The position numbers and the translations under genes were made by a program. This document shows, piece after piece, positions 1 through 44,642 of a stretch of 44,642 nt of DNA. This stretch comes from Myxococcales bacterium (lineage in GTDB: Bacteria; Myxococcota_A; Polyangia; GCA-2747355). Positions within the stretch are counted from its first letter, which is position 1, and each line of letters begins with the position of its first letter. The DNA lies in NCBI GenBank assembly GCA_020431405.1, contig JAGQIK010000228.1, positions 1 through 44,642 on the forward strand. The letters are read 5' to 3'. The notes beneath the pieces are model-generated. The model was not told the DNA's origin and made no database searches. It saw only the letters and a program-made list of their open reading frames with translations.

Positions 1-639
1 CCCGAGCCCGCGGCTCGGCCGCCAGCGCCGCGCCCACGCTCGCGCCCACGCGCTCGTCCGCGTCCGCGCCCGCGCCCGCGCGCGAAGACACCACAGCCCG
101 CCATGCCGTCGCTGGATATGAGCAGCCTGCGCAGCGCGGACATCAAGAGGCGCTGTGCGACGGTCTTCGAAGGCGTGCCCCGTCCGTCGAGACACCGCGG
201 CGCCGGCAGCTGCGGTGTGCTCTCGGTGGCGGTCTACTGCGGCTGCAAGCGCAACCGCCTCTCCTACGCCCGCTCGGCCTGGCGGGCGGTGCAGGCGCTG
301 CGCTCGTCGAGCTGCCGGCCGCAGTGGGCGCAGCGCAGCTGCCGCGAGCGCGGCTACTGGCTCGGCAAACAGCCCACGTTCAAAGACGTGCTGTGGTTCT
401 TCAACAGCAAGAAGTGCTCGTGGGTCGCGCGCGCGACGCCGCTGTTGCTGCGCCGGCCGGACGTGACGATTCACTACAAGAACCGCGCGCGCGCTTTCTG
501 GGGCATCTGCATCTGTCGCGACAAACGGCCCGACGCGCGGCGCCGCGCGCTCGCCATGCTCGGCCACATCACGATCAAGGCCGACGCCGCGCGCCTGAAG
601 TATCATTGCCAGCGGGCAGGCATCTCGCTCGCGCCCTGA
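1..639 (+). CDS. Unrecognised Cys-rich protein, probably 5'-truncated by the window edge
   Basis: The frame is open from base 1. The first 34 codons are a Pro/Arg/Ala low-complexity stretch, and the first ATG is at 103 with another at 118; neither has a convincing Shine-Dalgarno sequence, so the gene probably starts outside the window. From about 118 onward the composition becomes that of a folded protein, with F, W, Y, I and K spread throughout and ten cysteines, including a CGC and a CIC pair. I recognise no family. The Pro/Arg-rich lead could be a linker after an unseen signal peptide, as in other lipoproteins here. If it starts at 103 the product is 178 aa. The frame is chosen over two overlapping open frames because those are Ala/Arg-dominated. 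Confidence 0.55.
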   Translation, partial: PEPAARPPAPRPRSRPRARPRPRPRPRAKTPQPAMPSLDMSSLRSADIKRRCATVFEGVPRPSRHRGAGSCGVLSVAVYCGCKRNRLSYARSAWRAVQALRSSSCRPQWAQRSCRERGYWLGKQPTFKDVLWFFNSKKCSWVARATPLLLRRPDVTIHYKNRARAFWGICICRDKRPDARRRALAMLGHITIKADAARLKYHCQRAGISLAP

Positions 640-666
640 GCTGCCGCGAGCTATGCTTGGTGAGCC

Positions 667-879
667 ATGACACTGCGCCGCCTGAAGCTGACGCTCTTCA
701 TCATCGTCACCGCCGTGGCGTTGATCCGGTTCTTCACCGGCAACATCATCGGCGGCGTCGTGACGGGAATCATCGCCGCGGCGCTCGGCAGCTGGGCGCT
801 CGACTGGCCCGTGCTCAAGCGCCTGCGGCAGCTGCGCAAGCTGATGCGCTTTCGCTCGTCCAAGAAGGACGAAGACTAA
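667..879 (+). CDS. Small two-helix membrane protein (70 aa)
   Basis: The ATG at 667 is preceded by GGTGAG. Two hydrophobic segments are visible at about residues 7-24 and 27-46, followed by a basic tail with many K/R and a final KKDED, which predicts an inner-membrane protein with a cytoplasmic C-terminus by the positive-inside rule. No family is recognised. It lies 27 bp after the Cys-rich gene and is probably co-transcribed with it. Its TAA stop at 877-879 provides the first base of the 64-bp repeat that separates it from the convergent dehydrogenase. Confidence 0.6.
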   Translation: MTLRRLKLTLFIIVTAVALIRFFTGNIIGGVVTGIIAAALGSWALDWPVLKRLRQLRKLMRFRSSKKDED

Positions 880-942
880 GGGTCACTCTACGACCCGTAA
901 GTCCGCGATCTCGAAGGGCTCACAGCCCACAATGACAAAACG
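879..942 (+). repeat. Single arm of a 64-bp dispersed repeat filling a convergent intergenic gap
   Basis: This segment aligns without gaps to both arms of the inverted element at 41674-41824. The blocks AGGGTCACTCTA at its start, AAGGGC in the middle and AATGACAAAAC at its end are conserved at the same distances in all three arms, while the sequence between them differs. It starts in the stop codon of the small membrane protein and ends one base before the stop codon of the convergent dehydrogenase. GGGCT-CAC-AGCCC (916-928) could form a small hairpin. Its function is unknown; a transcription-termination or 3'-end element, or a mobile half-element, are both possible. Confidence 0.75.
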
Positions 943-1878
943 CTATTTGGTCGTCTCGAGCAGCTGCTCGACGGTGGCGATCTTGTACTCGTCCATCGAG
1001 CGCGCGACGGGATTCTTGGGATCGCTCCAGTCGTAGAAGCCCTTGCCCGTGGCGGCGCCGTACTCGCCGTTCTTGACCATGCGCGCGAGCATGCGCGGCG
1101 GATAGAGGCGCGGGTCGTTGGAGCTCTCGAACATCTCGAGCGAGACGCGCAGCATCGTCGGCGTGCTGATGAAGTCGCACAGCTTGAACGTGCCCTGCGG
1201 GTGGCCGAGGCAGGTGAACAGCCCGTCGTCGCCGTCCTTGACGCTGACCTGATCGATCTCGAGCAGGCGGATGGCGTCGAGCATCTGCGGGATCAGCAAG
1301 CGGTTGACCCAGAAGCCCGGGATGTTGGGTGCAGCAAAGGGCACCTTGTCCATATCGAGCAGCAGCTTGCGCGTCATGTCGACGGTCTCGGGGCTCGTCT
1401 CGCGCCCCGGCACGATCTCGACGCCTTTCATCATCGGCACGGGATTCATGCCGTGGCTGACGATCGAGCGCTGCGGTCTTCCCGCCGCGCGCGCCAGCAC
1501 GTCGATGTCGAGGCTCGACGTATTCGACCAGAACACGACGCGCTCGGGCAGCTGCGGCACGATCTCGCCGAGCACGCGGCACTTGAGGTTGAGATCTTCG
1601 ACGATGATCTCGAAGAAGATGTCGCACCCTTTGGCGGCGTCGACAAACTGCGACCTGTCATCGTGAACGACGATGTTCTGGCGCGTCTTGGCGGCGATCT
1701 CGGGGTCGTCGATCTTGAGCCTGCGCGCGCTTTTCTCCGACAGCCGCGCGCAATAGTCGACCGTCGTCTCGCGCGTCTTCTTGTCGACGTCGTGGCAGTG
1801 CACCGTGTGGCCATACATCGCGAACTGCGTGATCCAGCCGCGGCCCATCACGCCCATGCCCAAGATCGCAATCTTCAT
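943..1878 (-). CDS. 3-hydroxyacyl-CoA dehydrogenase (NAD-dependent)
   Basis: A cytoplasmic enzyme that oxidises (or, in the reverse direction, forms) 3-hydroxyacyl-CoA with NAD(H), as in beta-oxidation or butyryl-type pathways. The 311-aa product has the N-terminal Rossmann motif GMGVMG (residues 7-12), the substrate-site SNTSS (118-122), and a catalytic His142-Glu154 pair inside SHGMNPVPMMKGVEIV, with the 12-residue spacing typical of the family. A C-terminal helical domain carries GFWVNR and a final KGFYDW. Length is normal for single-domain Hbd/PaaH-type enzymes. The ATG is preceded by AAGGAG at 8 bases. It lies 17 bp downstream of mtaB on the same strand. HGMNP in place of the usual HFFNP suggests a divergent substrate range, so I do not name it fadB or hbd. 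Confidence 0.9.
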   Translation of the reverse strand: MKIAILGMGVMGRGWITQFAMYGHTVHCHDVDKKTRETTVDYCARLSEKSARRLKIDDPEIAAKTRQNIVVHDDRSQFVDAAKGCDIFFEIIVEDLNLKCRVLGEIVPQLPERVVFWSNTSSLDIDVLARAAGRPQRSIVSHGMNPVPMMKGVEIVPGRETSPETVDMTRKLLLDMDKVPFAAPNIPGFWVNRLLIPQMLDAIRLLEIDQVSVKDGDDGLFTCLGHPQGTFKLCDFISTPTMLRVSLEMFESSNDPRLYPPRMLARMVKNGEYGAATGKGFYDWSDPKNPVARSMDEYKIATVEQLLETTK

Positions 1879-1895
1879 CGTCTCGCTCCTTAGCC

Positions 1896-3155
1896 CTAGT
1901 GCTGCGCCAGCAGCGCGTCGCCTTGCACAGAACAGAGCAGCGGCGCGCTGATCGCGTTGATCAGGTCTCGGTTGCTCGGCGCTTCGACGAGCACCTTGAG
2001 GTAGTTATCGGTCAGCCCGACGCACGATCCCTCCGCCACCGTCTCCCAGAGCACCGGGCGGCGCGCGCCGACGTATCGTTCGAGCGTCTCGCGCCGCATC
2101 GTCTCGGCCAGCTCGTGCAGCGCGCGGCTGCGCCGGCGCTTCTCCTCGCTGTCCACTTGGCCGCTCATGCGTGCAGCCGCCGTGCCTTCGCGCGGCGAGA
2201 ACGGAAAGATATGCACGTGCGCGAAGTCGAGCTCGCGCGACAGCTCGAGCGTCTGGTCGAAGTCGGCGGCGCTCTCGCCAGGAAAGCCCACGATCACGTC
2301 GGTGGTCAGACACAGGTCGGGGATTGCAGCGCGCGCCGCGTCGACCAGCGCCCGAAAGCTCGCGCGCGACGTGCGCCGCGCCATGCGCGCCAGCACGCGA
2401 TCAGAGCCGCTCTGCAACGGCAGATGAAGATGCGGACAGAGCCGCCGGTCCTGCCAGAGCGCGAAGAACCCTTCGGGCAGGTCCCACGGTTCGAGCGACG
2501 ACAGGCGCAGGCGCTCGACGTCGGTGGAAAGCAGCACCGCCTCGACGAGCTGGCGCAGGTTGGCGCCGATGTCGCCGCCGTAGCCGCCGAGGTGAACACC
2601 CGAGAGCACGACCTCGCGATGGCCGCGCTGCACCAGATCGCGCACCGTCTCGACGACGTTGCCGATGGGCACCGAGCGCTCGGCGCCGCGCGCGACGGTG
2701 ACGATGCAGAAGGTGCAGCGGTTGCGACAGCCGTCCTGCACCTTGACGAAAGCGCGCGTGCGCGCCGCGCGATAGAGCGACTGCTCGTCGCGTGCCTGCG
2801 CCGGCATTGCTGTCGCGTCGAGGTCCTCGCACAGCCGTGCGACGAGCGTGTCCTTGTCGGCGTTGCTGACGACAAGATCGACCCCGGCCAGCTCGGCAGC
2901 ACGCGCCGGCTCGAGCGCGGCGAAGCAGCCGGTAAGCACCAGCTTGGCGCGCGGGTTCTGGCGGTGCAGCCGCCGCGCCAGCTTGCGCGACTTGCGGCTC
3001 GCCTCGGCCGTCACGGCGCAGGTGTTGAGCACCATCACGTCGGCCTGCTCGGGCGCGTCGAGCACGCGATGTCCACCGCGCGCGAAGTCGCGGCCCCACG
3101 CCTCGAGCTCGGCCTCGTTGAGACGGCAGCCCAGCGCTGACAGGTAAACGTCCAT
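1896..3155 (-). CDS. mtaB: tRNA t6A37 methylthiotransferase MtaB
   Basis: A radical-SAM enzyme that adds a methylthio group to N6-threonylcarbamoyladenosine at position 37 of tRNA. The 419-aa product shows the N-terminal cluster-binding cysteines of the MiaB/MtaB superfamily at Cys10 (LGCRLNEAE), Cys46 (NTCAVT) and Cys77 (TGCFA), then the radical-SAM CRNRCTFC motif (Cys143, Cys147, Cys150), and a C-terminal TRAM-like region. The LGCRLN start and the lack of an N-terminal extension point to MtaB rather than MiaB or RimO. The ATG at 3155 gives the family's expected N-terminus directly; no strong Shine-Dalgarno sequence is seen. It is transcribed with the downstream dehydrogenase and divergently from the peptidase cluster. 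Confidence 0.9.
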   Translation of the reverse strand: MDVYLSALGCRLNEAELEAWGRDFARGGHRVLDAPEQADVMVLNTCAVTAEASRKSRKLARRLHRQNPRAKLVLTGCFAALEPARAAELAGVDLVVSNADKDTLVARLCEDLDATAMPAQARDEQSLYRAARTRAFVKVQDGCRNRCTFCIVTVARGAERSVPIGNVVETVRDLVQRGHREVVLSGVHLGGYGGDIGANLRQLVEAVLLSTDVERLRLSSLEPWDLPEGFFALWQDRRLCPHLHLPLQSGSDRVLARMARRTSRASFRALVDAARAAIPDLCLTTDVIVGFPGESAADFDQTLELSRELDFAHVHIFPFSPREGTAAARMSGQVDSEEKRRRSRALHELAETMRRETLERYVGARRPVLWETVAEGSCVGLTDNYLKVLVEAPSNRDLINAISAPLLCSVQGDALLAQH

Positions 3156-3345
3156 GGCGCGGGGACTATACCGTTCTACTCACCCGAGTCGAGCCGCTGC
3201 CTGCCGCTGCCGCCGCGGCTCCGAGGATCGCCTAGACCTCGCTGCTTTTCGGACGTTGCCCGGTCGCTACAAGCGCCGCCGCCCCGGAAATGCCAGCACA
3301 TTGCAGCCTCGACCTGTTGGCGCGCCGGTTGCTTCGACGAGGCGC

Positions 3346-4119
3346 ATGCGTCTGCGTTTGCGACGGTCGCTCGGGCTCCAGCTAGTCACGGCGGCGCTCG
3401 GGCTCGGGCTGCTTTGCACCTCGTCTCCGGTGCACGCGCGGCGCCGAGGCGCCATGCGCAAGAGCGGGCGCGTGCGCTGGATCGAGCCGACGCCGACCGG
3501 CGACATCAAGCCCTACAGGCCAGGCTCGCCCCTGCGTTTGCCCAACAAACGCACGCTGTGTGTGATCCCCGCGCCGCCGGTGCGCCAAGGCCACGACTTT
3601 TCGTGCGGGCTCGGCAGCGGTCAGTCGTTGCTCGCGCTATTTGGCAAGCCGAGCCTTCGCGAGGATCAGCTCATCAAGCGCACGAAGACGAGCAAGGTCT
3701 ACGGTGTGCACGAGCGCGAGCTGAAGAAGCTGCTGCGTCAAAACGGGCTCGACGTGCATATGAAGCACCGCATGAGCCTTGCCGAGCTGGCGCACTACCT
3801 CACGCAGGGCGTGCCGGTTGTCGTGGGCTATCAGGCCTGGGCGAGCAAGCCGTCGCAGTGGAACGCGCGCGCCATGAAGGGCTTCGACTGGCGCCGCGAA
3901 AACGACAGCGGCCACTACTCGGTGGCCATCGGCATCGACCGCAAGAACATCTACTTCATGGACCCCGCCATGGACCTGGGCAAGCGGGGCTACATCCCCA
4001 TCGCCGAGTTCATGAAGCGCTGGCACTGGGAGACGGGTCAGCACTTCGGCATGGTCGTCAGCAGCGACGCTCCGGCGAAGAACCGCGTGTTCTGTGAGCA
4101 GGTTGACCGCATCTACTAG
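3346..4119 (+). CDS. Exported C39-like (papain-fold) cysteine peptidase
   Basis: The chosen ATG (3346) begins a clear Sec signal peptide: a basic start, a hydrophobic core and a VHA cleavage region at about residues 30-33. The frame is also open further upstream, but that part is Arg/Pro-rich and would bury the signal. The mature part has the peptidase C39-like layout: QGHDFSCG with candidate nucleophile Cys87, SGHYSV with His190, and MDPAMD with Asp206. There is no ABC transporter fusion, so this is a stand-alone periplasmic or secreted peptidase-like protein, not a bacteriocin exporter. It overlaps the next gene by 26 bp, so the two are very likely co-translated. The substrate is unknown. 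Confidence 0.8.
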   Translation: MRLRLRRSLGLQLVTAALGLGLLCTSSPVHARRRGAMRKSGRVRWIEPTPTGDIKPYRPGSPLRLPNKRTLCVIPAPPVRQGHDFSCGLGSGQSLLALFGKPSLREDQLIKRTKTSKVYGVHERELKKLLRQNGLDVHMKHRMSLAELAHYLTQGVPVVVGYQAWASKPSQWNARAMKGFDWRRENDSGHYSVAIGIDRKNIYFMDPAMDLGKRGYIPIAEFMKRWHWETGQHFGMVVSSDAPAKNRVFCEQVDRIY

Positions 4120-5134
4120 CACTCGCCGCAGCGGGTCGCGCTGCCGACTGACGCTGGTCGCGCTCGCCGCGTTGTGCACCTGGGCTGCGAGCGGCCCGTC
4201 GCTAGCGCGCGCGCGCACGTCGCGCCCCGCCTGGCAGCGCGAGGTCGGTCGCCGCCTCGAATCGCGCGCATCGCGGCGCCAGCAGCGTCGCTTCGCGCTG
4301 GGGGCGATCCACGACGCGCCGATGTCGCCGCACGCCATCGTCGCGCAGCTCGAGCAGATGGCGAAACAGCCGGGCAGCGGCCTTTCGCTGCGCTGGTTGA
4401 CGCCGAAGAACTGGAGCTATCCGGTCGTGCGCGTCGATCTACCGTCGACAGGTGCGCGTCCAGTGCGCGCGCTGATCAACGCCGGCACCCATGCCGAAGA
4501 GGTGCAGCAGTCCATTCCCCAAGCCCTCGGCCTTCTGCGCTTCGCGTTGCGCGACAAGGCGTTCCGCCGCCGCTACGCCACCACAGTGCTGATCAAGCTC
4601 AATCCCGACGACCCCGAGCTCGCCAAGAAGCCGTGGTACATCCGTCGACTGACGCGCTATCGGGACCTCAATCGCAGCTACGCGGCCGGCCGTTGGATGG
4701 TCGAGAGCCGGCTCATCGCGCGCTCGCTGCGCGGCCAGAAGTTCGACGTCGCCGTCGATCTGCACGCCGACAGCGACCTCGACGGGTTCCTGCTCGTCGA
4801 CGGTCGCTCGGACGCGGCGAAAGCCAACTGGCCTGTGATCGGCCGCGCCCTCAGCGCCCTGCCCAACGTGGCTTTGCTCGACGCCCCGCGCAAGAAGCCC
4901 ATCGTCACGGGCTATGCGCTGTCGCGGCTCGGCGCCGGCATCACACCGTTCGCCGAGCACGCCGTCGGCTGCTTCGACACGTACCTCGCCGATCGCGGCG
5001 TGCCCTACAGCTTCACGATGGAGACGCCGCAGAAGCTCGATCCGAGGCTGCAGGTGCGCGGTGGCCTGCGCTTGCTGCGCTCGATCCTCGACAACGTGCG
5101 CGTGCACGGCGGTCTGGGCCGAGGTCAGCGCTAG
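4094..5134 (+). CDS. Exported M14-type zinc metallopeptidase / deacylase
   Basis: The GTG start at 4094 lies inside the end of the preceding gene and opens a signal peptide ending near SLARA (about residue 40). The 346-aa product has the zinc-site pattern of M14 carboxypeptidases and succinylglutamate desuccinylase/aspartoacylase relatives: HAEE (His133, Glu136), a second ligand in DLHAD (His224), and the general base in TMETP (Glu310). NAGTHAEE resembles the G-x-HG/AxE motif of the family. It probably trims peptides or amidated substrates in the periplasm or outside the cell. The close overlap with the C39-like peptidase gene suggests both act on the same material. Carboxypeptidase versus deacylase cannot be told from sequence alone. 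Confidence 0.8.
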   Translation: MSRLTASTSTRRSGSRCRLTLVALAALCTWAASGPSLARARTSRPAWQREVGRRLESRASRRQQRRFALGAIHDAPMSPHAIVAQLEQMAKQPGSGLSLRWLTPKNWSYPVVRVDLPSTGARPVRALINAGTHAEEVQQSIPQALGLLRFALRDKAFRRRYATTVLIKLNPDDPELAKKPWYIRRLTRYRDLNRSYAAGRWMVESRLIARSLRGQKFDVAVDLHADSDLDGFLLVDGRSDAAKANWPVIGRALSALPNVALLDAPRKKPIVTGYALSRLGAGITPFAEHAVGCFDTYLADRGVPYSFTMETPQKLDPRLQVRGGLRLLRSILDNVRVHGGLGRGQR

Positions 5135-5179
5135 CGCCTAAGATCGGCGGTGCCCCCCGCGCTGGCGTAGACTGACGCC

Positions 5180-6451
5180 ATGCGCTGGCGCATCCTCGCC
5201 GCCGCCGTCGCCTCGCTGGTCCTCGCGTACTCGGCGAGCCACTGGCTCGGATCGCGCACAGAACGGCCCCCGCAGCGTCGCGCCAGGCCGCGGCGCCCAG
5301 CGTTTTCGACGCTCCGCGAGCCAGCGCGCCGAGCGCTCGCCGCCGCCCAGAGGCAGTGCACCCAGCGCGTCGCCGCGCTCGTCGCTGCCGATGCGCGCGT
5401 GCTGGTCGATAGCGTGCCGACTTCGTTGCCCGCGCTCGCCGGCGGCGAGGTGCTGCTCTCCTTTTTCACCCACCGCTCGCGCGTCTTTCGTTTCGTGCAG
5501 CGCGGCCGCGAGGTCTACGAGCTGCCGCCGCTGCGGCGTGATCTCGTCGCCGCCCTCGTCGCTGTCACGCGCGACGAGATCGAGCACGGCGTGCTCGGCG
5601 GCTCGCACCAAGCGCTCTTCGACAAGCTCGCGCGCGCCTATGCCGTGCTGCTCGCGCCAGCCGAGCGCTTCATCAGCCGCGCGACGCGACTATCGTTCGC
5701 GGTCAACGGCCTGCTGCGTGCGCTGCCCTTGCACGCGCTGCTGCGCCAGCGCGACGGACGTCGCGAGTTCGTCGGCGCGCGCTGGGCCGTCAGCTACATG
5801 CCGTGTCTCGCGTGGCGCGGCGCGCCGCGGGCGCCCGACCGCGCGCAGGTCGTCGCGCCTGCCTATGGCAACGCCGGCCAGACCGCCACCATGCTCGAGG
5901 GTGCGATGGTCGAGGTGCGCGCCATCGCGCCGCACTTTGCCGACAACACGTTCCGCCAGGGCACGAACGTCAACGCCGCCGACGTGCAGCGCGCGCTGAG
6001 CGATCCGCACGCCGTCGTGCACTACCTCGGCCATGGCCTCAGCGATGTGGACGACCCCAAGAGCCAGACCGCGCTGGTGCTCGGCGGCGGCGCGGAGGTC
6101 GGCGTGGCCGAGCTCGTGCGGCGCGGCCGTCTGCGCGCGCCGCTGGTCGTGCTCGCCAGCTGCGACGGCGCCTACGCCGCGCGCTTTCGTGACGGCACGC
6201 GCAGAGTCGTCGCCACCAACCTCGCCGAGGCGCTGCTCGCCGCCGGCGCCGGCGCCGCCGTCGCTTCTTCGTGGGCCGTCAAAGACAAGCAGTCGGCACG
6301 CACCATGCGCATCTTCTACAGGCACCTGCGCGCGCTCGGGCCGGCCGCCGCCATGCAGCGCGCCTACGCGCATCAGATCGCGCGCATCAAGCCGCCGCAC
6401 CCGCGCTTCTGGGGCGCCTACGCGATCTACGGCGCCGCGCGCTGGCGCTGA
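5180..6451 (+). CDS. Membrane-anchored CHAT-domain (caspase-like) protease
   Basis: The 423-aa product starts with a short hydrophobic segment (residues 5-22) that could be a signal anchor, then an Arg/Pro-rich stretch and a long N-terminal domain. The C-terminal half (from about residue 225) is a CHAT domain: the catalytic His285 lies in HYLGHG and Cys328 in LASCDGAY, followed by AEALLAAGAGAAVASSW and the terminal FWGAYAIYG, both typical of CHAT proteins. CHAT proteases are caspase relatives of clan CD, normally cytoplasmic and fused to TPRs; this one has no TPR and appears to be exported or membrane-tethered. It follows the metallopeptidase by 45 bp in the same direction. The target is unknown. 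Confidence 0.85.
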   Translation: MRWRILAAAVASLVLAYSASHWLGSRTERPPQRRARPRRPAFSTLREPARRALAAAQRQCTQRVAALVAADARVLVDSVPTSLPALAGGEVLLSFFTHRSRVFRFVQRGREVYELPPLRRDLVAALVAVTRDEIEHGVLGGSHQALFDKLARAYAVLLAPAERFISRATRLSFAVNGLLRALPLHALLRQRDGRREFVGARWAVSYMPCLAWRGAPRAPDRAQVVAPAYGNAGQTATMLEGAMVEVRAIAPHFADNTFRQGTNVNAADVQRALSDPHAVVHYLGHGLSDVDDPKSQTALVLGGGAEVGVAELVRRGRLRAPLVVLASCDGAYAARFRDGTRRVVATNLAEALLAAGAGAAVASSWAVKDKQSARTMRIFYRHLRALGPAAAMQRAYAHQIARIKPPHPRFWGAYAIYGAARWR

Positions 6452-6554
6452 TCCACCGCGACGCCGGCGCGGTGATTGCTGTCAGGGACAAGAGTCGGCA
6501 AGATGGCCAAGCTCGCAAGGCGCGAGCGTGCCTGCAGTGTCGGCAAATGGAGGG

Positions 6555-7217
6555 ATGATGCGCACAATTGTCGTCGTCGCCGCCTGCACTCTGGCCGCTC
6601 TGACCGCTTGCGGCCCGACCACGCCGCCGGTCAACGGCCCCTCGCTCGCGGCACCCGCCACGCCGCAGTCGGCGTTCTGCGCCCCCGAAAACCCCTGCCC
6701 AGGCATGTACATCAAGAAGTATCAGGTCTGCGGCGAGTGCGACCCCGAGACGCGCTACTTCAAGCAGCGCATCTGCTCGCTCGGCGAGAAGCTGCGCAAC
6801 GTCGTCAACTCGTGCGTCAAGGGCAAGGTCGGCGTGCGCTTCGCCGGCAAGGAGCTGTTCGGCTCCAAGGTCCAGGGCTGCGTCAAGCAGCAGCTGCAGA
6901 ACGAGCCGTTGGTCCTCAAGAGCTACATCGCGCTGGCCAGCGAGCACAAGGTCAGCGACAAGGACAAGCGCGAGTGGCGTCAGCAGTGTGACGCCAAGTG
7001 GTCGCAGTTCATCATCACGCACCCTGACGCGATCACGGGACCCAAGACGCGCCCCGTCGCGCAGGTGACGCCGATCTACAAGAAGTGGTGGTTCTGGACG
7101 ATCATCGGCGCGGCCGCGGCGGGTGCCGGCGCCGCGGTGGTGATCGGCACGCAGGTTGGCGGCGCGTCGTTGACGCAGGTGCCGTGGAGCTCGATGCAGC
7201 AGGGGCTGCGCCGATGA
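6555..7217 (+). CDS. Cys-rich lipoprotein, paralogue 1, with C-terminal transmembrane segment
   Basis: Two ATGs (6555, 6558) follow GGAGGG; either gives a lipoprotein signal with lipobox LTAC (lipidated Cys at residue 18 or 19). The mature domain has eight cysteines and the pattern CPGxxxKKxxVCGxCDP, then TRYFxQxxCSLxEKxR and a later GCVxQxLxNEP, shared with the proteins at 9017 and 26984. I know of no named family with this pattern. Unlike its paralogues it ends with a hydrophobic segment starting KKWWFW (about residues 175-200), a style of C-terminal anchor common in myxobacterial envelope proteins. Its stop overlaps the ATG of the next gene (ATGA), so the two are translationally coupled. 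Confidence 0.8.
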   Translation: MMRTIVVVAACTLAALTACGPTTPPVNGPSLAAPATPQSAFCAPENPCPGMYIKKYQVCGECDPETRYFKQRICSLGEKLRNVVNSCVKGKVGVRFAGKELFGSKVQGCVKQQLQNEPLVLKSYIALASEHKVSDKDKREWRQQCDAKWSQFIITHPDAITGPKTRPVAQVTPIYKKWWFWTIIGAAAAGAGAAVVIGTQVGGASLTQVPWSSMQQGLRR

Positions 7218-9010
7218 GGCCGCCGGCAACCGCACTGATCACGCTGCTGGTCTCTTCGGTGCTGGCCACCGCGTGCGCCAAGGACGAGACGTGCAGCGCG
7301 CCGGGCGTGCTGGTCAGCATTGGCGTCGACGCCAACGTCAAGATCGAAGACATCGTCAAGATCGGCATCGAGGCGTCGCTCGACACGTCGCGCCGCACGG
7401 GTGAGCTCTCGGCCGGCGCCGTGGGGCTCGGCAGCGGCGACGCCGACCGGTTCGCGCTCACGTTCACGAACAAAGAGATCACGAGCACGCACACCCTGGA
7501 GCTAACGCTCAGCGCCTTCGACCGCGATGGCGCGCTCGTCGCCATCGGTCGCGCCGATCCAGCGATCACGGTGCGTGCGGGTGAGGCCTGCGCCTCCGCG
7601 GTCGTCACCCTGCTGCCACCCACCGGCGGCAACGCGGCCGTGGTCGACCTCTCCAAGCCCGGCGCGAAGCCCGATGTCGAGCTGACGGCGACGGCCGGCA
7701 CGGGCCCGATCGTCGTGTGTGACTTCAATGGCGACGGCGTTGACGATATCGCCTTCGCCGCGCCACAAGCCGATGGGGAGCTCGGCAGGCAGAACGCAGG
7801 CGAGGTCTACCTGCTCTTCGGACCCGAGCTCGGCGGTGCGCAGGGAGTGACGGAGGTGACCAAGGCCCAGGTGGCGATGAAGGTCGTGGGTGGCGCACCG
7901 GGCGACGGCATTGGCGCGTCGCTCGCTTGTGCTGACCTCGATGGCATGCGCGGAGACGATCTGATCATCGGCGCACCCGAGGCTGGCAACGCCGGCAGGG
8001 TCTACGTCTTCTTCGGCAGGACGAAGCCGACGTCGTCGGTGATCGACCTCTCTACCGCGAGCGCCGACGCCGAGATCGGCAGCGCTAACGCCGGCGATCG
8101 CTTCGGCGCCGCCCTCGCCGTCGCGCGCGGCTTCGCCAGCGGCAAGCTCGGCTCGCTGATCGTCGGTGCTCCGGGCGCCGGCTCGGGCGGCGCGGCCTAC
8201 ATCATCGGTGGCCGTGACGAGGCGGCCTGGGGAGCGGGCGTCGATCTTGCCACGGACGGCGCGCTGCTGACCGTCGTCGGTGCGGCAGGCGAGGGGCTCG
8301 GTGCGGCGCTCGCCAGCGGAAACCTGCTCGGAGACACCGACGATCGCCAGGACGTGGCCATCGGCGCCCCGCAGGGCGGCAAGAGCGGCTGCTCTGACTG
8401 CGGTGTCGTTCGCGTCGTGGCCGCGAAGGTCATCGCGGCAAGCGCGACCATCGACGTCGCCCAAGGCGAGCACGCGTTGACGGTCTGGGGCGCCAGCGGC
8501 GCCTCCAAGCTGGGTCAAAGCCTCGCCATCGGCGATCACGACGGCGATGGTCTCGGCGACCTGTTGATCGGGGCGCCCAACGACGAGGGCAAGGGCAAGG
8601 TCTACGTCGTCGTCGGCGACGCCAGCCTGCTCGCCGCCAGCGGCCAGCCCGCTAACGCGATCGAGATCAAGGACGGGCACAAGGCCGTGTATCTCGGCAC
8701 TACGGGCAGTCAGCTGGGCAGCGCGGTCGCCGCGAGCGGCGGCGCCGGGTCGAGGGCCGATCTGATCGTCGGGGCGCCTGGGATTGATTCCAGCAAGGGC
8801 GCCGTCTATCAGTTCGTTGGCCACGCCCTCGCGCCCAAGGAGACGATTCAACTGGAGGACGCGCGCCTCAAGACGGTGCTCGGTGCCAAGCAAAACGACC
8901 GCTTGGGAGCATCCGTCGCCTCCGGCTTGTTTGGCTCCGACAGCGCGGTGGACCTGATTATCGCAGCGCCTGGGGCCAAGACGGTCTACGGCATCTTCAG
9001 CACCAAGTAG
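7214..9010 (+). CDS. FG-GAP repeat beta-propeller lipoprotein
   Basis: The start is the ATG at 7214 inside the ATGA overlap with the upstream gene; it gives a lipoprotein signal with lipobox LATAC (Cys21). The 598-aa product has an N-terminal domain of about 160 residues and then integrin-alpha-like FG-GAP repeats with calcium-loop motifs such as DFNGDGVDD, DLDGMRGDD and DHDGDGLGD, each followed by an IxGAP turn. About seven blades are visible. Such propellers usually bind proteins or glycans at the cell surface. It is tightly coupled to both Cys-rich lipoproteins, so it may form an outer-membrane complex with them (inference). Confidence 0.85.
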   Translation: MRPPATALITLLVSSVLATACAKDETCSAPGVLVSIGVDANVKIEDIVKIGIEASLDTSRRTGELSAGAVGLGSGDADRFALTFTNKEITSTHTLELTLSAFDRDGALVAIGRADPAITVRAGEACASAVVTLLPPTGGNAAVVDLSKPGAKPDVELTATAGTGPIVVCDFNGDGVDDIAFAAPQADGELGRQNAGEVYLLFGPELGGAQGVTEVTKAQVAMKVVGGAPGDGIGASLACADLDGMRGDDLIIGAPEAGNAGRVYVFFGRTKPTSSVIDLSTASADAEIGSANAGDRFGAALAVARGFASGKLGSLIVGAPGAGSGGAAYIIGGRDEAAWGAGVDLATDGALLTVVGAAGEGLGAALASGNLLGDTDDRQDVAIGAPQGGKSGCSDCGVVRVVAAKVIAASATIDVAQGEHALTVWGASGASKLGQSLAIGDHDGDGLGDLLIGAPNDEGKGKVYVVVGDASLLAASGQPANAIEIKDGHKAVYLGTTGSQLGSAVAASGGAGSRADLIVGAPGIDSSKGAVYQFVGHALAPKETIQLEDARLKTVLGAKQNDRLGASVASGLFGSDSAVDLIIAAPGAKTVYGIFSTK

Positions 9011-9016
9011 CGAAGG

Positions 9017-9529
9017 ATGACGACAGTGCGTACAGCACTCGCTCTGGCAATGATCCTCGCCGTCCCGGCCTGCGCCTCGAGTACGGCCGGAAACAAGCCA
9101 TCTTCGGGCACCGTCGGCTCGCCGATGTCCAACTACTGCGCCAGCAAAGAGCCCTGCCCCGGCATCTCGCGCAAGAAGTTCGAGGTCTGCGGCTCCTGCG
9201 ACCCCTCGACGCGCTACTTCCGCCAAGCGATGTGCTCGCTAGACGAGAAGATCCGCAAGGCCGTGGACTCCTGCGTGCAGGGCAGGGCGTCGATCTCGAT
9301 CACGGGCAAGATAATTTTCGGCGGCAACGTCGCCGGCTGCGTCAGGCAGCGCCTCGAAAACGAGCCGCAGATGCTCGAAGCGTTCACCTCGATCGCCAAG
9401 AAACACGAGGCGACCGAAGGCGAGCAGATGGCGTGGCGCAAGCAGTGCGACCACCTGTGGGCGCAGCACACGGCGAAGAACGGCGGCGGCGGCGCGCCGC
9501 CACCTGCCAAGAAGGCGACCACTCCGTAG
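9017..9529 (+). CDS. Cys-rich lipoprotein, paralogue 2
   Basis: A 170-aa lipoprotein with lipobox VPAC (Cys19). After a short Ser/Gly spacer comes the same eight-cysteine domain as in the proteins at 6555 and 26984, with CPGISRKKFEVCGSCDP and TRYFRQAMCSLDEKIR clearly visible. It is closer to the 26984 copy than to its neighbour at 6555: both share the lead VGSPMS-YCAS and VCGSCDP. It consists of the bare domain plus a short Gly/Pro/Lys tail. It starts 6 bp after the propeller gene and its stop codon directly abuts the ATG of the sigma-54 activator, so it is in the same transcription unit. Confidence 0.8.
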   Translation: MTTVRTALALAMILAVPACASSTAGNKPSSGTVGSPMSNYCASKEPCPGISRKKFEVCGSCDPSTRYFRQAMCSLDEKIRKAVDSCVQGRASISITGKIIFGGNVAGCVRQRLENEPQMLEAFTSIAKKHEATEGEQMAWRKQCDHLWAQHTAKNGGGGAPPPAKKATTP

Positions 9530-11440
9530 ATGAGCGACAACGACGGCCCGCATCACGACGCGACGATGCCGCTCTCGGCGGCAGATCTGCAGCTTCTCGC
9601 CAAGCAGCGCACGCGCCGACCGGCGTTGATGCTGCTGATATACGAGCACGGCGTGACGCGCACCGAGGTGCTCGCCGAACGCGGCGGCCTCGTCGTTGGC
9701 CGCGACGAGCCCGCTGACATCGTCATCGCCGACGCCACGCTGTCACGACGACACGCGCGCCTGACGCGCGAGGGCGATCGCATCCTTGTCGAGGACCTGG
9801 CATCGACCAACGGTACGCGCGTCAACGGCACGCGCGTCGAGCGCGCGCACGCGGGCGCGGACGACGAGCTCCAGTTCGGCGGCGTCAGCGCCTCGGTGCT
9901 CGCCCCCACCGCGCAGCAGGGCCTCGAAGAGGGGCTGCTCGGGCATGACTCGTTCAGCGAGCTCGTGCGCTACGAGACGGCGCGCTGTCGCGAGCTTCGC
10001 GGTCGGGCTGCGCTGTTGATGCTCGCGCCCACGCGGCGCGAGACGTCCGCGCGGCCGGCCGCGGCGTGGTGGCGTGCCATGCGAGTTGAGCTGCGCGCCG
10101 TCGATCGGCTCGCGCTCTACGGTCAGAATGTGGTCGAGCTGATCTTGCCGCAGGCTGACGAGGCCGAGGCCATAGCGACAGCGCGCCGCCTGATCGATGC
10201 CTGCGCCGCGCGCGTCGAGCTGGCTTGCGGCGCGGCGCTGCTGCCCAACTCGGCGACCTCAGCAGAGTCGCTGGTGCAGGCTTGTCGCTCGGCGCTCGGC
10301 GCCGCCCGCCGGCGACATCGGGGCGAAGACATCATCGTCGCGGAGGATCGCGGCCAGCCGCAGCGCGACGCAGCGCCCGACCAGTCGCCCGCCGACGAGC
10401 CGGTCGTAGCCAGCGCGACCATGCGCGAGCTGTACGAGATCGTCGAGCGCGTGGCGCCTGCTGCGATCCCGGTGCTGATCCAGGGCGAGACCGGCGCCGG
10501 CAAAGAGCTCGTCGCCGCTGCGATCCACCGCCGGTCGAACCGCCACGGGGGCCCGCTGTGCTCGCTCAACTGCGGCGCGATCCCGCGCGACCTCGTCGAG
10601 AGCGCGCTCTTCGGCCACGAGAAGGGGGCCTTCACGGGCGCGGCCCAGCGGCGCGAAGGCGTCTTCGAGGCGGCCGATGGCGGCACGGTGTTTCTCGACG
10701 AGATAGGCGAGCTGTCGTCCGAGGCGCAGGTGGCGTTGCTGCGCGTGCTCGAGACGAAGCGCCTCACGCGCGTTGGCGGTCGCGACGAGATCGCCGTCGA
10801 CGTGCGCATCGTCGCCGCCACACATCGCGACCTCGAGCAGATGGTGTCGGACGGCGAGTTTCGTCTCGACCTGTTCTATCGCCTCAACACGATGATGCTG
10901 CGCGTGCCGCCGCTGCGCGAGCGTCGCGAAGAGATCGCGCCGCTCGCTCGACGCTTCATGGCGTTGGCCAACGAGGAGAACGGTCGCAGCGTCGGCGAGA
11001 TCGCGCCGCTGGCGCTGCGCGCGCTCGAGCGCCACGTCTGGCCCGGCAACGTACGCGAGCTTCGCAACGCCATCGACCGCGCCGTCGTCATCGCGGGCGG
11101 CGACACGATCACGCTCGAAGATCTGCCCGAGCGCGTGCGCGCGCTGGGACGCACGGGTGCTGACCCGAGCCGGCAACGTGCCGCGCCGCCGAGCGAGGAC
11201 AGACCCCAGGACCCACCTCAGCAGGCGGGTCTCGAAGCGCTGCTCGCCGACGCGCTGCGCGGCGACGAGGCCGATGTCGACTTCAAGACGCGTATGCAGC
11301 GGCTCGAGGCTCAGCTGATCGTCAGCGCCCTCGAAGCGTGCGACTACAATCAGACCGAGACGTCTCGCCGTCTGCGCATTCCGCTGCGCACGCTGGTCAA
11401 CAAGGTCCGCCAGTACGACCTTTCTCGCCCCGACGAATAG
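9530..11440 (+). CDS. FHA / degenerate GGDEF-like / sigma-54-dependent transcriptional activator
   Basis: A 636-aa regulator in three parts. An FHA domain (about residues 40-125; GRDEPADIVI, SRRH, STNGTRVNG) would bind phosphothreonine. A middle region (about 140-275) follows the GGDEF fold pattern but has LYGQNVVELILP where RYGGDEFxxLLP is expected, so it should be catalytically dead. The AAA+ domain has Walker A GETGAGKE (from residue 319), the sigma-54-contacting GAFTGA (366-371) and Walker B GGTVFLDEIGE, and is intact. A C-terminal Fis-type helix-turn-helix follows (about 600-636). It is the last gene of the peptidase/lipoprotein run, starting right after the preceding stop. It probably controls this cluster, the propeller genes downstream, or both, in response to a Ser/Thr kinase (inference). 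Confidence 0.92.
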   Translation: MSDNDGPHHDATMPLSAADLQLLAKQRTRRPALMLLIYEHGVTRTEVLAERGGLVVGRDEPADIVIADATLSRRHARLTREGDRILVEDLASTNGTRVNGTRVERAHAGADDELQFGGVSASVLAPTAQQGLEEGLLGHDSFSELVRYETARCRELRGRAALLMLAPTRRETSARPAAAWWRAMRVELRAVDRLALYGQNVVELILPQADEAEAIATARRLIDACAARVELACGAALLPNSATSAESLVQACRSALGAARRRHRGEDIIVAEDRGQPQRDAAPDQSPADEPVVASATMRELYEIVERVAPAAIPVLIQGETGAGKELVAAAIHRRSNRHGGPLCSLNCGAIPRDLVESALFGHEKGAFTGAAQRREGVFEAADGGTVFLDEIGELSSEAQVALLRVLETKRLTRVGGRDEIAVDVRIVAATHRDLEQMVSDGEFRLDLFYRLNTMMLRVPPLRERREEIAPLARRFMALANEENGRSVGEIAPLALRALERHVWPGNVRELRNAIDRAVVIAGGDTITLEDLPERVRALGRTGADPSRQRAAPPSEDRPQDPPQQAGLEALLADALRGDEADVDFKTRMQRLEAQLIVSALEACDYNQTETSRRLRIPLRTLVNKVRQYDLSRPDE

Positions 11441-11739
11441 CGCGCTGCGAGCGAGCGCGAGGCACTGCGGCTGATAGGTGTCAGCGGCGGTCGCACACAT
11501 GACGCCTGTCGTGCACAGCGCCTCGGGGTGCCCGCAAACTGTCCGCCGTCACGCAAGGTTGGAGGTAAGAGATGACTAGGCCACGCTTTCGCATCGATCG
11601 CAAAGAGCGTGACGCTCGCGGTGCCCGGTGTGATGCTACCCGGCCGGGTCTGTGGTTGCCGCCAGAGGCAAGGCGGTGATCAACCGCAAACCGAGCAAGC
11701 ACCAGATCCTGCACTAGCACTACTAGAGAGAGGCAGCTC
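11441..11739. other. 299-bp gap between the activator gene and the giant propeller genes
   Basis: The gap holds one possible short coding sequence (11572-11679) with a strong ribosome-binding site. I looked for a sigma-54 promoter (GG, ten bases, GC) and found no acceptable match on the plus strand. A short palindrome, CTAGCACTACTAG, lies just before the GTG start of the next gene and overlaps the approach to its ribosome-binding site. A sigma-70-type promoter cannot be called reliably at this GC content. Confidence 0.4.
11572..11679 (+). CDS. Possible 35-aa leader peptide
   Basis: A short frame with ATG at 11572 and TGA at 11677-11679. Upstream is GGAGGT at 11561-11566, five bases from the ATG, one of the best Shine-Dalgarno sequences in the window. 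The product is highly basic, rich in Arg and Asp with one Cys, and has no hydrophobic segment. It ends 60 bp before the GTG of the first giant propeller gene. It could be a regulatory leader, or a chance frame behind a real but otherwise used purine-rich site. No homology is recognised. Confidence 0.35.
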   Translation: MTRPRFRIDRKERDARGARCDATRPGLWLPPEARR

Positions 11740-14700
11740 GTGGGTCCTGTACGGAGGGCGTCGCGCCTAGGGTGGCTCTGGCTGCTGGTCGCAGCGACTG
11801 GCTGTCTGCAGTCGCAGCAGGCTGACCGCGGCGGCGGTGGAGCAGCCCGTGCGCCGGCGGCTGTCATGCCGCTGGCGCGAATCGAGCGCGTGGCCGACGG
11901 GTCGAAAGTCGCGGCCACGCGGCTGGTCGCGACGCGGGGGGCGAAGAGCGCCTACACGGTGCGCGCGCTCCTTGCTGGCGGCTTTGCAGCGCTTAACGCG
12001 CGGCAGGGGCTGCGAGCGCGCTTCGGCGCCGCGGGCATGGCGCGTGTCAGCGCGCTCTCTACCGCTAAGCAGGCGCGCTTTTCACTATCGCTGCGCGCCG
12101 CGCGCTGGGGATACGGTGACGCGCTGCGAGCGCTTGCTGCTGTGACCAGCGTGCGCGCGCGTGGCGCGCGTGTCGTCATCGGGCGCCCCGAGGGCGTCAC
12201 CGAGTGGTACGACAACAGCCCGCGCGGCCTCGAGCACGGCTTCACGCTGGCACGGCCGCCGTCCACACGCCGCGGTGCCGAGGCGCTAGTGATCGAGCTG
12301 GCAGTCGCTGGCGCGCGCGCGAGCCTGGTCGGCGGCGAGGTGCGTCTGCGCGACGCCGCCGGCCGCGCGCTGGCGCGCTACCGCGCGCTGCAGGTGTTCG
12401 ACGCCGCCAACAAGCGCCTGCCCGCGCGCCTCGCCGTGACATCGGGCGCGATCCGTCTCGTCATCGACGATCGCGCCGCGCGCTATCCGCTGCACGTCGA
12501 CCCGGTGATCGTCACCGAGTCGTTCATCGCCAAGGGCCATGGTCAGGTGCGTTTTGGCCAGGTGGTCGCGATCAGCGGCGACACGGCGGTGGTGGGATCG
12601 CCTGGCGACGACCAGGTGGCCGCCGACGGTGGCGCGGTCACCGTCTTCGTGCGCGGCAGCAACGGGTGGGTCGAGCAGGCCAAGATCGTCGCAGCAGACG
12701 GCGCCGCGGGTGACCGATTCGGGACGGCGGTTGCGATCGAAGGCGACACGCTGCTCGTCGGCGCGCCCTTTGATGACGACAAGGGCGCGGACTCGGGCTC
12801 GGTCTATGTCTACACGCGCAGCGGCGGGCAGTGGTCGCAACAACAGAAGCTCGCGGCGTCGAACGCCATGGCCAACGATCGCTTTGGCGAGCGGCTGGCG
12901 ATCGACGGCGACAGCGCTCTGATCCGCGCCTGGTCGGAGCGTACGCCGGGATTGCTCGAGGGTTTCGTCTACGTCTTCGTGCGCGGCGGCGGCGGCGGCT
13001 GGGGCGAGCAGGCACTGCTCCCACCGAGCGGCTCCCGCACCGACTACGGCAGCGCGATCGCCATCGCGGGCGACCGGGCCGTGGTCTGTGGCGACGGCGC
13101 ATCGACGTACGTTTTTCTGCGCTCGGGAAGCAGCTGGAGCGAGGAGCAGGTGATCACGGACTCCGCTGTGGCCGTCGCCATCGACGGCGACACGATCGTG
13201 ATTGGACCTAGCGTCTACGTACGCGGCTCGACGTGGGCCTTCGATGCCATGCTGATGGGGACTGGCAGCAACGAGTCTTTCGCGCGCGCTGTATCGCTCA
13301 GCGGGTCGCGCGTGCTGATGGGCGCGCCGTCCGGCGACATGCTGGGCGGGGGCGCTGCCTACGTCTTCGTTCGCGATACCAGCGGCTGGACCCTCGAGAG
13401 CAAGCTCACCGCCACCGAGTGGAGCTTCGGCAAGGCGGTGGCGCTCGACGGCGACCGTGCCGTCGTCGGCGCTCCGGAGGACGCCACTCGCGGCGCGGCC
13501 TTCGGATCGGCGACGCTCTTTGCGCGAAGCGGCGCCAGCTGGTCGCAGGAGGCGCAGGTCTTTCCGTCCGCCGAGCGCTTGGGTGACTTCGGCGCCGCGC
13601 TGGCGCTGAGCAACGACACGCTGGCGGTAGGCGCGCCGCGCACCGAGGTTGGCGCTGGCCAGCGCGGCGTGGTCGGCATCTATGTTCGTCAGTCGCCGGG
13701 CAGCTGGAGCGAGCAGCAGGTGCTCTCCGCGCCTGACGGCGCTGACGACGATCGTTTCGGCGCCGCCGTGGCCGTCGATCAGGACACGGTGGCGATCGGT
13801 GCACCGGGTGACGACGACAAGGGCGCCGACTCGGGCTCGGTTTACGTCTCGGTGCGCACGGGCAGCAGCTGGAGCCAGCCGGTGAAGCTCACCGCGAGCG
13901 ACGGTGCGGCGGGCGATGGCTTCGGCCGCGCTGTCACCGTCAGCGGCAACACGCTCGCCGTCGGGGCGCCGGGTCGCGACGATGACGGCCAAGATTCGGG
14001 CGCGGTCTACGTTTTCGTGCGCGCTTCAGGAGCGTGGAGCCAGCAGCAGAAGATCACCGCCGGCAGCGATGGCGCGGCCGGCGACGGCTTCGGCGTCGCG
14101 CTGGCTCTGGGCGGCAATACGCTGGTTGTCGGTGCGCCCGACGACGACGACGCGGCCAATGGCACGGATGCCGGCTCGCTCTACATCTACCAGCGCAGCG
14201 CTGCCGGGGCGCAGTTCGCCAAGCAGCAGAAGATCGTCGCCGCGGCGGGCGCGAGCAACGCGCGGCTGGGCGAGAGCGTGGCGCTGAGCGGCGACACCAT
14301 CGCAGCGGGGGCTGAAGAGCCAACGCAGGCCGCCAGTCAGAGCGGGGCGGTCTACATCTTCGTGCGTCCACCGGGCGGCAGCAGCTGGGCGCAACAGGTA
14401 CGGACGCCCGCCGTCGGCGGCAGCGGCTACATGGGCCGCGCCGTGGCGCTGAGCGGCGACACGCTCGTCGCGCCGGGCACACTCGGCTTCAGGCTGGTGC
14501 CGCAGGTCCTCGTACGCAACGCGGCGCAGGTATGGCGCCCCGCCGCGCGGCCGGAGATCACCAAGGGGCCATACGTCGCGCAGCGCTTCGACTTCGGCGA
14601 CAGCGGCCAGCACTTCCGCGCCCTCGCGGGCACGCGGAATGTGGTGGTCGTCTCCGCCTCCGAGGGCAGCACCATCCCCGACGCGGTCACCATCTTCGAG

Positions 14701-15570
14701 CTCGACTTCCTCGACGACGGCGCCACCTGCGACGTCGCCAATCCCGACGCGTGCTACAGCGGCGTCTGCTTTCAGAGCGCGTGCTGCCACGACGCGTGCG
14801 CCGACCTGTGTCACCGCTGCGACGCGGCGCCGTTTTCGTGCACGCCGGTTTCGCAGCACGTCGACGACACGGCGGGCAGCGATCAGTGCACGGGCGACAA
14901 GACGTGCAACGGCAAAGGCGACTGCTTGCTCAAGAACGGCAAGACGTGCGCGCAGCCGAGCGACTGCGCCAGCGGCTTCTGCGTCGACGGCGTGTGCTGC
15001 GAGTCGGAGTGCAAGGGCAACTGCGAGTCGTGCGCGCTGGGCGGCCAGGGCAAGTGCGAGCCGCACCCCAAGGGCAGCGATCCGGACAAAGACTGCCTCG
15101 GCACGGACGCCGACTGCGGCGGCACCTGCGACGGGGCGGGCGCCTGCGATTTCCCGGGCATCGGCACGCGCTGCGGCGCCAAGCCCTGTCAGGCTTGCGA
15201 CGGCACGGGGCGCTGCAACACCAAGCCGCCCGACGACGACGCCTGCGGCGTGATCGACTGCGACCAGCTCGACACGACGTGCCGCGACTACCAAGACCTC
15301 GACGCCGAGCGCTGCGCGGCCTTCGGCCAGTGCAAGGTCGCCAACGACCCGGCGACGTGTACGAAGGCGACGGACCTCCCGTGTGGCGACGGCGGCGCGA
15401 GCGGCGATGGCGGCGCGAGCGGCGACGGCGCGAGCGTTGGCGACGGCGGCGGCTGCAGCGCGCTCGGCAGCGTGCGGAGCGGAATCAATGGACTGCTGTT
15501 GCTGGCGCTGCTGCTGTTGCAGTTGCTGGGCGTGCGGCGGCGGCACAGGACGACGCGAGAAGGGAGCTGA
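11740..15570 (+). CDS. Giant FG-GAP propeller surface protein with lipobox and MYXO-CTERM tail, copy 1
   Basis: A GTG start with AGAGAGG six bases upstream. The 1276-aa product begins with a lipoprotein-like signal (AATGC, Cys22). Residues 50-250 form an N-terminal domain shared with the next gene, including EWYDNSPRGLEHGFT. A long FG-GAP array (about 255-960) follows, with repeats of the GDTLxVGAPxDDDKG and SGSVYVYTR type. Then comes a Cys-rich region (about 1005-1225) with many CxxxxxC units such as GFCVDGVCC, a Gly/Asp/Ser linker, and a C-terminal GGC, a hydrophobic helix and RRRHR. That last tripartite tail is the MYXO-CTERM surface-sorting signal of Myxococcota. Three bases separate it from its paralogue. 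It is probably a surface adhesin or ligand-binding protein. Confidence 0.9.
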   Translation: MGPVRRASRLGWLWLLVAATGCLQSQQADRGGGGAARAPAAVMPLARIERVADGSKVAATRLVATRGAKSAYTVRALLAGGFAALNARQGLRARFGAAGMARVSALSTAKQARFSLSLRAARWGYGDALRALAAVTSVRARGARVVIGRPEGVTEWYDNSPRGLEHGFTLARPPSTRRGAEALVIELAVAGARASLVGGEVRLRDAAGRALARYRALQVFDAANKRLPARLAVTSGAIRLVIDDRAARYPLHVDPVIVTESFIAKGHGQVRFGQVVAISGDTAVVGSPGDDQVAADGGAVTVFVRGSNGWVEQAKIVAADGAAGDRFGTAVAIEGDTLLVGAPFDDDKGADSGSVYVYTRSGGQWSQQQKLAASNAMANDRFGERLAIDGDSALIRAWSERTPGLLEGFVYVFVRGGGGGWGEQALLPPSGSRTDYGSAIAIAGDRAVVCGDGASTYVFLRSGSSWSEEQVITDSAVAVAIDGDTIVIGPSVYVRGSTWAFDAMLMGTGSNESFARAVSLSGSRVLMGAPSGDMLGGGAAYVFVRDTSGWTLESKLTATEWSFGKAVALDGDRAVVGAPEDATRGAAFGSATLFARSGASWSQEAQVFPSAERLGDFGAALALSNDTLAVGAPRTEVGAGQRGVVGIYVRQSPGSWSEQQVLSAPDGADDDRFGAAVAVDQDTVAIGAPGDDDKGADSGSVYVSVRTGSSWSQPVKLTASDGAAGDGFGRAVTVSGNTLAVGAPGRDDDGQDSGAVYVFVRASGAWSQQQKITAGSDGAAGDGFGVALALGGNTLVVGAPDDDDAANGTDAGSLYIYQRSAAGAQFAKQQKIVAAAGASNARLGESVALSGDTIAAGAEEPTQAASQSGAVYIFVRPPGGSSWAQQVRTPAVGGSGYMGRAVALSGDTLVAPGTLGFRLVPQVLVRNAAQVWRPAARPEITKGPYVAQRFDFGDSGQHFRALAGTRNVVVVSASEGSTIPDAVTIFELDFLDDGATCDVANPDACYSGVCFQSACCHDACADLCHRCDAAPFSCTPVSQHVDDTAGSDQCTGDKTCNGKGDCLLKNGKTCAQPSDCASGFCVDGVCCESECKGNCESCALGGQGKCEPHPKGSDPDKDCLGTDADCGGTCDGAGACDFPGIGTRCGAKPCQACDGTGRCNTKPPDDDACGVIDCDQLDTTCRDYQDLDAERCAAFGQCKVANDPATCTKATDLPCGDGGASGDGGASGDGASVGDGGGCSALGSVRSGINGLLLLALLLLQLLGVRRRHRTTREGS
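14761..15435 (+). repeat. Near-identical Cys-rich coding block, copy 1 (pairs with 18640-19314)
   Basis: This segment encodes the Cys-rich domain of the first giant propeller protein. It aligns to 18640-19314 at a constant offset of 3879 bp. In the 480 bp I compared base by base (14881-15360) there are 12 mismatches, and only two change an amino acid. The propeller parts of the two genes are far more divergent, which suggests recent gene conversion or strong selection on this block. Confidence 0.85.
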
Positions 15571-15573
15571 TTC

Positions 15574-18500
15574 GTGCGCACACGTACCGCGGTCGCGATG
15601 TGCCTGGCGTGGGCGCTGCTCGCGGCGACGGGCTGTATCCAGAGCCAACAGGCCGATAGCAGGCCCGCCGGCAATGCGGCTCCGCTGGCCACCATCGAGC
15701 GGCTGGCCGATAGCGTCGCCGGCGGCGCGCGCATCGCCACGACCCGTATCGCCGCCGGGCGCATCGGCGCCACGGGCCTCGGCGTTGGTGTCGCTTCAGC
15801 GGAGAGCTACCACGCGAGGGCCGGGGCCACGCCGCGCAGCTTCGACGCGCTCAACGCGGCGCAGCGCCTGCGAGTGCGCTTCGACGCGGTGGGCGCCGCG
15901 CACCTGCGCTCGCTGTCCGCGTCAGCAGTGTTCACGATCTCGCTGCGTGCCGCGCGCTGGGGTTACGGCGAGGCGCTGCGCGCTTGGCGCCGCGTGACGA
16001 GCGCGCGCGCCGCCGGACGGCGCGTCCGCTACGAGCGCGCGGGCGACGGCGTGACCGAGTGGTACGACAACAGCCCGCGCGGCCTCGAGCACGGCTTCAC
16101 GCTGGCGCGCCCGCCGTCCACGCGCCGCGGCGCCGAGCCGCTGGTGATCGAGCTTGCACTCACCGGCGCGCGCGCGAGCCTCGCAGGCGACGAGGTGCGT
16201 CTGCGCGACGCCGCGGGCCGCGTGCTGGCGCGCTATCGCGCGCTGCAGGTGCTCGACGCCGCCAACAAGCGCCTCTCCGCGCGCCTCGCCGTGGCATCCG
16301 GCGCGATCCGCCTCGTCATCGACGATCACACCGCACGTTACCCGTTGCGCGTCGATCCCGTGCTCGTCACCGAGTCGTACATCGAGAAGGGGCATGGTGT
16401 CGTGAGGTTTGGCGAGGCCATCGCGCTCAGTGGCGACACCGCGGTGATCGGCTCGCCCGGCGACGACAGCAAAGGGACCGATGCTGGCGCCGCTTATGTC
16501 TTCGTGCGCGGCGCCAGCGGCTGGGTCGAGCAGGCCAAGCTCGTCGCTTCGGACGGCGCCGCCGGCGACGCCTTTGGCATCACGGTGGCCATCGACGGTG
16601 ACACCGTGCTCGTCGGCGCGCCCAGAGACGATGACAAGGGCAGCGAATCGGGCTCGGTGTACGTCTACGTGCGGTCCGGCGCGCAGTGGAGCCTGCAGCA
16701 GAAGATCGTCGACGCCGCCGGCCAAGCCGACGATCACTTCGGCAGCGCCGTCGCGCTCGACGGCGATACCGCGCTCGCGAGCATCCGTCCAAACGTAGCC
16801 GGATCGACGGGACCCAGTAGCGTGTCCGTGCTGGTGCGCAGTGGAAGCAGCTGGAGCGGGCAGGGGCGGCTCGTGCCAACCAGCGGGTTGACCACCTCTT
16901 TCTTTGGCGGCGCGCTCGATATCAGCGGCGACACGGCGGTGGTTGGCGACACGCATCTTGGTGTGGCCTTCGTCTTCGTTCGAAGCGGCACGAGCTGGAG
17001 CGAGCAGCAGAAACTCGCGGCGGGGCCCGGCAAGTTCGGCGCTTCCGTCGCCGTCGACGGTGACGCGATGGTCGGTTGCTCGTTGACCGGTGACCGCGCC
17101 TGCTACGTCTTTCGTCGCAGCGGTACGTCGTGGAGCGAAGAAGGCCAGCTGCCGCCGCCGACCACCGCCGACGTCGACTTTGGCCGTGCGGTCGACATCA
17201 GCGGCTCGCGCGTGATCGTCGGCGCCCCCGGGGCACAGACCGATCCAGGGGAAGCGTACGTCTTTCAGCGCGGTGCGAGTGGCTGGGACAGCGGCACGAG
17301 CTTGACGGGCAACGGCCGCTCGGAATTCGGTCGGGCCGTGGCGATCGACGGCGACCGCGCGCTCGCCGCGTCGTCCGAGGACCCCACGGTGGCGCCGTAT
17401 TTCGGAGCCGTATACGCGTACGCGGTCAACGGCGCCGCGTGGCCACAAGATGGCCAGCTCGTACCCTCTGCCGATTGGTCAGGCGAATTCGGCGCGGCGC
17501 TGTCGGCGAGCAAGGGCACCCTCGTCGTGGGCGCTCCGAGCCGCGTGCTCAATGGCGAGCGCCGCGGCGAAGCTGGCGTGTACGTCAGGCAAGCCGCGGG
17601 CACCTGGAGCGAGCAGCAGGTGTTGGTGGCCTCCGACGGCGCAGACGCCGATCGCTTCGGCGTGGCGGTCGCCATCGATGGCGACACGGCCGTCGTCGGG
17701 GCTGACGGCGACGACGACAAAGGCGCCGAGGCGGGCTCGCTTTACGTGTTCACACGGGCATCGGGCAGCTGGAGCCAGCAGCAGAAGCTCGTCGCCGCCG
17801 ATGGGGCTGCCGGCGACAAGCTCGGCCACGTGGTGGCCGTCAGTGGCGATACCCTCGCGGTGGCGGCGCCGGCGGACGACGACAAGGGGCAGGACTCGGG
17901 CTCGGTCTACGTGTTCACACGCGCATCGGGTACCTGGAGCCTGCAGCAGAAGATCGTCGCCGCCGATGGCGCCGCCGGCGACGGCTTGGGTGCAGCGCTC
18001 TCGCTCGACCGCGACACGCTGGCCATCGGCGCACCCGATGACGACGACCGAGGTGATGGCTCAGGCGCCGTCTACGTGTTCCAGCGATCGGCGGGCACGT
18101 GGACGCTGCAGCAGAAGATCGTGCCGGGTGACGGCACGGCCGGGGCACGCTTTGGCCTCAGCGTCGCGCTCGAAGGCGACAGCGTCGCGGCGGGCTTCGA
18201 TGATGGGACCCAAAGCGGCGTGTATGTCTTCGCGCGCTCGGCGGGCAGCTGGAGCCAGCAGGTCAAGCTGTTGCCCGAGGCCGGCGCCGCCAGCTACGCC
18301 ATGGGCAAGACGATCGCGATGTCGGGGAATGTGCTGTCCGCTGGCGAGCGTCGCTACACGACGACGAGCTCCGCCTCGGACTTCAAGCTGGCGCCACCGA
18401 TTCTCGTGCGCGACGCCGCTGGTAGCTGGCGCCAGCGGCTGCGCCTCTCGTTCGGCAGCGGCCCGTTCCTCGATGACGTGGTCTCGAGCGCCTCGGCCTT

Positions 18501-19455
18501 CACCGCGCTGGCCGTCGCGGACCGCACAGTTTTTCTCGGCTTTGGCAACACGTTCTATATGCCCGGTCTGGTCTACATCTTCGAGCTGACATTCGAAGCC
18601 GACGGCGCCACCTGCAGCGACGCCGACTCGTGCTTCAGCGGCGTGTGCTTTCAGAGTGCGTGCTGTCACGACGCGTGCGCCGACTTGTGTCACCGCTGCG
18701 ACGCGGCGCCGTTTTCGTGCACGCCCTTCGCGCAGTACGCCGAAGATACGATGGGCAGCGATCAGTGCACGGGCGACAAGACGTGCAACGGCAAGGGCGA
18801 CTGCTTGCTCAAGAACGGCAAGACGTGCGTGCAGCCGAGCGACTGCGCCAGCGGCTTCTGCGTCGACGGCGTGTGCTGCGAGTCGGAGTGCAAAGGCAAC
18901 TGCGAGTCGTGCGCGCTGGGCGGCCAGGGCAAGTGCGAGCCGCACCCCAAGGGCAGCGATCCGGACAAGGACTGCCTCGGCACGGACGCCGACTGCGGCG
19001 GCACCTGCGACGGCGCGGGCGCGTGCGACTTCCCGGGCATCGGCACGCGCTGCGGCGCCAAGCCCTGTCAGGCCTGCGATGGCACGGGGCGCTGCAACAC
19101 CAAGCCGCCCGACGACGACGCCTGCGGCGTGATCGACTGCGACCAGCTCGACACGACGTGTCGCGACTACCAAGACCTCGACGCCGAGCGCTGCGCGGCG
19201 TTCGGCCAGTGCAAGGCCGCCAACGACCCGGCGACGTGTACGAAGGCGACGGACCTCCCGTGCGGCGACGGCGGCGCGGGCGGCGATGGCGGCGCGAGCG
19301 GCGACGGCGCGACGGGCGCTGGCGATAGCGGCGGCTGCAGCTGTCGCGTGGCCGCGCGACCGGACGGGTCGCTGGCCGTGCTCTCGCTTCTCGCGTTGGT
19401 CGCGCTGCTGCGACGACGTCGCCGTCGGGGAGGGCTGGTTGCCGCGCGCCGCTGA
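15574..19455 (+). CDS. Giant FG-GAP propeller surface protein with lipobox and MYXO-CTERM tail, copy 2
   Basis: A GTG start with AGAAGGGAG eight bases upstream, just after the stop of copy 1. The 1293-aa product has the same architecture: a signal with AATGC (Cys21), the EWYDNSPRGLEHGFT-containing N-terminal domain, an array of FG-GAP units (GDTAVIGSPGDD, SGSVYVYVR and similar), the Cys-rich block and a C-terminal GGCSC, a hydrophobic helix and RRRRRR. That tail is a textbook MYXO-CTERM signal, and its GCSC motif is more canonical than the GGCSA of copy 1. The two genes are a tandem duplication in one transcription unit. Having both a lipobox and a sorting tail would allow two anchors or a processed N-terminus; which applies is not visible from sequence. 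Confidence 0.9.
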   Translation: MRTRTAVAMCLAWALLAATGCIQSQQADSRPAGNAAPLATIERLADSVAGGARIATTRIAAGRIGATGLGVGVASAESYHARAGATPRSFDALNAAQRLRVRFDAVGAAHLRSLSASAVFTISLRAARWGYGEALRAWRRVTSARAAGRRVRYERAGDGVTEWYDNSPRGLEHGFTLARPPSTRRGAEPLVIELALTGARASLAGDEVRLRDAAGRVLARYRALQVLDAANKRLSARLAVASGAIRLVIDDHTARYPLRVDPVLVTESYIEKGHGVVRFGEAIALSGDTAVIGSPGDDSKGTDAGAAYVFVRGASGWVEQAKLVASDGAAGDAFGITVAIDGDTVLVGAPRDDDKGSESGSVYVYVRSGAQWSLQQKIVDAAGQADDHFGSAVALDGDTALASIRPNVAGSTGPSSVSVLVRSGSSWSGQGRLVPTSGLTTSFFGGALDISGDTAVVGDTHLGVAFVFVRSGTSWSEQQKLAAGPGKFGASVAVDGDAMVGCSLTGDRACYVFRRSGTSWSEEGQLPPPTTADVDFGRAVDISGSRVIVGAPGAQTDPGEAYVFQRGASGWDSGTSLTGNGRSEFGRAVAIDGDRALAASSEDPTVAPYFGAVYAYAVNGAAWPQDGQLVPSADWSGEFGAALSASKGTLVVGAPSRVLNGERRGEAGVYVRQAAGTWSEQQVLVASDGADADRFGVAVAIDGDTAVVGADGDDDKGAEAGSLYVFTRASGSWSQQQKLVAADGAAGDKLGHVVAVSGDTLAVAAPADDDKGQDSGSVYVFTRASGTWSLQQKIVAADGAAGDGLGAALSLDRDTLAIGAPDDDDRGDGSGAVYVFQRSAGTWTLQQKIVPGDGTAGARFGLSVALEGDSVAAGFDDGTQSGVYVFARSAGSWSQQVKLLPEAGAASYAMGKTIAMSGNVLSAGERRYTTTSSASDFKLAPPILVRDAAGSWRQRLRLSFGSGPFLDDVVSSASAFTALAVADRTVFLGFGNTFYMPGLVYIFELTFEADGATCSDADSCFSGVCFQSACCHDACADLCHRCDAAPFSCTPFAQYAEDTMGSDQCTGDKTCNGKGDCLLKNGKTCVQPSDCASGFCVDGVCCESECKGNCESCALGGQGKCEPHPKGSDPDKDCLGTDADCGGTCDGAGACDFPGIGTRCGAKPCQACDGTGRCNTKPPDDDACGVIDCDQLDTTCRDYQDLDAERCAAFGQCKAANDPATCTKATDLPCGDGGAGGDGGASGDGATGAGDSGGCSCRVAARPDGSLAVLSLLALVALLRRRRRRGGLVAARR
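18640..19314 (+). repeat. Near-identical Cys-rich coding block, copy 2 (pairs with 14761-15435)
   Basis: The second copy of the direct repeat described at 14761-15435. As a direct repeat of about 675 bp separated by 3.2 kb, it is a plausible site for homologous recombination that would fuse the two genes into one chimera and delete one gene's worth of DNA. Confidence 0.85.
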
Positions 19456-19495
19456 GCCTACACTCGGCGAAACGTCAACGCTCGGGGCGCGACGC

Positions 19496-20914
19496 ATGGA
19501 TCAATACAAGCGATGGCGCTGTCTCGGCGCCCTCTGCACAGTGGCGATGGCGCTGTGCCTTTTCACGCCGGCGCGTGCTCGCGCGCAGCTCGACGTGCGC
19601 TCGCAGCGTCACCTCGTCGAGCTGGGGCTCTATCTCGGCGCGCTCTTTCCACCCGACGAGCACGAGCTGTTCGACCTCGGCGTCGGCCACCGCAGGCTGG
19701 CCGACGCGGCGTTTCACGTCGGCGCGCGCGTTGGTTATCTGCCCTGGTCTTTCATCGGCGCGGAGATCGAGGGCGGCGTGATGCCGACGCGCACCGAAAA
19801 CGACGCAGGCGCAGTGCTCTATACCTTCCGCGCTCACCTGCTCGTGCAGTACCCAGCACGCTTCGCCCCCTTCGCGGTGGTCGGCGGTGGGCTGCTCGGC
19901 GTCGCGTCCGGTGACAGCGCGGTGGGAAGCGACGTCGATGGCGGCTTTCACTGGGGCCTCGGCGTCAAGGTCTACGTGACGCAGTGGCTGCAGTTTCGTC
20001 TCGACGCACGACACGACCTCGGCGGAAAGCGCGGCCCGGGCGGCCGGCAGAGCTTCTTCGAGATCCTCGGCGGCGCGAGCCTGCTGCTCGGCTGGCGCGG
20101 CGGCACACCCGTGGCGCCCGACGGTGACGGCGACGGGGTCGTCGACCGCGCCGACCGCTGCCCCGATGTCGCCGCGCGCACGGCCGACGGCTGCCCAGCC
20201 GACAGGGACGGCGACACCATCCCCGACGACAGAGACAGGTGCCCGATGGTCTACGCCAAGACGGCCGACGGTTGCCCCGCTGATCGCGACGGCGACGGCG
20301 TGGCCGATCCGGCTGACAAGTGCCCGACGATCGCTGCCCGCACGCCTGACGGCTGTCCCGGCGACAGCGATGGCGACGGCATCCGCGACGACCTCGACAA
20401 GTGCCCCAAGGTAGCGGCCAAGACGGCGGACGGATGCCCGCTGCCCGACCGCGACGGCGACGGCATCCCGGACGCGCAGGACAAGTGTCCAGATCAGCCC
20501 GAGACGCGAAATGGCTTTCAGGACGACGACGGCTGCCCCGACACCGTGCCCAAGGCGGTCAAGCAGTACACCGGCGCTATTCGGGGCATCACCTTCGCAT
20601 TCAACAGCGCCGAGATCCGCAAGCGCTCGCACGCCGTGCTCGACAAGGCGGTGCGCATGCTGCGCCGCTACAAGAGTGTGCAGCTGCGCGTTCGCGGGCA
20701 TACCGACAACCGGGGCAAGCACGAGGTCAACCTCAAGCTCGCGCGGCTGCGCGCGCAGGAGGTCGTGGACTACCTGGTCAAGAAGGGCATCGACCGTGCG
20801 CGCCTCGGCGTCGAAGCGGTGGGTGACAAGGAGCCGATCGCCGACAACAACACGGCGGCTGGCCGAGCGAAGAATCGCCGCATCGAGTTCAAGATCGTCG
20901 CCGGCAAGCTCTGA
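19496..20914 (+). CDS. OmpA-family outer-membrane protein with TSP3 calcium repeats
   Basis: The ATG at 19496 gives a signal peptide ending near ARARA (about residues 20-30); the frame is open upstream but that part belongs to another reading frame of the propeller gene. The 472-aa product has an N-terminal beta-barrel-like domain (about 35-200), then five to six thrombospondin type-3 Asp-rich repeats (from about 208; DGDGDGVVDRADRCPD, DRDGDGIPDAQDKCPD) expected to bind calcium. The C-terminal OmpA/MotB peptidoglycan-binding domain follows (about 360-472; TFAFNSAEI, GHTDNRGKHEVNLKLARLRA). It tethers outer membrane to peptidoglycan. It lies 40 bp after the second propeller gene and may be co-transcribed with it. 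Confidence 0.92.
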   Translation: MDQYKRWRCLGALCTVAMALCLFTPARARAQLDVRSQRHLVELGLYLGALFPPDEHELFDLGVGHRRLADAAFHVGARVGYLPWSFIGAEIEGGVMPTRTENDAGAVLYTFRAHLLVQYPARFAPFAVVGGGLLGVASGDSAVGSDVDGGFHWGLGVKVYVTQWLQFRLDARHDLGGKRGPGGRQSFFEILGGASLLLGWRGGTPVAPDGDGDGVVDRADRCPDVAARTADGCPADRDGDTIPDDRDRCPMVYAKTADGCPADRDGDGVADPADKCPTIAARTPDGCPGDSDGDGIRDDLDKCPKVAAKTADGCPLPDRDGDGIPDAQDKCPDQPETRNGFQDDDGCPDTVPKAVKQYTGAIRGITFAFNSAEIRKRSHAVLDKAVRMLRRYKSVQLRVRGHTDNRGKHEVNLKLARLRAQEVVDYLVKKGIDRARLGVEAVGDKEPIADNNTAAGRAKNRRIEFKIVAGKL

Positions 20915-20922
20915 TCGTCGGG

Positions 20923-22377
20923 CTAGACGCCGACCTGCGCGAAGAGGGCGAGCAGCTCGGGGTCGGTGGCGGTGGCCGCCAGCGGCGCTAGCAGCGCCTT
21001 CATCGCTTCGCGCTGCGCGTCGTGTCCGGCGCGCCGGCGTTCGAGCTCTTCACGCCAGTCAGCGATGTGTTGCCGGCCTTCCGCCAACCGGCGTGTCTTG
21101 ACGCGACCGAGCTGCTCGAAGTGGTGTCTCAGCTGCTCGAGCGGCTCGTCAAGGACATGCACCGCCTTCGCCCCGCCGGTGTGCGCCTCGCGCTCGAGCT
21201 CGAACAGCGCGCTCTGCAGCGCCGTACGGCGCGCGCGCTGCTGTTGCTCGAACTGCGCCAGCGCTTGCTGCTGCTGCGCCAGCTCGAGCTCGGCCTGGTC
21301 GACGGCGTCGCGCGACTGCGCCAGCGCGGCCAGCCCACGCAGCAAGCGCGCGTCGCCGAGCCCGCGCTCGCGCAGCGCCCGCACCAGCGCCGCGTGGATC
21401 TGCACCGAGCTCTCGCTGCCGGTCGCCGCTGCCGCCGCGTCGTTGTCGTGCTGCATCGAAGCCGTGCCCGACGCGGCCAGCGCCGACGTGTCGAGCGTCG
21501 TCGCGAGGGAGGTCTGCTTCGACGGCGCGTGTCGCGAGGCGGCCTCGCGCAGCGCCTCGAGCAGCGCCGTCGCGCTGGCGTAGCGCGCCGCGGGGTCTTT
21601 GGCCAAACAGCGCGCGACGATCTGGTCGACGACCGCCGGGATTCCCTCGCTGCTCGCCGCCAGCGAGGGCGCTGGATCGTAGATGTGCGCGCGCGCCAAC
21701 CCGACAAGTGTCGGTGACTCGAACGGAGGGCGGCCGGCGATGACGTGAAACGCCATCGCACCGAAGGCGTAGATGTCGGTGCGCGGATCGACGGCTCGCG
21801 TCGTGTCGAACTGCTCTGGGGCCATGTAAGGCGGCGAGCCGAAGGCGCCTCCGTGCTCGGTGTTGTAGCTCTGCTCGAGGCCGACGAGCTTGGCCAGGCC
21901 AAAGTCGGTGACCTTGACCTGATCGCCCAGCCCGTCGTGGGGCGTGACGAGCACGTTGGCCGGCTTGAGGTCGCGGTGCACGATGGCGCAGCGATGGATC
22001 GCGCGCAGCGCCGCCGCCGTCTGCGCCAGGATATTGAGCGCGCGCGCTAGCGGCAGGCCGCCGCTGGGGAGCAACTGCCGGAGCGTTTGGCCCTGCACCA
22101 GCTCCATCACCAAGAACGGCTGGCCCTCGGCGTCCTCGCCGTAGTCGTAGACCGACGGCACGTAGGGGTGCGCCACGCGGCTCAGCGAGCGCGCCTCGCG
22201 GCGAAATCGGCTGCGCATCTGCGGGTTGCTGTCGAGCGACGCGTGGATGACCTTGATCGCCACCGCACGGTCGAGCGCCTGGTGGCGCGCGGCGTAGACA
22301 GCGCCCATGCCGCCTTGACCGAGCAGTCGCTCGATGGCGAAGCGGCCGTCGAAGAGCGTGCCTGGCGCCAGACTCAT
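20923..22377 (-). CDS. Eukaryotic-like Ser/Thr protein kinase with C-terminal coiled coil (cytoplasmic)
   Basis: Of two in-frame starts, a GTG at 22395 and an ATG at 22377, the ATG is chosen because the domain starts right after it. The kinase domain (about residues 8-270) is complete: glycine loop LGQGGMGAVY, VAIKV lysine, HRDLKPANV catalytic loop, DFGLAK, and APEQ. The C-terminal part (about 330-484) has long Gln/Arg/Glu-rich helices that look like coiled coil, and no transmembrane segment, so it should be a soluble PknB-type Hanks kinase. It converges on the OmpA-family gene and diverges from the symporter with a 45-70 bp gap. A role with FHA proteins in this window is possible but unproven. 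Confidence 0.9.
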   Translation of the reverse strand: MSLAPGTLFDGRFAIERLLGQGGMGAVYAARHQALDRAVAIKVIHASLDSNPQMRSRFRREARSLSRVAHPYVPSVYDYGEDAEGQPFLVMELVQGQTLRQLLPSGGLPLARALNILAQTAAALRAIHRCAIVHRDLKPANVLVTPHDGLGDQVKVTDFGLAKLVGLEQSYNTEHGGAFGSPPYMAPEQFDTTRAVDPRTDIYAFGAMAFHVIAGRPPFESPTLVGLARAHIYDPAPSLAASSEGIPAVVDQIVARCLAKDPAARYASATALLEALREAASRHAPSKQTSLATTLDTSALAASGTASMQHDNDAAAAATGSESSVQIHAALVRALRERGLGDARLLRGLAALAQSRDAVDQAELELAQQQQALAQFEQQQRARRTALQSALFELEREAHTGGAKAVHVLDEPLEQLRHHFEQLGRVKTRRLAEGRQHIADWREELERRRAGHDAQREAMKALLAPLAATATDPELLALFAQVGV

Positions 22378-22440
22378 CCCGCCACAACGTATCACGGTCG
22401 GCGCCGGCCCTAGCGGCGCACGTGCGTCGCGAGGTATCGT

Positions 22441-23871
22441 TTGGCAACGATGCTAATCGTCCTCGTCGTCTGCGCAGCGGCGCTCTTCGCGGTGGCGTGG
22501 TGGTCGCGGCGCCGCATCGAGAGCGAAGAGGACTACCTCGTCGCCGGTCGACGGCTGCCGGTGTGGCTTGCCTGGGCCTCGCTGTTCGCGACCTGGTTTG
22601 GCGCCGGAACGTTGCTGACGGTCAGCGACGAGGTGCGCGTGCGAGGCCTCGAGCGCATGGCCCTCGACCCCATCGGCGCGGGCCTGTGCTTGCTGCTCGG
22701 GGCGCTGCTGGTGGCGCGCCCACTGTGGCGCCTCAAGCTGCTGACCCTCGGCGACTTCTACGCGCGGCGTTTCGGTGCGGCGAGCGAGCTCGTCGCCAGC
22801 GCGTTGATGATCCCGGGCTACCTCGGCTGGGTCGCCGTGCAGTTCACAGCGCTGGCGCAGGTGCTCGAGGTTTACGTCGGGCTGCCGGCGGGCTGGGGCG
22901 TGATCGTCGTCGCCGCGGTGGGCACCGCGTATACGCTCGTCGGCGGGCTGTGGTCGGTGACGATCACCGACGCGCTGCAGACGGTGGTGCTGCTCGCAGG
23001 CGTGCTGGTGCTGGCGTGGGCGACGTTTGCCGCGCTCGGCGGCGGCGATGTCGTCGATGGCTGGCGCGAGCTCGTCGCGCGCACGCCGCCCGCGCTGCTA
23101 TCGCCTTGGCCGCGCGGCGGGGCGGGCACCATCGGCTGGATCGCGCTGCTGTGCGCCGGCGCGCTCGGCAATCTGCCCAGCCAGGACCTCAGCCAGCGCA
23201 TCGCCGCCGTGCGCGACGAGCGCTCCGCACGCCGCGCCTGCACCATCGCTGGCGTGCTGTACCTCGTCTTCGGCGTGATCCCGCCGCTGGTCGCGCTCGC
23301 CGGCCGCATCATCGCCGCGCGTGCCGGCGTACGCCCCGCATCGATGCTGCCCTGGCTCGGCCAGCACGTGCTCTCGCCAGCGTGGAGCGCCGTGTTTCTG
23401 GTCGCGACCTGCGCCGCAGTGCTCTCGTCGATCACCAGCGGCGTGCTCGCCGCCTCGAGCTTGCTCTCGCAGAACATCGTCGCGCGCGTGCCCGCCCTCG
23501 ACGCCCGCGCCGGCAGCGCGCTGCGCCGCAACCACACCAGCGTCGGCGTCGTCGGCGCGCTCAGCCTCGCCATCGCGGCGCTGGGCAAGCGCGCCTACGA
23601 CCTGCTCGCTTCGACCTACGAGATCGGCGTCGTCGGCTTGCTCGTTCCGCTCGTCGCCGGCCTGCACGTCGCCCGTGGCGGACAGCGCGCGGCGCTCGTC
23701 TCGATGCTCGCCGGCTCGGCGCTGTGGACGCTGCATCTCGCCTTCGGCTGGGAGACGCTCTTCGGTCCCGGCCTAGGCGCGGTCCTGCCCCTGCCGCGCG
23801 CGCTGGCCTGCTTCTTCATCTCGGCCATCGCCTACGCGCTGTTCGCGACGCGCGACGCGGTGCGCGCCTAG
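22441..23871 (+). CDS. Sodium:solute symporter (SSS family)
   Basis: A polytopic inner-membrane transporter of 473-476 aa with about twelve to thirteen hydrophobic segments. SSS-family features include the early EEDYLVAGRRLP motif, the substrate-path region WFGAGTLL, YTLVGGLWSVTITDALQTVVLL, and GNLPSQDLSQRI in the middle loop. Family members carry amino acids, sugars, carboxylates, proline or pantothenate with sodium; the substrate is not predictable here. The start is uncertain: TTG at 22441 has GAGGT five bases upstream, whereas ATG at 22450 starts directly on the first helix. It shares a short divergent promoter region with the minus-strand kinase. Confidence 0.88.
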   Translation: MATMLIVLVVCAAALFAVAWWSRRRIESEEDYLVAGRRLPVWLAWASLFATWFGAGTLLTVSDEVRVRGLERMALDPIGAGLCLLLGALLVARPLWRLKLLTLGDFYARRFGAASELVASALMIPGYLGWVAVQFTALAQVLEVYVGLPAGWGVIVVAAVGTAYTLVGGLWSVTITDALQTVVLLAGVLVLAWATFAALGGGDVVDGWRELVARTPPALLSPWPRGGAGTIGWIALLCAGALGNLPSQDLSQRIAAVRDERSARRACTIAGVLYLVFGVIPPLVALAGRIIAARAGVRPASMLPWLGQHVLSPAWSAVFLVATCAAVLSSITSGVLAASSLLSQNIVARVPALDARAGSALRRNHTSVGVVGALSLAIAALGKRAYDLLASTYEIGVVGLLVPLVAGLHVARGGQRAALVSMLAGSALWTLHLAFGWETLFGPGLGAVLPLPRALACFFISAIAYALFATRDAVRA

Positions 23872-23919
23872 CGCGTCTCGCGCCGGGTAGCCGCGGCCTC
23901 GACGTGCGATGATAGGGCC

Positions 23920-25299
23920 GTGACGGACTCGCTGATCGGCACGCGCCTCGGCAACTTCGAGCTCACCAGTCGGCTCGGCAGCGGCGGCATGGGCGACGTC
24001 TACGCCGGCACACACGCGATCCTCGGTCACCACGTGGCCGTCAAGCTGATGCGGCCCGCGCTGCTCTCGACGAACCCCGAGCACGCCGTGCAGCGCTTCA
24101 TCACCGAGGCGCGCGCGTTGACGCAGATCGACAGCGCGCACGTGATCCGCCTGCACGACTTCGGTCGTATGGAGGGTGGCGCGCTCTACTACGTGATGGA
24201 GCACCTCGAAGGGCACGACCTCGAGCACGAGCTCGCCGGTCGGCTGCCGCTTTCGCCGCGCGAGGCGCTGGTCTACATCGAGCAGATCGCCGCCGGCCTT
24301 GGCGCCGCTCACCGCCAAGGCATCGTGCACCGCGACCTCAAGCCGGCCAATGTCTTCGTCTGCCCCGGCGAGGACGGTCGCCCCTTCACGCTCAAAGTGA
24401 TCGATTTCGGCATCGCCAAGGACCTCAGCACCGAGCAACAGATCACCGTCGGCGCGCTCGGTACGCCCTTCTATGCGGCACCAGAGCAGGTCGCCGGCGA
24501 AGCGGTCAGCGCGGCGACGGACATCTACGCGCTCGGCGTGATGCTCTATCAGATGCTCACCGGCGAGCTGCCTTTCGAGGTCGCCGAGGGCACCAGCCCG
24601 ATCGCGATCTTGCTCGCCGCGCTTGAGAAGCCGCCCATCTCGGCGACGCAGCGCGTGCCTTCATTGCCGCCGGCGCTTTCGGGGCTGCTCGATCGGTGCC
24701 TCGCCAAAGTGCCGTCCGAGCGGCCAGCCTCGGCAGACGCGCTCTTTCGCGAGCTGCGCGAGATCGTCGCGCCGGCGCAGCTGCCGCCGACCGTCGTCGC
24801 GCCGGCGCAGCTGCCGCCGACCGTCGTCGCGCCGACACCGACACCAACGGCCACGCCGACGCCGACGCCGACGCCGACGCGTGGACGTGCGCCGCTGCTC
24901 GTCGCGGCAGCGCTGCTGGTGGTCGCTTGCGTCGTGGTCGGCGTCGTGCTCGTGAAGCGCGGCTCGGGCACAGTGCGCAGCGCAGCTGGCACGTCGAGCG
25001 CTGTCAAGGCCGACACGTCGCCGCCCGGTCGCGCGCTCGAAGCGCCGAGCAGAGTGCACCGCACCAGCGTCGAGATCGACGCGGCCGTGGCGAGCGCAGC
25101 GACGGCGAGCGACTCGGCAGCGAAGCGACCCGTCAAGAAGACGCCGCACCCGCACGCGCGCCCTCAGCAGCCCAACATCGCCGCGAAGAAGAACAAGAAG
25201 CACAAAAAGAGCGAGCCGCAGCCCGCTAAGAGCGGACCGCGGCCCAAGACAAAAAAGCGCACCCCGTTGATCGACTCGGACGACGTCCTGCCGCCCTGA
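23920..25299 (+). CDS. Transmembrane Ser/Thr protein kinase
   Basis: GTG start at 23920; no clear Shine-Dalgarno sequence. The 459-aa product has a complete Hanks-type kinase domain (about residues 12-280): LGSGGMGDVY, VAVKLM, HRDLKPANVF, DFGIAK, APEQ. A proline/threonine linker with an exact 30-bp repeat follows, then one transmembrane helix (about 325-347), and a Lys/Pro/Ser-rich extracytoplasmic tail ending in a KKNKKHKKSE-type basic stretch. The tail has no PASTA or other known sensor domain; a cationic tail could contact peptidoglycan, LPS or DNA (inference). It is co-directional with the symporter, 48 bp away. Confidence 0.9.
   Translation: MTDSLIGTRLGNFELTSRLGSGGMGDVYAGTHAILGHHVAVKLMRPALLSTNPEHAVQRFITEARALTQIDSAHVIRLHDFGRMEGGALYYVMEHLEGHDLEHELAGRLPLSPREALVYIEQIAAGLGAAHRQGIVHRDLKPANVFVCPGEDGRPFTLKVIDFGIAKDLSTEQQITVGALGTPFYAAPEQVAGEAVSAATDIYALGVMLYQMLTGELPFEVAEGTSPIAILLAALEKPPISATQRVPSLPPALSGLLDRCLAKVPSERPASADALFRELREIVAPAQLPPTVVAPAQLPPTVVAPTPTPTATPTPTPTPTRGRAPLLVAAALLVVACVVVGVVLVKRGSGTVRSAAGTSSAVKADTSPPGRALEAPSRVHRTSVEIDAAVASAATASDSAAKRPVKKTPHPHARPQQPNIAAKKNKKHKKSEPQPAKSGPRPKTKKRTPLIDSDDVLPP
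24771..24830 (+). repeat. Exact 30-bp tandem duplication in the kinase linker
   Basis: Two identical 30-bp units (24771-24800 and 24801-24830) encode APAQLPPTVV twice. They are followed directly by a CCGACG/CCGACA-type simple repeat (about 24831-24882) encoding alternating Thr-Pro. Both lie in the juxtamembrane linker, where copy-number change would keep the frame and alter only linker length. Confidence 0.85.
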
Positions 25300-25311
25300 G
25301 CCTGGCAGCGA

Positions 25312-26817
25312 CTAGGGCACGAGCTCGCCAACAAACCAGGTCGACGCCGGGATCCAGACCTCGGTGGCCGTCGCGCCATCGCCCCAGTTGACGCGGAAGG
25401 CGATCTCGGTCGAGCCGTCGGACCAGTAGCGGTACGAGTAGCCGTAGGCGAGCGCGTAGTGCAAGGACGTGCCCGAGCCGATGCCGATGATCACCGGGCG
25501 CCAGGTGTTGATGATGTTGATCGCGTCCTGCAGCAGGCCGCCGTCGGCGACGTAGAAGAGGTTGTAGTTGGTGCGGATGCCGGCGAAGTCACGACCGACG
25601 AGGTAGTAGACAGCCTTGTACATGTTGATCTGCGCCGTGGCGCCTTGGTCGAGCAGGCAGAACGTGCCGAGGCGCGCGCGAAGCTCCATGGTCATGTTGT
25701 TGACGCCCTGGTCCTGAATCTGTGGCGCGACGACGTCAGCGCCGTAGCCGCCCCACGCGCGGTAGATGCCCCAGTGGCTGCTCCACATAGAGCCCGTTTG
25801 CGCCGCGCGGTGGTCCGCGTAGCCGAGCAGCATCGCCCACGCCGTGGCGCCGCAGCCGCTCGAGCAGCTGTTCTGGTTGTTGGCGGTCCAGGGCGGGATC
25901 TGGTCGTAGCCGAGCTGCGCCGTAGCGCCGCCCTCGGTGTCGTGGCCGAACTGCCAGGCGGTCACCGGGTGCAGCCCCATGCGCTTGGACGACACGAGGC
26001 CGTCGGCGTTGGCGGTGGCGAGCGGCGCGACGTCGGCGCGGCGCTCGAGCTTCCAGGCGTTGGCGGCGCGTTTGGCCAGCGCGGCCAGCTGCGGAGCGTA
26101 GCGCTCGCCATAGCTCGCCTTGAGCTCGCGCCACGGAAGCGGCGCTGCAACCTTCATCTGCGGCGTGAAGCGCTTGACCGTGTCGAAGCGTGCGCCGTCG
26201 AAGCGCTCGAGGCCGACCACGCGCGGCTGCTCGCCGCGGCGCTCGACGCGGGTGACCAGCTCGCCGCCGACCACGCGCTTGCTGCCATCGAGCGCCGGCT
26301 TCCAGACCGTGCGGTAGATGTCATCGCGCCGCGCGTCGGGCGAAGCCTGCACGTCGATCTGCTTGGGCAACGGACCGACGTGCGCGACGAGCTCGCCGCG
26401 ATCGTCCTCGGCGGCGTACGACAGCGCGTCGAGCTTGTAGAAGCGCGCCACCGACTTGCCCGCGCGGTCGGCCTTGGCGAGCAGCTGCGCGGTTGGCGAC
26501 GCGCCGCTCGTAGACCACTGCGCAATGGGATGATCGTGCGCCGCGGTGGAGACGACGATGTAGCCGCGCGGATTGACCAGCACCTCGTAGTACGCGACGC
26601 CCGCGACGTCGGGGCGGTAGATCGGCGTGAGCTGATCGGAGAGCGTCGCGTCGGCCCAACCCGGGCTCGAGCGCAGATGCGTCGCGGCGCGCTTCAGTGC
26701 GGCGCTGCGCAGGGTGTGCTGCGCGTCGGCGGGCGCGTTTTCCGCGACGCCGCAGGCGCACAGCAGCGACAGGCAAGAAAGCAGAACGACGGCGAGTATC
26801 GAGACATGTCGTTTCAT
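25312..26817 (-). CDS. C10-like (streptopain-type) cysteine peptidase lipoprotein
   Basis: The ATG at 26817 is preceded by GAGGAG at six bases and starts a lipoprotein signal with LCAC (Cys22); the open frame further upstream is low-complexity and discarded. The 501-aa product has a propeptide-like N-terminal region with GYIVVSTAAHDHPIAQWSTS, which resembles the C10 pro-domain motif. The catalytic domain has NSCSSGCGATAWAMLLGY with candidate nucleophile Cys322, GTSLHYALAYGY with His453, and VNWGDG near the end. SpeB-type enzymes have the same order of C-x-AT-A, H and W-G motifs. It is probably an outer-membrane-anchored or released protease active outside the cytoplasm. It lies 166 bp downstream of the Cys-rich/TPR lipoprotein gene on the same strand. 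Confidence 0.8.
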   Translation of the reverse strand: MKRHVSILAVVLLSCLSLLCACGVAENAPADAQHTLRSAALKRAATHLRSSPGWADATLSDQLTPIYRPDVAGVAYYEVLVNPRGYIVVSTAAHDHPIAQWSTSGASPTAQLLAKADRAGKSVARFYKLDALSYAAEDDRGELVAHVGPLPKQIDVQASPDARRDDIYRTVWKPALDGSKRVVGGELVTRVERRGEQPRVVGLERFDGARFDTVKRFTPQMKVAAPLPWRELKASYGERYAPQLAALAKRAANAWKLERRADVAPLATANADGLVSSKRMGLHPVTAWQFGHDTEGGATAQLGYDQIPPWTANNQNSCSSGCGATAWAMLLGYADHRAAQTGSMWSSHWGIYRAWGGYGADVVAPQIQDQGVNNMTMELRARLGTFCLLDQGATAQINMYKAVYYLVGRDFAGIRTNYNLFYVADGGLLQDAINIINTWRPVIIGIGSGTSLHYALAYGYSYRYWSDGSTEIAFRVNWGDGATATEVWIPASTWFVGELVP

Positions 26818-26969
26818 GGCGGGCTCCTCTCGGTTTGGGGGCCAAGGCCCCGTGGTGCTGCACGAGGGAAAAGCACGACCCGTGCCACGAGATGAGCTGT
26901 GTATTGTCGAGGTGTTGTGCCGCGGCCGAGGACAGTGCGCCGAAGTTGCGCGCAGCGGCTGCGTAGTGC

Positions 26970-26981
26970 GGGGGGGGGGGG
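26970..26981. repeat. G12 homopolymer tract
   Basis: Twelve consecutive G on the plus strand (C12 on the coding strand of the neighbours), two bases beyond the stop codon of the Cys-rich/TPR lipoprotein and about 150 bp upstream of the C10-like peptidase start. It is the longest homopolymer I see in the window. Tracts of this kind slip during replication. It could change spacing in a promoter or untranslated region for the peptidase, but it could also be an assembly-sensitive site. Confidence 0.8.
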
Positions 26982-26983
26982 CG

Positions 26984-28201
26984 CTACTGGAGCGACTTGA
27001 TCTTGGCGAGGATCGCATCGGCGTCGGCGTGGTCTTTGCCGTGCGCCTTCTTGTAGGCGGCTAGGAAGGCCTTGTAGACGGCGGCGGCGTCCTTGTTGCG
27101 CCCGAGCTTCTCGAGGCAGACGCCCATGTTGTGCAGCGCGTCGTCGGCGAAGCGCGCGCGCTGTTTCGGATGGTGCGCCTGCCAGCGCCCGAGGGCGATG
27201 CGGTACTGCGTCAGCGCGCCTCTGTGGTTGTCGAGCTTGAACAGCGCCTGCGCCATCTCGAAGCGCGCGCGCTCCTCGAGCGGATACGCTTTGGCGTCGG
27301 GATACCAGGCGCTCCACTGTCTGAGGTAGCTGCCGAAGGCCATCGCCGCCTTCTGATGCTGGCTCGCATCGCGCCGGGTGATGGCGATGTTGAACAGCAC
27401 GCGCGAGGCGCGCCGGCACGGCGCGTCTTTGCCGAGCTCGGAGATGGTGGCGGGGCGCTTGCTCTTCTCGCACGCGCGCTGCTGATCGGCGAGCGCCACG
27501 ATGTACTTCTTGACGGCGTCGTCGAACTGGCCCGCCTTCTTGAGCGCGTTGCCATTGTTGACCAGCTCGGCGTAGCCCGCGCCCTTGGGCGACTTGGCGA
27601 TCTTGCCGCCACCGCTCGGCGTGTTGGCCATCGTGGCCTTGGCCAACAGCGCCTTGTTGTACGTCTTGACCTCGACCGGCTTGGCGATAGGCGGCGCCGG
27701 GTCGTTGACCGTGCGCACGTAGGTCGCGCCGGTGTGCTGTGCCCAAAGGCGATCGCACTGCTCGCGCCAAGCGGCCTGCTCGGCCTCGGTGGCCTTGTGC
27801 TTCTTGGCGATGGCGGTGAACGCCTCCACCATCTGCGGCTCGTTTTCGAGCCGCTGTGTGACGCAGCCGACGACAGTGCCTTCGAAGATGTTCATGCCCT
27901 TGATCTGGAACTTGGCCTTGCCCTGCACGCACGAGTCGATCGCCTTGCGCACCTTCTCGTCGAGCGAGCACATCGCCTGGCGGAAGTAGCGCGTGGCCGG
28001 ATCGCACGAGCCGCAGACCTCGAACTTCTTCTTCGACAGCCCAGGGCAGGTGTTGCTGCTGGCGCAGTAGCTCGACATCGGCGACCCGACGGTCGCCGAG
28101 GAAGGCTTGATCGTCGGGCCGCTGACGCAGGCCGGCAGTGCCAGCGTGAAGAGCAAGGAGGCAGCCACACGGGCTGCGCCACTAGGAGGCAATCGGATCA
28201 T
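26984..28201 (-). CDS. Cys-rich lipoprotein, paralogue 3, fused to TPR repeats
   Basis: The ATG at 28201 has GGGAG eight bases upstream. The lipoprotein signal ends in LPAC (Cys25). Residues about 38-165 are the same eight-cysteine domain as at 6555 and 9017 (CPGLSKKKFEVCGSCDP, TRYFRQAMCSLDEKVR, NEPQMVEAFTAIAKKH). A linker follows, then an alpha-helical C-terminal region (about 205-405) with tetratricopeptide-like units such as NNGNALKKAGQFDDAVKKY and LHNMGVCLEKLGRNKDAAAVYKAF. The TPRs suggest a scaffold for protein partners at the envelope. It precedes the C10-like peptidase on the same strand. The domain fusion supports a binding role for the Cys-rich module. Confidence 0.82.
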   Translation of the reverse strand: MIRLPPSGAARVAASLLFTLALPACVSGPTIKPSSATVGSPMSSYCASSNTCPGLSKKKFEVCGSCDPATRYFRQAMCSLDEKVRKAIDSCVQGKAKFQIKGMNIFEGTVVGCVTQRLENEPQMVEAFTAIAKKHKATEAEQAAWREQCDRLWAQHTGATYVRTVNDPAPPIAKPVEVKTYNKALLAKATMANTPSGGGKIAKSPKGAGYAELVNNGNALKKAGQFDDAVKKYIVALADQQRACEKSKRPATISELGKDAPCRRASRVLFNIAITRRDASQHQKAAMAFGSYLRQWSAWYPDAKAYPLEERARFEMAQALFKLDNHRGALTQYRIALGRWQAHHPKQRARFADDALHNMGVCLEKLGRNKDAAAVYKAFLAAYKKAHGKDHADADAILAKIKSLQ

Positions 28202-28358
28202 GGCAGTGCTCCCGCGGACGAGTGATCTTCTCGGTCGCCCTTCGATGCGTCAAGGCGGATGCACGCTCGGTGCCACGCACCGCAGCACCTCTGAGAGCTG
28301 TCATGGCGCTCTGTCGAGGCGGCCGACGCAACATTAGCGCGCAGCATGCGCGCGATCG

Positions 28359-29627
28359 TCAGGGCGAAGCTGCTTGCACGAGCAGCGCGAGGTTCTGGTT
28401 CATCTTCCAGCTCGCGTCGCCGGGGCGAAAGTCGTTTTCGCCCGAGTCCCACTGGCCGCGCGCGGCGACGACGATGCCGAGGCTCGGTATCACCGTCACG
28501 ACCTCGCGGTTCCAGTGGCCGTTGGCCTGGTAGGTGTCTGGCGGCGCGGCGGGCCACGCGCGCTTGCCGCCGCTTCCGGGCACGATCGCGTTGAACCACC
28601 AGTTGAAGCCGTAGATGCCGGGCCCGTAGGCGGTCTGATCGGAGTCGCCGCCGTAGCTGCCCACGTTGAGGTAGTCGCTGCCCGCGGCGGCCGTGCGCGG
28701 CAGCGTCGCCGGCACGCCGGGCTTCTGGTACTGCGTGAAGTAGCTCTGCGGCAGCAGCTGCTTGCCGTTCCAGCGCCCTTGGTTGAGCCACAGCCACCCG
28801 ATGCGGGCGAAGTCGCGCGGAGAGGTGCTCACGCCGTGGCCGCCGCGCGAAGAGAAGATCGAGCCGTCCTGGAATGACAGCGCGCCGAGCCGCGCGGCGG
28901 CGAGCGCCGCGGCGTTGGGCGTCTGCTTGAACACGCGGTCGAACACCGACACCGCGTAGAGCTTGATCGCCACGTCGTTGTAGGCCCACGCCTGGCCTGG
29001 TCCCTCGGCGCGCGCGTAGCCGCTGGTCATGTTGGCCAGCTGGCGAAACGTCATGTTCTGGTCTTGTGCGTTGAGCTGCCAGCCGGCGCTCGAGACTTTC
29101 GCGTCGACGCTGGCGAGCAGCCCCTCCTCGACGGCGAACATCAGCATCGTCGCGATCACTGGCTTGGCCGCCGAGGCCCAGTCGAACTTGCCGCTGCTCG
29201 AGCCCCAGCTGCGCACGAGATAGCCGTCGCGCACGATCACGCCCGCGCCGCCGACGTTGCTGACGAACTGGTCGAGCTTGGTCGCGTCGAGGCCGACCTG
29301 CGCCGGCGTACGCGTCGCCCAACTGGCGCCGGGAAACACGCGCGGCCGCGCCGGCGTGGTGTCCGCCGACGCGCCGTCGCCAGCGCCATCGCCGGTTGAC
29401 GTCTCGCGCGCCCCGTCGGCGAGCGCGACGTCAGCGCGCGCCATGTCGCCGCCGCCGCCGTCACCGCGCGCCGCGTCGTCGCGAGCCGCGTCCTCGCTGT
29501 GCGCGTCGCCGGCGCCGTCGCTGCGTACAGCGTCGGCGTTGGCGTCGAGCTTGCCGCCGCTGGCGTCGCCGCAGCCCGTCGCGAGCGCGACGAGCAGCAG
29601 CAGGGCGGTGGCGGGTCGCGCGATCAC
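28359..29627 (-). CDS. Beta-lactamase-fold serine hydrolase lipoprotein
   Basis: A GTG start at 29627, one base after the stop of the upstream gene. Lipobox ATGC (Cys19), then an Asp/Ala/Gly low-complexity linker (about 20-95) of the kind seen in myxobacterial surface lipoproteins. The catalytic domain (about 100-422) matches the class C beta-lactamase/esterase family: SAAK (Ser152, Lys155), WAYNDVA (Tyr216) as the second motif, and a late HWNRE. Members include D-aminopeptidases, esterases and penicillin-recognising enzymes; resistance to antibiotics should not be assumed. It is likely outer-membrane anchored, acting in the periplasm or at the surface. Confidence 0.88.
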   Translation of the reverse strand: MIARPATALLLLVALATGCGDASGGKLDANADAVRSDGAGDAHSEDAARDDAARGDGGGGDMARADVALADGARETSTGDGAGDGASADTTPARPRVFPGASWATRTPAQVGLDATKLDQFVSNVGGAGVIVRDGYLVRSWGSSSGKFDWASAAKPVIATMLMFAVEEGLLASVDAKVSSAGWQLNAQDQNMTFRQLANMTSGYARAEGPGQAWAYNDVAIKLYAVSVFDRVFKQTPNAAALAAARLGALSFQDGSIFSSRGGHGVSTSPRDFARIGWLWLNQGRWNGKQLLPQSYFTQYQKPGVPATLPRTAAAGSDYLNVGSYGGDSDQTAYGPGIYGFNWWFNAIVPGSGGKRAWPAAPPDTYQANGHWNREVVTVIPSLGIVVAARGQWDSGENDFRPGDASWKMNQNLALLVQAASP

Positions 29628-29628
29628 G

Positions 29629-30075
29629 CTACCAACCGAGGGACCACCCCGAGGCGGGTGATGCGGGTATCGTCGGCCGATTCATCGCGCGAAAGCCTTC
29701 GATGGCGAGCTGCACGTTGCCCACGGGCGTGCCGACGCGACCGCCGCTCGACATGCGCGCGTAGCTGCCGAACTCGTCGTTGCCGACCTTCTCGGTGGCG
29801 AACATCGCCGACGACGAGAGGTACGTCAGCTTGCCGCGCTCTCTAAAGACGCCGGCGACGAAGATCGTACGCACCTTGATCCACGCTTCCCAGCCAGCGA
29901 TGGGCTCTTCGAGGCAGCGAAAGCCGTCGGTGTCGAATTCGTTGGGCGACGCCATGCCGGGTCCGAGCGTGTAGAGCGTACCGCCGCGTACGATCTGCAG
30001 ATCGCGATCGGTGGTGAGATTGTAGACGCGACCGCCCAGACGTGCGGCTTCGATCAGTCCGTCGAATCGACCCAT
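29629..30075 (-). CDS. Hypothetical 148-aa protein
   Basis: The ATG at 30075 with GGGAG seven bases upstream is preferred to an upstream in-frame start whose sequence is low-complexity. The product begins MGRFDGLIEAARLGGRVYNL and has a mixed alpha/beta composition, with one cysteine (FRCLEEP), no signal peptide and no membrane segment. No family is recognised. It ends one base before the start of the serine-hydrolase lipoprotein gene, so the two are in one unit, yet this product looks cytoplasmic. Confidence 0.65.
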   Translation of the reverse strand: MGRFDGLIEAARLGGRVYNLTTDRDLQIVRGGTLYTLGPGMASPNEFDTDGFRCLEEPIAGWEAWIKVRTIFVAGVFRERGKLTYLSSSAMFATEKVGNDEFGSYARMSSGGRVGTPVGNVQLAIEGFRAMNRPTIPASPASGWSLGW

Positions 30076-30392
30076 CGTGAAAGCTCCCGGGTTGTGGTGG
30101 AACGGCGCGGTGTGAGTGCAAGCGCTACGCCGGCGCGCATGTGCGACCAAGCGCCGAGAATCAGGCGCCCGCCTCCGTGCGTCCGTGATCCGCCGGGTAC
30201 AGATGGCCGTGTCCAGCTGTCCACGCCGGCGCTGGTCGTCAACGCGCGATCACCGCGCTGCACCGTCGCGCTACAAGACGCGACCCGATGCGACGGGGGG
30301 TGGCCGACCGCAGCCTAACTCGGCGTGATCGCGTGCGCTGCCAATGGCATTGGCGCTGCAAAGACCTTCGGCAACACCAAGGAGCGTCAGCC
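30076..30392. other. 317-bp divergent intergenic region
   Basis: The region lies between the start of the hypothetical protein (minus) and the Cys-rich lipoprotein (plus), so it must contain both promoters. I see AAGGAG at 30379-30384 serving the plus-strand gene and a short G6 run near 30295-30300. I see no convincing operator, riboswitch or further coding sequence; the short frames here are Arg/Pro-biased and lack ribosome-binding sites. Confidence 0.4.
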
Positions 30393-31286
30393 ATGAGCCG
30401 CACCGCCCGAGTCGTCGTCGTCGCCTTCGCCGCGCTTTTCGTCGCCGCCGCTTGCGGCGGGCTCGAGCCTGGAGCCGACGACAACAAGATCGGCCAGCGC
30501 CAGCAGAACATCTACAGCGTGCCCACCTTCGGCTCGCTGCTGCCGCAACAGCCGACCACGACGACCACCACGACCAGCGCGCCGTGTGTCGAGAAGCGGC
30601 TCTGCGGTGCCCTCGACGCGGCGACCGCCACCAACTGCTGTCACGCCAACGGCGAGCACTGCAATTGTCGCGCGCCTACTGTGACGTCGCAGCCGGTTGA
30701 CGAGTGCGCGATGCGCAATACAGCACCCCATGGCGTTTGCTACCGCTACGACAACGCGCGCAAGGCGTGCGCCAAGCGTTGCACCGACGAGGGCTTCATC
30801 ACCAAGGCGTGGATCGACTGGAGCGCGCGTCAGGCCAAGACCCAGTTTCAGACCAGCACCGGCTGCGCGATCTACACGGTCAACGGCGACTGCGCGCCGC
30901 TGTTCAGCAACGACAAGAACCTGGCAAGCGGCATCGGCGGCACGACGACGCAGAGCGCTCCGACCAACAGCGACCCGGAGCCCCAGAAAGTCGACTGGGA
31001 CGAGTGCAGCAAGCAGGGCTATGGCGAGTGCAAGGACGCCGAGACACTCGGCGCGAAATACAACGACTGCACGCCGCCCGACGAGCAGAAATGCAGCTTC
31101 TGGAAATGGCTCGGCTGCGGCGTGCGCACGGCGTTCTGCGCGGGCGGCTGCATCGCCAGCTTCGGCGCCGGCTGCGTCGTGTGCGTGACCGCCATCGCGT
31201 GTGATTGCCTCAAGTGCTTCGGCGCCGACTATTCGACCAGCCCCGTCTGCGCCGCCGCGCAGGGCTTGCAGTATCTGCCGCTGTAG
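30393..31286 (+). CDS. Cys-rich lipoprotein with hydrophobic C-terminal ten-cysteine segment
   Basis: The ATG at 30393 has AAGGAG eight bases upstream and gives a lipoprotein signal with AAAC (Cys20); the longer open frame is rejected. The 297-aa product has a Thr-rich spacer (PTTTTTTTS), a Cys-rich middle (CCHANGEHCNC) and a final segment of about 60 residues with ten cysteines set in a hydrophobic, glycine-rich context (GCGVRTAFCAGGC, GAGCVVCVTAIACDCLKC). That last part looks like a disulfide-knotted or membrane-inserting module and superficially resembles halocin C8-like bacteriocin domains, though I cannot confirm homology. It sits 65 bp upstream of the FHA-ABC transporter gene in the same direction. 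Confidence 0.75.
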   Translation: MSRTARVVVVAFAALFVAAACGGLEPGADDNKIGQRQQNIYSVPTFGSLLPQQPTTTTTTTSAPCVEKRLCGALDAATATNCCHANGEHCNCRAPTVTSQPVDECAMRNTAPHGVCYRYDNARKACAKRCTDEGFITKAWIDWSARQAKTQFQTSTGCAIYTVNGDCAPLFSNDKNLASGIGGTTTQSAPTNSDPEPQKVDWDECSKQGYGECKDAETLGAKYNDCTPPDEQKCSFWKWLGCGVRTAFCAGGCIASFGAGCVVCVTAIACDCLKCFGADYSTSPVCAAAQGLQYLPL

Positions 31287-31351
31287 CAACGCTCGCAGAC
31301 GAACGAGCGATGGTGTACTCTCGCGTTCTCGCTCGCGGAGAACCGTATCCC

Positions 31352-34300
31352 ATGGCATTCCAGCTGACGTTCCTCAACGGAGCGCGCGCCGGACAGATGC
31401 TGCGCTTCACCGCGCCGCAGATCACGCTCGGCCGTGATCCGCGCTCGGACGTCGCCTTCGACCCGCAAGTCGACCTGCTCGTCTCGGGACGCCACCTCGT
31501 GATCTCGGTCGTGTCGGGCGGCTTCCAGATGCTCGACACCAGCTCCAACGGCACGTTCGTCAACGGCCAGCGGCTGGTGCGCGACCAGCCGACGCCGCTC
31601 GTGCACGGGTCGGTGATCGAGCTCGGGCAGGGCGGGCCGCAGCTGCGCTTCGAATCGATCGCCACCGCGCAAGCGCAGCCATCGTCCGCGCAGCAGGCGC
31701 AGCAGGCGCAACAGAACCAGCGCTTGCAGCAGCATGGCTTCCCGATGCGGCCCACCGCGTCGCCGAGCCAAGAGCAGCGCCAGATGGTGCAGTCAGCGCA
31801 GGTCGGCCATCCGCAGCAGGCCTTCGCCGACACGTCGCCGCGCCAAGCACAAGACGTCGCAGCCGACGCGCCGACGGTGGTGCCGCAGTCAGCTGCCGCC
31901 GCTGCCGCCGCCGTCGGTGGCGCGCAGCGCATCTCGGCGGCCGGCCCCGCCATCGCGCCGGCCTCGTTGCCGCCGTCGCGGCGCGAGATCGCGCCCACCG
32001 TCGGCCCGACCATGTCGGCGGTCAAGATCAGCATCGAGCGCGCGGCCACCGGCGAGCGGCGCGAGTTCGAGCAGCCGGTCATCCGTATCGGCCGCGATCC
32101 TTCGGCCGACATCAACTTCGATCCCCAGACGGCGCTGCTCGTCTCGTACAGCCACGCCAAGATCATGGTCATCGAAGGCGAGGCGGTGCTGTTCGACCTC
32201 GAGTCGACCAACGGCACCTTCGTCGACGGCAAGCAGATCTCGCGCTACGACCTCGTCGGCGGCGAGACGCTGATGCTCGGTCACGGTGGCCCGCAGCTGC
32301 GCGTGCACCTCAGCAAGCAGCAGGTCAGCGTGCCGCTGTCGCTCGCCGGCGGCGCGCCCATCGCCGGCGGCTCGACGGTCTTCGGCGCCTCGGCGCCGAT
32401 CGTGCCGCAGATGTCGCTCGGCGACGCCGAGCTGCTCGGCGAGTATCCCATCGACAAGGGCCAGCTCGAGATCGGCCGCGAGAGCGGCGACATCGTGCTC
32501 GACTCGATGTACGTCTCGTCGCGCCACGCCTCGATCAGCAACGTCGGCGGCGCGCTGATGATCAAGGATCACAGCGTCAACGGCACCTTCGTCAACGGCG
32601 AGAAGGTCAGCGAAGCGCAGCTCCAGCCGGGCGCGGAGTTTGTCGTCGGCCCCTACGTGCTCAAGTTCGACGGGCGCGTGATCAAGGTCTTCGACACGCG
32701 CACCAAGACCTGGGTCGACGCGCTCGGCTTGTGCCGCATCGACTCGCGCACCAAGCGCAACTTCCTCGACGAGATCTCGCTCAAGATCCAGCCGGGCGAG
32801 TTCGTCTGCATCCTCGGCCCGTCGGGCTGCGGCAAGTCGACGCTGCTCAAGAGCCTCAACGGCTACACGCGCGCCGACGCCGGCACGGTGCTGCTCAACA
32901 ACATCGACTTCTACCGCAACTACGAGCAGCTCAAGCACCAGGTGGGCTACGTCCCGCAGGACGACATCATCCACCCGCAGCTGTCGATCGAGCGCACGCT
33001 GCATTACGCCGCCAAGCTGCGGCTGCCGCCCGGCACCAGCAGCAAGAAGCGCCGCGAGCGCATCGACGACGTGCTCTCGCAGCTCGAGCTGCAGGATCAC
33101 CGCTCGAAGCCGGTGTTCAAGCTCTCCGGCGGCCAGCGCAAGCGCGTCAGCATCGGCGTCGAGCTGCTCACCGAGCCGGCCATCATCTACCTCGACGAGC
33201 CCACGTCGGGACTCGATCCGAACCTCGAAGAGAAGATGATGCTGCTGCTGCGCGAGCTGACGCTGCGCGGCAAGACCGTCGTCACCGTCACGCACACGCT
33301 CGACAACATCCACCTCGCCGACAAGGTGACGTTCCTCGTCGCCGGCAAGCTGGCCTACTTCGGCCGACCCGAGCAGGCCAAGGAGTACTTCGACGTCGAG
33401 CGGTTGCCCGAGGTCTACAAGCGTTTCGACGCGGCCAAGGGCGACCTCGACGGCATGAAGGAGAAGTTCCGCCAGTCGGAGGTCTACCAGGAGCACATCC
33501 AGAGCCAGCTTTCGCCCGAGCCGGAAGGCAAAGGGCCCACGCCCAAGCGTGGAAAGCGCATCGGCCCGGGCTCGATCAAGCAGTTCCTGGTGCTCACGCA
33601 GCGCTACGTCGAGATCATCACGCGCGACGTGCGCAACACGCTGATCCTGCTCTTGCAGGCGCCGCTGGTGGCGCTCTTCATCGCCGCCGCTGTCAAGACC
33701 GACCAGCCATCACGCGGCCCGACATCGACGATGTTTCTGATCATGTCGCTGTCGGCGCTGTGGTTCGGTACATCCAACGCCGCGCGCGAGCTGACCAAAG
33801 AGGCGCACATCTACGCGCGCGAGCGAATGGTCAACTTACGCGTCTTACCCTACGTCGCCTCCAAGTTCTTCGTGCTGCAGTTTCTCGCGCTGATGCAGGT
33901 CGCGATGATGCTCGGCATCGTCTACCTGATCCGCTCCGGCTACACGCTGCCGCAGTCCGACATCCCGCACCGCTGCCTCAAGTACGGCATGCAGACCTGC
34001 AGCCAGCTGATCCTCGACGGCGTGCCGGGCGACTTCTGGCTGCACCTCGGCAACCTCTATCTGACGGCGCTCAACGGCATCGCGTTGGGGCTGCTGGTTT
34101 CGGCCATCGCCAGCAACAGCGACAAGGCGATGAGCCTCGTGCCGCTGATCCTGATCCCGCAGGTGCTCTTCTCGGGCAGCTTCGGCGTGCCCAAACCCAC
34201 CGAGACGCTCAAGCGCGGCGTCGGCTATGCGATGGCGCTCAACTGGTCGCTCGACCAGTCAAAGCGCATCGCCATGTGCACACCGGACAAGGAGAAAGGA

Positions 34301-34612
34301 AAGACGGGCTGTACCACCTGCATACACGCCTACGACCCGTTCAAATACAAACGGGTAAAGGACGCGTCTGATCAGCCCGACGACGCGCGCTGCGCAAACC
34401 TCGAGGCCTACGCCTCGAACATGACCGAGTTCCCGGAGACGCTCGAGGTCGTCGAGGATGGCTTATACACGCCGCCGTCCTTACACGCCGACGGGCCGCC
34501 GCGCCGAGCGCACAAGTCGTTCATCCCGTTAGCCGTGCTCGGCGGCTACAACTTCCTGGTCTTCATCCTGGTGTGCATCTTCGTGCGCCTCAAGGATCGA
34601 CAAAACCACTGA
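31352..34612 (+). CDS. Triple-FHA ABCG-type ABC transporter (ATPase and permease in one chain)
   Basis: The ATG at 31352 starts directly on the first FHA domain, with GGAG 11 bases upstream. The 1086-aa product has three FHA domains (about residues 1-105, 225-325 and 360-450), each with GR, an S-x-x-H type motif and an NGTFV loop. A Gln-rich linker separates the first two. The ABC ATPase (about 455-700) has Walker A GPSGCGKST (from about 489), the signature LSGGQRKR (about 591), and IIYLDEPTSGLDP. A C-terminal ABC2-type permease (about 750-1086) carries six predicted helices and an external Cys-containing loop. It resembles mycobacterial Rv1747, which has two FHA domains regulated by Ser/Thr kinases. 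The cargo is unknown. Confidence 0.93.
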   Translation: MAFQLTFLNGARAGQMLRFTAPQITLGRDPRSDVAFDPQVDLLVSGRHLVISVVSGGFQMLDTSSNGTFVNGQRLVRDQPTPLVHGSVIELGQGGPQLRFESIATAQAQPSSAQQAQQAQQNQRLQQHGFPMRPTASPSQEQRQMVQSAQVGHPQQAFADTSPRQAQDVAADAPTVVPQSAAAAAAAVGGAQRISAAGPAIAPASLPPSRREIAPTVGPTMSAVKISIERAATGERREFEQPVIRIGRDPSADINFDPQTALLVSYSHAKIMVIEGEAVLFDLESTNGTFVDGKQISRYDLVGGETLMLGHGGPQLRVHLSKQQVSVPLSLAGGAPIAGGSTVFGASAPIVPQMSLGDAELLGEYPIDKGQLEIGRESGDIVLDSMYVSSRHASISNVGGALMIKDHSVNGTFVNGEKVSEAQLQPGAEFVVGPYVLKFDGRVIKVFDTRTKTWVDALGLCRIDSRTKRNFLDEISLKIQPGEFVCILGPSGCGKSTLLKSLNGYTRADAGTVLLNNIDFYRNYEQLKHQVGYVPQDDIIHPQLSIERTLHYAAKLRLPPGTSSKKRRERIDDVLSQLELQDHRSKPVFKLSGGQRKRVSIGVELLTEPAIIYLDEPTSGLDPNLEEKMMLLLRELTLRGKTVVTVTHTLDNIHLADKVTFLVAGKLAYFGRPEQAKEYFDVERLPEVYKRFDAAKGDLDGMKEKFRQSEVYQEHIQSQLSPEPEGKGPTPKRGKRIGPGSIKQFLVLTQRYVEIITRDVRNTLILLLQAPLVALFIAAAVKTDQPSRGPTSTMFLIMSLSALWFGTSNAARELTKEAHIYARERMVNLRVLPYVASKFFVLQFLALMQVAMMLGIVYLIRSGYTLPQSDIPHRCLKYGMQTCSQLILDGVPGDFWLHLGNLYLTALNGIALGLLVSAIASNSDKAMSLVPLILIPQVLFSGSFGVPKPTETLKRGVGYAMALNWSLDQSKRIAMCTPDKEKGKTGCTTCIHAYDPFKYKRVKDASDQPDDARCANLEAYASNMTEFPETLEVVEDGLYTPPSLHADGPPRRAHKSFIPLAVLGGYNFLVFILVCIFVRLKDRQNH

Positions 34613-34643
34613 CGCCTCTGCGTCTGCCGCACGCCGCGCGCGC

Positions 34644-35417
34644 TCAGCTGCCCTGCTGCTGCGACGTGATCGCCGCGCAGACGGCGTAGGCGTCCGGCTT
34701 GCCACCGCTGCACTTCCAGCCCCAGCGATCGTTGCCGAGCGCGACCGGGCGGCTCTGCCAGACCGGCTTGTTGTTCGTCGATCGGCAGCCGCCACCGATG
34801 GTGACCGGCTTTTCGTCGGGGCATTGGGCCAGCGTCTCGTCGCTGGTGGCCACCTGGTGCACGTACGTCGAGAGCGTGTCGGAGACCAGCTCGCCTGCGA
34901 TGCAGAAGGCGCGCACCGAGGCTGGACCACCCTCGCAGGTGCCGATGAAAGCGTTTGTTTCCTTGGGGCCTGGATAGGCGGATGTGGCGCGGTCGCCGCT
35001 GCCGCTGCAGTCGACGGTGCCGCCGACCGCTTTGCCTTGGCTGCAGCTCGCAGCGCCAGGGCTGGGATTGGTCAGGATGATCTGCGGCGATACGAGCGCC
35101 GGGTAGAGGCAGATCGTGGCGATCTGGCCGCCCTTGGTCGCGCAGAGCGCCTGTAGCTCCATCGGGTCAGCGGGCGTGAGCGAGACGATGCCCGCCCCGG
35201 GGTCGGGCGCGGGCAGCGCCACCCCGCACGACACGCCGCCGCCGATGAGCGAAGGGCCTCTGCACTTGAGCGGACCGATTTCGGCTACCCAGCGGCCGGA
35301 CGGCGGGGCGCCGTCGGTTGGTCCGGTCGGCCCATCGCCGAGCGGTGGAGAGACTTCGTGTCGACAGGCCGCGAGCGGCAAGAGCAACGACAGCAGCAGA
35401 AGAAGGGCGCGCCGCAC
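34644..35417 (-). CDS. Cys-rich lipoprotein with repeated Gly-rich/Cys motifs
   Basis: The GTG start at 35417 shares its first base with the TAG stop of the upstream gene. The signal is strongly hydrophobic with lipobox LAAC (Cys18). The 257-aa product contains about twelve cysteines. Its C-terminal part (CPDEKPVTIGGGCRS, then GWKCSGGKPDAYAVCA) matches the CPxGxxxxGGGC ... GWxCxA ... YAxCA pattern that recurs in exported proteins of many bacteria; earlier segments look like degenerate copies. It is translationally coupled to the PATAN/J-domain protein and converges on the FHA-ABC gene. Function unknown, probably envelope. Confidence 0.78.
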   Translation of the reverse strand: MRRALLLLLSLLLPLAACRHEVSPPLGDGPTGPTDGAPPSGRWVAEIGPLKCRGPSLIGGGVSCGVALPAPDPGAGIVSLTPADPMELQALCATKGGQIATICLYPALVSPQIILTNPSPGAASCSQGKAVGGTVDCSGSGDRATSAYPGPKETNAFIGTCEGGPASVRAFCIAGELVSDTLSTYVHQVATSDETLAQCPDEKPVTIGGGCRSTNNKPVWQSRPVALGNDRWGWKCSGGKPDAYAVCAAITSQQQGS

Positions 35418-37369
35418 TAACGCTTGAGGAAGCGCCCGAACAGTCCGCCCTTGCCGTCGCCCTTGCCTTCCTTTTCGCGACGCATGCGGATGATGCGCAC
35501 GTGGCGCTGGGCGTCGATGTGGTTGGGCTGGATGTCGAGCGCGCGATTGAAGCAGGTCAGCGCGCGGTTGCTGTCTTCCATGGCGAGATAGATCTCGCCG
35601 AGGAAGTAGTGCGATGCGGCGCTGCGCGGCGAGATGTTGATCGCCTCGAGCAGCTGCTGCTTGATCTTGGGCAGCATCCGCTCGCGGTTGGTCTTGGGGT
35701 CGCAGTAGATCGTCCACGCGACCCAGGCCAGGTGCTCGCCCTCCTTGGGGTTGAGCTTGACCGCCTCTTTGAACTCGGCGAGCGCCGGCTTGAACTGCTT
35801 CTTGCGGAAAAAGACGGTGCCCTTCTGGAAGGCGAACTCCGCTTCGAGCGCCGCGCGGCCAGCCTCTTCGCTGTCGCCGTGCTCGAGAAATTCTTCGTAC
35901 TCTTTGCGCTTCTCGGCGTCGGTGAGCACGGTGTGCGCTTCATTGATGCGCCGGAAGATCTCTTCGACCTGCTCGGAGATGTCGGCGAGGCCCATGCCGG
36001 CGATGCGATCCGGGTGATAGACCTTGGCCAGCGCGAAGTACGCGTCGCGGATGACGTCGTTGTTGGCTTCGCGCGAGACGTCGAGCACCTCGAAGTGCGT
36101 CTGGTCCTTGATCGAGTTGAAGACCTCGAGGATCTGCTTACGCATCTCCTTGGCGGCGTCGCTTAGCTGCACCGAGTCGGCCGGCATGTCCTCGGCGCCG
36201 AGCACCAGCTCGCTGACCGACGACGGGCGGCGCTTGAGGCCGCCGCTCGGTGTGCCGGTCTCGTGCGAGCCCGAGGGCGCGCGACGGATCGGCGCTGCTT
36301 GGTGCGCACCCGACGGTGCGCGGCGCAGGCCGGCGATGTCGTTGACGCCCGAGGGCCGACGCCGGATGGGCGCCGAGTTGGCCTCGGCGACCTCGGAGCG
36401 GGGCGGCGGCGCGTCGACGATGGCGCCGTCGGGTGACTCGGCGGCGGGATAGCCGCCCGAGCCCGCCGCGGCATATGCGCCCGAGCCCGCTGCGGCGTAG
36501 CCGCCCGAGCCTGCCGCGGCGTAGCCGCCAGAAGCGTCTTCGATGGCCTGCGCGTGGGCTGTTGACGGCGCGCGCCGCACCTGCCGTGGGCCCGTCGGTG
36601 CGGCGACCTGCTGCTGCTGCACCGGCGTGGCGACCAGCACCTCGGTGACCCACAGCGTGTAGATCAGCATCTGCGTCTGCACGGGGCCGAGGTTGCTGAT
36701 CGCGAACACGCGCTCGATGGGCAGCGCGCCGCGCATCAGCGTCATGATCAGCCCGAGGTCTTCTTGCGCCAGACCGTAACGCGGCCGCACCTTGTCGAAC
36801 TCCGGCCGCAGCTGCACGGTGTGCTGGTCGAGGCGCGCCAGCTCGGCGCTCAGGCGGTTGACGTCGTAGTTGTTGCGGACGCCGTGATAGATGGTCCACA
36901 GCGGATCGGCGCGGACGCGGCTGCCTTCCTCGTCGCTGCCGTGCGGGTGTTCGCCGCCGTAGAGGCCGAAGCGTGCCTCGGTGAGGCGAAACAGCCGGTT
37001 GAGCTTGCGCCGCAGCTGCAACCGCAGCGCGTCGACGAGCTGCTTCTGCGAGATGGCGTGCATCTCGAGCAGGATCTGTCCTTGAAGGCGGCCGCCCTTG
37101 GCCAGCTCCTCCAAGCTGGTGTGAAACGCCTGGTGGTCGATGAATCCGCGTTCGAGCAGAACGTGCCCGAGCACGTCCTCGCCAGGCGCCTGGTTGTCGC
37201 AGCGGCAGGCGAGGCCTTCGCGGAAGTAGATGCGGGTTATGCCGAGCTCCGCCGACTCGAGGCGCAGCTCGCCGACGAAAGCCTTCTTGTAGAGGTAGTA
37301 GAGCAGCCGAGGCACCGGGTAGCGCGTGAAATCTCCCTGCGCGTCGGGCTGTCTCGCGGCGTCGGACAT
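35417..37369 (-). CDS. PATAN (DUF4388-like) / J-domain / TPR protein
   Basis: The ATG at 37369 (MSDAARQPD) is chosen because the domain starts right after it and the upstream part is Arg/Cys-biased. The 650-aa cytoplasmic protein has an N-terminal PATAN-type domain (about residues 10-135; GELRLESAELGITRIYFREG is typical), a second helical region, and a linker with four Gly-Tyr-Ala-rich units and several RRxPSG motifs. A DnaJ domain follows (about 475-545; HPD present in VYHPDRIAGMG), then TPRs to the end. PATAN domains occur in two-component and GTPase-linked polarity systems. The RRAPSG-like repeats look like basophilic kinase target sites (inference). Confidence 0.85.
   Translation of the reverse strand: MSDAARQPDAQGDFTRYPVPRLLYYLYKKAFVGELRLESAELGITRIYFREGLACRCDNQAPGEDVLGHVLLERGFIDHQAFHTSLEELAKGGRLQGQILLEMHAISQKQLVDALRLQLRRKLNRLFRLTEARFGLYGGEHPHGSDEEGSRVRADPLWTIYHGVRNNYDVNRLSAELARLDQHTVQLRPEFDKVRPRYGLAQEDLGLIMTLMRGALPIERVFAISNLGPVQTQMLIYTLWVTEVLVATPVQQQQVAAPTGPRQVRRAPSTAHAQAIEDASGGYAAAGSGGYAAAGSGAYAAAGSGGYPAAESPDGAIVDAPPPRSEVAEANSAPIRRRPSGVNDIAGLRRAPSGAHQAAPIRRAPSGSHETGTPSGGLKRRPSSVSELVLGAEDMPADSVQLSDAAKEMRKQILEVFNSIKDQTHFEVLDVSREANNDVIRDAYFALAKVYHPDRIAGMGLADISEQVEEIFRRINEAHTVLTDAEKRKEYEEFLEHGDSEEAGRAALEAEFAFQKGTVFFRKKQFKPALAEFKEAVKLNPKEGEHLAWVAWTIYCDPKTNRERMLPKIKQQLLEAINISPRSAASHYFLGEIYLAMEDSNRALTCFNRALDIQPNHIDAQRHVRIIRMRREKEGKGDGKGGLFGRFLKR
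36441..36536 (-). repeat. Four imperfect 24-bp tandem repeats in the PATAN/J-domain linker
   Basis: Units at 36441-36464, 36465-36488, 36489-36512 and 36513-36536 (plus-strand coordinates) encode variants of GGYAAAGS on the minus strand. The 24-bp period keeps the frame. The linker lies between the PATAN-like and J domains, close to the RRxPSG motifs. Confidence 0.8.
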
Positions 37370-37404
37370 CGCTCTCAGTATAGCCCAGAGGGTGGCGCGC
37401 CGAG

Positions 37405-37524
37405 CTACCGTTTCAAAGCGCGCCGGATGAAGTAGGCGAGCGCCAAAACGACAACCACCGTCACACCCACGCCGGCCGCCGTCGGGTCGATATCGATAAC
37501 GCCGCCTTGCAGCCACTCCGTCAC
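37405..37524 (-). CDS. Possible 39-aa single-pass membrane protein
   Basis: A short frame, GTG at 37524 to TAG at 37405-37407, in a different phase from the PATAN gene downstream. It encodes an acidic start (MTEWLQGG), a strongly hydrophobic stretch with four consecutive valines (about residues 17-33), and a basic end (IRRALKR), a coherent single-pass topology that chance frames rarely show. No clear Shine-Dalgarno sequence is seen. It lies 35 bp upstream of the PATAN gene and head-to-head with the DUF192 gene. Confidence 0.42.
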   Translation of the reverse strand: MTEWLQGGVIDIDPTAAGVGVTVVVVLALAYFIRRALKR

Positions 37525-37542
37525 GGCAGCCAGAATCGTCGG

Positions 37543-37971
37543 GTGGACGAGCAGCTGTCAAGCGCCCCCGCGGCGGGCGATCCGGTGGGCATCGAGGCGA
37601 TCCGCCGCGGCGACGCGCTGTGCGCCGAGGTCGCGACGCGCGATGACGACCTGCTCGCCGACACGGTGCGCCTCGCGGTGGGCCCCTGGACGCGCTTTCG
37701 CGGATTGATGGGGCTGCGCGATCTGCCGCGCGGCGACGCGATGCTGCTCAGGCCGTGCAGCGGGATCCACACCTTCTTCATGCGCTTCGCCATCGACGCG
37801 CTGTTTCTCGACCGCAACGGCGTCGTGGTCGATCACGCCTTCGAGCTGCGTCCTTGGCGCATGGTGCCGCTGGTCGGCGGCGCCTACGCCACGCTCGAGC
37901 TGCCCGCCGGCACCGCCAAGATGCTCGGCGTGCAGCGAGGCGATCGGGTAGCGTTTAGGCGCCGCAAATGA
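37543..37971 (+). CDS. DUF192 family protein
   Basis: A small protein (142 aa from GTG 37543; another GTG at 37585 is possible). It has the family core: WTRFRGLMGLRDLPRGDAMLL, CSGIHTFFMRFAIDALFLD, then VVDHAFELRPWRMVP and PAGTAKMLGVQRGDRV. Many DUF192 proteins are exported, but this one lacks a signal peptide and starts with a short Cys-containing lead (GDALCAEVA). The family's biochemical role is not established. It is followed 13 bp later by the PP2C gene, so the two may be co-transcribed. Confidence 0.82.
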   Translation: MDEQLSSAPAAGDPVGIEAIRRGDALCAEVATRDDDLLADTVRLAVGPWTRFRGLMGLRDLPRGDAMLLRPCSGIHTFFMRFAIDALFLDRNGVVVDHAFELRPWRMVPLVGGAYATLELPAGTAKMLGVQRGDRVAFRRRK

Positions 37972-37984
37972 TAGAAATTTGGGG

Positions 37985-38776
37985 GTGAGCACCTCGTTCC
38001 CGCTCGACGGCATGCGCGTGCGATTCGCCGGTGAAACCGACACCGGCATGAAGCGAACCCACAACGAGGACTTCCTCTTTCTGCCCGACGAAGAGCGGCT
38101 CGTGATGGTCGCTGACGGTATGGGCGGTCACGCGTGCGGCGATGTGGCGAGCCGCATGGCGGTCGAGACGGTGGTCGATTTCTTCCGCGCGAGCGCCGAG
38201 GACTTCGAGATCACCTGGCCGTTCATGATCGACCACGAGAACCGCCGCCACGCCAACCGGCTCACCACCGGCGTCAAGCTCGCCAACCTCAAGATCTTCG
38301 AAACGTCGCAGCGCGAGCAGCGCTTTCGCGGCATGGGCACGACGATCGTCGCGGGCCTGTTCTGCGACGACACGCTGATGCTCGCCCACGTCGGCGACAG
38401 CCGTATCTATCGCGTGCGTGCCGGCCAGATCGAGCAGATGACCGAGGACCACTCGCTGCTCAACGACTACATCAAGATGAAGCGCATCACGCCCGAAGAG
38501 ATCGAGCGCTTCCCACACAAGAACGTCATCGTGCGCGCGCTGGGTATGAAGGAGACGGTCGCCGTCGACACCGAGCGTCTCACGCCGCGCCTCGGCGACG
38601 TCTACGTGCTCTGCTCCGACGGGCTGTCGGGCATGATCGACGACGACACGATCCTCAAGACGGTGATGGAGATCTCCGATCTGGACGCCGCCTGCGAGCG
38701 CCTCGTCGAGCAGGCCAACGCGGCCGGCGGCGTGGACAACATCACCGTCGCGTTGGCCCGCATCGAGCCGCAGTGA
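37985..38776 (+). CDS. PP2C-type Ser/Thr protein phosphatase
   Basis: A metal-dependent phosphatase expected to reverse Hanks-kinase phosphorylation in the cytoplasm. All main PPM motifs are present: TDTGMKRTHNEDF, VADGMGGHACGD, MGTTIVAG, AHVGDSRIYRV, CSDGLSGMIDDD and GGVDNITV, with the metal-binding aspartates intact. The length, about 263 aa, is normal for a stand-alone bacterial PP2C. The start is uncertain: a TTG at 37979, a GTG at 37985 and an ATG at 38012 are all in frame upstream of the domain; I take the GTG. It is followed after 3 bp by a lipoprotein gene. It is the only PP2C in the window and the natural partner of the two kinases. Confidence 0.92.
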   Translation: MSTSFPLDGMRVRFAGETDTGMKRTHNEDFLFLPDEERLVMVADGMGGHACGDVASRMAVETVVDFFRASAEDFEITWPFMIDHENRRHANRLTTGVKLANLKIFETSQREQRFRGMGTTIVAGLFCDDTLMLAHVGDSRIYRVRAGQIEQMTEDHSLLNDYIKMKRITPEEIERFPHKNVIVRALGMKETVAVDTERLTPRLGDVYVLCSDGLSGMIDDDTILKTVMEISDLDAACERLVEQANAAGGVDNITVALARIEPQ

Positions 38777-38779
38777 ATT

Positions 38780-39307
38780 ATGCGCACCCTCTCCAAACAA
38801 GCGCCGCTGATCTTCCTGTTTGGCCTGCTCGTGATGCTGGCGTTCTCCGTCTCGGCGGTCTCGTGCAGCGACGACGGCGGCAACACGACGCCCGACAAGG
38901 GGCCTGACGGTCCCAAGCCCGACGGCCCGATCTGCAAGCGGCCGCCGCTTTCGTTGTGCGAGCCTCCCGGCACGAGCGCGATCTGTCCCGACACGTGGTT
39001 CTGCCCTGGCTGCACGTGCACCGGCGCGCTGCAGGCGGCAGCGTGCGATCCGCTCACGCAGGACTGCCGCCGCTTCTGCACCGGCTGCTACCCCGACACG
39101 TACGTCACCTGCGCCGACTCCACCGCGGATCCCACGGTGCTCGCGCGCTGCGGCTACTGCTTCCTCAATGACGCGGGCATCTATCCGCCCGACTGCGATC
39201 GCCTCAACGCGATCCTCGATGCGGGCGGACCGACGTCCGATACCACCGCCGACACGACGGCAGCGGGTGACACGACGGCCGCGGGTGACACCGCGGCCGC
39301 GGACTGA
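38780..39307 (+). CDS. Cys-rich lipoprotein with Asp/Thr/Ala-repeat tail
   Basis: ATG at 38780, 3 bp after the PP2C stop. The 175-aa product has a long hydrophobic signal and a lipobox-like AVSC (Cys29), a charged Asp/Gly/Pro spacer, a central Cys-rich domain with about 14 cysteines (CPDTWFCPGCTCTG, CRRFCTGCYPDTYVTC, CGYCF), and a tail of repeated GDTTAA units. No family recognised. Tails of this type are typical of secreted low-complexity linkers in Myxococcota. A convergent gene ends 9 bp downstream. Confidence 0.72.
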   Translation: MRTLSKQAPLIFLFGLLVMLAFSVSAVSCSDDGGNTTPDKGPDGPKPDGPICKRPPLSLCEPPGTSAICPDTWFCPGCTCTGALQAAACDPLTQDCRRFCTGCYPDTYVTCADSTADPTVLARCGYCFLNDAGIYPPDCDRLNAILDAGGPTSDTTADTTAAGDTTAAGDTAAAD

Positions 39308-39316
39308 TCGCGCGCG

Positions 39317-39661
39317 CTAGAGCCGGATCTGCGACGCGCAGGCCTGCGAGCAGGTCGGCCGTCCTCCCAAGCGGCTGCAATACACGACGTGCTGCGGCGC
39401 CTCGCCGATCGTCGCGCGCCCTGCCGCTTGCGGGTCGACGCGCACGAGCACCTGCTCGCCCGTCTCCGGGCACACCGTGGCGATCAGGCGGTTGGCGACG
39501 ACGCGCGCCCGCGCCCACGCCGCGAAGATGACCCCGACGTAGCCGAGCGTCGCGCCCAGCGCGAAGCCGCCCAGCAAGTGACGCGGGTCGTAGCTTCCGA
39601 CGGCGAGCGCTATCGCCACGCCGATAGCGCCGCCCACCAATCCTGCGATGGCTCCAAACAT
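39317..39661 (-). CDS. Small membrane protein with C-terminal Cys-containing domain
   Basis: The ATG at 39661 follows AAGGAGG at five bases, a strong ribosome-binding site. The 114-aa product has two hydrophobic segments (about residues 3-21 and 31-50) joined by a short loop, then a soluble domain with four cysteines (TVCPETGEQ, VVYCSR, PTCSQACA). The spacing does not clearly match a zinc ribbon, but a metal site is possible. N-terminal glycine-zipper-like motifs (GAIAGLVGGAIGVA) suggest tight helix packing. Function unknown. Confidence 0.75.
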   Translation of the reverse strand: MFGAIAGLVGGAIGVAIALAVGSYDPRHLLGGFALGATLGYVGVIFAAWARARVVANRLIATVCPETGEQVLVRVDPQAAGRATIGEAPQHVVYCSRLGGRPTCSQACASQIRL

Positions 39662-39920
39662 GGCCGCCTCCTTGGATCGCTAGCGTCCAGCTAGGTCGAA
39701 AGCATCGCTCGTGCCGAGGCGAGCACCTCTACCTTCGCCACGTTACGCGCTGGCGCGCGTGCGCATCGGTGCGCGCTGATCCGGTTCGGCCCACGGCGTC
39801 CCTGCTCAGGGTCATCTCGCACCGATCGCACTTTTTCCCGCGGTCAGCCTTCCCACCGCGCGCGGCTCGCGGGTCTCTAGAGCAGCAGTGACGTTCGCGC
39901 TTAGACCACAGGAGCAGCAA

Positions 39921-40643
39921 ATGACTAGAACCATGACGATTATCGCGGCGCTCGCGCTTGCCCTGGGGCTCGGCGCCTGCGACGGCATCGAAGACACCCT
40001 GCCGCCCGATCCGCTCGCGGGGGTGCGCGGCGACGTGCCTAGCGCTATCGCCGCCGACCACGCCGTCGCCACCACCACCGAGACCTTCGAGCAGCCGCTG
40101 GCGCTCGGCGCGTCGCAGACGGTCTGCCTATTCTTCCCCGACAGCGGCGAGCAGGTGCGCATGCGCTCGACCGACGCGTCCATCGCGCAGGTCGCCTGCT
40201 CGAGCGGACACCGGCAAATGCCAGATGGTGTGCAGAGCCTCTACTGCAAGGTCTGGGGCCGCGCACTCGGCCGCGCCCGGCTCGATCTCGTCACCGCCAG
40301 CGGCAAGACCATCGACACGCTCACCGTCACCGTCGCGCGCGCCGCTGGCGTGGCGTTCTACAACAGCCATGACCGGGCGGGCGGCGAGCTGCGGCTGATC
40401 CGCGACGAGCAGCTCTCGCTGCGCGCGCGCCCGCACGACGCCGACGGCGGCTGGATGACCGGAGAGAGCCACGCGCCGTTCGTGCTCGACGATGCGTCGA
40501 TGTTCGTGCTCGAGCCCAACTGGGTGCCGCACCAGCTCGACGGCTACATGCTCAAGGGCAAGACCGCGCGCTCCGGCTGCACCGCCGCGCGTGTGTCGTG
40601 GCTCGGCTTCGACGTCGAGCAGCGCATCTGCGTGAGCGAGTAG
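39921..40643 (+). CDS. Lipoprotein with Ig-like fold features
   Basis: The ATG at 39921 has AGGAG six bases upstream; lipobox LGAC (Cys20). The 240-aa product has a short acidic spacer and beta-strand-rich domains. The first (about residues 50-135) has RMRSTDASIAQVAC and GRARLDLVTASGKTIDTLTV, resembling bacterial Ig-like (Big-type) domains; the second (about 135-240) is unassigned. Five cysteines follow the lipobox. It is divergent from the small membrane protein across 259 bp that must hold both promoters, and 33 bp upstream of the diguanylate cyclase. Confidence 0.75.
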   Translation: MTRTMTIIAALALALGLGACDGIEDTLPPDPLAGVRGDVPSAIAADHAVATTTETFEQPLALGASQTVCLFFPDSGEQVRMRSTDASIAQVACSSGHRQMPDGVQSLYCKVWGRALGRARLDLVTASGKTIDTLTVTVARAAGVAFYNSHDRAGGELRLIRDEQLSLRARPHDADGGWMTGESHAPFVLDDASMFVLEPNWVPHQLDGYMLKGKTARSGCTAARVSWLGFDVEQRICVSE

Positions 40644-40676
40644 CGGTCTACCGGGCAGGGCTGATACCGTGACGAG

Positions 40677-41675
40677 GTGGACGCACCAAGCCGCGAGCGC
40701 TGGCTGTTGGCGCTGTTGTACCAGCTCGGACAGCGCATCAGCGGCGGCGCGCCCCTCGAAGACCTGCTCGCTCACATCGCCGAGGCGGCCTGCGAGCTGA
40801 GCAGTGCAGAGTCGGCGTCGGTGATGCTGCTCGACGACAAGCGGCGACAGCTGCTGTGCGCCGCGAGCTACGGACTGAGCGACGCCGAAGCGGCTGCAGC
40901 ACGCTTCGCGCTCGGCGAAGGCCTCGCCGGCTGGGTCGCCGAGCACGGCGAGCCCGCCACCGTCGGCGACACGTCGCGCGACCCGCGCTTCGTGGAGGTC
41001 GTCGGCCAGCAGCCGGCGCGGCTGCGCAGCCTCTGCTGCGTGCCGATGTTCGCGCGCTCGGGCCTCATCGGCGTGGTCACCATCGGCTCGCCGGAGCTCG
41101 ATCGCTTCAGCGCCGACGACGAGGAGCTGCTCGGCTACATGGCGGCGGCCGTCGCCAAGGACGTCGAGAATGGGCGCCTCTATCGGCTGGCGATCACCGA
41201 CGCACTGACGGGGCTATACAACCGCCAGCACGTCGGCGAGAAGCTGCCGCAGGAGATCGCGCGCCACCGACGCTACCAGCAGCCGCTGTCGCTGTTGCTG
41301 CTCGATGCCGATCACTTCAAGCAGGTCAACGATCGCCACGGTCACGACGTCGGCGACGAGGTGCTGCGCGGGCTGGCGCAGAGGCTGCGCGAGAGCACGC
41401 GCGACGCCGACATCGTGGCGCGCTACGGCGGCGAGGAGTTCATGGTGTTGCTGCCCAACACCGCCGAGGAAGGCGCCGAGAACCTCGCCGAGCGACTGCG
41501 CGCGGCGGTGCGCGACACGCCGATCGCCGCTGCGGGCGTGGCGGTGTCGATGACGCTGAGCGCCGGCCTCGTCACGTTGGGCGACGGCGAGAACGCCGAG
41601 GCGCTGGTCAAGCGCGCCGACCAGGCGCTCTATCGCGCCAAGAACAGCGGCCGCGACCGCATCGAGATCGGCTAG
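40677..41675 (+). CDS. GAF-GGDEF diguanylate cyclase
   Basis: A 332-aa soluble enzyme that makes cyclic di-GMP from two GTP. The GAF domain spans about residues 15-160. The GGDEF domain (about 165-332) contains TDALTGLYNRQH, LLDADHFKQVNDRHGHDVGD and the active GGEEF motif starting at residue 251. An allosteric inhibition site RDAD (242-245) lies exactly five residues before GGEEF, so product inhibition is likely. The GTG start at 40677 fits the domain boundary. Its TAG stop overlaps the start of the inverted 64-bp repeat. It is an active counterpart to the degenerate GGDEF module in the activator at 9530. Confidence 0.92.
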   Translation: MDAPSRERWLLALLYQLGQRISGGAPLEDLLAHIAEAACELSSAESASVMLLDDKRRQLLCAASYGLSDAEAAAARFALGEGLAGWVAEHGEPATVGDTSRDPRFVEVVGQQPARLRSLCCVPMFARSGLIGVVTIGSPELDRFSADDEELLGYMAAAVAKDVENGRLYRLAITDALTGLYNRQHVGEKLPQEIARHRRYQQPLSLLLLDADHFKQVNDRHGHDVGDEVLRGLAQRLRESTRDADIVARYGGEEFMVLLPNTAEEGAENLAERLRAAVRDTPIAAAGVAVSMTLSAGLVTLGDGENAEALVKRADQALYRAKNSGRDRIEIG

Positions 41676-41824
41676 GGTCACTCTATGCCGCGCAAACACC
41701 CGAATCTAAAGGGCGCGTAGGCGACAATGACAAAACCGGTCGTGCGATATCCGCACAACCGGTTTTGTCATTATGCGCTTTGCGCCCTTTGATTCCGGCG
41801 GGTTCTCGATCGTAGAGTGACCCT
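41674..41824. repeat. 151-bp imperfect inverted repeat: two 64-bp arms facing each other
   Basis: The left arm (41674-41737) and right arm (41761-41824, inverted) match each other and the single arm at 879-942 in length and in the conserved blocks AGGGTCACTCTA, AAGGGC and AATGACAAAAC. Sequence between the blocks differs among arms. The ends lie within the stop codons of the two convergent genes (TAG of the diguanylate cyclase, TAG of the epimerase), so the element fills the whole gap. No transposase is encoded. It could be a terminator-like 3' module, a MITE-type element, or a protein-binding repeat. Confidence 0.8.
41726..41772. terminator. Candidate bidirectional terminator hairpin in the repeat core
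   Basis: AATGACAAAACCGGT (41726-41740) pairs with ACCGGTTTTGTCATT (41758-41772); inside, GTGCG pairs with CGCAC around an ATATC loop, giving a 21-position stem with one C/A mismatch. The GGTTTTGTCATT arm provides a short T-run on either strand, and the two flanking genes converge here. This fits a shared terminator, although the T-run lies inside the stem rather than after it, so termination would not be of the classic form. Confidence 0.55.
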
Positions 41825-42767
41825 AGGTTTGGCGGTACCAGGCGACGAAGCGCGCGAGGCCCTGCTCGAGCGTGGTCGACGGCGCGTAGCCGAGCTCGTC
41901 GCGTGCGCGCGAGATGTCGGCGCTGGTGATCGGAACGTCGCCGGGCTGCAGCGGCAGCTGCTCGATGTCGAGCTCGCGACCGGTGGCCACGCCGATGGCG
42001 GCGATGAGGTCGCGCAGCAGCACGGCGTGGTCGCCGCCGAGGTTGTAGATCGCGAAGCGCCCCGCCTGCTGACGATCGAGCGCGGCGATGCTGCCCGCGA
42101 CGATGTCGTCGATGAAGGTGTAGTCGCGCCCCGAGCTGCCGTCGCCGAACATCGGGATCTGCTCGCCGCGCTCGGCGAGGCGCACGAACTTGTGGATCGC
42201 CATCTCCGGGCGCTGCCCAGGGCCGTAGACGGTGAAGTAACGCAAGCACGTTACGGCTGTGCCGTGGAGCTCGTTGTGCGCTGCGCAGCAAAGCTCGGTG
42301 GCCTTCTTGCTGGCGGCGTAGGGCGACGCGGGGCGGTCGCACGCGTCGTCCTCGCGAAAGGGCACCTGCGAGCGCGATCCGTAGACCGACGAGGACGAGG
42401 CGACGACGACGCGGTCGACGCCGGCCTCGCGGCAGCGCTCGAGCAGCGACATGGTGCCTTCGACGTTGACGCGCATGTAGCGCGCTGGCGCTGCGATGGA
42501 CGGTCGGACGCCGGCGAGGGCGGCGAGGTGCATCACCGCGTCGGCGCCGGCCAGCGAGCGCGCGACGGCTTCATCGTCGAGCAGATCGCCCTCGATCAGC
42601 GAGAAGGCCTCGTGCACGGCCAAGCGGGCGACGTTGCGCTCCTTGAGCGCGCGGTCGTAGTAGGGATCGAAGTTGTCGAGGCCGCAGACGGTGTCGCCGC
42701 GCTCGAGCAGCGCCTGGCAGATGGCCGAGCCGATGAAGCCCGCGGCGCCTGTGACCAAGATGCGCAT
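41823..42767 (-). CDS. NAD-dependent sugar-nucleotide epimerase, UDP-glucuronate 4-epimerase-like
   Basis: A 314-aa extended short-chain dehydrogenase: Rossmann motif GAAGFIG (residues 7-13), SSSSVYG, and the catalytic YAASK. DNFDPYYD and GVRPS are close to signatures of UDP-glucuronate 4-epimerases (DNFxxYYD, GVRxS), and the late RDYTFIDDIV matches that subgroup. It would supply UDP-galacturonate or a related sugar for LPS, capsule or exopolysaccharide. It is the last of a minus-strand run starting with a sugar nucleotidyltransferase at the window edge, which supports a glycan role. Subgroup assignment is by motif only. Confidence 0.85.
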   Translation of the reverse strand: MRILVTGAAGFIGSAICQALLERGDTVCGLDNFDPYYDRALKERNVARLAVHEAFSLIEGDLLDDEAVARSLAGADAVMHLAALAGVRPSIAAPARYMRVNVEGTMSLLERCREAGVDRVVVASSSSVYGSRSQVPFREDDACDRPASPYAASKKATELCCAAHNELHGTAVTCLRYFTVYGPGQRPEMAIHKFVRLAERGEQIPMFGDGSSGRDYTFIDDIVAGSIAALDRQQAGRFAIYNLGGDHAVLLRDLIAAIGVATGRELDIEQLPLQPGDVPITSADISRARDELGYAPSTTLEQGLARFVAWYRQT

Positions 42768-42808
42768 CGCGACGACTGTAGCGTTGGAACGGCCCCGGCG
42801 TCGACGTT

Positions 42809-42848
42809 ATCTCCGAGGGGGCTACGGCATCTCCGCGGGCCCTACGGC
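42809..42848. repeat. Imperfect 20-bp tandem duplication across the tlyA stop codon
   Basis: Units 42809-42828 and 42829-42848 match at all but a few positions (ATCTCCG and CTACGGC are common to both). The second unit covers the end of the tlyA coding sequence including its stop codon at 42842-42844. A local duplication of the gene's 3' end explains it; no function is apparent. Confidence 0.7.
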
Positions 42849-43618
42849 GCGCCGAGGTAGGCCAGCGCCTCGACGTTGCCGTTGGGGCCGGCCACGGGCG
42901 AGTCGATGGTGTCGCGCACCTCGAAGCCGCGATCCGTCAGCCAGCGCAGCACCGAGTCGATTGCGCGTTGGCGCACCTCGCCGCGCACGACGCCGCCCTT
43001 GCCGACGTTTTCGCGGCCGGCCTCGAACTGCGGCTTGACCAGCGCGACGATGGGCGCACCGCTGTGGTCGAGCACGGCGGCGACGGCGGGCAGCACCAGG
43101 CGCAGCGAGATGAACGAGACGTCGACGACGGCGAGCACGGGCGGCCACACGTCGGCGGAGACGCGCGCACGCAGGTCCTCGCGCGCGACGTTGCGCGCGT
43201 TGAGCCGCTCGATGGAGGTCACGCGCGAGTCGGTCTGCAGCTTCCAGGCGAGCTGGCCGTAGCCGACGTCGACGGCGATGACGTGCCGGGCGCCGCGCTG
43301 CAGCAGGCAGTCGGTGAAGCCGCCCGTGGAGGCGCCGACATCGAGCGCCACCTGGCCCTCGACGACGAGCCGCTCGCCGAGGTGCTCGAGCATCGCCTCG
43401 AGCTTCTCGCCGCCGCGCGAGACGAAGCGCGCCGGCTCGCCGCGCAGCCGCACCTCGCAGTCGTCGGGGTACTGCGTGCCGGCTTTGGTGGCAGGCGCGT
43501 CGTTGACGAGCACTTGGCCGGCGAGGATCAGCGCCTGTGCCTTGTGCCTCGACTCGGCGAGGCCGCGCGCGACGACCAGTTGATCGAGGCGCACCTTGGT
43601 GGACTTGTCGTTGCTCAT
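42842..43618 (-). CDS. tlyA: TlyA-family rRNA 2'-O-methyltransferase
   Basis: The 258-aa product starts at the ATG (43618) inside an ATGA overlap with the upstream outer-membrane protein gene. An N-terminal S4 RNA-binding domain (about residues 8-70; RLDQLVVARGLAESRHKAQA) is followed by an FtsJ-like methyltransferase domain with SAM motif DVGASTGGFTDCLLQ, KVDVS-type core VVDVSFISL, and LVKPQFE with the catalytic lysine. TlyA methylates ribose 2'-OH of cytidines in 16S and/or 23S rRNA in the cytoplasm. Length and order are normal. Coupling to an outer-membrane protein gene is unusual in function but clear in layout. Confidence 0.92.
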   Translation of the reverse strand: MSNDKSTKVRLDQLVVARGLAESRHKAQALILAGQVLVNDAPATKAGTQYPDDCEVRLRGEPARFVSRGGEKLEAMLEHLGERLVVEGQVALDVGASTGGFTDCLLQRGARHVIAVDVGYGQLAWKLQTDSRVTSIERLNARNVAREDLRARVSADVWPPVLAVVDVSFISLRLVLPAVAAVLDHSGAPIVALVKPQFEAGRENVGKGGVVRGEVRQRAIDSVLRWLTDRGFEVRDTIDSPVAGPNGNVEALAYLGAP

Positions 43619-44406
43619 CGCGGTGGTTTCTTCGGGCAGCCATCGGGTGGGACGCCCGGCGTCTCGCGACAGAGGTCCTTGTCGTCGGGCACGCCGTCGC
43701 CGTCGTTGTCGGGATCGGGGCAGCCATCGTCGTCTTGATAGCCGTCGGGGTCTTCGAGCGCGTTGGGGCAGCGGTCGTCGCGGTCGAGCACGCCATCGCC
43801 GTCGCTGTCGAGCGGCGGCAGCACCACGTCGGGCGCGCGGCGCACGGCGACGAAGCCGAGCGACAGGCCCAGCGTGATGGTGAACGTGTGCGCCACGCTG
43901 CCGTTCTGCTGGGCGTCGGACATCGAGTGCGTGAAGTCGAGCCGCGCCAGCGTGCGCCCCCACAGCCGCACCTTGAGCCCCGCGCTCCAGCCCACCACCG
44001 GATCGGTGTCGCGGCCGACCACCGAGCCGGGCGTAAAGAGCGTGATCGCGCCGCCCGAGACGGCGACGAAGGGGCGCACGCGACCGGTGAGCAGGTCGAA
44101 CGCCGCCTCGGCGCGATAGGAGAGCAAGAGCGCCGCGCGCTCGCCGATGCGTCCCACGTGCGCGCCGAGCAGCGGGCCAAGGCACAGCCGCTGGCCGATG
44201 CAGTACTGAGCGCGCAGATCGAAGGCGGCGAGGGTGGTGCCGACGATGCCCGAGCGCACGTTGGCCAGCTGGGCGTAGTCGCCGAGGTCTTGCGTGCTGG
44301 AGAGCTTGTGAATGCCGGCGCCGAGCGAGATCTCGACCACGTCGTCGGCGAGCGCGCTCGACGGCGTGCAGCAGAGCACGACGATCGCCGCGGCGAGGCG
44401 TCTCAT
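43615..44406 (-). CDS. Outer-membrane beta-barrel-like protein with TSP3 calcium repeats
   Basis: The ATG at 44406 overlaps the stop of the upstream gene by one base and gives a signal peptide ending SSALA (about residues 1-20). The 263-aa product has a glycine- and aromatic-rich beta-strand pattern (about 20-195) typical of small barrels, then TSP3-type Asp-rich repeats (about 200-255; DSDGDGVLDRDDRCPN, DNDGDGVPDDKDLC) and a final CPKKPPR. Unlike the protein at 19496 it lacks an OmpA domain, so it may have lost or never had the peptidoglycan anchor. It overlaps tlyA by four bases. Confidence 0.82.
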   Translation of the reverse strand: MRRLAAAIVVLCCTPSSALADDVVEISLGAGIHKLSSTQDLGDYAQLANVRSGIVGTTLAAFDLRAQYCIGQRLCLGPLLGAHVGRIGERAALLLSYRAEAAFDLLTGRVRPFVAVSGGAITLFTPGSVVGRDTDPVVGWSAGLKVRLWGRTLARLDFTHSMSDAQQNGSVAHTFTITLGLSLGFVAVRRAPDVVLPPLDSDGDGVLDRDDRCPNALEDPDGYQDDDGCPDPDNDGDGVPDDKDLCRETPGVPPDGCPKKPPR

Positions 44407-44642
44407 TAGCGCTCGTGCCTCGTCATGCCGATCGTCGCCGGGTCGACCTCGATCACGCCCTCGGGCGTGACGATGCAGCGATCGAGGCGTCCCTCGGCGC
44501 GTGCCCCCGGCCAGACCACGCACTGGCTGAGCATCGCGCCGGCGGCCACCTCGGCGCCGGCGCCGACGATCACCTGGCGCGCGAGCTGCGCGCTGGGGTG
44601 CACGTTCGCCGCGGCGCCGACGATCACGTCGTGCCCGCCGAC
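44406..44642 (-). CDS. C-terminal part of a sugar-1-phosphate nucleotidyltransferase (5' end outside window)
   Basis: The frame is open to the window's right edge. The visible 78 residues contain left-handed beta-helix hexapeptide-like turns (VIVGAAANVHPSAQL, VIVGAGAEVAAGAML) and end in QCVVWPGARAEGRLDRCIVTP, which matches the C-terminal acyltransferase-like helix of mannose-1-phosphate guanylyltransferase/glucose-1-phosphate nucleotidyltransferase proteins. The catalytic nucleotidyltransferase domain would be upstream, outside the window. Its TAA stop overlaps the ATG of the next gene by one base. With the epimerase it suggests activated-sugar supply. Confidence 0.75.
   Translation of the reverse strand, partial: VGGHDVIVGAAANVHPSAQLARQVIVGAGAEVAAGAMLSQCVVWPGARAEGRLDRCIVTPEGVIEVDPATIGMTRHER

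Follow-up and report, generated by a model that had tools for sequence, protein, structure and literature searches.

A 64-bp repeat that fills the gap between two convergent genes of a Myxococcales bacterium is best explained, at a probability that we put near 80%, as one arm of an old miniature element of the RAYT/TIRYT type (HUH, Y1), kept at gene ends by selection on two short sequence blocks. The same repeat brackets a RAYT gene on another contig and is dispersed as inverted pairs and single arms; it spread in the past as a unit, has been retained for a long time at gene ends, and holds its blocks constant while the bases between them drift.

Three Arms in One Window

The window, by which we mean the whole stretch of 44,642 nucleotides analysed, contains three arms, one single and two forming a paired element (Table 1). 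They align over 64 positions without a gap, as the preliminary description had stated, with pairwise identities of 45, 47, and 44 of 64 and 38 positions common to all. Its observation that the arms start inside stop codons is also borne out: the codons are TAA at 877-879, TAG at 41673-41675, and TAG at 41825-41823 (minus strand). The inner end of the single arm directly adjoins another stop codon, the TAG (945-943, minus strand) of the dehydrogenase gene. A blastn search with 41672-41826 as query matches the single arm over 879-941 (E = 2.3e-4), and the RNA fold of 41665-41835 is predicted at -96.5 kcal/mol (z -11.0). Elsewhere in the window, two large tandem ORFs (11740-15570 and 15574-19455) contain repeated segments, with 300-nt segments 90-94% identical and internal repeats of 165 nt.

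Table 1. Arms, blocks, and neighboring genes in the window
Feature	Position	Strand	Remarks
Small ORF, 70 aa	667..879	+	Called by coding score; no Pfam match; TAA ends on first base of single arm
Single arm (terminal inverted repeat unit)	879..942	+	Fills gap between two convergent genes; nhmmer 55.0 bits
Outer block of single arm, GGGTCACTCT	880..889	+	Unchanged in 100/100 arms
Inner block of single arm, ACAATGACA	929..937	+	Arm positions 51-59; pattern match C712:929-941
3-hydroxyacyl-CoA dehydrogenase gene	943..1878	-	Pfam PF02737, PF00725
GAF-GGDEF gene (diguanylate cyclase type)	40677..41675	+	Pfam PF00990, PF13185; TAG overlaps arm bases 1-2
Paired element, two convergent arms, 23-bp loop	41674..41824	.	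Between two convergent genes; blastn, nhmmer
Left arm	41674..41737	+	Outer block 41675-41684, inner block 41724-41732; nhmmer 57.3 bits
Right arm	41761..41824	-	Outer block 41823-41814, inner block 41774-41766 (ATAATGACA); nhmmer 52.3 bits
NAD-dependent epimerase/dehydratase gene	41823..42767	-	Pfam PF01370; TAG overlaps arm bases 1-2

A Dispersed Family with Two Fixed Blocks

The preliminary description was built on three arms; the genome holds 100 that are near full length. The blastn query found about 40 further places in the 11.2-Mb genome, and a sequence model built from 71 arms, the three window arms included, detects about 100 genome-wide, most at E < 1e-6; two partial arms bring the nhmmer matches to 102. 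The family comprises 36 inverted pairs and 26 single arms, and two further arms bracket a gene on contig C699. Most of the inverted pairs (28 of 36) measure 150-152 bp and the remainder 160-183 bp. A 12-mer of the repeat has 12 exact occurrences in the genome against none for its reversed control; within the window alone it is weak, 11 of 100 shuffles giving three matches with two mismatches allowed.

Arm positions 2-11 (GGGTCACTCT) never vary in the 100 arms. Nearly constant positions are G14 (93 arms), A21 (99), A22 (94), G29 (96), and T55-A59 (98-99), and positions 60-62 read AAA or TTT. The bases between the blocks do vary, as had been noted from the three arms, median pairwise identity over positions 12-50 being 56%. 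As a control against a model that selects for the outer block, the genome was searched with the inner block only, one mismatch being allowed. All 85 sites recovered lie within arms carrying the exact outer block, 84 of them at the standard spacing and one (C686) off by a single base, and they include 16 of the 26 single arms (18 of 28 when both C699 arms are counted). The outer block without a surrounding arm occurs at four extra sites (C136, C254, C367, and C472), against two for the reversed control. The motif GGGGWSAS is present in strict form in 74 arms, and in all 100 if its first base may be A or G.

Rfam searches of three loci (L016, L013, and L043) gave nothing over the gathering score; among the four matches up to E = 1, none lies on an arm except one at L043 1505-1590, outside the element. 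A plasmid collection gave no match. The exact two-block pattern has four single matches in the GTDB contig collection and one in viral contigs, in scans that may leave out records near the genome itself; we read these five loci as chance and not as family members, because none matches model R1 (see below) even at E = 10.

Docking at Gene Ends

Genes were called with our own codon-score script, not a standard gene finder. On these calls the relation to stop codons extends to the family: the stop of the nearest sense gene lies within -15 to +66 of the arm start in 75 of 100 arms. Neither outcome that the preliminary description named as refuting, a total of three arms or placement without relation to gene ends, is seen. 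Measured from the arm's first base, stop ends fall at 0 (20 arms), +1 (14), -3 (8), and +21 (8), the last being a stop codon supplied by the arm itself. Gaps with an element are convergent in 34 cases, tandem in 26, and divergent in 1 (n = 61), whereas the element-free gaps of the same loci number 25, 151, and 44, respectively (n = 220), a marked convergent enrichment (34/61 versus 25/220; Fisher p = 3e-12). Docking within -3 to +1 is seen in 43/100 arms, compared with 0.07 under a null of gap plus 30 bp of coding flank and 0.45 under insertion inside native gaps only; for convergent paired elements the figure is 25/40 against a null of 0.26. How strong docking looks thus varies with the null; short gaps account for some of it but leave a remainder.

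Arms in related genomes behave similarly. Among 89 examined, 58 of the 72 with a called sense gene have its stop within -15 to +66, with peaks at -1 (21 arms, GGGACA directly following the stop) and +21 (10 arms). 

Flanks inspected by eye have no constant target duplication, and TA occasionally stands on both sides. Two junctions in G000 (C489:6228-6290, L121 ~2963-3025; C73:10256-10330, L125 ~2953-3027) carry tandem direct duplications of ~37 and ~47 bp that cover the gene-end flank and the arm's first ~26 bases, as one round of copying at the junction would leave.

A RAYT Gene between Two Arms

On contig C699, arms at 11880 and 12736, 856 bp apart, stand around a 233-aa ORF reading ...HHVILRGNNRRRLF...MTNHVHL.... 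Its product matches Pfam PF01797 (Y1_Tnp; 39.6 bits) and NF047646 (NCBIfam REP-associated tyrosine transposase; 80.4 bits, just above the cut-off of 80), and its only match among solved structures in the PDB is TnpArep (4er8, E = 1.3e-4). The gene is thus a RAYT, and the arm is the terminal inverted repeat of that gene. The preliminary description knew of no named family with this layout; that statement falls, since the arms have the layout of the terminal inverted repeats found on RAYT/TIRYT transposons (PMC3733652), and contig C699 holds a copy with its transposase gene. The genome has 12 Y1_Tnp matches, and only the one on C699 carries these arms.

A search of 377 genomes of the phylum found a RAYT match at E <= 1e-15 in 59. 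A closer clade, at 37-51% identity and within the same class, comprises the copies in G388, G163, G385, G200, G210, G215, G384, G350, and G346. Long inverted arms that start GGG[AT][CG]A likewise flank the clade RAYTs of other families in the class; such arms are clear at 7 of the 9 clade loci, G350 and G346 having short matches or tandem copies. No helix-turn-helix domain was detected by Pfam, at E up to 10, in the genome's own RAYT or in three relatives. The G163 gene, flagged as broken by one TAA, was dropped as a candidate for a disrupted RAYT, a 218-aa ORF with the core being open. More distant RAYTs at L189 (G098) and L191 (G011) are bracketed by other inverted repeats (GTGGGACAGTCACCC and GGGGTCAAACCTTGAC...TTGACATT, respectively), hinting at a wider GGG(A/T)CA family.

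Arms in Related Genomes

Model R1, applied to 39 genomes (the genome itself and 38 relatives), has matches in its own genome only. This result misleads, the blocks of relatives in other families having diverged. A second model, R2, was made from the RAYT-flanking arms of G388, G163, G385, G210, and G215, and 12 genomes were searched with it. Dispersed arms were found in all five (44 in G388, 27 in G385, 29 in G163, 28 in G210, and 31 in G215), three weak ones in G200, one partial arm in G031, and none in G023, G384, G350, G346, or G000. G384 and G350 have the RAYT, and their arms have diverged; G200 has the clade RAYT, yet only its three weak arms. G023 and G031, which belong to the same genus as G388 (g22), have no clade RAYT at E <= 1e-15.

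The outer blocks are genome-specific: GGGACACTCT in 42 of 44 arms of G388 and 23 of 28 of G385, GGGACAGGAT in 17 of 27 of G210, and GGGACACGCT in 19 of 31 of G163. G346 has a block of its own, the pattern for sites of the GGGTCACTGCA type matching 37 times and its reverse 10 times. GGG[AT][CG]A[CG] is present in 127 of 130 arms of the relatives. At L251 (G388 C85), near-identical elements at 1499-1640 and 2153-2295 are separated by about 650 bp and suggest that duplication took place locally and recently.

Blocks and Middles at Orthologous Gaps

For orthology, 23 loci were fetched from G388, 17 each from G163 and G385, and 16 from G210. In the comparison with relatives that the preliminary description had proposed, the element is present at some orthologous gaps and absent from others. 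Each pair of genomes shares it in the same gap at 10 to 14 locus pairs, the RAYT locus included, and sites have persisted over a divergence between species to DNA identities of about 75-80%. Neither block has a site-specific signal at orthologous gaps; both follow the genome: the outer block is shared in 0 of 19 orthologous arms between G388 and G163, and between G388 and G385 it is identical in 19 of 23 orthologous arm pairs, compared with 60% identity in the middles. Arm middles resemble each other more when the arms are orthologous than when they are re-paired (p < 0.001 in five of six genome pairs; p = 0.052 for G210/G163). Arm middles have thus been inherited vertically, and blocks have changed genome-wide in concert.

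The concerted change is also what would be expected if RAYT-driven conversion continually replaced copies in place, keeping their blocks identical with no selection at individual sites. Given the preserved orthologous middles, such replacement would have to spare the middle of each arm, and we consider this explanation unlikely, though it fares best among the alternatives.

One convergent gap holds the element in G388, G210, G385, and G163 and lacks it in G200, G031, and G023. The element-free version is about 30 bp; its two stop codons share the sequence CTAG in G031 and G023. Since G200 stands closest to G388 at that gap (89%), loss of the element is the most economical account for G200; independent insertion is a possible alternative because the stop point of the plus-strand gene differs among the four carriers. 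One relic in G031 keeps both outer blocks with the middle deleted. At a single locus, an orthologous relic in G200 (L215) compared with G388 (L256) has changed block bases and a middle that is in large part identical.

The Central Hairpin

The two arms of an element agree at positions 60-66 more often than re-paired arms (0.81 versus 0.56; 0 of 10000 permutations), and positions 12-50 have no arm-to-arm pairing signal (0.57 within elements, 0.56 re-paired; p = 0.26). Inner ends match and middles do not, so that a short central hairpin is maintained, the arm bodies being constrained as directional units and the long hairpin as a whole not being selected. A hairpin inside each arm was considered and rejected, covariation being absent (0.598 versus 0.595 shuffled). 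The 36 pairs have cores of the types AAA...TTT (20), TTT...AAA (12), and others (4).

The repeat could in principle be a host gene-end signal, a bidirectional terminator or insulator, with the RAYT copy lying only incidentally between two arms. Its strict 3'-end position and orientation would fit, as would the A-tract and T-tract flanks in 20/36 pairs and a strongly folded central hairpin (z below -2) in 26/36. A signal of this kind would hardly be bracketing clade RAYTs of other families as well, or be reduced to nothing in G023 and one partial arm in G031, the g22 genomes without a clade RAYT. The 12 reversed cores leave no T-run after the stem, and unpaired arms are followed by a strong hairpin in only 6 of 28 cases. 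We regard this explanation as improbable. Within the RAYT/TIRYT-type element that we favor, the central hairpin may possibly act as a bidirectional transcription terminator, of benefit in some copies.

Origin and Maintenance of the Copies

The preliminary description took the pattern to mean selection on the blocks and not recent copying. That reading is supported, the blocks being held while the middles drift. Copies did spread in the past as whole units: elements alike in one arm tend to be alike in the other (r = 0.24, permutation p = 0.0045), and one pair of elements (C659/C91) has a similarity of 0.85 in both arms. A conventional DDE-transposase MITE, its long TIRs drifting after a burst and its invariant block inherited from a recent master sequence, would share the palindromic, intergenic, noncoding character of the paired copies, but is very improbable given a Y1/HUH RAYT between the arms, flanks without a consistent target duplication by eye, orthologous sites in different species, and strongly diverged middles beside a block kept in 100/100 arms, 16/26 single arms having been found without using it.

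From these sequences we infer that the RAYT would recognize two blocks, GGGTCACTCT (outer) and ACAATGACA (inner), together with the central hairpin, and that it would have transposed copies in single-stranded form, a route that would agree with the absence of a constant target duplication. The insertions that survived probably did so for the most part at the 3' end of a gene or slightly inside it, the element then providing the stop codon or lying next to it. Copies would now stay put through a continuing need for intact blocks, probably as RAYT binding sites, and block constancy may reflect a binding need at each site.

A further reading, which we offer tentatively and hold somewhat less probable than its opposite, is that the clade RAYT is a tamed, sequence-specific gene-end binding protein with the arms as its operators at gene 3' ends. 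If so, a shift in RAYT specificity would change dozens of fixed sites along with it, loss of the RAYT would let the sites disappear, and RAYT and repeat together would serve the host in regulation or genome maintenance and would not be a transposon family. According to PMC8049555, it is not known exactly what the RAYT does; the paper also describes RAYTs as vertically inherited, domesticated genes. Drifting middles beside held, jointly switching blocks separate site-by-site selection from transposition bursts; the family names the exact bases to mutate, and G023, G031, and G200 provide natural losses for comparison.

Comparison with Known Systems

GTAG REPs, BIMEs, and REPINs (Nunvar 2010, PMC2817692; Bertels and Rainey 2011, PMC3116915) are likewise RAYT-linked, form inverted pairs, and occupy intergenic places close to 3' ends. 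The TAG stop of a gene is often provided by the terminus of a GTAG REP, and in the two families charted convergent REPs come within 20 bp of the ORF on either side (PMC3733652). Unlike them, the arms described here have no hairpin with a conserved GT[AG]G at its foot: the motif has one fixed antisense place in 55/100 arms and is in sense in at most 4, and the hairpin beside the antisense motif lacks covariation (0.598 versus 0.595 shuffled). The arm is also longer than a REP (20-40 bp), and whereas REP singlets are described as usually decaying remnants (PMC8049555), all single arms here keep the outer block.

TIRtrons and TIRYTs were defined, in the portion of Di Nocera et al. 2013 (PMC3733652) used here, with the motif GGGGWSAS, which some but not all published TIRs share, with TIR dimers, and as moderately abundant families; the corresponding portion of Quentin et al. 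2018 (PMC6006769) gives the same motif and links TIRYTs to subclass 2.1. TnpAY1 of that subclass has a C-terminal domain of helix-turn-helix type, which was not detected here (Pfam, E up to 10). Our family differs from TIRtrons in its two fixed blocks within an arm of 64-66 nt, in pairs mostly of 150-152 bp, in its stop-codon docking, in single arms whose outer block is fully kept, and in blocks that switch at orthologous sites. We did not find these arm traits stated for TIR repeats in those portions of PMC3733652 and PMC6006769, nor, in a limited literature search, any earlier description of blocks changing in concert at such sites. The likeness lies in the plan of the element: a Y1 RAYT-like gene stands between long TIRs, which the C699 copy fits, and the TIRs are dispersed, often as dimers, as are the 36 pairs and 26 singles that accompany one RAYT copy here.

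Follow-up and report, generated by a model that had tools for sequence, protein, structure and literature searches.

An orphan eight-cysteine lipoprotein domain and its possible place in a Ser/Thr-kinase/FHA-sigma54 circuit

Introduction

In bacteria of the kind analysed here, Ser/Thr kinases number a hundred or more, and for most of them the input is still to be found. FHA domains bind phosphothreonine (PMC2875238), and the FHA-containing sigma54 enhancer-binding proteins of Myxococcus xanthus (Jelsbak, Givskov and Kaiser 2005, cited in PMC12288465) combine FHA, AAA(sigma54) and Fis-type helix-turn-helix domains. The Nfs envelope and spore-coat locus of the same species (PMC2875238) encodes an envelope TPR lipoprotein together with an FHA protein. 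On the kinase side, PASTA-type enzymes (PknB/Stk1) have a kinase domain, one transmembrane segment and an outer segment.

Here we describe three lipoproteins that share an eight-cysteine (8-Cys) domain and are encoded in one window, by which we mean the whole 44.6-kb stretch of DNA analysed. The weight of the finding lies in the convergence of two different C-terminal attachments and an operon on kinase signalling, and in the tail module to which it led.

Results

An orphan domain in three lipoproteins

A sequence-only reading of the window had reported three genes for lipoproteins with an aligned 8-Cys domain, and all three exist where it placed them: protein 1 at 6555..7217 and protein 2 at 9017..9529 on the + strand, and protein 3 at 26984..28201 on the - strand. 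The shared domain occupies residues 41-151, 40-150 and 45-155, respectively (6675..7007 and 9134..9466 on the + strand, 27737..28069 on the - strand), and is 111 residues long in each copy, without gaps. Pairwise identities are 47.7%, 46.8% and 76.6% (blastp E 6e-47, 2e-44 and 5e-68), and the three copies agree in 48 columns, among them the eight cysteines, which are spaced C-x5-C-x10-C-x2-C-x11-C-x12-C-x21-C-x35-C. Within VCGxCDP, neither the CxxC pair (domain residues 19 and 22) nor the flanking G, D and P vary, and there is a single invariant histidine. A dN of 0.15 against a dS of 0.58 (NG86; dN/dS about 0.26) points to purifying selection on copies 2 and 3. Two AlphaFold runs on the three-sequence alignment gave low-confidence models (pLDDT 47 and 55, pTM near 0.3), both of which suggest a beta hairpin and, after it, two helices in the second half of the domain. 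The alignment makes a solid case for a genuine protein module of some 111 residues, one that, as far as searched, is confined to a single lineage and that four disulfides may hold together.

The domain is new to the libraries searched, and the impression that it belongs to no named family was borne out in Pfam, NCBIfam, PHROGs and PDB sequences. NCBIfam at E<=1 returned only a match to the tail region (10 bits of 100) and none to the 8-Cys region; Pfam at E<=10 returned only CPW_WPC, at E 0.5 and in one copy; no PHROGs model matched; and the best PDB sequence matches (E 0.07-0.2) did not match the cysteines. Likewise, none of the thioredoxin, zinc-ribbon or metal-binding models in the profile libraries searched matches the domain. 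The source genome (11.2 Mb, 733 contigs) contains these three copies only, and no relatives were found in the other 317 genomes of the class (318 including the source genome), in a phylum-wide sample of 379 genomes, in 91 genomes from a different class or, by a pattern scan, in plasmids, phages, viral contigs and a species-level genome collection. Weak matches within the class ranged from E 4e-4 to 2; the best of these (L013) was taken as chance because its frame has two stops and lies opposite the neighbourhood of a Cys-rich repeat lipoprotein. As far as searched, the family is thus an orphan restricted to one genome. The order is represented by only four genomes in this search, and a somewhat wider spread is therefore possible. 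Orphan lipoproteins are common in genomes of this kind. Gene content (many Ser/Thr kinases, MYXO-CTERM, FHA-sigma54) together with the genome sizes in the class suggests Myxococcota and probably Polyangia.

Each protein carries a lipobox that can be read from its sequence (LTAC, VPAC and LPAC at residues 16-19, 16-19 and 22-25 of proteins 1, 2 and 3; the proline at -2 in VPAC and LPAC is unusual), and the domain is predicted to be exported by the Sec/lipoprotein route. The three signals had been described as different from one another. The leaders of copies 2 and 3 are not independent, however, because a linker between signal and domain, KPSSxTVGSPMSxYCAS, is common to both, and these two copies therefore probably go back to a single ancestor in which leader and head were already joined. 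The C-termini do differ as had been noted. In protein 1 (lipobox cysteine Cys19) the domain is followed by a proline linker and the C-terminal membrane tail YKKWWFWTIIGAAAAGAGAAVVIG; protein 2 consists of signal, linker and domain with a short tail and no further attachment; and protein 3 continues into a TPR half at about residues 205-405 (Pfam TPR_12, E 3.5e-8).

An operon with an activator gene, and sigma54-like promoter sites

The genes of proteins 1 and 2 lie in a compact + strand cluster. A gene for an FG-GAP repeat lipoprotein (7214..9010; Pfam FG-GAP, E 1e-24) has a start that overlaps the stop of 6555-7217 (ATGA), and we read the two as one operon because of this overlap. Protein 2 follows at 9017-9529, and one base past its stop begins an FHA-AAA(sigma54)-Fis activator (9530..11440; Pfam FHA 1.5e-16, Sigma54_activat 1e-67, HTH_8 1e-8), so that all four genes overlap or abut and can be read as a single operon. 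No kinase gene touches it. As a synteny handle, the FG-GAP lipoprotein had no orthologue in sister genomes. The nearest full-length relative of the activator in the species collection (41%, L151) is encoded between two kinase genes; in that stretch (JAFCZD010000080.1, 1-7440), the FHA-sigma54 activator has Ser/Thr kinase genes on both sides and is followed by an FHA-GGDEF gene.

Next to the operon, two giant FG-GAP proteins are encoded in tandem on the + strand (11740-15570 and 15574-19455). For the greater part of the two proteins the identity is 40-81%, but it reaches 99% over about 100 residues in a Cys-rich segment near the C-terminus, a difference that suggests gene conversion between the two genes. 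A MYXO-CTERM sorting signal (TIGR03901) closes the second protein; the end of the first looks similar, without a model match.

A sigma54 consensus scan of both strands of the 44.6 kb gave six sites scoring >=22, five of which lie 31-90 bp before gene starts on the coding strand, and both 8-Cys transcription units are among those preceded. On the + strand, CGGCGCGGTGATTGCT (6465..6480) is 90 bp before the 8-Cys operon and the site at 3318-3333 is 31 bp before a peptidase C39-like gene starting near 3349. On the - strand, TGGCACCGAGCGTGCA (28260..28275) is 74 bp before protein 3, TGGCACGGGTCGTGCT (26872..26887) precedes the 25312-26817 gene by 70 bp, and the site at 39701-39716 is 55 bp before a gene starting near 39661. 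The excess of sites before genes (P 6e-6 at a score of 22, 8e-4 at 21 and 0.07 at 19) refers to a hand-made consensus and to a threshold set once scores had been seen. Judging by these sites, the genes behind 3318-3333, 26872-26887 and 39701-39716 possibly share a regulon with the 8-Cys units. One other shared upstream element, a match of only 12 bases, was dropped because it lies inside coding sequence.

Attached parts from kinase-linked families

The sequence-only reading missed the activator at the end of the operon, and also that the membrane tail of protein 1 and the TPR half of protein 3 both come from families encoded beside Ser/Thr kinases. The tail (7068..7163, + strand; YKKWWFWTIIG...) was first detected by pairwise matches to other proteins, and a tail profile in which protein 1's own sequence is included matches it at E 8.2e-15. 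The tail is matched 30 times in the source genome and occurs in 78 of 96 class genomes. In the source genome it sits on exported proteins that have no other relationship to one another and of which many contain TPR or PEGA domains. Neither Pfam nor NCBIfam has a model that names the tail, and a literature search on the motif and on PEGA/TPR-kinase pairs found nothing on point. The pattern P-[LIFV]-Y-K-[KR]-W-W-F-W-T-x-x-G describes it in the window, at 30 places in G000 (the source genome), in L023-L037 and in class genomes. The basic residues ahead of the tail helix run counter to the positive-inside rule for the C-terminal anchor of an exported protein.

Of 35 tail genes whose surroundings were read, 14 are accompanied on the same strand by a kinase gene no more than 750 bp away; at two further sites a divergent kinase gene lies within 202 bp. 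The background rate is 1.2% (20 other 12-kb stretches of the same genome group, 240 kb), which gives a binomial P of about 2e-18 against a background of three kinases only. A kinase neighbour is thus common for tail genes and not universal; 21 of the 35 are without an adjacent same-strand kinase. Protein 1 itself has no kinase gene next door, the nearest being 13.7 kb away.

The TPR half of protein 3 (26987..27589, - strand) has only two good homologues in the order, C438 in the source genome (37%, E 3e-35) and C159 in genome G028 (34%, E 2e-27). Each gene comes immediately after a Ser/Thr kinase gene of the same orientation. Neither protein has the 8-Cys head, their signal peptides running almost straight into the TPRs; C159 also bears the membrane tail. 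The window encodes a membrane Ser/Thr kinase with a kinase domain, a transmembrane segment and a Lys-rich outer tail (23920..25299, + strand). With this kinase as query, the C438 kinase ranks second of 149 matches in the source genome (51%), below the C587 kinase and above that of C226, and the C159 kinase ranks second of 55 in G028 (47%), level with the first. Beside the C587 kinase, the closest relative of the window kinase in the source genome (53%), the stretch that was read shows no TPR gene of this kind.

Protein 3 has no same-operon kinase of matching type. The kinase at 23920-25299 lies 1.7 kb from it, and the two are not co-transcribed because the kinase is on the opposite strand with a convergent gene between. 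With some 150 kinases or more encoded in the genome, closeness means little by itself. Nevertheless, because the TPR homologues sit behind kinases closely related to this one, protein 3 is probably its partner, parted from it by local rearrangement. The gene after protein 3 (25312-26817, - strand) encodes a secreted protein in which a papain-like sequence, CSSGCGATAWAML, can be seen by eye and for which Pfam gave no match. The outer segments of the window kinase and of L076 and L074 end in long Lys/Arg-rich runs (KKNKKHKK, KSKSRSKTKTKAKVKAK and GKTRGAGKTR), and these kinases are beside TPR partners or related to kinases that are.

Discussion

The reading that we favour, tentatively and with somewhat less than even confidence, is that the 8-Cys domain is a disulfide-knit envelope input module of a Ser/Thr-kinase/FHA-sigma54 circuit. 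The domain would be the outward-facing head of envelope proteins in that circuit. Protein 3 would be the TPR partner of the kinase at 23920-25299 with a leader and head like those of 9017-9529 grafted in front, protein 1 would join the head to a WWFWT tail of the sort usual among kinase-linked TPR/PEGA proteins, and protein 2 would be the head alone. A contact of the head (presumably with a ligand) or of the TPRs in the envelope would alter kinase activity, potentially through physical contact with the kinase; the resulting phosphothreonine would be recognised, through its FHA domain, by the activator at 9530-11440, which in turn would switch on the sigma54 promoters of both 8-Cys transcription units.

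The domain could instead be a structural or adhesion module of the envelope that holds other surface proteins, such as the FG-GAP lipoprotein, and has no part in signalling, in which case the kinases and the activator would be coincidental. This is a real possibility, to which we give serious if minority weight: the operon is shared with an FG-GAP lipoprotein, many further envelope proteins (OmpA-like proteins and the FG-GAP giants) are encoded in the window, and the genome has at least 150 kinases. However, both independent C-terminal attachments lead to kinase-linked families, and an FHA-sigma54 activator sits within the operon itself. Alternatively, the cysteines might bind metal or switch redox state, with the VCGxCDP pair opening and closing or holding zinc, and thereby make the domain a redox or metal sensor. 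The strict conservation of that pair and its flanking G, D and P would fit, but only one histidine is invariant, no thioredoxin, zinc-ribbon or metal-binding model matches, and exported lipoproteins are normally oxidised, which leaves this option improbable. Finally, newborn or fast-evolving orphans that matter little for fitness and persist through local duplication alone would account for the lack of any relative in the genomes searched but are very improbable because conservation is strict, with 47-77% identity, eight fixed cysteines, no indels, a dN/dS of about 0.26 between copies 2 and 3 and a tight operon structure.

In a fuller account, a new disulfide-knit sensory head born in one lineage was grafted onto kinase partners and came to be controlled by the FHA-sigma54 activator encoded with it, so that the circuit from envelope to promoter would amplify itself, and the WWFWT tail would mark a wide, unnamed class of envelope partners of Ser/Thr kinases; this account is rather unlikely to be correct as a whole. 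Recurrent domains and tails of exported proteins encoded beside these kinases offer concrete candidates for the missing sensors. The narrow 8-Cys family would illustrate how a new head can be joined to an existing kinase partner, and its study led to a tail module that is present in most of the sampled class genomes and unnamed in the libraries searched.

One close comparison is with the kinase-linked secreted WWFWT-tail TPR/PEGA proteins. Protein 1 resembles them in its export signal, proline-rich linker and tail, and protein 3 in its homologous TPR half, whereas they carry TPR or PEGA domains and no 8-Cys head. The Nfs locus is similar in combining an envelope TPR lipoprotein with an FHA protein, although no 8-Cys domain is described there, and the TPRs of protein 3 give it no more than a weak resemblance to the Nfs-related GltC (17.6 bits, with the cut-off at 450). 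The activator has the domain layout given above for the M. xanthus FHA enhancer-binding proteins; unlike them, it is encoded in an operon with lipoproteins. The window kinase is built like the PASTA-type PknB/Stk1 enzymes and matches NCBIfam NF033483 at E 7e-77, below the model cut-off. In contrast to those kinases, its outer segment is a Lys-rich tail, and any sensing would be left to separate partner proteins.
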